A stretch of 33,799 bases of DNA from an uncultured Fretibacterium sp. (GTDB lineage Bacteria; Synergistota; Synergistia; Synergistales; Aminobacteriaceae). Positions 1-33,799 of the stretch are shown here, piece after piece (positions within the stretch are counted from its first letter, which is position 1; every line of letters begins with the position of its first letter). The notes under the pieces were generated by a model. The model saw only the letters and a program-made list of their open reading frames with translations, was not told where the DNA came from and did not search any database. A program made the position numbers and the translations under genes. Location of the stretch: positions 1 through 33,799 of the forward strand of contig CAMHMH010000012.1 of NCBI GenBank assembly GCA_946186205.1. Reading direction: 5' to 3'.

Positions 1-272
1 AAGTAATTGACGCAGTGGAGCTTCTGAGCGAAAGCCGAGATATGGAGAAGGCCGCCAAAGAACTCTCCGATGAGGCAAAAGCCGTCCTTGACAGGGAAGT
101 CCGCAAACAGGGCATTAAGTCTCTCAGAGCTGGAAATCTCGTCCTCGTCCTGAATGAGATTAAGAGTTCCAGACTGGACACAACTGCGCTCAAGAAGGCT
201 CATCCCGAATTGGTCAGCGAGTTTATGAAGCAGTCATCCTCAGTGAGGTACGATTTGAAGGAGGTCGCTTAA
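1..272 (+). CDS. C-terminal part of Cas4/RecB-like nuclease (rest at 33070-33799)
   Basis: This is the tail of the nuclease gene cut by the linear representation; the first whole codon in the window begins at position 3. It supplies about 89 residues after the C-terminal cysteine cluster, a mostly charged helical segment ending DLKEVA. An in-frame GTG at 15 looks like a start only because the contig was opened there; it has no Shine-Dalgarno sequence. The stop at 270-272 is followed one base later by the ATG of the Sak4-like gene at 274, and the AAGGAGG just before the stop probably initiates that gene. The two are therefore translationally coupled. Joined across the junction the protein is 318 residues. 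Confidence 0.88.
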   Translation, partial: VIDAVELLSESRDMEKAAKELSDEAKAVLDREVRKQGIKSLRAGNLVLVLNEIKSSRLDTTALKKAHPELVSEFMKQSSSVRYDLKEVA

Positions 273-273
273 T

Positions 274-1203
274 ATGAGTATATTCAGGAAAGCAGAGCGG
301 CGCAAGGCTAAATTACGTCTGGCAATAACCGGCCCGGCAGGTTCTGGAAAGAGTTACGGCGCGTTGCTCGTCGCATTCGGTATCGGCGGCAAGATTGCGC
401 TGCTGGACACGGAGAACGGAAGCGGCGATTTGTATTCCTCGCTTGGCGCGTACGATGTATGCTCTATCAATGCTCCGTTCACCGTACAGAAGTACATAGA
501 CGCTATCAGGGACGCTGAAAACTCTGGCTATGATGTGTTAATCCTCGACAGTATTTCTGCTGAATGGGCTGGCACAGGCGGACTTCTGAATCTTCACACG
601 CAGATAACCTCAGCGAACCGCGCTAACTCCTACGCCGCTTGGGGACAAATTACGCCCAAGCACAACGCTTTCATTGACGCGACAATCAGCTCCAATCTTC
701 ACATCATCGCGACAATCCGCTCAAAGACCGAATACGCGCAGGTTCAGAATGAGCGCGGCAAGACGGAGATAAAGAAGATGGGACTGGGGCTAGTCCAGCG
801 CGATGGCATTGACTACGAGTTCACTACCGTGTTTGACCTCAGCATGGAGCATTCCGTTACTGTCTCAAAAGACCGTACAAGCCTGTTTGACGGTCAGGTA
901 TTCACGCTCTCTGAGGATACGGGACGCGCATTAAAGGAATGGCTTGACACTGGCATTGACGCGCCCATCATCAACAACACTCCGGCAGCACCCGCCGACA
1001 AGCGCAGGGTCTATGAGGCGTACGTCAAGCTGTTCGAGGATACTCCGAATGACGCGCCGCGTCTGGCACAGGAGGCCATCATGAGCGTTACGAACGGACG
1101 CGGCTCTAAGGAGTGGACTGTCGATGACATCAAGAACCTTGAGGCCGATCTCACGCGCAGGAGTAACAAGGCAGTAGCTGAGGAACTCGCTGAAGCCGTT
1201 TAA
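274..1203 (+). CDS. Sak4-like RecA-fold ATPase (phage-type recombinase)
   Basis: A 309-residue P-loop protein. Walker A is GPAGSGKS at residues 20-27 and Walker B is DVLILDS at about 87-93, within a compact RecA-like core that ends near residue 225; a less conserved C-terminal extension follows. The pattern (ALLDTENGSG after strand 2, then the DVLILDS strand and a polar SISAEW turn) matches the Sak4 group of single-strand annealing or RecA-like proteins found in phages and plasmids. These work with an exonuclease to anneal or pair ssDNA. Its direct upstream partner is the Cas4-like nuclease, which is the usual exonuclease plus recombinase pairing. The AAGGAGG at 260-266 serves as ribosome site. 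No ssDNA-binding protein is recognised nearby. The family assignment is by eye; a generic AAA ATPase is the fallback. Confidence 0.8.
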   Translation: MSIFRKAERRKAKLRLAITGPAGSGKSYGALLVAFGIGGKIALLDTENGSGDLYSSLGAYDVCSINAPFTVQKYIDAIRDAENSGYDVLILDSISAEWAGTGGLLNLHTQITSANRANSYAAWGQITPKHNAFIDATISSNLHIIATIRSKTEYAQVQNERGKTEIKKMGLGLVQRDGIDYEFTTVFDLSMEHSVTVSKDRTSLFDGQVFTLSEDTGRALKEWLDTGIDAPIINNTPAAPADKRRVYEAYVKLFEDTPNDAPRLAQEAIMSVTNGRGSKEWTVDDIKNLEADLTRRSNKAVAEELAEAV

Positions 1204-1216
1204 TGTGGAGGTCTCA

Positions 1217-1543
1217 ATGTTCGGGAAAATCAATTCGCGCAGGAAGACGAAGGAGGCTCAGTACGTCCTCATGTGGCACAAGGGCGGCTACATCAGCGGC
1301 ACGGACTGGAGCATTGCGCGCAAGTATTGCAAGGTGAAGCGTCTGATTCTTGGCATCGTCAAAATAGAGGGTCGCGCTCAATTGGTCTACTCCTTCAAGC
1401 TGAATGGCAGATGGTCGCCGCAGGGTACGATTGATGACACGGGCGACTACGAGAGCAACCGCAGAGCAGCATTCAAGGACTTCTTCCACAATACGCTCAA
1501 GAGGCTTCAGGACGACTTCAGCATCATTGCGTTGAAGCACTAA
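1217..1543 (+). CDS. Hypothetical protein in the recombination operon
   Basis: I do not recognise this 108-residue basic protein. The preferred start is the ATG at 1217, because GGAGG lies at 1207-1211 with 5-base spacing; an in-frame GTG at 1205 overlaps that ribosome site and is less likely. It follows the Sak4-like gene by 13 bases, so it is probably co-transcribed and may serve recombination or DNA binding. It is rich in Lys, Arg, Trp and Tyr, with alternating short hydrophobic stretches that suggest beta strands, and ends in an amphipathic helix (DFFHNTLKRLQDDF). No signal peptide, membrane segment or catalytic motif is visible. Confidence 0.6.
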   Translation: MFGKINSRRKTKEAQYVLMWHKGGYISGTDWSIARKYCKVKRLILGIVKIEGRAQLVYSFKLNGRWSPQGTIDDTGDYESNRRAAFKDFFHNTLKRLQDDFSIIALKH

Positions 1544-1584
1544 CACTTTCGGCGGCTCTATGGCGATTCAGAGCTGTCTCACTT

Positions 1585-1606
1585 GGGGGAGCTTTCTCAC
1601 TCCCCC
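1585..1606 (+). terminator. GGGGGAG/CTCCCCC hairpin, weak terminator or attenuator
   Basis: A perfect 7-bp stem, GGGGGAG (1585-1591) with CTCCCCC (1600-1606), and an 8-base loop sit in the 86-base gap between two co-oriented genes. The following bases, TTCATTCT, form only a poor U-tract. Partial termination or mRNA processing between the genes is more likely than a full stop. Confidence 0.45.
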
Positions 1607-1629
1607 TTCATTCTATAAGGAGGTTAATT

Positions 1630-2022
1630 ATGTCAAAGAACAAACAGTCAGTCAGCGAGGCACAGTCAGCAACTAAGAGCAAGGTCGCACTCAACAGCGC
1701 GGAGGACTATTCACCCTCAAGCCAGATTGCGAAGGCGTACAGCGCGGGGTACTTCCCCAGCTTCACCCATCAGAGGCTCTTTCATGCTATTGCGGCGGCT
1801 TTGGACGGCAAGGATGAGGGCAGCGTAGATTTCGCAAAGGTGCTTGAAGACGCAGGTATGCACAGGTCAAGCGCGTTGCAGATTATACGGCACATGAGCA
1901 ACTTCGGCATTCTTGAAGTCTCGTTCAATTCGTCGCACGTAATCGGCGAGGCGCGTAAGTCGTGGGCGCACATCAAGATTCTGCGTAATCCCGAACACAG
2001 CGATTTGCCCAAAAGCGCATAA
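1630..2022 (+). CDS. Hypothetical protein, possible winged helix
   Basis: A 130-residue protein with an excellent ribosome site (AAGGAGG just before the ATG). The first 30 residues are Ser/Gln/Lys-rich and probably disordered. Residues 35-120 alternate helices (HQRLFHAIAAALDG, VDFAKVLEDAG, SSALQIIRHMSNFG) and end in a beta-hairpin-like stretch (ILEVSFNSSHVIGEA). That layout suggests a winged-helix fold, but I see no specific family match. The 3' end overlaps the open upstream part of the GIY-YIG frame (+1 relative to this gene). The GIY-YIG protein may therefore be made by reinitiation at this stop codon or, less likely, by a frameshift near CCC-AAA at 2008-2013. Confidence 0.6.
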   Translation: MSKNKQSVSEAQSATKSKVALNSAEDYSPSSQIAKAYSAGYFPSFTHQRLFHAIAAALDGKDEGSVDFAKVLEDAGMHRSSALQIIRHMSNFGILEVSFNSSHVIGEARKSWAHIKILRNPEHSDLPKSA

Positions 2023-2026
2023 AGAT

Positions 2027-2494
2027 ATTGTACTTCTCGGTTACCGCTTCAAGTTCGTCCAATCGCTCATACCTGAGACTGACGAACAAGGACGCGCGAT
2101 AAAGTTCTACCCGCAGGAACTGTACAGGCACAAAAACGAGAAGAAGCTCCTGAAACAGGGGACAGGAGCTTTTTGCCGCTTCTCGATTAACGCAGAGGAG
2201 GCCGCAGGCGTGTACCTGCTGACCGATGGAGACCGTAATATTCTGTATATAGGTGAGACGCGCAATCTTCGGCAGAGATTCAATAATTCAAGATTTGGCA
2301 GTTACGGCTTCATCACCCCGGCAGCGTGTTACGTTGGAGGCCAGAGTACAAATTGCACCGTGAACCGCCTTGTCCTTCTACAGTTCGAGAGAGGGCATCC
2401 TGTACAGCTATACTTCATGCCTACTTATGCACACAAACGCATCGAGAAAGAATTACTGCAACATTTTCACCCTCCTCATAATCGCAGAGTGTGA
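2027..2494 (+). CDS. GIY-YIG domain protein, probably AUU-initiated
   Basis: The GIY-YIG motif is clear: GVY followed by ILYIGETRNLRQRF, then a GGQSTNC segment and an LYF strand, typical of a stand-alone GIY-YIG family. The only standard start in frame is GTG 2210, which has an AGAGGAGG ribosome site. That start would begin one residue after the first Gly of the motif and drop a well-formed N-terminal region. The frame is open upstream and encodes a plausible N-terminus (VLLGYRFKF, then GTGAFCRFSINAEEAAG) that resembles family members. ATT 2027, five codons before LGY and 5 bases after the stop of the previous gene, is the best candidate start and gives 155 residues. A short form from GTG 2210 (94 residues) may also be made. 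Function is unknown; GIY-YIG domains cut or bind DNA. Confidence 0.65.
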   Translation: MVLLGYRFKFVQSLIPETDEQGRAIKFYPQELYRHKNEKKLLKQGTGAFCRFSINAEEAAGVYLLTDGDRNILYIGETRNLRQRFNNSRFGSYGFITPAACYVGGQSTNCTVNRLVLLQFERGHPVQLYFMPTYAHKRIEKELLQHFHPPHNRRV

Positions 2495-2497
2495 GGG

Positions 2498-2536
2498 AAC
2501 AAACTACGTGAGAAATTGAATTTTCTCCAGTTTGTT
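2498..2536 (+). terminator. Two-part hairpin ending the + strand operon
   Basis: An outer stem AACAAACT (2498-2505) with AGTTTGTT (2529-2536) encloses an inner stem GAGAAA (2510-2515) with TTTCTC (2522-2527). The pyrimidine-rich run TCTTGTCTTCT follows. It lies directly after the GIY-YIG stop, where the + operon should end before the convergent - strand gene. Confidence 0.5.
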
Positions 2537-2567
2537 TCTTGTCTTCTGAAATACATTGAATATCAAA

Positions 2568-2600
2568 AAACTAGGCAGGGGATTTTACTCTGCCTAGTTT
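2568..2600 (-). terminator. Intrinsic terminator of the - strand ATPase gene
   Basis: A perfect 11-bp stem, AAACTAGGCAG (2568-2578) with CTGCCTAGTTT (2590-2600), and an 11-base loop. Read on the - strand the stem runs into six U residues (from the A run at 2565-2570), the classic rho-independent form. It lies 37 bases beyond the stop of the gene at 2637-4388. The T-tract is poorer on the + strand, so it is mainly a - strand terminator. Confidence 0.85.
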
Positions 2601-2636
2601 CGCTATCGTTCAGAGATTTTTTCCGTTTCTCTCAGT

Positions 2637-4388
2637 CTAAAGCCCAAACTCCCCAGCAAGTATATCAGCTAGTTCGGAAGTAGAATCTATTTCAGTTATT
2701 CTGCGAGCTGAAGTGTTTCCTGTTGGAGTATCACAGCACGCAGCTCCATTCTCCGGCCTGTCAGGAACAGCAACGGGAGGAGTTTGCCGCCGCTCACATG
2801 AAGCAGAAACTTCACTTTCCGCACTGACGCTATCAGAAATGCTTGTTGTTGCAACTCCTGAACTTGTGTTAGCATCTTCTGCTATATCTTGAGATGATAC
2901 CTTTCCAAACGAGATTTTTGTACCACTGCGTGTATGCTCAGTCATAAATGAAATCCCATTGACCTGCAGCAACCCCTTTATTGCCGATAATCGCTTTCCA
3001 AACGATGAAGCTGAATTAGGCACATCTTTGGGCATTTTCGCATAAGACTTGGCTCTCGCCATTACCTTTTCCCACAAAATACACGAATGCATTTCAACGC
3101 AAGAGTCATTCTCGCCGCTCTCTAATCTCACTGATAGCATTTCGTTCACTATCTCATATACCGCTCGGCATACTGGATCATTCATGAGTTCTTCAGCTTT
3201 TACTTCGCTATTCCTCGCTTCTAAACTCTCTCGTAATTCTGCCTTCGTAAACGGCAATGCCCCTGCGTCTGCCGCTCTCATCGCAAATTCCGCCGTATCA
3301 AGCATTCGGAAGCAAATATCGCGCTCAAGTATGTACTTCGTATTGCTCAATGCCGCTACTACAGCATCCAACAATGCGCCGAGTATCTGCGGACGTATCG
3401 CGTTAAATCTCTCTTCAAGCTCATGCTTCGACTTCCTCTCCTTAGGCTGTTTTAGCCTTATGAACAGGCACCTGTCCCGGAGGTCGGGAAAAACTGGGTC
3501 AAAATCTATCCCGTTCAGTATAAGCGGATTGCGAACTCTCAAATCGAACGCTTCGTTGTTCGTGTAGTTCTTTCTCTTGACTGCTCCGGCTCCTGTTGTT
3601 AAACGACAATATATATCGCTCCACTTCTTTGAAATCTTTGACACATTATCGACACTGATTACGTATCTGGAACTTGAGGCCGCATATAAATCATCTTCTC
3701 TGCTGAATGGAGCAAGTTCTCCTGCGTTGTCAGGGTCAATCAATGACTTGATGAAACGTGTTAATGTCGTTTTTCCGGCTCCATAACCTGCGCTGATTGA
3801 CAATATTGGACACTCGATTGATGGGTTCAATACTGCAAGCAACCAAAGCACCAAAAGACGAAAATCTTGCTTATCCATGTTTACCAAGTTGCTCAACTGC
3901 CGCAACGAACCGCCGTGCTGCGGAACTGGTAACTCCGATGCTGTCGCATTAGGCACAAACAGAACGGGGGCTTCACTCTCATCAATTACACTCCACCCCT
4001 GTGCGCTTATCTCTACTACCTCATGTGCCTTGCTGTACAAACAAAGGTAAATCTTGTTATTGTAGTGTCCGGCACGCGACAACAGCTTCGTTTCGGGGAT
4101 TTCATCATCGTACTTTGCCCTCGCAACTAACTCCTTCACCCTTTGTCTAAAATAAGGGAGAGGCGATGTCGTAGTTCCTCCGCTCTTACTACGCAATGGG
4201 GATTGATTCACATAAAGCCAGTCTGCGAAGTCATCCGAAGCTAACTCGCTCAGCTTATACTTCTCCTTTACTGGATACCTTACGTAAAACCTGCCACTCT
4301 CATCCTTCCAGAGTGAAACCTTGTCCATTGCAGCATAGGTTATCATATCCTCAATCTGCAAAAGTGTATGGCTGTACATCTCTGCCAT
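2637..4388 (-). CDS. SF3/D5-like replication ATPase
   Basis: A 583-residue protein with Walker A GYGAGKTT at residues 201-208 and a Walker B-like strand YVISVDNVS at 242-250. A long tail of RFNAIRPQILGALLDAVV type follows; the whole resembles the helicase half of plasmid or phage D5/P4-type primase-helicases. The first 190 residues lack an obvious primase active site, so it is probably a helicase-like ATPase only. The last 80 residues are Ser/Thr/Glu-rich and look disordered. ATG 4388 has AGGAGG 8 bases upstream. The gene is preceded by a 20-codon leader peptide whose stop overlaps that ribosome site. A strong promoter lies near 4531-4558 and a clear terminator follows. The role is inferred to be accessory to replication or stabilisation; the exact family is uncertain. 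Confidence 0.7.
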   Translation of the reverse strand: MAEMYSHTLLQIEDMITYAAMDKVSLWKDESGRFYVRYPVKEKYKLSELASDDFADWLYVNQSPLRSKSGGTTTSPLPYFRQRVKELVARAKYDDEIPETKLLSRAGHYNNKIYLCLYSKAHEVVEISAQGWSVIDESEAPVLFVPNATASELPVPQHGGSLRQLSNLVNMDKQDFRLLVLWLLAVLNPSIECPILSISAGYGAGKTTLTRFIKSLIDPDNAGELAPFSREDDLYAASSSRYVISVDNVSKISKKWSDIYCRLTTGAGAVKRKNYTNNEAFDLRVRNPLILNGIDFDPVFPDLRDRCLFIRLKQPKERKSKHELEERFNAIRPQILGALLDAVVAALSNTKYILERDICFRMLDTAEFAMRAADAGALPFTKAELRESLEARNSEVKAEELMNDPVCRAVYEIVNEMLSVRLESGENDSCVEMHSCILWEKVMARAKSYAKMPKDVPNSASSFGKRLSAIKGLLQVNGISFMTEHTRSGTKISFGKVSSQDIAEDANTSSGVATTSISDSVSAESEVSASCERRQTPPVAVPDRPENGAACCDTPTGNTSARRITEIDSTSELADILAGEFGL

Positions 4389-4400
4389 TATCTACGCCTC

Positions 4401-4463
4401 CTATCCGTAACCCCAGAATCGCTTCTGAGGCCACATATAAGAGGGAGCTGATTGTCCTCCCAT
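4401..4463 (-). CDS. Aromatic-rich 20-residue leader peptide
   Basis: On the - strand, ATG 4463 begins a 20-codon frame ending at TAG 4401-4403; it includes PSYMWPQKRFWGYG. AAAGGAGG lies at 4477-4484, 13 bases upstream, which is long but usable. Two Trp, two Tyr and one Phe fall in the last 12 residues. The stop codon merges with the AGGAGG of the ATPase gene (TAGGAGG), so translation of the two should be coupled. It lies in the transcribed leader about 60 bases after the predicted start site. It could be a regulatory leader peptide or a functional small protein. It is supported only by the ribosome site, the coupling and the composition. Confidence 0.5.
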   Translation of the reverse strand: MGGQSAPSYMWPQKRFWGYG

Positions 4464-4495
4464 CCGTTGCTTGATACCTCCTTTTAGAAATTTGA

Positions 4496-4522
4496 TTAAC
4501 AGCAATTTATTAATACTGCTAA
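4496..4522. promoter_or_regulatory. Dyad at the start point, possible operator
   Basis: Imperfect inverted repeat TTAACAGCA (4496-4504) and TACTGCTAA (4514-4522), matching at 7 of 9 positions. It covers the predicted transcription start and early transcribed region of the - strand promoter at 4531-4558, where a repressor would act. No cognate regulator is identified. Confidence 0.4.
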
Positions 4523-4530
4523 TAAAAATT

Positions 4531-4558
4531 ATTATACAGAAGAAATTAGCGTTGTCAA
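4531..4558 (-). promoter_or_regulatory. Near-consensus sigma-70 type promoter
   Basis: On the - strand a perfect TTGACA (-35, 4553-4558) and a perfect TATAAT (-10, 4531-4536) are separated by 16 bases in an A+T-rich stretch. The expected start is near 4524. It drives the leader peptide and the D5-like ATPase with a leader of about 135 nt. It is the strongest promoter by eye in the window. Confidence 0.88.
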
Positions 4559-4563
4559 TGTTA

Positions 4564-4960
4564 GTTAACAAGGGAATTTTAAGCTGGAAAGATTATGTAA
4601 GATTTCATTAATTTTTGCTCTCACTCCTGTCACATAATCTAAAAGCATTGCTAAAACTGATTTTGTATGTGACAGTATTATCATGGGCAACTATCACAGT
4701 ATCACACTGTGAATCGCGTTTTCTCTCTCTTAATATTTCATATCACAGAAATATTCTGATTTACCGGCTTCCTTTTCTAACCCTGTCAATGAATGATAAG
4801 AAAAATATCAGTCTCAGATTGGCATCATCTGTCTAGTCGATTAATTGCAAAAAACATGATGTTCCCAGTAGCAAATACAACAGGAAGAACAGACTCACAA
4901 ACGTTAGAGTATCTATCCTTCCTGCTTGTGTTTCCGGCTAAGATTACGGGTTGAAGTCAA
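4564..4960. other. Gene-free, AT-rich intergenic stretch with TCACA/TGTGA half-sites
   Basis: About 400 bases with no convincing gene. Several TCACA/TGTGA elements occur: GTCACAT near 4629, ATGTGACAGT near 4667, the perfect palindrome TCACAGT-N5-ACTGTGA at 4694-4712, and ATCACAG near 4741. Near the end of the Sel1/SH3b gene, CAGGAAG (4881-4887) and CTTCCTG (4918-4924) could form a weak terminator stem for that - strand gene. A 73-codon + frame here looks accidental: it has no ribosome site and biased composition. Confidence 0.55.
4694..4712. promoter_or_regulatory. Perfect palindrome TCACAGT-N5-ACTGTGA
   Basis: Arms TCACAGT (4694-4700) and ACTGTGA (4706-4712) are exact inverse complements separated by 5 bases, the size and spacing of a typical dimeric repressor operator. 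Related half-sites lie 40-70 bases to either side. No promoter with good boxes was seen next to it, so the regulated gene is unknown. Confidence 0.5.
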
Positions 4961-7750
4961 TTAGCGCAACTCAATATATCGCCCTGATACCCAGCCTTCT
5001 TCGTAGTTATACGTCCTAATCCGATACCAGTCGCGCTCCTCTTCCGCAAATCTCTCAAGGGCGGTAAACTCATCCCCGGTTGTCATCTCGGTTATCACTT
5101 TCGCGGTTCGCGCGGTTGAGGGGATATTGCGAAGATTCAATTTGTTGCCCGTTCTGTTCCCGATCCTGATAACCGTAATTACTCCCCTTGTTGGCATAGA
5201 CTTTCTACGGTTCTCCCGTTCCTGCTGTGTGCGCTCGGCATTCGCATTCAGCGCAACATAATCTCCCTTCACCCAGCCTTCTGTGCCGCTCGCCGTTTTC
5301 ACGTAGTACCAATCGCCGTCATATTCCGCACTTCGCCTTGATACGCTTACGGGATGTCCTGAATTTAGACGGTTCACGCTTACTGCCTCAATACTCGGTG
5401 CACGACGGACATTTACCTTATTGCCCGTGATATATCCTGAGACAGGGAAATTCTGTTGTGAATATGCCTGTGAAGGTGCTGCGCTCTGATCTGCTAGTTC
5501 TCTTTCTACCCTCTCATACTGCCGGCGGGCTGTCGTATTGCCTTGTTCGGCCGATTTTCCGTACCAGTATAACGCCTGCTGAAGGTCTCTTTTCACGCCT
5601 AATCCTTTGTAGTACAAGTAACCGAGACTCGCTTGTGCTTCTCTGTTGCCCTGTTCGGCCGCCTTCTTATACTGTTTGTACGCTTCTGAATAACTGCGGG
5701 TTACTCCCCAGCCGTTCTGGTACATCCAGCCAAGTTTATCCTGCGCGGGCGCGTAATTCTCATTCGCCGATAGCCGGAAATACTTTACAGCGTCTGAATA
5801 ATTCTTGCTGTCGAGGAAATCGCAACCCCATTCGTACCACTCCTGCGCCATTGCAGAGCTAGTGCTGGTATCATCTTTAGACGGCGTAATCTCTTGCTGA
5901 CGGGGCGCGGGAGGCTTGGGAGCAATCATCTTCGCTTTCAGTTCTCGGACTTTCCCCGCCGCCTGTGCATTTCCGCTGTCTGTTAGTTTCTCATACCACT
6001 TCAATGCTTCTTGAATGTAGTGTCTGCCCTCGTAAATTTCTGCGATTGCTAACTGCGAATAAATATCATTGCTTTCCGCCGAACATTTGAAATATTCAAG
6101 TGCCTTATTCGTGTCCTTGTCATAACCCCAGCCATGCAGATACGTATCGCCAAGAAATTTATTGCCGTTCAGTGTATGTGTGTATTTTTCCGCCAAGCTA
6201 CTCGCTTCCTTGAATGACGAATTGAAAGGTGCAGAATATTGATGCTTGGAAATATCGGGACTTTCTATGAACGTTTGAGATGTTCCGCCCTTCATCAGTG
6301 TTTGAACGTACAAAAGCGCGGCATGAGTTGCAGGGTCATTATCTGAAGAGATAACAGCAGTTATTGCTTCGTTCGCTTCATCATAACGTCCCTCAAAAAA
6401 GGCTGTTATGGCATTCTGTCTGACGGTTGCAGCTTCTTTGTCCTTATGCCATTTCCAGCCCAAGAATGAACCGACAGCCACAGCAACAAGAACACAGACT
6501 GTTGCAGTTACCTTCTTACGTTTCTGTGCGCGTTCTTCAAGGTCTTCAAGTTTCGACTGCGCTTCATCAAGCAGCTTCTCTGTATCTTTATAATCATCAA
6601 GCTCTTCAAGACTGGCAATTACATTCTTCAAATCACTTATTCCTGAAGCATTCTGAAGCTCTCGGCGGGCATTCTGATATTTCCTCTCTGTCTTTAATGC
6701 CTCGTTCACATCATAGTATATCTGTTCGGTGTCTTTGTACGGTCTGAGACGGTATACAAGTTGCCAAAGCTCTTCAAGCTCATTCACGCTGGCTGCTTTC
6801 TCTCTGAACACGAGCATCTCCTGATAACGCCTTTCGTTTTCAGCTTCCCGTTCGGCGCGTTTGCGTTCCTCCTCTATTCGCTGGCGTTCCCTTTCGGCCT
6901 CCTCTGCAATACGTTTCTGCTCGGCTAAGGCTTCTGCCGCAATGCGTTCTTGTTCGAGTTTGTCATGACTGGCGCGGACGTAAGCTTCAAGCTGTGATTT
7001 ATACTCACCTTGCGCGAAACGCAAAGCCCTCTGAAATAGTTTCTCGTCCTCAAGAGGTGTGGCTAATTTCCCGATAAGTTCATCAGCATTATGTACCCTG
7101 TGTTCAAGCATGAGAAGTCCGAAGTGAATGCGGGAGTCCTCTGCGTCTTGATTGAGTGCCTGATTGAGGTACTGCCCGGCGTTGTCAAATTCTCCGTCCT
7201 CAAGGAACAAAAACGCTCTCTTGATTAGCGCGTCAGTTTCAAGACCGATTACTGGCTCATAAGTCTTACTAGATACTGAAGCTGGACTTTCTTGAGGCCT
7301 TTTTGGTTCTGACAGGAAAATAGGACGCATACCTTCTGAGCGGGAATTACTGGTTAATTTCACTTCTGACTGGTTGTCCTGACAGCCGGCATACGCACAG
7401 CCGCACGCAATAGCATACGCAGTCAGCCAAACATATGCGTCTTTATATATTCCTCCAGAAACCATTACAGCCAGTAGGCACATACCTGAACTTACCGCCA
7501 GTAACCAATATGAAGCCTTTTTACGCGGTAATGCAAAACTGCCGCCTATTATAGCCAGCAATGCCGCTAATACGATTAGAGCACCTGCACCGCCCATTGA
7601 CGCTCCTTCACGGGCTATTTTTGCTCCTTCATACCCTCCAACGCGACTCCCTAAACCTGTGCCGATTGCTCCTACTCCCGTCGCGCAGCCTCCCTGTAAA
7701 AATGAAATGAGACCTGCGAGCAATGAAATAACAAATGCTGCAATATTCAT
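4961..7750 (-). CDS. Sel1-repeat/SH3b membrane protein
   Basis: A 929-residue multi-domain protein. Order: hydrophobic N-terminus and Gly-rich segment (1-50), probable membrane segments at about 52-72, 80-98 and 103-122, TPR-like helices (175-215), a Glu/Arg/Ala coiled coil (262-315), a further membrane segment (416-433), Sel1-type repeats (about 530-600 and 637-745, with WMYQNGWGV and YLYYKGLGV), and two SH3b domains (about 772-834 and 856-929, with VNVRRAPS and LNLRNIPS). SH3b domains often bind cell wall, and Sel1 repeats act as scaffolds, so it is inferred to be an envelope scaffold. GGAGGG stands upstream of the ATG. It is the last gene of the - strand cluster that also holds the HerA-like ATPase, the LHH toxin and the Hsp70-like protein. 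No enzymatic domain is seen. Confidence 0.8.
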   Translation of the reverse strand: MNIAAFVISLLAGLISFLQGGCATGVGAIGTGLGSRVGGYEGAKIAREGASMGGAGALIVLAALLAIIGGSFALPRKKASYWLLAVSSGMCLLAVMVSGGIYKDAYVWLTAYAIACGCAYAGCQDNQSEVKLTSNSRSEGMRPIFLSEPKRPQESPASVSSKTYEPVIGLETDALIKRAFLFLEDGEFDNAGQYLNQALNQDAEDSRIHFGLLMLEHRVHNADELIGKLATPLEDEKLFQRALRFAQGEYKSQLEAYVRASHDKLEQERIAAEALAEQKRIAEEAERERQRIEEERKRAEREAENERRYQEMLVFREKAASVNELEELWQLVYRLRPYKDTEQIYYDVNEALKTERKYQNARRELQNASGISDLKNVIASLEELDDYKDTEKLLDEAQSKLEDLEERAQKRKKVTATVCVLVAVAVGSFLGWKWHKDKEAATVRQNAITAFFEGRYDEANEAITAVISSDNDPATHAALLYVQTLMKGGTSQTFIESPDISKHQYSAPFNSSFKEASSLAEKYTHTLNGNKFLGDTYLHGWGYDKDTNKALEYFKCSAESNDIYSQLAIAEIYEGRHYIQEALKWYEKLTDSGNAQAAGKVRELKAKMIAPKPPAPRQQEITPSKDDTSTSSAMAQEWYEWGCDFLDSKNYSDAVKYFRLSANENYAPAQDKLGWMYQNGWGVTRSYSEAYKQYKKAAEQGNREAQASLGYLYYKGLGVKRDLQQALYWYGKSAEQGNTTARRQYERVERELADQSAAPSQAYSQQNFPVSGYITGNKVNVRRAPSIEAVSVNRLNSGHPVSVSRRSAEYDGDWYYVKTASGTEGWVKGDYVALNANAERTQQERENRRKSMPTRGVITVIRIGNRTGNKLNLRNIPSTARTAKVITEMTTGDEFTALERFAEEERDWYRIRTYNYEEGWVSGRYIELR

Positions 7751-7783
7751 TGAAACTTACCCTCCATATTTCATTCAGCACGT

Positions 7784-8074
7784 TCACACGTTCAATAGTT
7801 GTTGCGATATCCTTTCACAAGTTATAGACTGCCGATCATGAAACAAATATTTACGCTCCCAATCCCTGTAGTATTCCGCAAGGTTCCCGCTTACGTCTTC
7901 ATCAACAAAGTCAGTCTTAAATGTTCCGTACCGCGATACCGTCATCGTCATTACGTGCCATCCTTCTACATCATGGCCTCTTTTGAGTTTTGCGTTTATT
8001 TCCGCGAGTAATTTAATCAGTTCGCCGTTTGAATAATTTGCTCGTTGAGCAACAAGGCTTGAATTGTCAGCATT
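7784..8074 (-). pseudogene. Remnant of a YezG/DUF600-like immunity gene
   Basis: Directly after the TAG of the SUKH gene, in the same frame, the - strand stays open for 96 codons to TGA 7784-7786. It encodes a sequence resembling the C-terminal half of YezG/DUF600 immunity proteins (GWHVMTMTVSRYGTFKTDF, then YYRDWERKYLF). There is no start codon or ribosome site at the front, only mid-frame ATGs, and the N-terminal half of the family is missing. It is therefore probably a decayed gene. Stop-codon readthrough from the SUKH gene would give a fused double immunity protein, but nothing in the sequence specifically supports that. Confidence 0.6.
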
Positions 8075-8473
8075 CTAATTCTTGATGCTTTGCAAATATT
8101 CAGTCAGACTAGCAAACTTCTTTATCGGCTTTGAGGATGGGGATATACTGAATATCTCTCCTCTTGCATTCTGAAGTATTAAAATCCCATCAATGCCAGT
8201 GTTTTCAATGACATACATATCATCAGGAATATTTTGATTAAGGCTCTTTTCTGAAATCGTAACTTCAACTACATTCAAACGAGGTGCCGCAACTACGCCT
8301 GTCAGTTCAAGACCATCCGCAGAAATTGCTCCGAACTTCTTGGTGTATGTCCGATAATCATCCGCAAATTTCAGCCCTAAAACTTTTTCCGCATCATCAA
8401 TGTCCTTTTCGCTTAACGGTACTAAACAGCGAAGATTCTGCAAATTCTTTATGACCTTTATTATCGGACTCAT
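8075..8473 (-). CDS. SUKH (SMI1/KNR4) family immunity protein
   Basis: A 132-residue protein. An N-terminal LSEKDIDDAEKVLGLKFADD helix with DYRTYTKKFGAIS, a central DMYVIENTGIDGILILQNARG strand pair and a C-terminal FASLTEYLQSIK helix fit the SUKH fold. SUKH proteins are the commonest immunity proteins of polymorphic nuclease toxins. The start overlaps the toxin stop (shared base 8473), giving tight coupling, the usual toxin-then-immunity order. It is inferred to bind and neutralise the LHH nuclease just upstream. Weak resemblance to other SMI1-like housekeeping proteins cannot be excluded, but the neighbour makes immunity likely. Confidence 0.83.
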   Translation of the reverse strand: MSPIIKVIKNLQNLRCLVPLSEKDIDDAEKVLGLKFADDYRTYTKKFGAISADGLELTGVVAAPRLNVVEVTISEKSLNQNIPDDMYVIENTGIDGILILQNARGEIFSISPSSKPIKKFASLTEYLQSIKN

Positions 8474-9078
8474 TACACTTCAGCTCCCGTTCTGTTCTTC
8501 CAGTGCGTTTGGCGTTCATTCTGGAATGCGCTGCGGTCTATCTCCGATACCTTGCTTTTGTCATGAAGAATAGTATCATTTCCCTTACCGCGATGTTCTG
8601 TGCGCGTCAGTTCAGCAAAAGGCGAATCGGGCTTTTGTCCTATATGGTGAAGCTCTATTATTTCTCCGTTGGACGCTATCGGCGGATTGCCGTTCCTCAT
8701 CCTCTCAAGATTCGTCAAGCCGAATTCATCTTTACGGGTCATATCAATATCCGTCCTGATTAATGCCTTTCTGCCATTCACGACTCCTTCTTTCAATCCG
8801 GCTTTTGAATATATTTCTGCCTCTCTCAGTGATGATATTGAGTTTCGGATTTCTGGCGAATATGTCTCAAGTTTGGCTGCTGACTGTTTCTCAAAATTAC
8901 TCGGATATTCTGTCCTTGCAGGGTTTGAGTTCTCTATGTTCTTCAAGCCTTCGACATCGCCCGGCTTCCTGAATAAGTCGGGAAATTCACTCCTTGCCTT
9001 GTTCACGTATAAGCCGACTTCATTCACTGCTTTTCCAGCTTCGGCAGCGGCCTTCATCATTTCATTGAATGGAAGCAT
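8473..9078 (-). CDS. LHH-type HNH/Endo VII nuclease toxin
   Basis: A 201-residue protein whose C-terminal 110 residues carry the LHH signature. Residues ELHHIGQKPDSPFAELTRTE contain the LHH core, followed by HRGKGNDTILHD and a terminal FQNERQTHWKNR. This is the HNH/Endonuclease VII subgroup used as the tip of polymorphic toxins; it is predicted to cut DNA. The N-terminal 80 residues are helical and short, with no signal peptide, RHS repeats or long delivery module. The protein may therefore rely on a separate machine for export, or be a detached toxin cassette. ATG 9078 has AAGGAG 7 bases upstream. It overlaps the end of the HerA fragment gene by 17 bases and the SUKH gene by 1 base. Confidence 0.85.
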   Translation of the reverse strand: MLPFNEMMKAAAEAGKAVNEVGLYVNKARSEFPDLFRKPGDVEGLKNIENSNPARTEYPSNFEKQSAAKLETYSPEIRNSISSLREAEIYSKAGLKEGVVNGRKALIRTDIDMTRKDEFGLTNLERMRNGNPPIASNGEIIELHHIGQKPDSPFAELTRTEHRGKGNDTILHDKSKVSEIDRSAFQNERQTHWKNRTGAEV

Positions 9079-10042
9079 GTTCTGACTCCTTCAGATATTC
9101 CGCGTAACCTTCCGAAATATCCCGCGCATAATATCCCGTTGAGACCGCAAAAATTTCTCTGAACATCATCACCGAGATTGCTTTTTCTGCGTCATCAGGC
9201 AACGACATTCCGCACATCAGCTTGTAGACTACTTCTCGCATAAGGGAGTCCAACACAGCGAAATTCACAGGCTCTTTCAGCGCAATTTTCACTATTACCG
9301 ACTCATTCGTGTGGCGGAACTCTTCGCACCTCGTGTACCATCGCAATATTCCCGCAAATGGCTCATTGTCCGCGCTGTTCGTGAAGTCCGCAACCGATCT
9401 CCGCAGTTCCGCAGCATCAATATCAACTCCGAACCATGAATCTATTAACAGCCTTTTCGCTTTCAGACACTCGCGGTAATTCCCCCTGTATTTCTCCTGA
9501 AGACGGCTGAACAGTAAATCTATGTTGTATACCGCGTGGCAGTCGCGCCGGATTTCATCTGTAATACCTAAGTCATGGCCGAGCACAAATGCAAATGTCC
9601 TCCCAACCTCATCTGTTGCAGAAGCTCCACGCGCCATTACCGCAATCAGTGATGACACCATGCACGCAAGCAAATTAGGTGAATGCCTCCTGAAATCCTC
9701 CCGGCTGAATGCCTCTGCGAGTCCTCCGCGCTTATCGAGGCCGTAATGCTGTATATCTCCCCTGTGAAATTCCTTCATGTGTTCATGAATTTCGGCATTA
9801 GTTACAGGCTTCAATCCTGATTTCTGAATGTCCATCTGCACAAGAAATGCTTTGTCCATTCCCTCGCGGTGTACTACTGCACGGCCAGTTTCGAGAATAC
9901 AAAGCTCCTTGTCCTGCGAGTCTGTCAGATTCATCGTCCCGCCGACATATTCGCGGTCATCTTTCGCTAACGTCCGATGAATGATTTTGATGTTCGTATT
10001 CTTCACCACATCGGGAGTCAGCTTTGAGGGTATCTGATCCAC
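9062..10042 (-). CDS. C-terminal fragment of the HerA-like ATPase (frameshifted)
   Basis: The frame opens at GTG 10042 with DQIPSKLTPDVVKNTNIKII, the conserved segment that follows EYGEG in HerA-like ATPases, and so continues the preceding gene in the -1 frame. The rest (about 310 residues) contains the IIHRT region, the end of the ATPase core and a C-terminal helical domain. I see no domain in that part that I can name. There is no ribosome site for GTG 10042; TAGTG coupling with the upstream stop is possible. The 1-base change lies in a GGG run at about 10053-10056. It could be a sequencing or assembly error, a real inactivating mutation, or a programmed shift; one extra G restores a single protein of about 1,280 residues. 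Confidence 0.72.
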   Translation of the reverse strand: MDQIPSKLTPDVVKNTNIKIIHRTLAKDDREYVGGTMNLTDSQDKELCILETGRAVVHREGMDKAFLVQMDIQKSGLKPVTNAEIHEHMKEFHRGDIQHYGLDKRGGLAEAFSREDFRRHSPNLLACMVSSLIAVMARGASATDEVGRTFAFVLGHDLGITDEIRRDCHAVYNIDLLFSRLQEKYRGNYRECLKAKRLLIDSWFGVDIDAAELRRSVADFTNSADNEPFAGILRWYTRCEEFRHTNESVIVKIALKEPVNFAVLDSLMREVVYKLMCGMSLPDDAEKAISVMMFREIFAVSTGYYARDISEGYAEYLKESEHASIQ

Positions 10043-12912
10043 TACGATACTCCCTCACCGTATTCGCGGATTTCTGAGATTACGTTCGTGAATGTCTCTA
10101 CGGCTTTGCCCCGGCTGTTTCCGATTTCAGGCGATACAAATTCAGGTGTCCTCCGCAAAAGCCTGTGTGCTTCCTCAATGAGCAATACATGACTCAGGCT
10201 ACTTCCTATTCTGCCGTTGTTCTCTAAATGTTGGTAGATTGATGACAGTATAAGACCCATGATAAAGCATTTCTCATCGTCATCGCCGATATTCTTCAGC
10301 TCAAGTACTACGGGCTGTTTCAGGATTTCGGCTAATGGTGTTGAGCGTACTGTATTCAGCATTAATCCTTTGCTCCCGGTGAGAAGACTCGAAAGACGCG
10401 CCATCAATGCCGCCTGAATATTCATTGTCTGTTCCTGCGCGTATGCCTTGCGCTGTACAATGGGTTCTATCTTATTGTACAAATCCTGCAACGTTGGAAT
10501 GTAGTCGTAAAACTCATCGCTGCTCAGGTCATCAAGATAGCGGTTTGTCGTTGTCGCCAAGTCCCAGCCCTTGTCCCGGTATATCTCAATGATTGCCTCC
10601 TCAAGGATATACGGCATTGAGGCGTACATAGGGAACGCGGCATTAAACACAGCTTTGATTGCGTCAATATGTGTCAGAAGCTCACAGCCACGCGAAAATT
10701 CAAACGGGTTAATTCGGAACGGTGATACAGTCTCACTCCCAAGAGTAAATATCTTCAATTCAGGCATGAAGTTTAACATCTGGCGGTACTCTGTCTTTGC
10801 TGGTTCAATCACGAGAAAGGGAAGGCGCAAATTCTTTAGGAGAGTCATACATGTATTAGTCTTTCCTGAACCAGTAACGCCGCAGACAAATGCGTGTTTC
10901 TGAAATAACGACTGCGGAATCACATACGGAATATCATCAACGGGCATTCGCTTGTGAACAACCCTGCCGAGTCTCACATTATCGCTGCTGTTATCGGGGA
11001 CGTAGTTCACACCGAAAGGAGCTGCCTCGCGTATCGTTATTCCCTGCACTTCCTGACGCGGCACGTTCATGATGATAGAAAGCTCTTCTGTGTTCAGAGG
11101 AGTACTCACGCCGCCCATAATATCACCGAAAGGATGACCTAATTCCGCCTTCCTGATTTCGTCCCATGCACGCCGGAAATCTTCGGGCGAATAACTTTCG
11201 GGACTTCGCCGGATTTCTTCGAGCATTTTCGCGGCCTTCTCATCATTTCGCGCTAGACGTTTCAGCAGTTCTGGCACTGACCTTCCGACCCTCACTGCGT
11301 AATTCTTCAGTCTCCTGCCTATTGAGACTGCCTCGCGCACTGTCTCTTTCTCTTCGCCGTACATGAACAAGTCATATTTCGGGTTGTTGAAGTTCATTAT
11401 GTAACGCGCTATTGCCTCACGATTTATCTGCAATGACCTCATAGGCTCCCAGTACGTTGTATCGCCGGAGAACGCAGCCCGCAGTAATCCTTGTGCGCGC
11501 AACTGTGTGTACTGGTTATCCGTCAGCAGATATACTCCGACATTCCACAGTCCAAGATTCTTTCCCGCCTGCAATCTTTCTATGTACGCATCGCATAATT
11601 TCTCGCAGTATTCCGCCGTCTTGTTTAGCACTTCCTGCGTTACTGCCTGACTCCTGTTCCAACCTCGCGCATATCCTCCCATGCCGCCGAATCCCTGCAT
11701 TCGCCCTATCGTATTCGCTACACTACGGGTGAATGCCTGCGTCCGCGTCGTTGAGTTCGTTACGCTTGTTGAGTTCATGTTGCTGAATGTCTTTGACCAG
11801 CTTGATGTGCTACTTGTAGACTCCTGCAAATTTTCGCCGGAAAGGTATGCCGCCACAGATCCGACTCCTGAACCGATACCTGCTCCTATGCTCGCTCCCC
11901 ATCCTGCTCCGACCGGGCCGCCAAGAAAGAAACCCGCTATACCTCCGAGAATACCACCGAAACTACCCGCAACACTTCCGACTCCGCCCTGTATCGCTCC
12001 GCCTCGGCCCATTACGCTGTTGCCTGTTGTGGTCGCTCCGCCTGTCGTATCAGACGTAGTTGTGCCGGTTGTCGTAGTAGTTCCGTTAGTCTCTGAACTC
12101 CCGGTCATATCCGCTGTGCCGGTTGTATCGGCTATATTGTTACCCTGCATTCCGAACAATCCGACATTCACGGTGTCTGATGAGCCTTTCATTTTTTGCA
12201 CGGTCGCTTTCACCTGCGAATGTATCGAGCTGCTCAGGTCAAACAGATTCTTGATTACTCCGTCTATCACCGGAAGCGGTATAGGCTCGGCTATCGTTAC
12301 AAGGCAGTATTCTTCGCCCCTCATGCCCTCAATAAATCGGTCAATCCCCTGCACGTATGGCCCGTTAGGATCTTTCTGCCTCAATGACGGGATGCCGGGA
12401 AATGCTCGTATGTTCGTGTAAAATTCTATCGGGTCAAGAACTTCCTGCTCAATTTCTCCGGCAGTCATCTTGTGCATTCGGACTCCGAGAAAATTTCCGT
12501 GAAGAGACTGCTGAAGGATTTTCGCGTATTCGTCCGTGCTTACTGCTGTGGGGCTGTCAACACGCCGTGAGAGGCCGTAATATAGCGAGGTCTTTTCGGG
12601 CGTGCTGTGGATTACGGAGATTACGTTGTGCGAGTCGTCCTTCATTGACGCTAGTACGTTCTGCATGTTCAGAAGGTGAAGACCAATGCGTGACTCGTCC
12701 TCGTAGCTGACTTCCTCGACTCGCAGCATTCGCAAGTGAGACCGCCAGTCCCATTCATGCTCCTGCGTGTTTGTGGCAAGTTCGAGGCGTTCTATGTCGG
12801 CGATTTCAAGGTAGCGGCGTTCCAGCGAGAACAGAAGAAGCTCATCGAACGCGGGCATCATCTGGGACTGTTCTTTTTTTGACAGCAAGAGAGATTTGTT
12901 CATTTTTATCAT
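10042..12912 (-). CDS. HerA/FtsK-type ATPase with glycine-zipper membrane segment (N-terminal part)
   Basis: A 956-residue protein up to the frameshift. An N-terminal region (1-245) of VirB4/HerA-associated type is followed by a Thr/Gly/Ser-rich low-complexity linker (250-300). Next comes a Gly-rich hydrophobic zipper (about 310-358), likely membrane-active, then a Ser/Thr linker and the ATPase core. Walker A is GVTGSGKTN at about 678-686 and Walker B is HVLLIEEAH near 905. HerA/FtsK ATPases form hexameric DNA or protein pumps. Insertion of a glycine zipper in the middle is unusual and suggests membrane anchoring. AAGG lies shortly before the ATG. The gene follows the unknown 228-residue gene by 2 bases and is followed by its own C-terminal fragment and the LHH toxin, all apparently one operon. 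Confidence 0.82.
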   Translation of the reverse strand: MIKMNKSLLLSKKEQSQMMPAFDELLLFSLERRYLEIADIERLELATNTQEHEWDWRSHLRMLRVEEVSYEDESRIGLHLLNMQNVLASMKDDSHNVISVIHSTPEKTSLYYGLSRRVDSPTAVSTDEYAKILQQSLHGNFLGVRMHKMTAGEIEQEVLDPIEFYTNIRAFPGIPSLRQKDPNGPYVQGIDRFIEGMRGEEYCLVTIAEPIPLPVIDGVIKNLFDLSSSIHSQVKATVQKMKGSSDTVNVGLFGMQGNNIADTTGTADMTGSSETNGTTTTTGTTTSDTTGGATTTGNSVMGRGGAIQGGVGSVAGSFGGILGGIAGFFLGGPVGAGWGASIGAGIGSGVGSVAAYLSGENLQESTSSTSSWSKTFSNMNSTSVTNSTTRTQAFTRSVANTIGRMQGFGGMGGYARGWNRSQAVTQEVLNKTAEYCEKLCDAYIERLQAGKNLGLWNVGVYLLTDNQYTQLRAQGLLRAAFSGDTTYWEPMRSLQINREAIARYIMNFNNPKYDLFMYGEEKETVREAVSIGRRLKNYAVRVGRSVPELLKRLARNDEKAAKMLEEIRRSPESYSPEDFRRAWDEIRKAELGHPFGDIMGGVSTPLNTEELSIIMNVPRQEVQGITIREAAPFGVNYVPDNSSDNVRLGRVVHKRMPVDDIPYVIPQSLFQKHAFVCGVTGSGKTNTCMTLLKNLRLPFLVIEPAKTEYRQMLNFMPELKIFTLGSETVSPFRINPFEFSRGCELLTHIDAIKAVFNAAFPMYASMPYILEEAIIEIYRDKGWDLATTTNRYLDDLSSDEFYDYIPTLQDLYNKIEPIVQRKAYAQEQTMNIQAALMARLSSLLTGSKGLMLNTVRSTPLAEILKQPVVLELKNIGDDDEKCFIMGLILSSIYQHLENNGRIGSSLSHVLLIEEAHRLLRRTPEFVSPEIGNSRGKAVETFTNVISEIREYGEGVS

Positions 12913-12914
12913 CT

Positions 12915-13601
12915 TCAGCCTTGTTTGGTAATTTTCAGATAATGCTTCCCGAAAATAGTACGAACTCGCACTTGATAAAGGTTAGGAGAACATATGCCCG
13001 ATGCATGATATTCGAATTGAATAAGTTGATTTTTATCAAATAAATTATCTGCGCTAAATGTTGCATTAACTTTCATGTATTTTTTGAGACGCAAAATAGT
13101 CTTTGCATCACGATTACCATCAAACAACAAACATAGCACAGAAAACTTCTTGACGTAATCACTTGGATCGCAGTTGAACCTTATCGCCTCTCTTATCATA
13201 ATAGCAAGTGGCAACGGAATATATTGCTTCAGATTGATATCCTTGAAAATAAAGGCATTACAATTATTTGAAGCAATCGGTGACAAATTCTGCTTTTCTG
13301 TTATGCCAATGCAGACTATATCTTTGCACTCAATTTCTGGGGAAGCATTCCTATAGATTATGAAAAGCCCATAAGGACACGAACTAGATGATAAATCGTT
13401 GGCAAACTCATCATAACCGTAACCTTTGAGGTTCATATCGTTATCATCGAAATCAATTTCTACAACACTGCTTTGATATCCGACTACACTGTTAATACCG
13501 TCAAGAAAATTACGAATGCAATCAGAATACCTTAACAGTACACCACTTGTAGAGCTATATTTTTTTAGCATACTTATCTGCTCCTCTTTTGAGATTTTCA
13601 T
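12915..13601 (-). CDS. Hypothetical AT-rich gene between Hsp70-like and HerA-like genes
   Basis: I do not recognise this 228-residue protein. ATG 13601 is chosen because AAGGA lies 8 bases upstream; an in-frame GTG at 13625 would add 8 residues. The middle alternates beta and helix (ECKDIVCIGITEKQ, then LPLAIMIREAIRF, FSVLCLLFDGNRDAKT), compatible with an alpha/beta fold. A beta-rich C-terminus follows (LYQVRVRTIFGKHYLKI). It is visibly richer in A+T than both neighbours, so it may have been acquired separately. It sits 27 bases after the Hsp70-like stop and 2 bases before HerA, so it probably belongs to the same complex. No membrane segments are seen. Confidence 0.6.
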   Translation of the reverse strand: MKISKEEQISMLKKYSSTSGVLLRYSDCIRNFLDGINSVVGYQSSVVEIDFDDNDMNLKGYGYDEFANDLSSSSCPYGLFIIYRNASPEIECKDIVCIGITEKQNLSPIASNNCNAFIFKDINLKQYIPLPLAIMIREAIRFNCDPSDYVKKFSVLCLLFDGNRDAKTILRLKKYMKVNATFSADNLFDKNQLIQFEYHASGICSPNLYQVRVRTIFGKHYLKITKQG

Positions 13602-13628
13602 CACCCAAGTCCTTGAGTACAGCACTTC

Positions 13629-15287
13629 TTAGAACGGAAAAGGTGACGGTAGAACCCAACGCAATATATCAACCGTAGTCTCCAGAACATCGTCTTTTTT
13701 GGCTTTTTCCTGTTCCGCCTGAAATCTTGCGCGTTCTTGCTCGGCACTTAGTTGTCTTTGTCTTGCTTCCTCCCTAGCACGTTCGGCAGCCTGACGCTCC
13801 CGTTCTGCCTGCAATCTTTCACGCTCGGCCTGTTTGCGTTCAGCCTCTGCTTTCTCCCGCGCAATACGTAATCTTTCCTGCTCTGCTTCCTGTTCCTTGC
13901 GGATTCGCTCCTGTTCCGCCTGAACCCTTAACTGCTCTTGACGCTCCTGCTCAATTCGGGCCTGTTCCTGTTCTTTCTGGTACGCCGTGTACCTCGTGTA
14001 ACCATACGCAAGCGCACCGCCCATCACAAGAACCGCCGCAAATCCTGCCCAGCCTTTACGCCTCTTAGCAGACGACATTTCCTCATGGCCGGAACTTGTG
14101 CCGCTGTCATGCCCGCCGTCATCATGCGCTAATGCCTTCATGCCGAGTAATTCCGCACGCCCGTAGACCGCTAGACCCTGCGCTATTATCTCCGCCGAGG
14201 TTGACAGCAATATTTTCTTCGCCGGGAATATTCCGCTCATTTTCTCCTTCACGAACGGCATTACTGAAGATCCGCCCGCAAGAATTACCGCGTCAATATC
14301 ATCTGCCGAAAGCCCTGCCGATGTCAGAGTGTCATACACTGGCTCGTCAAATCTCTCTATCAGGGGAGCGCATACCGACATAAATTCTTCTCGTGAGAGT
14401 GATAATTTCTGCGGTTTCGCCCCTCCTGTTACTTTCAGACGGTTGATTGTTCTTTCAACTGATTCTTTGCCCGACAATTCTTCTTTGGCGTTGCGCGACT
14501 CAAGTCCTATCATCCATCGGTCATGAAGCTGGTCTTTCATCGGTAGCTCGCTCAGGTCATAATTATTCACGCTCATGTAGTGCGCTGAGATTGCCTCATC
14601 AAAATTTGACCCTCCGAGATTCGGAAGTCCTCCTACCGAAAGCACTTTAGGCTTGATTTCTCCGCTGTCTGTAATTTCTATCCGCGCTATGGCTACGTCT
14701 GTCGTTCCGCCTCCGAAATCGTACACAAGGATATTCTGCGACTTGCTGAATTTGAGGCTGCCGAAAAAGTGATGATAATAGATTACCCCGATAGGCTCAT
14801 CGCACAATCTGACTTTCGGGAAGCCTGCTGACTCCGCTATCCTCTTCAAGGTCTCTTTACGGACTTCGCTCCAGTCTGATGGGCAGCCGATTACGCACGA
14901 AAGCTCCGCCATTGTTGATAACTTCGCTCCGTTGAAGTAATGCTCCTCAAGCTGTTTGCGGATATGCGTCAGGTACAGCAACGCTAAATCATCAGGCGTA
15001 TATTTATTCTGCCCGGTCATTACCTGATAGTCTTGACCATCGCCCCCCGTGAACACCTTAAAATTCTGGAATGTTCGTTCAGGGGCTTCTTCTGATTTCG
15101 CAAGTGCCTTCGCTCCGAAGTACGTAATGTTCCCGGTAATATCAAGCTGTAATGCTGTCGCTACTGCCTTCACCGTGCGCTGGCCGTCATTGATTTCGAT
15201 TATCTGAGGCTCGCGCTTGGACTCTTCCGTTATCACTGCTACTGATGACTGCGTCGTTCCGAAATCTACTGCTAGTACCGTCTTAAT
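13629..15287 (-). CDS. Hsp70/actin-fold protein with membrane anchor and coiled coil, AUU start
   Basis: About 552 residues. Phosphate-1 motif AVDFGTTQSSVAV (residues 6-18), phosphate-2 motif VYDFGGGTTDVA (188-199) and adenosine motif ILAGGSSVMP (335-344) define an Hsp70-type actin-fold ATPase. The usual substrate-binding domain is absent. In its place are a membrane segment (about 413-430) and a long Glu/Arg/Gln/Ala coiled coil running nearly to the C-terminus. The N-terminus needs ATT 15287: ATT-AAG-ACG reads (M)KTVLAVDFG, with GGAG 9 bases upstream, whereas the first standard start (GTG 15236) would delete the phosphate-1 loop. It heads the - strand cluster with HerA. Expression is probably governed by the structured leader at 15288-15475. 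Confidence 0.78.
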   Translation of the reverse strand: MKTVLAVDFGTTQSSVAVITEESKREPQIIEINDGQRTVKAVATALQLDITGNITYFGAKALAKSEEAPERTFQNFKVFTGGDGQDYQVMTGQNKYTPDDLALLYLTHIRKQLEEHYFNGAKLSTMAELSCVIGCPSDWSEVRKETLKRIAESAGFPKVRLCDEPIGVIYYHHFFGSLKFSKSQNILVYDFGGGTTDVAIARIEITDSGEIKPKVLSVGGLPNLGGSNFDEAISAHYMSVNNYDLSELPMKDQLHDRWMIGLESRNAKEELSGKESVERTINRLKVTGGAKPQKLSLSREEFMSVCAPLIERFDEPVYDTLTSAGLSADDIDAVILAGGSSVMPFVKEKMSGIFPAKKILLSTSAEIIAQGLAVYGRAELLGMKALAHDDGGHDSGTSSGHEEMSSAKRRKGWAGFAAVLVMGGALAYGYTRYTAYQKEQEQARIEQERQEQLRVQAEQERIRKEQEAEQERLRIAREKAEAERKQAERERLQAERERQAAERAREEARQRQLSAEQERARFQAEQEKAKKDDVLETTVDILRWVLPSPFPF

Positions 15288-15310
15288 TGTCCTTCACTCC
15301 TTCAATATAC

Positions 15311-15365
15311 AAAAAATGCGCCGCGCTCACTCATCCATAATGCAAAGACCCTGAACACGGCGCAT
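15311..15365 (-). terminator. Intrinsic terminator in the Hsp70 leader (attenuator)
   Basis: On the - strand ATGCGCCG (15358-15365) pairs with CGGCGCAT (15316-15323), 8 GC-rich bp around a 34-base loop that contains the CTTTGCA arm. Five further U residues follow (15311-15315). Because it lies upstream of the gene it would act as an attenuator unless disrupted. Confidence 0.7.
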
Positions 15366-15399
15366 CTTCCCTTTGCACACAATCTTTTCACTTCCTTTA

Positions 15400-15408
15400 T
15401 GCTATAAT
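15400..15408 (+). promoter_or_regulatory. Possible antisense extended -10 promoter inside the leader
   Basis: TGCTATAAT with TATAAT at 15403-15408 is the same 9-base element as the - strand promoter. It could start a + strand transcript near 15415 towards the membrane-protein gene, or an antisense RNA against the leader. It lies in the loop of the CCTTTATG/CATAAAGG hairpin, so it may be fortuitous. Confidence 0.35.
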
Positions 15409-15481
15409 TCCATAAAGGATAAGAAAGACCTCTGGGTTCTTATGCCCAGCGATTTGTGCTAATTATGTTTGAATGCATGTT

Positions 15482-15490
15482 ATTATAGCA
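15482..15490 (-). promoter_or_regulatory. Extended -10 promoter for the Hsp70/HerA operon
   Basis: The - strand carries TGCTATAAT, a perfect extended -10 element (TGnTATAAT) with TATAAT at 15482-15487. No -35 box is obvious 17 bases upstream, which extended -10 promoters can tolerate. The predicted start is near 15475, giving the structured leader described above. Confidence 0.6.
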
Positions 15491-15539
15491 TATCTTATCC
15501 TTAGTTTTTTGTGCTTCATTACTTGATTTTTTCATAGCC

Positions 15540-15764
15540 TTATCTTCTTTTCACGCGAACCCAAATGCAGTATCCTCCCATAGGACAGTCCCAGTTGTTA
15601 GGCGGCCTTTTTCCGAATAATCCTTCCATATAACCTTTCATCATAGGACCAAATATTCCATACTCCGCACTTGACAATCCGTACTGTTCCCATATCTGAC
15701 CGCATTTACGGCACCGATGTACGTATACTGACTTCCCGGTTCGTCGGCTAGACTGCTTGCTCAT
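15540..15764 (-). CDS. Small zinc-ribbon-like protein
   Basis: A 74-residue protein with a CRKCG knuckle (residues 18-22) and a second pair of cysteines (WDCPMGGYC, near residues 59-66), giving a four-Cys zinc-binding pattern. The ends are basic (SKQSSRRTGK and VRVKRR). The start region overlaps the divergent membrane-protein gene by 8 bases and no Shine-Dalgarno sequence is visible, so the exact start is uncertain. It lies upstream of, and in the same direction as, the Hsp70 operon, but the promoter at 15482 suggests separate transcription. Function is unknown. Confidence 0.5.
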   Translation of the reverse strand: MSKQSSRRTGKSVYVHRCRKCGQIWEQYGLSSAEYGIFGPMMKGYMEGLFGKRPPNNWDCPMGGYCIWVRVKRR

Positions 15765-16827
15765 TGACAGGTACGAAGATGAATATCTGTTGCGCTTCTC
15801 AAAACCTCGAAGGGGTAATCAAGAAAACGCTCCTGATATTGAGGCACTACGAAAGTTCTGGAAGTACCTTCATGACATTGAGCGGCATAACGAGCTTCTT
15901 GCTCTCAGACAACAGACAGAGCTACCCGACATTCCCGCTATGAGCCTTAAAGATATTCTCGCTCTCATCTGGGATAAAGTCTTCAACGTCCGTATCGGAA
16001 CGGTTGCCTCTCTGGTCTTCGCCGTCTGCTTTGAGGTCGCTAGAAGATACTTATCCGTCAGCCTGTGGCTCTCTATCATTCCCATTACCGTAATATGCGC
16101 GTGTGTCGTTCTCATTCATCGCCGATACGCCCCTGATACGCTATCTGACATCGGCGCGGGCGCGCTGCTCTTCCTCATGCTATGGATTTCCGGCTCTCTG
16201 TCCCTCTATAAGTCTGAACCTCTGAAGGTCGCGCAGAATATCACGCTTTCTCCTACTCTCAGCGGCAATAACATTCATTTCAATATCTCCGTTACTCACT
16301 TCTCCGAAATCAAAGAGTTCCTTTATCGCATTAGCCCTGATACTCAATTCCTTTCTACTGGTTTCTCGCCTCAGATTAATCCTAAGAATAACCTTCCTTA
16401 CCCCAAGACCGCCATTCAGAATAACAACATTCACGGCATATCTCATATCGAAGTCAAGTTCTTAGACTTAAACGGCCATGAAAGCAAAAGCTGGTTCTTC
16501 TCTTTTGACATCGACGCTGTACGCTTCAACCTCTGCAAACAGAATATTCTTAGCTCTAAAGAGGTCTGGCTGGAAGCTCGCAAGGTCAATGATAAGGTCT
16601 TCCTCATGCCTTCTCCTGCGCTTTCATCGACTTACGGCAAGTCTTCCGTTCACTCGCTCGTCTACGGCATTAATACTTCATCACCTGATACTTCTGTTAG
16701 CATTTATGATATTAGTATCTATGAACTGCTCACCCTTAACGCTCAAAATGTCAATTTTATATCTTCGTACCTGATTTTCGATGACTGCTCATCTTCCGAT
16801 GTCAGAGTCAGTTATCCAACGAAATAA
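15757..16827 (+). CDS. Membrane protein of unknown function
   Basis: A protein of up to 356 residues with a helical cytoplasmic N-terminus (1-70) and three hydrophobic segments (about 80-97, 100-121 and 132-149). A roughly 200-residue polar, beta-rich C-terminal domain follows (NITLSPTLSGNNIHFNISV and onwards), with no catalytic motif that I can name. The start is uncertain: TTG 15757 has no good ribosome site and overlaps the divergent small gene; TTG 15790 is an alternative. It is followed 74 bases later by replicon 1. Its position next to the envelope cluster may be chance. I see no homologue by eye. Confidence 0.6.
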   Translation: MLIDRYEDEYLLRFSKPRRGNQENAPDIEALRKFWKYLHDIERHNELLALRQQTELPDIPAMSLKDILALIWDKVFNVRIGTVASLVFAVCFEVARRYLSVSLWLSIIPITVICACVVLIHRRYAPDTLSDIGAGALLFLMLWISGSLSLYKSEPLKVAQNITLSPTLSGNNIHFNISVTHFSEIKEFLYRISPDTQFLSTGFSPQINPKNNLPYPKTAIQNNNIHGISHIEVKFLDLNGHESKSWFFSFDIDAVRFNLCKQNILSSKEVWLEARKVNDKVFLMPSPALSSTYGKSSVHSLVYGINTSSPDTSVSIYDISIYELLTLNAQNVNFISSYLIFDDCSSSDVRVSYPTK

Positions 16828-16858
16828 TAACGCCCATGTATTCTCGTATATATCTTAA

Positions 16859-16875
16859 TGATACAATACTTATCA
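16859..16875. promoter_or_regulatory. TGATA-N7-TATCA dyad before replicon 1
   Basis: A perfect 5-bp inverted repeat, TGATA (16859-16863) and TATCA (16871-16875), spans a TACAAT that could be a -10 box at 16862-16867; the -35 region is poor. It lies 27 bases before the RelB/DinJ-like gene and may be its autoregulatory operator, paralleling the dyad before replicon 2. Confidence 0.35.
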
Positions 16876-16901
16876 CTTCGACTAAAAGGAGTTGATTGTA
16901 T

Positions 16902-17111
16902 ATGTCTGTTGCTACTATCATCGCTCGCGTTGACGCTGACGACAAACGTAATTTCAGTGCTTTCTGTTCCTCTGTCGGACTCAATGTCTCTGTTGCCATT
17001 AACATTTTCATCAAAACTGTTCTGCGTGAGAATCGCATTCCCTTTGACATATCGGGAACTTCTCAAACTACGCGCAACATTTCAAATCACGATGAGGGCA
17101 TTCATGAGTAA
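16902..17111 (+). CDS. RelB/DinJ-like ribbon-helix-helix protein, replicon 1
   Basis: A 69-residue protein. MSVATIIARVDADDKRNFSA then FCSSVGLNVSVAINIFIKTV, followed by LRENRIPFDI, is the RelB/DinJ ribbon-helix-helix pattern of type II antitoxins. AAGGAG lies about 10 bases before ATG 16902; an upstream TTG 16896 is too close to it. No RelE/YafQ toxin follows. Instead the stop overlaps the Rep start (ATGAGTAA), so the protein is translationally coupled to Rep. The inference is that it regulates replication (a copy-number repressor) rather than neutralising a toxin. Replicon 2 has an equivalent small RHH gene before its Rep. Confidence 0.78.
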   Translation: MSVATIIARVDADDKRNFSAFCSSVGLNVSVAINIFIKTVLRENRIPFDISGTSQTTRNISNHDEGIHE

Positions 17112-18174
17112 ATCTTACAGAACAAAGGCTATTGCTAAGAAAGATAATCCTCTTGTACCTTGCCCGGAGAGACTCGCCGTTCCTACCCTGCCAAACTATG
17201 AATACAGCATCAGCCTTCATCAGGATGGAAAAGCATATTTGCAGAACCTCTCTGTCAGCACCGATGGTCTACAGTTTGAGAACGGCAAGATGTTTTTCAA
17301 TGGAGAACTCGAACCTATAAGTACAGTTGAGCTTCAGGACATGCGTACTAATGAAGGCATTGAAGAAATTGATATTCCTCTCCTCACTATGTACTACAGC
17401 ATTATTCTCGCCTCATTTCAGGAAAGAATTAAGCAGGGATGTGATTTCAGGATTGCCACTGACATGATTACCAGAATCTACGCTCCTGACCTCATAAAAT
17501 GCTTTGGAACTCTTAGTGAAGGCAGCGGAGTTAATGAAGAAAAAATCTCTGCGATCATGAGGAAAACAAGAGCATTCCACACTATTGTCGGAATACATCA
17601 CATTACAAGAAACGGAAAGCCGGATAAAAGCTTTTTCCCTCTTATGAACTTTGAGGGCTATGATTCTAAAACTAACACCATCTCTTTCTTCAGCCCGTAC
17701 CTCAGCTACATCGTCAAAGAAATATACTCCGCCTCAATCAGGTGCGACAAGAAAGGCAACCCCAGAATCAAACGAAACGGTCAGCCTATGCTCTTTCCCA
17801 GCAATTCATACCTCATAAAACCTTCTATCGTCTCTGAACGCAACAAAGCAGCCGTTGAAAATGTCTTTATCATCGTTCAGCTTATTGAACAGGCCGGAGA
17901 CAAGGGAATTCCTCACATCAAAGCTAAAACTCTCATCGAGCGCAACGAAGCTCTCATGCTTAGACTTAAAACAGACACTCACCCTAACCGCCTGTTAAGC
18001 AGAGTCTTCAAGAAAACTTGGCAGCTTTTGCGCGAACAGACGCTACTTCTTGAGGTTTATGAATACATCGAACTTCCTGACCCCAATGACATCGAGCAGA
18101 TTCCTACTTTCGGCAATTTGGATCATGTCTTCAACTTCAGGCACAACGGCAAAAAAAAGAATGTACGCACCTAA
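17105..18174 (+). CDS. Replication initiator Rep, replicon 1
   Basis: A 356-residue protein directly before four perfect 22-bp iterons, which identifies it as the initiator. Two wHTH-like regions are likely: about residues 75-230 (IDIPLLTMYYSIILASF, SFFSPYLSYIVKEIYSAS) and 240-340 (NKAAVENVFIIVQLIEQAG, LLSRVFKKTWQLLREQT). This two-winged-helix layout is typical of iteron-binding Rep proteins, though I cannot assign a named family. GAGGG precedes ATG 17105, which overlaps the end of the RHH gene. Its layout and several helices parallel the replicon 2 initiator, with low overall similarity. It is expected to bind the iterons and load the primase-helicase encoded at 18908. Confidence 0.78.
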
Positions 18175-18254
18175 TTTGCACGGCATTTTACAAAAAATTT
18201 TATGGCATTTTTATAACTGCTTATAACAACTGCTGTTAGGAATGTGAGGGTATT

Positions 18255-18342
18255 AGAAAATCGCTCTGAAGTGGGCAGAAAATCGCTCTGAAGTGGGCAG
18301 AAAATCGCTCTGAAGTGGGCAGAAAATCGCTCTGAAGTGGGC
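18255..18342 (+). repeat. Four perfect 22-bp iterons, replicon 1
   Basis: The 22-base unit (AGAAAATCGCTCTGAAGTGG plus GC) occurs four times without gaps or mismatches at 18255, 18277, 18299 and 18321. Unit length equals two helical turns, the hallmark of Rep-binding iterons in theta plasmids. They lie 80 bases after the Rep stop. They are not a CRISPR array, because there are no variable spacers. Confidence 0.95.
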
Positions 18343-18405
18343 AGAAGGCATTTGCAGAAACAGTGATGAACACTAAAACTAGCTCCTCTTCTGCATTCCT
18401 AATAA

Positions 18406-18427
18406 ACTAGTACCCTAATGTACTAGT
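18406..18427. repeat. Inverted repeat ACTAGTAC/GTACTAGT
   Basis: Perfect 8-bp arms (18406-18413 and 18420-18427) around CCTAAT, 64 bases after the iterons. It may be a binding site or cruciform within the origin. Confidence 0.6.
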
Positions 18428-18432
18428 AACGG

Positions 18433-18456
18433 GCGGGGTCCACTGTGGACACCCGC
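18433..18456. repeat. GC-rich inverted repeat in oriV
   Basis: GCGGG-GTCCAC-T-GTGGAC-A-CCCGC: 11 paired bases with a one-base centre and one bulge. With the preceding inverted repeat it forms a palindrome cluster typical of origins, possibly a nicking, primosome-assembly or protein-binding site. Confidence 0.55.
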
Positions 18457-18746
18457 ACCCCGTCCGCGTATAGTGAGTCCGGGGTTAACCACAGAAAAAG
18501 ACGAAAGGCGTGGAAGAATTTCTCGCTACGCTCGAAATTCTCAGATTGAAGTTCCCGCCCCCCACCCCTAACCCCCTCTTAAAGTCAAAAGCCTTGTCCA
18601 CAGAACCCCTCGCTCCTTTGACCCGCGAGGGGTCTCAGGTAAGAAGAAGTTTGTCGGTAACCCAGAGGTTCGAGGCAAGGATAAGTTCGAGGAAAACCCC
18701 GGGTATCCGGGGAACGCGCAAAGAGGCTGAAGGGTAGGGAGAAAGT

Positions 18747-18845
18747 AAGCGACCAACGGGAGCGTTGTAGAGGGGAAAAAGATTCCGGGAAAAAAGGAGC
18801 GACCAACGGGAGCGAATCAGAGGAGAAAGTCCGAACTTCGGGAAA
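18747..18845. repeat. Imperfect ~50-bp purine-rich tandem repeat
   Basis: The 17-base core AGCGACCAACGGGAGCG occurs at 18748-18764 and 18798-18814. Each copy is followed by a G/A-rich tail (AGAGG, GAAA, CGGGAAAAA), giving two imperfect units of about 50 bases. It has no coding character and lies just before the primase-helicase ribosome site. The role is unknown; it may be part of the origin. Confidence 0.6.
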
Positions 18846-18907
18846 AATCGGAAGAGGGAATACACCCCTATTCCCCTGTGGATAGTTGAGAGGAGGAAAA
18901 AACCGAA

Positions 18908-20821
18908 TTGTTGCGTGATGTGTGCGAATTGTTGGTTGAATTGCGACAATTGCGGCAATGGGTATCTTATTGTCGAGTGTGGAATGCGGGCAAGGGCAGG
19001 TACGATAAATTGCCGGTGAACCCGCATGACGGCTCAAATGCGAAGGCCAATGACGCGCGGACATGGGGAACGTTTGATGAAGCGCGGCGGTATGCGGTAG
19101 AAAATGGCTTCACAGGGAATGCAGGCGGTATAGGATTTGAGTTTGCAAATGGGTATGCAGGAATTGATCTTGATGATGTAATTGTTGCTGGGGGAACGTT
19201 GAAGCCGTTTGCGGCGGAAGTAGTGCGAATTATGGAGAGTTACACGGAGTATTCACCAAGCGGCAAGGGGCTGCATATCTTGTTTAAGCTGAATGAGCCA
19301 TTATCGGAGTTTGGAACACACAGACGTAATGATGAGCTTGGAATTGAGATGTACGATAGTGGGCGTTTCTTCACAGTAACAGGCAATGTGTACGGAGAAG
19401 CGCGGCCAGTCTCAGAACGTACAGAAGCAGCGCAGAAAGTGTATGCCAAGTATTTGGCTAAGTCTCAGAGTCAAGGAGCGGAAAAGGTGCTTTCAGATGT
19501 CTCAGAGAGAGTTAATCTTGAAGACTTGTCTGGCAATGACTTGCTTGAGAGGATGTTCAGCTCGCTTCATGGAGCAGAGATACGCGGGTTGTACAATGGC
19601 GATGTATCAGGTTACGGAGAAGATGACAGTCGTGCAGACTTGGCATTGTGCAGTTACTTGGCGTTCTGGACGAATAACGATTTGCAGATGATGGACAGCC
19701 TTTTCCGCAAGTCGGGATTAATGCGCTCTAAGTGGGACGAGAAGCGCGGAAATCAGACATACGGAGCGATGACACTGGCGAAGGCGTTAATAGCGGGAGA
19801 AGGATATAGGAGCATAAATGCGAGTAAATCATATGTGAGAGAGATTACAACCCCTGAGATAAAAACCTTGCCTCAAGTAGTTACGGAAGCTGATAGAATA
19901 TCGAGTATCAGCAAATATGTAGAGAGTGAGGGCGGTGAAGTAACGCTAGAAATGGAGCTGGAAAGGTTTAGCAAGTACCGAGACCGCAAGACTGGTTATA
20001 GCAACTTGGACGCGAAGATGAGCCTTTATCCCGGGCTTTACGTTCTTGGCGCGATAAGTTCACTGGGCAAAACGACGTTCTGCGGACAGATGGCGGATCA
20101 GTTAGCGTTTGCTGGGGAACATGTGTTTTATTTCTCGCTTGAGCAGACGCGGCTTGAATTGGTAACGAAGGGGCTGTCGCGTCTGATGGCGCAGGCGGAT
20201 ATGCGTAATGCGCTGACCTCAATGGAAATCCGGCGTGGGATAAAGTCGGAGGCGTTGAAAGCGGCGCGGGAAGTCTATGTATCACGCGGAAAGAATGAGT
20301 ATATAGTGGAATGTGGGTTTGACACGAACGTTGATGTGATAGTAGGAACGGTGAAAGACTATATATCGCGCACAGGAGTGAAGCCAGTAGTGATGGTGGA
20401 CTACCTGCAAATAATAACGCCCGTGAGTACGCACCAGACGACCAAAGATGTAGTAGACTACAACGTGCGTGCGCTGAAGAAGTTACAGACGGAGAATGAT
20501 TTGGTAGTACTGGTAATCTCCTCGCTGAACCGGCAGAACTATCTGACTCCGATAGACTTCTCCTCGTTCAAGGAGTCCGGAGGAATCGAGTATACGGCGG
20601 ATGTGATATGGGGATTGCAGTTGAGTATAATGAATGAGGAGCTTTTTGACCGTGAAGCGAAACTGAAGGCCAAGCGAGAGGCAGTGAAGGAGGCCAAAGT
20701 GGCGCACCCGCGTGAAATCGAGCTAGTGTGCCTGAAAAACCGTTACGGAATAAGCAGTTACAGCTGTAACTTCAAGTACTACGCGAAGTATGATTTGTTC
20801 GTGCCTGAGAGAGATGCATGA
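18908..20821 (+). CDS. Fused primase-polymerase and DnaB-like helicase, replicon 1
   Basis: A 637-residue protein. The N-terminal half is an archaeo-eukaryotic-type primase/PrimPol: catalytic acidic motif GIDLDD (85-90), SPSGKGLHIL (116-125) and GRFFTVTG (152-159). The C-terminal half is a RecA-fold DnaB/RepA-like helicase: Walker A GAISSLGKTT (381-390), Walker B VVMVDYLQI (494-502), ISSLNR (537-542) and SGGIEYTADVIWGL (557-570). It is expected to unwind and prime plasmid DNA at the origin. TTG 18908 is chosen for the AGGAGG 11 bases upstream. A close paralogue serves replicon 2 at 27001-28923, with about three-quarters identity around the Walker A region by eye but divergent linkers. Confidence 0.88.
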   Translation: MLRDVCELLVELRQLRQWVSYCRVWNAGKGRYDKLPVNPHDGSNAKANDARTWGTFDEARRYAVENGFTGNAGGIGFEFANGYAGIDLDDVIVAGGTLKPFAAEVVRIMESYTEYSPSGKGLHILFKLNEPLSEFGTHRRNDELGIEMYDSGRFFTVTGNVYGEARPVSERTEAAQKVYAKYLAKSQSQGAEKVLSDVSERVNLEDLSGNDLLERMFSSLHGAEIRGLYNGDVSGYGEDDSRADLALCSYLAFWTNNDLQMMDSLFRKSGLMRSKWDEKRGNQTYGAMTLAKALIAGEGYRSINASKSYVREITTPEIKTLPQVVTEADRISSISKYVESEGGEVTLEMELERFSKYRDRKTGYSNLDAKMSLYPGLYVLGAISSLGKTTFCGQMADQLAFAGEHVFYFSLEQTRLELVTKGLSRLMAQADMRNALTSMEIRRGIKSEALKAAREVYVSRGKNEYIVECGFDTNVDVIVGTVKDYISRTGVKPVVMVDYLQIITPVSTHQTTKDVVDYNVRALKKLQTENDLVVLVISSLNRQNYLTPIDFSSFKESGGIEYTADVIWGLQLSIMNEELFDREAKLKAKREAVKEAKVAHPREIELVCLKNRYGISSYSCNFKYYAKYDLFVPERDA

Positions 20822-20840
20822 TTATGGAGGCTTTAGAATG

Positions 20841-20897
20841 TAGCAGTTGGCGAGAGTATGAAAGTGGTCGAGTATAGTGATAGCTCGCCGACTGTTG
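20841..20897. terminator. Long hairpin between convergent genes
   Basis: CAGTTGGCGAG (20844-20854) pairs with CTCGCCGACTG (20884-20894), with one G-U pair. The stem extends by further wobble and A-U pairs to about 14 bp around a 29-base loop. It lies between the ends of the primase-helicase (+) and the ParB-methyltransferase (-). There is no U-tract on either side, so it may be a 3'-end structure or a protein site rather than a rho-independent terminator. Confidence 0.4.
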
Positions 20898-20938
20898 AAA
20901 GACGGTATAGGAAACTTCACATACTTTCTCTGATTGTC

Positions 20939-22603
20939 TCACATCTCCCAACTTCTTTCATTAGCGATCTGTTCTTCTATAAAATCCTCAGGAGCGGCCA
21001 TGTGCCAATATACATATTGTCCGTTGTATTTTGTATTGAATTGGTCTTCATCGGAGAGAGCTTCAAGGTCAGGGAAGAGTTCAAGGGCTTGTAGGTCTCC
21101 TAGTAAGCGAACAGTAACTTCCTTAAAGCATTCAGGTTTGACGTAATCAGGCTTTGCTCTGTCTTCTTCTATGGTATATGGAACAACTTGCGGGATTCTG
21201 TCGTTGATGCGCTGGATCGTTCCTTTTGTAGCCAGTAAGCAAAATTCAGCGTTCTCACAAGTCCAGTCGCTATTTAGATTGAAATAATAAGCTTGTTTTC
21301 CGTTATCATCTTCAGTTGTTTTTGCCCACACAAATACTATGGTTCTGTAGGTGAAACCCCATTTGTTGATAATCTTCATAGCTTCCTGCATCAGGGAAGC
21401 CTTGACCCACAAGAGCAATGCACAATTCTCATCAGCGACCCGCGCCACAGGTAACTCGAGTAATTCTTCTGTAGATTGATAACTATCCCAATCTGGATCA
21501 GCGTAGATTATTTTGTAGCGGAGGTCTGTTTTGTAGATACTGATTCTTGTATACTCCTCATATTCATTATATTCTTCAAATATATCACGTTCATCGTCGT
21601 CATAATCGTCAGGGTTGCTTTCTTCCTCATAATCATGTTGATCATATTGTGTGGTGCTTTCATAGTCTTGCTCGTTTTGCGATGGTTGCCAAGTCTCATT
21701 GTCTGAAGGCTCGGTAACTTCTTCCTGCTGAAGTTGTTCGGGTATCTCCTTATGCTGTATCTGTGCCTCTTGTGTAGTAGAGACTTCCTTCGGTTGCCTC
21801 TCTTCATTCATGGTTGCAGAATTAGCCTCATGTTGAGAGTTTAGCTCCTCATTGCGGAATGAAGCCTCAGAGGTAGTTGATTGAGGTTGTACGTAATCGG
21901 CAGAGTTCGCAGTATTAGTATCAGGTTGAGATTTTCGGTTGCGAGATCTGACTTGAGAAATGACAGACTTAGCAGATTCGCCCTGTTCAATACGTTGAGC
22001 AATCTCCGACTGTTGAGGCACAGGAAGTTTAGTAATCTCATAAGCTGCATTAATTGAAATTTGATTATTGCGAGCGGCATTGACGATGGTGGTAGGAGCA
22101 TGGTCGATAACTTTAGTAGCGTGTTCGTAGGTAGAACCAGATACCCCAGCGAGCTTGCCAAGTTTATCACGAGATTGTTCTGTTTCACTTTCAGGTAATT
22201 TTACCTGAATGTTATCTCCTTGATTAACATTAGGAGAGAATAAATCATTACGAGTTCCTTGGCGTAGTTTAGCGAGAGCCTTAACAGCATTCTCATACTT
22301 GCGAACAATCTCAATGCGCTGAAAATCATTAAGGTTGCGCCTAGCCAACTGATTTTGAATCATCCATAGAAAGACCTCTTTGCGCGAGGCGAACTCCTTT
22401 TGAGCGATCTGAAAGTCGATATTGTGCATCTTGCAGATTTTGAATCTGTGATGACCATCAACGATGATGCCGTTCCAAGTGATGATAGGGTCGCGGCAGC
22501 CCTCAGCGATGATGCTCTGTTCCAAGCGACTATATTCATCGTCAGTCAGCGGCGGAATCAAAGCGGCAAATTCCTCATCAATCCTTAGCTCTCGTGTACT
22601 CAT
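20939..22603 (-). CDS. ParB-like domain fused to MT-A70-type methyltransferase with altered DPPW
   Basis: A 554-residue fusion. Residues 15-95 are a ParB/sulfiredoxin-like domain (LTDDEYSRLEQSIIAEGCRD, then GIIVDGHHRF). Residues 100-225 are helical, with a ParB-type HTH (KLGKLAGVSGSTYEHATKVI). Residues 225-350 are Gln/Glu/Asp-rich and disordered. Residues 360-530 form an MT-A70-like domain (YKIIYADPDW at 363-372, ALLLWVKASLMQEAMKIINK, TIVFVWAKT). MT-A70 enzymes make N6-methyladenine with a DPPW motif; here it reads DPDW, so activity is doubtful or altered. ATG 22603 has GGAG 12 bases upstream. It is divergent from the recombinase gene. No ParA partner is present; likely DNA modification or regulation rather than classical partition. 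Confidence 0.8.
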   Translation of the reverse strand: MSTRELRIDEEFAALIPPLTDDEYSRLEQSIIAEGCRDPIITWNGIIVDGHHRFKICKMHNIDFQIAQKEFASRKEVFLWMIQNQLARRNLNDFQRIEIVRKYENAVKALAKLRQGTRNDLFSPNVNQGDNIQVKLPESETEQSRDKLGKLAGVSGSTYEHATKVIDHAPTTIVNAARNNQISINAAYEITKLPVPQQSEIAQRIEQGESAKSVISQVRSRNRKSQPDTNTANSADYVQPQSTTSEASFRNEELNSQHEANSATMNEERQPKEVSTTQEAQIQHKEIPEQLQQEEVTEPSDNETWQPSQNEQDYESTTQYDQHDYEEESNPDDYDDDERDIFEEYNEYEEYTRISIYKTDLRYKIIYADPDWDSYQSTEELLELPVARVADENCALLLWVKASLMQEAMKIINKWGFTYRTIVFVWAKTTEDDNGKQAYYFNLNSDWTCENAEFCLLATKGTIQRINDRIPQVVPYTIEEDRAKPDYVKPECFKEVTVRLLGDLQALELFPDLEALSDEDQFNTKYNGQYVYWHMAAPEDFIEEQIANERSWEM

Positions 22604-22708
22604 GGCGCGTAATCACTCCTTTGAAAAATTCAGGGGGAAAAGTCAGGGCGGAAATTTTATCATTTTGGGGGATAGAAATCAATATCGGTAACATTGCCGT
22701 ATCAGTAT

Positions 22709-22714
22709 TATAAT
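22709..22714 (+). promoter_or_regulatory. TATAAT -10 box before the recombinase
   Basis: A perfect TATAAT whose expected start (about 22721) falls 2-3 bases before ATG 22724. No Shine-Dalgarno sequence precedes this ATG, so a leaderless mRNA is possible. The -35 region (CGGTAA) is poor. Confidence 0.4.
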
Positions 22715-22723
22715 ATAGTTATT

Positions 22724-23716
22724 ATGGACGCAGATAATTCACTTGTTACGGTTGAAAAATATACCCCAGATGTGTCGGATTTATCCGATTACAGCGGCAG
22801 GATCCGTTATCTTGTAGAAGCCTCAGTAGCCTCTGAGACTCGACGCGCATACACCTCACGGCTGAAACGGTTTGCTTGTTGGTGCAATGAGAAGGGATTG
22901 AGTTGCACGTATCCGATTGCGCCAGAAATCTTAGCGATGTACATAACGGACATGGCCGTAGACGGATTATCGAATGCGACAATAACTCAGACAATGGCGG
23001 CGATCTCAACGACGCATAAGGCGCAGGGACTAACTTCGCCGACGGAGAGCCTGCTGGTGAAGAAGGTTCTGAAAGGCTTTTGGCGAGAATACGGTACAGC
23101 GCATAAGAAGCATGACGCAGCGACGGTTGAGGTGGTGCGCTACCTTCTGAAATCGATCCCCGATGACAATTCCCCTAAAAATATTCGGGACAAAGCGATA
23201 ATTGCGCTGGGGTTCGCGGGAGCGTTCCGGCGTTCAGAGTTGTGCGCGATAGATGTAGAGCATCTGAAGTGGGTATTTCGCGGAACACAAGAGATTTTGC
23301 TGATAGAGGTAGAACGCTCGAAGACCGACCAAGAGGGGCGCGGAATGACGAAGGCGATATTTCCGAGTCAGGATAAAACTGTATCACCGACTGAGCTGTT
23401 AAAGAGGTGGCTGAATATTCGCGGTTCTTATGGCGCACTGTTCACGCGGATATTGAAAGGAGAGCATATGACGGACGAACGCCTTACCCCGCAGAGTGTA
23501 CGATTAATAGTGAAACAGACAGCGGCGAGGGCAGGATTGTCGCTCGACCTGACAGCGCACAGCCTGCGCTCCGGGTTCGTAACGACAGCAATCCGGCAGG
23601 GAAAAACGGAACGGTCTATAATGAACCAAACAGGCCATAGATCAACGCAAGTGTTGCGAGAGTACTTCCTGCGCGAGGATGCAATCGAGGATAACGCGGC
23701 AGATAATATAATTTGA
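22724..23716 (+). CDS. Tyrosine recombinase/integrase
   Basis: A 330-residue protein with the core-binding SAM-like domain (about 20-110) and a C-terminal catalytic domain. Arg is in GAFRRSEL, a Lys candidate in VERSKTDQEG, His-x-x-Arg in LTAHSLRSGF, His in QTGHRS and the nucleophilic Tyr in LREYFL. All key residues appear present. ATG 22724 is taken as start; TTG 22694 lies before the -10 box and would be untranscribed from that promoter. On a plasmid it could resolve multimers or the cointegrate of the two replicons, or mobilise cassettes. No attachment site was recognised. It is followed closely by the AAA/PD-(D/E)XK gene. Confidence 0.88.
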   Translation: MDADNSLVTVEKYTPDVSDLSDYSGRIRYLVEASVASETRRAYTSRLKRFACWCNEKGLSCTYPIAPEILAMYITDMAVDGLSNATITQTMAAISTTHKAQGLTSPTESLLVKKVLKGFWREYGTAHKKHDAATVEVVRYLLKSIPDDNSPKNIRDKAIIALGFAGAFRRSELCAIDVEHLKWVFRGTQEILLIEVERSKTDQEGRGMTKAIFPSQDKTVSPTELLKRWLNIRGSYGALFTRILKGEHMTDERLTPQSVRLIVKQTAARAGLSLDLTAHSLRSGFVTTAIRQGKTERSIMNQTGHRSTQVLREYFLREDAIEDNAADNII

Positions 23717-23736
23717 TGTAAAGGAGCTGACGTAGA

Positions 23737-25305
23737 ATGAAAAAGCTGCCGATAGGAGTACAGGACTTTGTACAATTAAGGCAGGATAACCTGTTATACG
23801 TAGATAAGACCGGGATACTCAAAGAGTTAATCGAGAACGGAAGAAGATATTTTCTCTCGCGCCCTCGCCGGTTTGGAAAGTCATTAATGCTCTCAACATT
23901 AGACGCGATGTTCAGGGGGCGCAAAGAGTATTTCAAGGGACTTGCGGCGGAAGAATGGGTAACCCGGCAGTCAGAGAATCCTTCACCAGTACTGAGGTTC
24001 GATATATCGTCGTTGAAACTAACAGACTCAGTAACGATAGAACAGGCATTAAGCGAAATGATAGAGCGAACAGCCCGAAGGAATAAAGTAGAATTACATA
24101 GTCAAAGCATGACAGGCAAATTAATAGATTTAATCGAGGAAATATCATCTCAAGGGCAGGTTGTAGTGCTTGTAGACGAATACGACAAGCCGATACTGGA
24201 CAACCTATCGGACATAAAGAAAGCGCACGAAATGCGAGAAGTGCTGCGCTCGTTCTATACGGTGCTGAAGAGCTGTGATGAGTACCTTCGTTTTGTGTTG
24301 ATAACGGGCATCTCAAAATTCAGCAAGATGGGCGTGTTCTCAGCGATGAATAACCTTGAGGATATATCAATGGACAAAAGTTGCGGAGATATAGCAGGGT
24401 ACACGCAAAGTGAGTTGGAATACTACTTTGCGGACTGGCTTGAAGCGGCCTCAGCGGACATGGGAATAACGCATGATGAGCTAATCGAGCGTCTGAGAGA
24501 TTACTATGACGGCTTCAGCTTTGACGGTCGGACGAGACTGTATAATCCGTTCTCAATCCTTCAGTGCCTGAAGAAGGGAGAGTTCCGGAATTACTGGTAC
24601 GAGAGCGGCTCGCCGTCATTCATCGTGGAATGGATGAAGGAACACCAAATCTTAGACCCCGAAGAGTACCGGCACATAGTAATCAACAGCAATGACTTCA
24701 TAAGCGCACAAGAGATAGAGCAGGCGGACGCGGCAAGTTTCCTGTATCAGAGCGGTTATCTGACAATCGAGAAGAAAGAGGAGCTGTTGTTGACGCTGGA
24801 CTATCCCAATCGTGAAGTCAGAAACTCATTGTCAAGCATGTACCTGAAGCTGGTATATCGGGTAGAAGGTTACGCGCTTCTGGGCAATCAAATCTGGAAG
24901 GCGTTGCGTGAGGGAGATATACCTGAAATCGTGAGGCTGTATAACACTGCGCTTGCTGGAGTAGCCTACGATGACTACACGACTCCGGGAAGCAAAGAGC
25001 GCGACCCACGAAATGAATTTTGGTATCGCTCAATGTTCGTAATGCTGTTGCGTGGAGCTGGAATAATCTCGTATAGTGAGCCTCATACCTCAAAGGGACG
25101 GGCTGATGTAGTAATCCAGTTCAAGAATCTGACGGTAGTACTGGAGTTCAAAATATCGAAAACGAGCGCGGGTGTCGAAGAGATGAAACGTGTAGGCGCA
25201 CAGCAGATAGTGGAGCGCGGTTATGCGGAGACTTACGGTGGCGACGGGCGCGAGATAATTACGGCGGTACTTGTTGCAGACGCAGAGAAACGAGAGGTGA
25301 AATAG
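23737..25305 (+). CDS. AAA-ATPase-like / PD-(D/E)XK nuclease fusion (PF09820 + DUF1703 type)
   Basis: A 522-residue protein. It begins with the family's LPIGVQDFVQLRQDNLLYVD segment, then the P-loop variant SRPRRFGKSLMLSTL (residues 41-55) and a Walker B VVLVDEYDKPI (about 142-152). The C-terminal PD-(D/E)XK domain carries RADVVIQF and VVLEFKI (the Asp and Glu-x-Lys). This is the abundant PF09820/DUF1703 family of anaerobes and Bacteroidetes. Its function is unsettled; mobile-element or defence roles are suspected. It overlaps nothing and has a usual length. The stop (TAG 25303-25305) directly abuts the TTG start of the Rpn gene, so they are co-translated. Confidence 0.88.
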   Translation: MKKLPIGVQDFVQLRQDNLLYVDKTGILKELIENGRRYFLSRPRRFGKSLMLSTLDAMFRGRKEYFKGLAAEEWVTRQSENPSPVLRFDISSLKLTDSVTIEQALSEMIERTARRNKVELHSQSMTGKLIDLIEEISSQGQVVVLVDEYDKPILDNLSDIKKAHEMREVLRSFYTVLKSCDEYLRFVLITGISKFSKMGVFSAMNNLEDISMDKSCGDIAGYTQSELEYYFADWLEAASADMGITHDELIERLRDYYDGFSFDGRTRLYNPFSILQCLKKGEFRNYWYESGSPSFIVEWMKEHQILDPEEYRHIVINSNDFISAQEIEQADAASFLYQSGYLTIEKKEELLLTLDYPNREVRNSLSSMYLKLVYRVEGYALLGNQIWKALREGDIPEIVRLYNTALAGVAYDDYTTPGSKERDPRNEFWYRSMFVMLLRGAGIISYSEPHTSKGRADVVIQFKNLTVVLEFKISKTSAGVEEMKRVGAQQIVERGYAETYGGDGREIITAVLVADAEKREVK

Positions 25306-26145
25306 TTGGCAGTGAACGACGAGTATAAAGACCGAGTATTCAAATACCTGTTCGGCAATCCAGCGAATCGAGAGTGGACGCTTGCGCTTTACAACGCAGT
25401 GAACGGCTCAAGCTACGAGAATGCCGATGATATACAGTACAATACAATCGAAGACGCGGTGTATTTGGGAATGAGGAACGATGTATCGTTCATAATAGTA
25501 GAGGAGCTGCATTTGTGGGAACATCAGAGTACATCCAATCCGAATATGCCGATGAGATTCCTGCTGTACGCGGCGAAATTGTACGAGAAATACATTGCCG
25601 GAAGTGATTACTACCCGTACAGCAGCGTGTTGCAACCTGCACCGCGTCCGAAGTGCGTATGTTTCTACAATGGAACGGGCAATCAGCCTGAGCGAAAAAT
25701 CCTGCGTCTGAGTGAGGCGTTCGGGGGTGAAGGCGATATAGAGGTTCTCGTTACCATGCTGAACATCAACTACGGTAAGAACAAGGCATTGATGGCAGCG
25801 TGTGAACCATTGAGCGAATATGCGTGGCTTGTTGAGGCAATCAGAGCAAATCAACTTACGATGAGAAATCTTGAGGCGGCAATAGACGCGGCTATTGATG
25901 AAATGCCCGATGAGTTTGTAATCAAGAGATTTCTGTTGCAGAATCGAGCGGAGGTGAGGGGAATGTTTCTGACGGAATATGACCAAGAAAAAGTGTTGTC
26001 GCAAGCGGTAAATGAAGACCGCAGACGGGTAGCCACTGATATGCTGATAGAGAAATTACCGCTCCCGTTAATAGCGAAAATTAGCAAGCTCTCGGAAGAC
26101 GCGATCCGGACGCTGGCCAATAGTCTTGGAATGAGTATAGTATGA
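25306..26145 (+). CDS. Rpn-family recombination-promoting nuclease
   Basis: A 279-residue PD-(D/E)XK protein of the Rpn (YhgA-like) family. The N-terminal KDRVFKYLFGNPANREW and the core NDVSFIIVEELHLWEHQST carry the catalytic Asp and Glu-x-Gln, followed by NMPMRFLLYAAKLYEKYI. The C-terminal half is helical and ends LANSLGMSIV. Rpn proteins are Ca-dependent DNases that stimulate RecA-independent recombination. The TTG start follows the preceding stop with no gap; a GTG 2 codons further (25312) is an alternative. With the upstream recombinase and AAA/nuclease gene it forms a + strand DNA-processing cassette. Confidence 0.85.
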   Translation: MAVNDEYKDRVFKYLFGNPANREWTLALYNAVNGSSYENADDIQYNTIEDAVYLGMRNDVSFIIVEELHLWEHQSTSNPNMPMRFLLYAAKLYEKYIAGSDYYPYSSVLQPAPRPKCVCFYNGTGNQPERKILRLSEAFGGEGDIEVLVTMLNINYGKNKALMAACEPLSEYAWLVEAIRANQLTMRNLEAAIDAAIDEMPDEFVIKRFLLQNRAEVRGMFLTEYDQEKVLSQAVNEDRRRVATDMLIEKLPLPLIAKISKLSEDAIRTLANSLGMSIV

Positions 26146-26648
26146 TACAGTTACGGTAGTATGGCACAATGGCGATAATTCATTGAGAGGCTCAAAATTC
26201 GCTGACGGAACGAGGCGAGCCTGATTGAATATCGCAATCGACGAAAGCGCGGTATACGACTCAAGCGGTATGAATGACCAAATAAGGCGTGTTAATCGTC
26301 GATAAGCGCGTAATGCGTTGAAAGCGATTCGGCGTTAGTGGTATTTAACGGCAAAAGGAATTGTCATGATTGTCATACGTTGTAAACGTTGAAATACGCG
26401 CAAGTTGCGTGATGACGCAGTATACGTGGTAATTGTCATAGGTCATTAGGCATGACGTGCCTTACGCGAGAGCGTTGCGCTACCATGCACGATAGCGCGG
26501 AAGTTCCATTTGTGGCCTTAACGACGGAGAAACGTATAAGTGCTTGGAGCGTCTGGCGCGATGATGTCCATCGTGCGAAGGTGCGCACCCCCTTCATGAG
26601 GAAGTATCGTGCTATATGCGGCGTGCAGTGGGTTGTGTTGGAGCGCGA
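26146..26648. other. Gene-free 500-base stretch with short repeats
   Basis: No convincing gene is seen on either strand. The stretch is rich in ACG/GCG words. ATTGTCAT occurs three times (26360, 26369 and 26432). TGCGT-GATG-ACGCA (26406-26419) and GCGCTA-N10-TAGCGC (near 26485-26510) are short inverted repeats. A 79-codon + frame (26452-26691) lacks a ribosome site. The stretch may be decayed sequence or hold replication or recombination sites between the Rpn gene and replicon 2. Confidence 0.5.
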
Positions 26649-26975
26649 TTACGAAAGTTGCCGTTTGATGCTCTTGATGGTGCGACGTTGAGCTGTACGA
26701 GTGTCATAGCAGTACGTTGTAGTGCGCGAGGTTCGATGAGTACGAGCTTCTCCCTTCATGGCGATGAGGCGCACGTGGCACGATGAACGAGGGCGCGAGA
26801 AGCCTGCCTCATCGAGAACCTTGTAGAAGTCGCGCTGATTGCGAGCAGTCTCATCGTTACGGGCGCAATAATCGCGATAAGCCCGATAGACCGCGCTTGA
26901 TTGTTCCGAAGCGTCATGAGCTACCACGCAACAGTTGGAAAACACATTAAACACAAGTAACGCAGGCTGCCTCAT
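26649..26975 (-). CDS. Orphan D5-like C-terminal winged-helix protein or fragment
   Basis: Up to 108 residues. The segment AVYRAYRDYCARNDETARNQ, then RDFYKVLDEAGFSRPR, resembles the C-terminal winged-helix domain of D5/P4-type primase-helicases. No ATPase part is attached. ATG 26975 lacks a good ribosome site and lies in the loop of a GC-rich hairpin (26962-26993). The C-terminal 40 residues are Thr/Arg-rich and unstructured-looking. It lies 25 bases after the replicon 2 primase-helicase on the same strand. It could be a small separately encoded DNA-binding subunit or debris of a lost helicase gene. Confidence that it is translated is low. Confidence 0.4.
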   Translation of the reverse strand: MRQPALLVFNVFSNCCVVAHDASEQSSAVYRAYRDYCARNDETARNQRDFYKVLDEAGFSRPRSSCHVRLIAMKGEARTHRTSRTTTYCYDTRTAQRRTIKSIKRQLS

Positions 26976-26993
26976 GTTGTGAAAGCAACCTGC
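26962..26993 (-). terminator. Hairpin after the primase-helicase 2 gene
   Basis: On the - strand GCAGGTTGC (26985-26993) pairs with GCAGCCTGC (26962-26970), 9 bp including one G-U pair, with a 14-base loop. The G-U pair exists only in the - strand RNA, in keeping with - strand transcription. The following GTTACTTGTGTTT is a weak U-tract. Confidence 0.5.
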
Positions 26994-27000
26994 TGTGAAA

Positions 27001-28923
27001 TTAGTACGCTTTTCGCTGACGTGCGTTCGATGCAAAGTCTTCGTGGCAGAAGATGTCGCTTCTAGCGGCAAAATAGTCAAATTGCGCGTAGTAGTTGAAT
27101 TTGCATGTATATGTCGGCTTACCATGGCGGTTTTTTAGGCATACGAGGTCAACTTCACGGGGAAGTTGTGATTTAGCCTGCCGAACCGCTTCACGCTTTG
27201 CCTTCAATCCCTTCTCCTTGTCAAAAACTTCATCATTATTCATGACACTCAACTGAAGCCCCCATATCACATCGGCAGTGTACTCAATGCCGCCGGATTC
27301 CTTGAAACTCTCGAAATCGACAGGAGTTAAGTAATTAGAACGGTTCAAAGAACTAATGAGGAGAAGGACTAAATCATGTTCAACCTGCAACTTCTTAAAA
27401 GCCCTCAAGTGATCATCAATAACATCTTTAGTATTGTGAGCGGCATTAATAGGTCTGATTATCTGGAGATAATCAACAATAACAACGGGCAGCACATCAT
27501 GCTCCTTAATGTAATTATCGACACAATCAATGATGGTACGGATTGTAGTATCAAAGCCGCATTGATAGATTACAATGTTTCGTCCGAAACTTTTGTATTT
27601 CTCTATAGCCTGCAAAACGGCAGGAGTTCTTACGCCCTCGCGTATTCTCATAGCAGTAACCGCTGTAGATATGTCAGATTTTGCAGTCAAACGCGATAAA
27701 CCTTTCGTTATCAGTTCAAATTTCGACTGCTCAAGGGAGAAGTATAGTACATGTTCACCCGCAACGGCGAGCTGGTCAGCGAGTTGGCACGCGAACGTAG
27801 TCTTGCCCAATGAACTTATCGCGCCGAGTACATACAATCCGGGATATAAATTAGTCTGTTCGTCAAGATTAGCAAACCCCGTTTTTCTGTCTTTGTATTT
27901 TGCAAATCTGTTTGTATCATTTTCAAGAGAATCGTTGAGATATTGAGTAATATCTTCTCCATTTGTCTCAGCAAGCGGTAAATCTTCAGAGGTAACAGAC
28001 TTAACAGCTTTTGATGGTACATCAGCGGCGTAATGAGGATCGTAGGTGCTTGTTAAACCGTCTAATGCTTGCCGTAATGTACGGTTTCTGTATTCTTGGT
28101 TGTTCCATTTATCACGCATGAGGCCAGATTTAGCAAATAAAGCGCATGTTTTGTCCACATTGCGATTAGTCCAGAATAACAAGTACGAGAGTAACGCCAA
28201 ATCCGCCTCGCTATGAGTAGCATAACCGCTTATGTCGCCGTTAAAGAGCCTTTCTATCTTGGCACCGTTCTTGCTGTGGAACATTTTATCGAGCAGTACT
28301 TGTTCTTCTGCTATTTCTCTCTGAATAATTCTGTATGGAGCCTCAAATGGAATTGTTCTTGATGGAGGCAAAGGGATCTGTGTTTCTTTTTCTGGCTTAG
28401 TGAAATATTGATTGTGAATTGCCTTGTACGCCTCAGTTCGTATTTCGATGGTTGAAAGGTCTCTGAATACATTTCCAGTGTAAGTGAAGAACCTTCTGTG
28501 ATTGTACATTTCAAGTGTACAAATCTCAGCAACTTTTGTTCTGTTACCGATGTCGTCTGTATTCGTGTAACATAGTATATGAAGCCCCGTACCGCTTGGG
28601 CTGTACTCAGTGTAGCTGTTCATAGATTGTACGATTTCTTCTGCGAACGGTTCAAGCGAGCCGTCTGCACGCACAACGTGGTCTAAATCTATTCCTGAGA
28701 GTCCAAAGTTATCAGAGGCTTTGAGGCCGAATTGTATTCCAATGCCGTCTAAGTTGTACATACGTTGAGCGTCTAGTGCCTCTTGGTAGGTTGCCCATGT
28801 TGAGGGGTCATTCGACTTGGCGCCGTACCTTGACTTCGGATTTATCGGCTGCTTGTTTTTATGACAGACCCAAATCGCGGAACTTGTAATTTCTGCTGGT
28901 AGTGGCGATGTTTGAGCGTTCAA
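27001..28923 (-). CDS. Fused primase-polymerase and DnaB-like helicase, replicon 2
   Basis: A 640-residue paralogue of the protein at 18908-20821, with the same order: primase motifs GIDLDHV, SPSGTGLHIL and RRFFTYTGN, then helicase motifs GAISSLGKTT, VVIVDYLQI, ISSLNR and SGGIEYTADVIWGL. TTG 28923 is chosen because AAAGGAG lies 9 bases upstream and the length then matches the paralogue; GTG 28974 would place that ribosome site inside the gene. Conservation is high around the helicase core and low in the linker between the domains, so the copies have diverged for long rather than duplicated recently. It is expected to serve the iteron origin at 29159. It is more A+T-rich than the replicon 1 copy. 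Confidence 0.88.
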   Translation of the reverse strand: MNAQTSPLPAEITSSAIWVCHKNKQPINPKSRYGAKSNDPSTWATYQEALDAQRMYNLDGIGIQFGLKASDNFGLSGIDLDHVVRADGSLEPFAEEIVQSMNSYTEYSPSGTGLHILCYTNTDDIGNRTKVAEICTLEMYNHRRFFTYTGNVFRDLSTIEIRTEAYKAIHNQYFTKPEKETQIPLPPSRTIPFEAPYRIIQREIAEEQVLLDKMFHSKNGAKIERLFNGDISGYATHSEADLALLSYLLFWTNRNVDKTCALFAKSGLMRDKWNNQEYRNRTLRQALDGLTSTYDPHYAADVPSKAVKSVTSEDLPLAETNGEDITQYLNDSLENDTNRFAKYKDRKTGFANLDEQTNLYPGLYVLGAISSLGKTTFACQLADQLAVAGEHVLYFSLEQSKFELITKGLSRLTAKSDISTAVTAMRIREGVRTPAVLQAIEKYKSFGRNIVIYQCGFDTTIRTIIDCVDNYIKEHDVLPVVIVDYLQIIRPINAAHNTKDVIDDHLRAFKKLQVEHDLVLLLISSLNRSNYLTPVDFESFKESGGIEYTADVIWGLQLSVMNNDEVFDKEKGLKAKREAVRQAKSQLPREVDLVCLKNRHGKPTYTCKFNYYAQFDYFAARSDIFCHEDFASNARQRKAY

Positions 28924-29017
28924 CGGTAAGAACTCCTTTCGCGCCAATACGGCGTTATTTGTTGATGAACACACTGGCTAGTTGCTGCTCTCTAGCGTGT
29001 TTAATATTATTGAACAA

Positions 29018-29046
29018 GTGGGGGCGGGACTACAGACCGCCCCCAC
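29018..29046. repeat. Perfect 10-bp GC-rich inverted repeat
   Basis: GTGGGGGCGG (29018-29027) and CCGCCCCCAC (29037-29046) around a 9-base loop. In - strand RNA it would end near TTGTTC, so it could act as a terminator after Rep2. It could equally be a single-strand initiation or protein site within the origin. Confidence 0.6.
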
Positions 29047-29053
29047 TACTATT

Positions 29054-29084
29054 AAGCTTATAAAGCTTATAAGGCTTATCCACG
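29054..29084. repeat. Three 9-bp repeats with a DnaA-like box
   Basis: AAGCTTATA (29054-29062), AAGCTTATA (29063-29071) and AGGCTTATC (29072-29080) run in tandem. The last continues into TTATCCACG (29076-29084), one mismatch from the DnaA consensus. This arrangement resembles a DnaA-assisted melting region. Confidence 0.6.
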
Positions 29085-29158
29085 AAACTGCAACATGCGC
29101 TGAAGCGTTATGAGTAGTAGCACGAGGTGCGATTTTTCGCTCGCGCAAATCCCCTAGA

Positions 29159-29235
29159 TATTGCACCCAACACCCCCGCTTATTGCACGTAATGCCCCTG
29201 TAGGTTGCACGTAATGCCCCCAGATATTGCACGCC
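29159..29235 (+). repeat. Four 22-bp-spaced iterons, replicon 2
   Basis: TTGCAC occurs at 29161, 29183, 29205 and 29227, exactly 22 bases apart, within units of the form TATTGCACGTAATGCCCC. The middle two are the best conserved; the outer two diverge after TTGCAC. They abut the end of the Rep2 gene. The sequence differs fully from the replicon 1 iterons, so the two initiators should not cross-recognise. Confidence 0.9.
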
Positions 29236-30168
29236 CTAAACCTTAATCGTAACTTTTGCCCTCGTCCGGCCTTCTTTGTCTTCCGAGTATGACGAGATGA
29301 AACCGGTACTAATCCATGCGTCAAGAAGAGTGAGGATATTCTTACGCACCTTCTCTTTCTTTTTAGCCAATGCTTTTGGAGTAGCGGCATGTATTCTCAG
29401 ATAGTCATAAACGGTAGAGTATCTGATAGTCGGACTAAGGTTGCTTTTTGAGTTCTTGATGCTCAAAATTCGCATTAACAGGTAGTCTTTAAGTTCGATG
29501 TTTTCACATGTATTTTTTATGGGAACTTTGAGCGTTTTTATATCAACAGAGCCGACTTGATTTTTTATGTCCGCGTAATCGAAAAGTGGCGGTTTCCTGA
29601 GAATATGAATACAGTCAAGAACTTCATTGCCATTGATGCGGACACCTTCAATACGTTCAGAGGGCAGAAGGCTTGATTTATATTTGAGTTTTTCGTAGCC
29701 GAATTTTTTTGCTTCTTCTGAGTTATCAATAGAAATTTCAGTATTTCTCATTTTATCAATACTTCTGAGTATAGCTTTTCTTATTTCAGGGCCTATTTCT
29801 CTGCTCTCGTTAGTATTGCCTGAAAGTAACTGAAATATAATTCTTGGAGTGAGAAACTCATTAAAGTTTTTCCCTTCTTGGTGTCCAGCGACCCATAGAG
29901 TAGCGACAGCATTGTGAACAGCTTTATCGAAAGGAGTGAGGCGGTCTTCGCGTTCAATTTTGACACCGTTTTTGCTGAGTTCCTTGAAGTCGATAGCAAA
30001 GAGAACTTGAATATTTTTTCTTTGAGCCTCTCGTCTGCTGACGTTGATAGCTCCGAGGGTTTCGTATAGCCCTTCGTTCTGAGTAGCGTCAAAAGCAATC
30101 CCTTCGACTTTAGTAGTACCGAACATATAGTTGCTTGCTCTTTTTGTAATGGCGTAAATTTGTCTCAT
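29236..30168 (-). CDS. Replication initiator Rep, replicon 2
   Basis: A 310-residue protein followed directly by the 22-bp iterons, which marks it as the initiator. Two winged-helix-like halves are likely (LTPFDKAVHNAVATLW, RKAILRSIDKMRNTEISI; later LKDYLLMRILSIKNS, VRKNILTLLDAWISTGFISS). It is the positional counterpart of Rep1 with little obvious identity. The upstream gene ends 3 bases before ATG 30168, and AGGAG directly abuts the ATG, too close for normal initiation. Translation probably depends on coupling from the RHH gene. It is A+T-rich compared with most of the window. Confidence 0.76.
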   Translation of the reverse strand: MRQIYAITKRASNYMFGTTKVEGIAFDATQNEGLYETLGAINVSRREAQRKNIQVLFAIDFKELSKNGVKIEREDRLTPFDKAVHNAVATLWVAGHQEGKNFNEFLTPRIIFQLLSGNTNESREIGPEIRKAILRSIDKMRNTEISIDNSEEAKKFGYEKLKYKSSLLPSERIEGVRINGNEVLDCIHILRKPPLFDYADIKNQVGSVDIKTLKVPIKNTCENIELKDYLLMRILSIKNSKSNLSPTIRYSTVYDYLRIHAATPKALAKKKEKVRKNILTLLDAWISTGFISSYSEDKEGRTRAKVTIKV

Positions 30169-30171
30169 CTC

Positions 30172-30336
30172 CTACGCGAAAAATTCTTGGTATTCTTTCA
30201 GGTAACGGGATATAGCCTCATTGATGACGGCAGTGGTGGAGTATCTTTTACCCGTCTCAAGCTGTTTGTATGCCGCAACGCTGTGCAACTGGTCGAGTAG
30301 TTCCGATTCGATGGCCAAACTGAAGAACTTTCTCAT
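30172..30336 (-). CDS. CopG-like ribbon-helix-helix regulator, replicon 2
   Basis: A 54-residue protein: MRKFFSLAIESELLDQLHSV, then AAYKQLETGKRYSTTAVINE and AISRYLKEYQEFFA. It has the RHH layout of a short N-terminal strand, a helix, a Gly-containing turn (TGKRYST) and a second helix, as in CopG/Arc-type repressors. A GAAAGG lies about 11 bases before the ATG. The stop is 3 bases before Rep2. It is inferred to repress its own promoter and so set Rep2 level and copy number; the CATGAA/TTCATG dyad at 30365-30381 lies just upstream and is a candidate operator. Confidence 0.75.
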   Translation of the reverse strand: MRKFFSLAIESELLDQLHSVAAYKQLETGKRYSTTAVINEAISRYLKEYQEFFA

Positions 30337-30364
30337 CTTCTCACAACCTTTCTTGTGTTATTTA

Positions 30365-30381
30365 CATGAAGTCTATTCATG
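30365..30381. promoter_or_regulatory. CATGAA-N5-TTCATG dyad, candidate RHH operator
   Basis: A perfect 6-bp inverted repeat (30365-30370 and 30376-30381) covers the expected start point of the - strand promoter for the RHH-Rep2 operon. That is the position where an autorepressor would bind. Confidence 0.55.
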
Positions 30382-30385
30382 ACTC

Positions 30386-30414
30386 CATATATTTGTTATG
30401 AGTGTGATTATCAA
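30386..30414 (-). promoter_or_regulatory. Promoter of the RHH-Rep2 operon
   Basis: On the - strand TTGATA (-35, 30409-30414) and TATATG (-10, 30386-30391) are 17 bases apart; start near 30379. TTGATA matches the consensus at 5 of 6 positions, and the first four bases of the -10 fit. Its position argues against the + strand gene starting at ATG 30398. Confidence 0.55.
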
Positions 30415-30550
30415 TGACTCTCCCAAAGAAATCACGCGCTTCTTTTCACTGAATATGTTTCCACTTTCTGATGGATATAACTATGGTGATAGTGATCGCT
30501 ATTTGCAGGTGAATACGGTTGCTATCGAGATTATTGCGGGAGGTGAGAGT

Positions 30551-31036
30551 ATGGACTGGCAAAGCGTACTTTACAGGTGGAAATATTATGCGGAGAAGCT
30601 CTACCCATTGCGGGACGAGGTAGCCCACGTATTCGAGACGAAATGCTTTTACGATGACAACTGGGAGTATCAGGAACGATTGTACGAGACTGATGAGGAT
30701 ACTGTGTTCCTTCTGAGGCTCTCAGGAATGCTGAATGATGTTTGCGATTTCGTGAAGTCTCACATCTCGGTGCTGTCTCATCGAGTGGAAGTTGACGAGG
30801 AAATCCGCGATAACCTTCAACATGCGTTTGAGGCGTGGAAGCGCGGATTATGCCCTCTGCTGATGAGGAACGTACCGCATTACGTGCTGTCGGACAAAAG
30901 CGGCTTTGAAGGCTTCTGGGAGACCTACGATGAGGTTGCGAAATGCCTTCACGGAGAACGTATGAGTTATTCAGCGACTAAGAGAGCTATTGAGGAATTT
31001 GAAGCCTCACGGGAGAAACTGAAACTGAGCGCGTAA
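30551..31036 (+). CDS. Hypothetical helical protein
   Basis: I do not recognise this protein. ATG 30551 is chosen because GGGAGGTGA lies 5-6 bases upstream, giving 161 residues. The frame is open to ATG 30398, which would add 51 residues but has no ribosome site and lies in the promoter of the divergent Rep2 operon. The sequence is helical and acidic (SVLYRWKYYAEKLYPLRDEV, LRLSGMLNDVCDFVKSHISV) with no membrane segment or catalytic motif. A terminator-like hairpin follows. It is the first gene of the + strand arm leading to the recombination module. Confidence 0.6.
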   Translation: MDWQSVLYRWKYYAEKLYPLRDEVAHVFETKCFYDDNWEYQERLYETDEDTVFLLRLSGMLNDVCDFVKSHISVLSHRVEVDEEIRDNLQHAFEAWKRGLCPLLMRNVPHYVLSDKSGFEGFWETYDEVAKCLHGERMSYSATKRAIEEFEASREKLKLSA

Positions 31037-31045
31037 CAGATAGCC

Positions 31046-31070
31046 AGCCCTCTGAGTTATTCAGGGGGCT
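31046..31070 (+). terminator. Hairpin terminator AGCCCTCTGA/TCAGGGGGCT
   Basis: A 10-bp stem with one G-U pair (31046-31055 with 31061-31070) and a 5-base loop, followed by TGAATTTTAT. It lies 10 bases after the preceding stop and 26 before the next gene, so it probably ends that transcript or attenuates the downstream operon. Confidence 0.65.
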
Positions 31071-31096
31071 TGAATTTTATCAAGGAGGGAATATCA

Positions 31097-31543
31097 ATGA
31101 AACCGACAGAAGCGCAGAAGTTAAGAAAAGTACGTCTGTATCTGAACCTGACACAGAAAGAGTTGGGCAAACGTATAGGTCTTAGCGCAAGCACAATCTC
31201 CAGCTACGAGAACGAACGCAGAGGCGTATCAGTGAGAGTCCGCCATTGGGTGAATAAGATGTACAGGAAGCACCAGTTATCAAAGAAAGTAATCAAGTCC
31301 GCCCGTGAGAACACGTTATGCGCGTTCCGTCCAATGCAGTGCTACTCAATCAATGATGACGACAGAATACTTCATCGACACTTCGGCAGTCTGACCATAG
31401 GATACGTATTCCGATACGAGCGCACGGAGGGCATACATCACTGCTTCCGTGAAATTCGTGGCGGCTGGTCAAGAACGTACACCGACTGGCAGCTAGTAGA
31501 CAAACGAGTGCTTGAGGTACCGTACCTAGCAATGGCGGGCTGA
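31097..31543 (+). CDS. XRE-family helix-turn-helix protein with C-terminal extension
   Basis: A 148-residue protein. Residues 5-60 form an XRE/Cro-like HTH (LRKVRLYLNLTQKELGKRIG, then LSASTISSYENERRGVS). The C-terminal 85 residues, with several His, Trp and Tyr, are not recognised (HFGSLTIGYVFRYERTEGIH). ATG 31097 has AAGGAGGG at a good distance. Its position at the head of the operon, after a terminator, suggests that it regulates this gene group or the divergent Rep2 operon; no operator was identified with confidence. Confidence 0.78.
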   Translation: MKPTEAQKLRKVRLYLNLTQKELGKRIGLSASTISSYENERRGVSVRVRHWVNKMYRKHQLSKKVIKSARENTLCAFRPMQCYSINDDDRILHRHFGSLTIGYVFRYERTEGIHHCFREIRGGWSRTYTDWQLVDKRVLEVPYLAMAG

Positions 31544-31612
31544 CTTTAAGGGGGTGATAACTAACATACAACCGCGCCAATAGGAATTCAGAAAAAACGA
31601 AAGGAGCAAATC

Positions 31613-31879
31613 ATGAAGAAGTACGATTTATGCGTGAAGAGCGGGACATACACCGACCGCAACGGCAACGAGAAGGTGAACTGGGAGAACATCGGCGTGA
31701 TGGTAGATGACGGAAGCCCTTATATTCTGCTGAAGCCGTATATGAACTTGGCGGGCTTCCCGCGCGAAGAAGGACGCAATCATTTGCTCGTCTCTGTGTT
31801 CGGCAGCGACCAGCGCTGCAGCAGGAACACCGACAAGGGCGCAGAGGCACAGACGAGCGAAGAGCCGATACCGTTCTAG
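31613..31879 (+). CDS. Small conserved plasmid/phage-type protein
   Basis: An 88-residue protein with a strong ribosome site (AAAGGAG) before ATG 31613. The sequence KYDLCVKSGTYTDRNGNEKV, then WENIGVMVDDGSPYILLKPY, resembles small proteins common in mobilisable plasmids (beta-rich, NWENIGV motif). The function of that group is not known to me. The last 20 residues are disordered. It is separated by 2 bases from the DpnD/PcfM-like gene. Confidence 0.65.
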   Translation: MKKYDLCVKSGTYTDRNGNEKVNWENIGVMVDDGSPYILLKPYMNLAGFPREEGRNHLLVSVFGSDQRCSRNTDKGAEAQTSEEPIPF

Positions 31880-31881
31880 TC

Positions 31882-32061
31882 ATGGCTAAATTCAAAGTCG
31901 CAATCACACGCACTGAGTCGCAGACTTTCACCGTAGAGGCACACGACAGCGCAGAGGCAGTAGAGAAGATTTCTGACGCATGGAATGAGGGTTGCATAGA
32001 ACTCGATAATCCTGAACTGTGTGATACGGACTTCTCATTCATAGGGAGGTCTGAGGCATGA
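31882..32061 (+). CDS. DpnD/PcfM-like small protein
   Basis: A 59-residue protein, starting MAKFKVAITRTESQTFTVEA and containing AHDSAEAVEKISDAWNEG and CDTDFSFIG. The strand-helix-strand pattern with the leading KVxITRTE strand and a final FSF matches the DpnD/PcfM family found in plasmids and restriction loci. Its biochemical role is unknown. The stop overlaps the start of the Lar-like gene (ATGA), showing translational coupling. It begins 2 bases after the preceding stop and has no separate strong ribosome site. Confidence 0.68.
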   Translation: MAKFKVAITRTESQTFTVEAHDSAEAVEKISDAWNEGCIELDNPELCDTDFSFIGRSEA

Positions 32062-32255
32062 ACGCTATACCCTGCAAGTTATGCGGCTCAATGCCTATCG
32101 TAAAGGTCAGAAACTGTAACGTGTGCAACGAGTACCAGAGCGCATATTACGTAACATGCTCATTCTGTGGGAACGAGACTTCACAGGCGTATTCAGTCGA
32201 TGAGGCAGTAAGCAACTGGAACAAAGAGAATCTCAAGGAGCAGAACTGTGCGTAA
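32058..32255 (+). CDS. Lar-like restriction alleviation zinc-ribbon protein
   Basis: A 65-residue protein with two zinc knuckles, CKLCG (6-10) and CSFCG (34-38), and the typical C-terminal YSVDEAVSNWN. This pattern matches the Lar (restriction alleviation) family, whose founder modulates type I restriction-modification to protect incoming DNA. An additional Cys pair (CNVC) lies between. AGGGAGG stands just before the ATG. Overlap with both neighbours places it in the small-gene operon of plasmid-entry functions. Similarity is to the family pattern only, so the activity is inferred. Confidence 0.72.
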   Translation: MNAIPCKLCGSMPIVKVRNCNVCNEYQSAYYVTCSFCGNETSQAYSVDEAVSNWNKENLKEQNCA

Positions 32256-32499
32256 CGTGGACTATGAATACCTCATAAGCGTTGGAGGCTCACCGCTGAA
32301 CTGTCTCATTCAGGAACGTGCCTATTCCAACGAGGAAGCTCTCAATCGTGCTAACGGCCTCTCAATCCTCTATCCACTTTCGGACATAGTAATTGAGGAA
32401 TGGAAGTTAATCACGTCTGATGAGCTTTTCGTCAGCGGTCTTTACAAAGGGAAAGTAACAACAATCCCTGCGACACGAAAGGAGGTGCATGTCGCATGA
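32248..32499 (+). CDS. Hypothetical small protein
   Basis: I do not recognise this 83-residue protein. The GTG start at 32248 overlaps the preceding gene by 8 bases, with AAGGAG 7-8 bases upstream, so translation is coupled. The sequence alternates short strands and a helix (YEYLISVGGSPLNCLIQE, SNEEALNRANGL, IVIEEWKLITS), suggesting a small alpha/beta fold. No motif or membrane segment is visible. Confidence 0.6.
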   Translation: MRNVDYEYLISVGGSPLNCLIQERAYSNEEALNRANGLSILYPLSDIVIEEWKLITSDELFVSGLYKGKVTTIPATRKEVHVA

Positions 32500-32633
32500 A
32501 GTACATCAAGCGTAACATTATCCGGCGCAAATTGCCGAAGGTCTACAGACTGCCCTATCGCATAGACGCATTCAGGGAGCGTGAACGGTGGCTTACGTTC
32601 ATTAACTACATGTGCTACAGGGACGTTGACTAG
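32496..32633 (+). CDS. Very small basic protein
   Basis: A 45-residue protein starting MKYIKRNIIRRKLPKVYRLP and rich in Arg, Lys and Tyr. AAGGAGG at about 32479-32485 lies 10 bases before ATG 32496. It overlaps the previous stop (ATGA) and is followed 18 bases later by the next gene. The strong ribosome site and coupling support expression. The composition suggests nucleic-acid binding, but there is no family match. Confidence 0.55.
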   Translation: MKYIKRNIIRRKLPKVYRLPYRIDAFRERERWLTFINYMCYRDVD

Positions 32634-32651
32634 GAAAGGTGCTGAAATCTC

Positions 32652-32951
32652 ATGCTGAACTACACAAAGGGGAAGTGGCTCATTCACGAAGGCTACTTTG
32701 ACGGTATCACTCTCAATCCTAAACAGTTCTACATCTATCCCGATAACGGCGAACCTTACACGGACGACTTCATAGTCTGCTCTGAGGAGGCTGACGCAAA
32801 ACTTGCCGCCAACGCGCCAGCTATGTATGAGTTCATTCACAGCATAGCTTACGGCAATTCTACAGGAACAGACTTGCAGGCCGCAGCTAGGAATTTACTC
32901 GAACGCATTGAGACTATTGAAATCCATGATGCTCTGTTTGAGAACGATTAA
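32652..32951 (+). CDS. Small phage-type hypothetical protein
   Basis: A 99-residue protein. MLNYTKGKWLIHEGYFDGIT and the segment EEADAKLAANAPAMYEFIHS followed by a terminal LLERIETIE resemble short phage proteins with an ADAKLIAAAPEM motif. Their function is not established. AGGAAAGG lies a few bases before ATG 32652. It precedes the leader region of the nuclease gene and probably shares its transcript. Confidence 0.62.
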   Translation: MLNYTKGKWLIHEGYFDGITLNPKQFYIYPDNGEPYTDDFIVCSEEADAKLAANAPAMYEFIHSIAYGNSTGTDLQAAARNLLERIETIEIHDALFEND

Positions 32952-33019
32952 AGGAGGCGATGCCCTGTAAACAATTTTGCGCTAATTACTGGACTGTGTT
33001 TATGACAGTCTGCGAACCT

Positions 33020-33044
33020 TGCCGGGTGTTGAACGCACTCGGCA
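33020..33044 (+). promoter_or_regulatory. Hairpin before the nuclease ribosome site
   Basis: TGCCGGGTG (33020-33028) pairs with CACTCGGCA (33036-33044), 9 bp with one G-U pair and a 7-base loop. The CAGGAGG ribosome site begins at 33056. There is no U-tract, so it may control translation or mRNA processing of the recombination genes. The 118-base gap otherwise holds only a Cys-containing frame from ATG 32960, which runs into the nuclease gene in another frame. Confidence 0.45.
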
Positions 33045-33069
33045 TTAATATTATACAGGAGGTTTCATT

Positions 33070-33799
33070 ATGGATAACAACAAAGTATTACGTGCCTCAC
33101 GTATCGGAACACTCTGCGACCGCGCACTCTTCTACTCAGTTGCAGGAGCAGAGGAAATCACTACGGAGAAATCCCAGAGGATATTTGAAGTCGGCAAAGT
33201 CCTCGAACCTGTAATAGTGAGCTGGCTTCGCAATGACGGTTGGAACGTAAGGCGCAACATGTTCGACAGCAGCAACGAAGGAATGAGTCTGAGTCTTGAA
33301 GTCAACGGCGGAACAATCACGGCGCACCCAGACTGCATAATCTCGCGTGAAGACTCACCGCTCATTCTCGCGGACATCAAAACGATGAACGACAGGAGCT
33401 TTCGGAGCTTAAAGCGAGACGGCACAATCAAGTCTCACCCACAGTACGCAGACCAGCTCACCATCTACGCACAGGCACTCAGGGAATGCGGACACAGTAT
33501 CGACCAGCTCGCAATAGTCGCCATCAACAAGAACAACTGCGAGGGATATATCGACTTCTTCACGTTCGAGCCGGAGAGATACGAGGCACTGAAGGAACAC
33601 GCCGAGATGATATTCGCGCTCGATGAAGCTCCTGAACAGGGCGACAGATTTCAGAGTTGGTGCTGTTCTTTCTGCGGTTTCAGTCACCTGTGCGAACTCT
33701 GCAAGAAGGATACTGCTGTAGGTGATGAGAGCATTCCCGCAACCGACAATCAGGAAGTAATTGACGCAGTGGAGCTTCTGAGCGAAAGCCGAGATATGG
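33070..33799 (+). CDS. Cas4/RecB-like PD-(D/E)XK nuclease, 5' part (continues at 1-272)
   Basis: The N-terminal 229 codons before the molecule closes on itself; the joined protein is 318 residues. Nuclease motifs: GKVLEP (42-47), HPD with the first acidic residue (D88), the (D/E)xK motif DIK (102-104) and QLTIY (129-133, the QxxxY motif). A cysteine at 16 and a cluster at 198, 199, 202, 208 and 211 match the 4Fe-4S-binding layout of Cas4/AddB-type nucleases. CAGGAGG lies 8 bases before ATG 33070. No cas genes are present. The partner is the Sak4-like ATPase coupled at its 3' end, so a 5'-to-3' resecting exonuclease for plasmid recombination is inferred. Confidence 0.85.
   Translation, partial: MDNNKVLRASRIGTLCDRALFYSVAGAEEITTEKSQRIFEVGKVLEPVIVSWLRNDGWNVRRNMFDSSNEGMSLSLEVNGGTITAHPDCIISREDSPLILADIKTMNDRSFRSLKRDGTIKSHPQYADQLTIYAQALRECGHSIDQLAIVAINKNNCEGYIDFFTFEPERYEALKEHAEMIFALDEAPEQGDRFQSWCCSFCGFSHLCELCKKDTAVGDESIPATDNQEVIDAVELLSESRDM
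33755..33799. repeat. Terminal overlap identical to positions 1-45 (circular junction)
   Basis: The last 45 bases are identical to bases 1-45. The reading frame of the nuclease gene that starts at 33070 runs through the repeat and continues in frame at position 3 to a stop at 270-272. The simplest reading is a circular molecule of 33,754 bp with an assembly overlap left at the end. A real terminal repeat of a linear element is less likely, because it would sit inside a gene and no packaging genes are present. Confidence 0.93.

Follow-up and report, generated by a model that had tools for sequence, protein, structure and literature searches.

The window analysed here (33,799 nucleotides) is the whole contig of an uncultured Fretibacterium-like Synergistota and closes into a circle of 33,754 bp with two complete replicons, that is, a multireplicon plasmid. 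Our favoured explanation, to which we give a probability of about 80%, is that of a complete circular plasmid carrying two full iteron replicons, in which replicon 1 is the long-term origin and replicon 2 was gained by cassette exchange.

Organization of the two replicons

The two ends of the window carry an exact terminal repeat of 45 bp (positions 1..45 and 33755-33799, unstranded), which forms the joint of the circle. A gene stays in frame through this joint and four relatives (L062, L184, L183 and C14) are contiguous across it. The description in the first-pass annotation of two complete replicons with the same gene order on opposite strands is thereby upheld, both being located on one circular molecule.

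Replicon 1 lies on the + strand. It begins with RHH1 (16902..17111), a RelB/DinJ-type regulator (Pfam RelB, 4.5e-10; NCBIfam TIGR02384, above cut-off), whose 3' end overlaps the start of rep1. Rep1 (17104..18174; the ATG is at 17104 and not at 17105 as previously given) is a predicted iteron-binding initiator of 356 aa with a winged-helix fold (AlphaFold2 pLDDT 85). Repeat analysis then identified oriV1, with four perfect 22-bp iterons AGAAAATCGCTCTGAAGTGGGC (18255..18342, +) and a GC-skew minimum nearby. The rest of oriV1 (18343..18907, +) is an AT-rich stretch with a ACTAGTAC hairpin (18406-18427), a GC-rich hairpin (18605-18633) and one-mismatch DnaA-like boxes at 18485, 18594 and 18877. 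It is followed by PH1 (18908..20821, +; 637 aa). The gene of an MT-A70 methylase-like protein (20939..22603, −; Pfam MT-A70, 1.1e-13) adjoins replicon 1 in the window, in the chromosomal relative C3 and in contig G023:C50, as observed by blastn of the flanks. Homology to C3 and G023:C50 stops at ~22638, and a tyrosine recombinase (22694..23716, +; Pfam Phage_integrase, 1.8e-17) is found immediately past this right edge of the common replicon-1 block. A search for a core site at the block edge by the recombinase gave no clear site pair, only a common AATATCGG(T/C)AAC end.

Replicon 2 is encoded on the − strand and starts with RHH2 (30172..30336), a CopG-like regulator (phrog_3180 Arc-like repressor, 1.8e-5). 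A dyad had been proposed before each RHH gene: one is present upstream of RHH2 (CATGAA-5-TTCATG, 30365..30381, unstranded), where it may act as an operator, but no perfect 6-bp dyad was found upstream of RHH1. Rep2 (29236..30168, −) is a predicted winged-helix, iteron-binding initiator of 310 aa (AlphaFold2 pLDDT 80). The adjacent oriV2 (29144..29235 in + strand coordinates, −) contains four degenerate 22-bp iterons with a GTGCAA...GGGG core, which are conserved almost unchanged in contig G023:C348. The 29000..29100 region (−) contains a GC-rich hairpin (29017-29047), a DnaA-like box at 29076 and a TATAAGCTT stretch that is AT-rich, and PH2 (27001..28923, −; 640 aa) completes the replicon.

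In order to evaluate the iteron arrays, the window was randomized 40 times with a first-order Markov model, and the best four-unit array of any period from 18 to 26 was sought in each version. The randomized versions peaked at 7 identical columns, compared to 22 of 22 for oriV1 and 12 of 22 for oriV2, so both arrays are real and the four 22-bp-spaced iterons announced for each replicon stand. The GC-rich palindromes were likewise recovered in both replicons. DnaA-like boxes are present in both with one mismatch, but they constitute weak evidence because the whole window contains 14 such boxes. An AAGTG core, which is directional, is common to the iterons of both Rep families.

Judging from their sequences, PH1 and PH2 are both NrS-1-type PrimPols fused to a DnaB-type helicase. 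PH1 matches the Pfam families NrS1-1_pol-like_HBD (8e-27) and DnaB_C (1.6e-23), its motifs are invariant in the alignment, and PDB matches of the primase-helicases include 7ola, 6a9w and DnaB chains; for PH2 the assignment is based on Pfam, PDB and the comparison with PH1. With 48% identity they are clear paralogues, as had been noted. In-plasmid duplication as their source was ruled out by the tree.

The divergence claimed for the Rep and RHH proteins is confirmed, since no sequence similarity exists between the versions of the two replicons; Rep1 and Rep2 gave no match in either sequence or profile comparison. Neither Rep matched any Pfam or NCBIfam family, Pfam Rep_3 included, and only 1 of 16 Rep1 relatives matched Pfam Rep3_N, at 0.043. 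Replicon typing based on these families would therefore miss the module. PDB sequence searches with the Rep1 or Rep2 profile gave no meaningful match. The best PDB fold matches were RctB and RepE for the Rep1 model and RctB for the Rep2 model (E 4.7e-5). RctB domains 2-3 were the top match for both, with probabilities of 0.8-1.0 and modest TM-scores of 0.2-0.4. These fold matches suggest that Rep1 and Rep2, although unrelated by sequence, are both tandem winged-helix iteron initiators. In a plasmid collection, Rep1 found no match and Rep2 found one.

GC skew and the long-term origin

The GC skew changes sign at the replicon-1 iterons. Its extremes are at 18,624 and 2,355, separated by 16,269 bp on the 33,754-bp circle, and its range was reached by none of 2000 block shuffles. 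Third-codon skew is −0.395 in rep1 but +0.362 in PH1, both genes lying on one strand. A gene-wise skew model leaves an SSE of 68 of 241 if the origin is placed at 18 kb, versus 221 if it is placed at 29 kb. Gene orientation was rejected as the cause of the skew, the coding effect being ~0 (origin fitted) or −0.04 (preset replichores) compared to a replichore effect of 0.19-0.20. The flip at the replicon-1 iterons, together with the other extreme on the far side of the circle, indicates that replicon 1 is the long-term, bidirectional origin. GC skew averages over evolutionary time and says nothing of present-day firing; over the long term, replication of the molecule starts at the replicon-1 iterons. 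Part of the skew could predate the present plasmid. The contrast in skew between rep and primase-helicase genes was also considered as a general rule and discarded, as it is weak outside the host genus (expected direction in 20 of 33 loci).

No skew switch was detected at replicon 2 (29.2 kb) in the window, nor in G023:C348, where the skew (Rep −0.35, PH −0.16) is as subordinate as in the window. On this long-term measure, replicon 2 is not a start point and is subordinate in the plasmid. The PH2 skew is what would be expected if forks that started at replicon 1 run through this gene. Sequence comparison nevertheless indicates that rep2 is under purifying selection, with a dN/dS, measured between two genomes only, of 0.058 against G023:C348; PH2 gave 0.257 in the same two-genome comparison.

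Origin and role of the second replicon

Relatives show that the contents of the two loci vary. At the replicon-2 site, C3 carries a D5-type primase behind an RHH2 orthologue between the same flanks, and at the replicon-1 site, G023:C50 carries a Rep2-type replicon, also between the same flanks. These are thus two loci with exchanged contents, and because relatives keep a D5-type primase at its site, replicon 2 arose by replication-cassette exchange and not by simple fusion. The C3 copy of replicon 1 has a nonsense codon at position 97 and only two iterons, which are identical to those of the plasmid, on a contig that bears 8 tRNA genes. By sequence, it is a crippled chromosomal copy in the same genome as the plasmid.

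The cointegrate of two whole plasmids raised by the first-pass annotation is therefore not supported. A true cointegrate, in which two related plasmids with one replicon each fused and both origins share the work, would agree with the opposite orientation and different iterons of the two replicons, with a 95% identical replicon-2 segment on a separate contig of another species (G023:C348) and with the other single-replicon circles of the same genome (C16 and C17). We consider it quite unlikely, since the skew indicates a single origin, the replicon-2 flanks are unchanged around the D5 primase so that the cassette alone differs, and no long repeats are found at any fusion (the longest non-iteron repeat is 17 bp). 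Moreover, the equally subordinate skew of G023:C348 suggests that this segment too resides in a larger plasmid. That the assembly joined two plasmids, or a plasmid and the chromosome, into a chimera is highly improbable: overlap lengths are as usual in short-read assembly and a 5.5-kb block 91% identical to a chromosomal contig, including a 437-bp exact match, could mislead an assembler, but the circle is closed, the skew is unbroken across both replicons and the chromosomal copy passes into unrelated chromosomal genes at both ends. In addition, the replicon-1 flanks are kept in G023:C50 and those of replicon 2 in G023:C348. The closed joint and these shared flanks answer the misjoin of two molecules that had been named as a refutation.

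Replicon 2 could also be a relic whose genes are intact by recency and whose replication start is lost, as the missing skew switch at 29.2 kb, the degenerate oriV2 iterons and a PH2 skew that fits forks coming from replicon 1 would have it. The low dN/dS values, the near-identity of the iterons in both genomes and the imperfect iterons of relatives as well make this unlikely. Under the favoured reading, replicon 2 is probably an additional origin with a specificity of its own. It would be useful in other hosts or where replicon 1 is blocked, as by the crippled chromosomal copy with identical iterons that the same genome contains, and may represent an escape from incompatibility.

Each dual-winged-helix Rep would presumably bind the four 22-bp iterons of its own replicon, open the AT-rich DNA next to them and then give way to the fused PrimPol-helicase of the plasmid. 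Once loaded, this enzyme would unwind and prime, depending less on host DnaG and DnaB, while the upstream RHH protein probably represses the operon. Because the iterons of the unrelated initiator families have the AAGTG core in common and these families swap between the same primase-helicases, the shared primase-helicase might itself recognise this core in addition to Rep, using it for loading or for the start of primers, and the plasmid might keep its second replicon to escape titration by the dead chromosomal copy of the main origin with identical iterons; we regard this idea as speculative and rather unlikely. The plasmid makes it testable why two origins are kept, whether a dead chromosomal origin is an incompatibility barrier and whether an own PrimPol-helicase means freedom from host priming factors.

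The replication module and known systems

The order Rep, array of 20-24 bp repeats, primase-helicase was found in 33 of 36 related loci (mean 3.84 copies), against a background of 0.012 arrays per kb elsewhere. It spans Synergistota, Bacillota, an alphaproteobacterium and a methanogen. The single module that had been proposed thus holds for Rep, iterons and primase-helicase; RHH is often upstream but is not fixed, no RHH gene being seen before the Rep of G023:C50 and the RHH at the replicon-2 site staying with the D5 primase in C3. Our literature search found no publication devoted to this module and none on plasmid replication in Synergistota, which appears little described.

Multireplicon plasmids are known from IncF (FIA, FIB, FII) and pPsv48C of Pseudomonas savastanoi, which likewise carry two complete replicons of different specificity per molecule and exchange replicon modules (PMC11983097, PMC5304414). 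In contrast to these, each replicon here has its own fused PrimPol-helicase, the host is a Synergistota and the second cassette lies where relatives keep a D5 primase. The arrangement of Rep, 3-4 repeats of 21-22 bp and DnaB_C primase-helicase, together with a tyrosine recombinase, is shared by pSMQ308 (S. thermophilus), pSTERM02 (Sebaldella) and S. haemolyticus NZ_CP033812, which have one replicon each instead of two. The Rep of NZ_CP033812 belongs to the Rep2 family, whereas pSMQ308 and pSTERM02 agree in layout but differ in the primase or Rep component, pSMQ308 having a Toprim primase instead of PrimPol and a Pfam-recognised Rep_3. IncQ/RSF1010 plasmids replicate by strand displacement with separate RepA, RepB' and RepC, namely an iteron-binding protein and their own helicase and primase. 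The present replicons resemble them in combining a predicted iteron-binding protein with plasmid-encoded helicase and primase, but these are fused, no separate RepA/RepB'/RepC exist and the skew favours two-way theta forks. By published description, the Chlamydia plasmid similarly places an RctB/RepE/pi-like iteron initiator (Pgp2) beside a DnaB-type helicase (Pgp1) and Xer-like recombinases, Pgp1 being described as lacking a PrimPol part and the plasmid having one replicon (PMC11895440). Finally, the primase-helicases of SaPI and SCCmec also have an N-terminal PrimPol related to PDB 7ola, and SCCmec has AAGTG iterons (PMC7581432); in those elements the helicase itself binds the iterons, whereas here a separate Rep accompanies a DnaB-type helicase.

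A circular molecule with two complete replicons

The contig under study represents the whole of C12, from a genome of 2.75 Mb (99.7% complete, 19 contigs), and its first and last 45 bases are identical. The reading frame is intact over the joint once the ends are joined, and the joint is crossed unbroken by G023:C174 and G023:C38 of a related genome, by C14 of the same genome and by a stretch of its contig C3. C12 is therefore a circle of 33,754 bp. Contigs C16 and C17 of this genome are also circles (55-bp overlaps), and each carries 21-22 bp repeats along with a primase-helicase-type gene of its own. Same-genus relatives in the named collection comprise MAGs of Fretibacterium and Synergistaceae, several of them ruminant-derived, and it is from these that the name of the host is inferred.

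As claimed in the first-pass annotation, two complete replicons lie on this one molecule. Replicon 1 (+ strand) consists of a ribbon-helix-helix (RHH) regulator gene (RHH1, 16902-17111), Rep1 (17104-18174), four perfect 22-bp repeats (18255-18342) and the primase-helicase PH1 (18908-20821). On the opposite strand, replicon 2 reads RHH2 (30336-30172), Rep2 (30168-29236), four degenerate 22-bp repeats (29144-29235) and PH2 (28923-27001). The four units share 22 and 12 identical columns respectively, versus at most 7 by chance in Markov versions of the window. A misjoin between the replicons is unlikely, since the longest repeat apart from the iterons measures 17 bp.

PH1 and PH2 are 48% identical. 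Their N-terminal halves match the NrS-1 PrimPol domain and PDB 6a9w and 7ola, their C-terminal halves match DnaB, and the DxD, PSGxGxH-like and Walker motif residues are conserved in the alignment. Sequence and profile comparison found no relation between Rep1 and Rep2, and neither matched a family in Pfam or NCBIfam. The best PDB match of both AlphaFold2 models (pLDDT 85 for Rep1, 80 for Rep2) was RctB domains 2-3, with RepE also matched by Rep1; because the TM-scores are modest, we assign both models to the RctB/RepE fold class and claim no close kinship.

Elsewhere on the circle, a - strand operon (4961-15236) encodes an Hsp70-like ATPase, an unknown protein, a DUF87 HerA-like ATPase, a further unknown protein, an LHH nuclease, a small protein and a Sel1/SH3 protein; its gene content suggests toxin or defence functions.

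Replication history of the two origins

The minimum of cumulative GC skew lies at 18,624 and the maximum at 2,355, a spacing of 16,269 bp compared with a half circle of 16,877, and none of 2000 block shuffles approached its range. Skew at third codon positions, which is mostly free of protein constraint, was -0.395 for rep1 and +0.362 for PH1, same-strand neighbours flanking the iterons. When coding strand and replichore were fitted jointly, the coding effect was about 0 and the replichore effect 0.19; the fit was best for an origin position of about 17.75-18.5 kb, and placing the origin at 29 kb explained almost nothing. Three relatives with a single replicon (C17, G023:C50 and G026:C45) also showed the expected flip, and a plasmid-like flip is kept in a chromosomal copy of replicon 1. 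No flip was detected at replicon 2, either in the window or in G023:C348. The skew thus places the long-term, two-way origin of the plasmid at replicon 1, with replicon 2 a passenger within its right replichore. Beyond the genus the rep/PH signal is weak (expected direction in 20 of 33 loci).

Compared with the G023 copy, dN/dS is 0.058 for Rep2 and 0.257 for PH2, and the replicon-2 iteron region is nearly unchanged. These values speak for a replicon 2 that is functional under selection; that it fires in the present molecule does not follow.

The chromosomal copy, 91% identical to window 16644-22635, lies at about 231.3-237.1 kb of C3 (G000:C3:231313-237137; L055:9569-15393). Its rep1 has a nonsense codon at codon 97, and two of the four iterons are left, identical to those of the plasmid. 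Judged from its sequence this copy is dead; an active plasmid origin inside the chromosome would be expected to do harm. Its remaining iterons could still titrate Rep1, and the plasmid would have a way round such titration in a second replicon whose iterons differ. Active MT-A70 members are expected to carry a DPPW motif; this reads DPDW in the MT-A70 methylase-like protein at 20939-22603 and APSW in the C3 copy, and the protein may lack methylase activity.

Evidence for cassette exchange at both replication loci

In G023:C50, a Rep2-type replicon with other iterons sits between the replicon-1 flanks (window 16311-16828 and 20843-22638). Contig C3, chromosomal as judged by 8 tRNA genes, carries the replicon-2 flanks at about 148-158 kb; there a 790-aa D5-type primase, directly behind the RHH2 orthologue, replaces Rep2, iterons and PH2. 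Broken pieces resembling the same primase occupy the replicon-2 site in G010:C19. The PH tree places PH1 and PH2 apart, each grouped with relatives from other plasmids; the PH2 group is fully supported and the wider PH1 group moderately so. On this tree the Rep type switches at least 4 times. Flanks kept around different replicons or a primase, together with these switches, point to two replication loci with cassette exchange. The earlier interpretation, a cointegrate or one plasmid keeping two origins, is partly supported. It stands as regards a two-replicon plasmid; as to how this arose, flank comparison and PH tree favour cassette exchange.

Besides the replicon-1 copy, C3 holds two chromosomal remnants of related plasmids (L183:4454-14408 and L077:4855-10703); in one of them the D5-type primase at the replicon-2 site is intact. 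A segment of 512 bp that includes an XRE-type gene (window 31087-31599) is shared with C14 and missing from C3, G023:C38 and G023:C348, where the joint shows an 8-bp overlap.

The module in other genomes and known plasmids

Relatives were collected from genomes and viral-contig collections with the primase-helicase and the Reps as queries, giving 36 loci in which a gene of the Rep1 or Rep2 family lies upstream of the primase-helicase. The proposal of a plasmid-family module held for Rep, iterons and primase-helicase: in 33 of the 36, units of 20-24 bp are arrayed between the two genes (mean 3.84 copies; unit length 22 bp in 26), and per kb the remainder of the same loci holds about 150-fold fewer such arrays. 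Hosts include Lachnospiraceae, Bacillus, an alphaproteobacterium and a Methanosarcina MAG. By inspection, RATFIVKVDLLEKLKDYAYTERLSLKD-type RHH-like proteins are common upstream of Rep, often with an HTH_17 gene in between (12 such small proteins). One relative, G026:C58 (L065:1-11270), is internally repetitive (period about 6974 bp) and holds the same helicase gene and iterons twice, as would be expected of a dimer or of a small circle whose sequence had been read past its starting point.

In the Rep-to-PH direction, 17 of the 35 iteron units contain the pentamer AAGTG (arrays of 35 loci), namely 9/15 with Rep1-type and 8/20 with Rep2-type, and the commonest pentamer in shuffles never exceeded 8 units, an effect whose size is approximate because iteron units are not fully independent. 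AAGTG is present in replicon 1 and absent from replicon 2.

A two-replicon plasmid is itself of a known kind; what makes this one a new version is that both modules carry a fused PrimPol-helicase, together with its host and the signs that cassettes were exchanged. The module layout is likewise known, if mostly unannotated, as the 33/36 loci and three plasmids show: pSMQ308 and pSTERM02 have the same gene order but different Reps, the pSMQ308 primase being Toprim, and a Staphylococcus haemolyticus plasmid has an initiator of the Rep2 family. The SCCmec iterons bound by Cch2 are AAGTG too (PMC7581432), the core found here with both unrelated Rep families.
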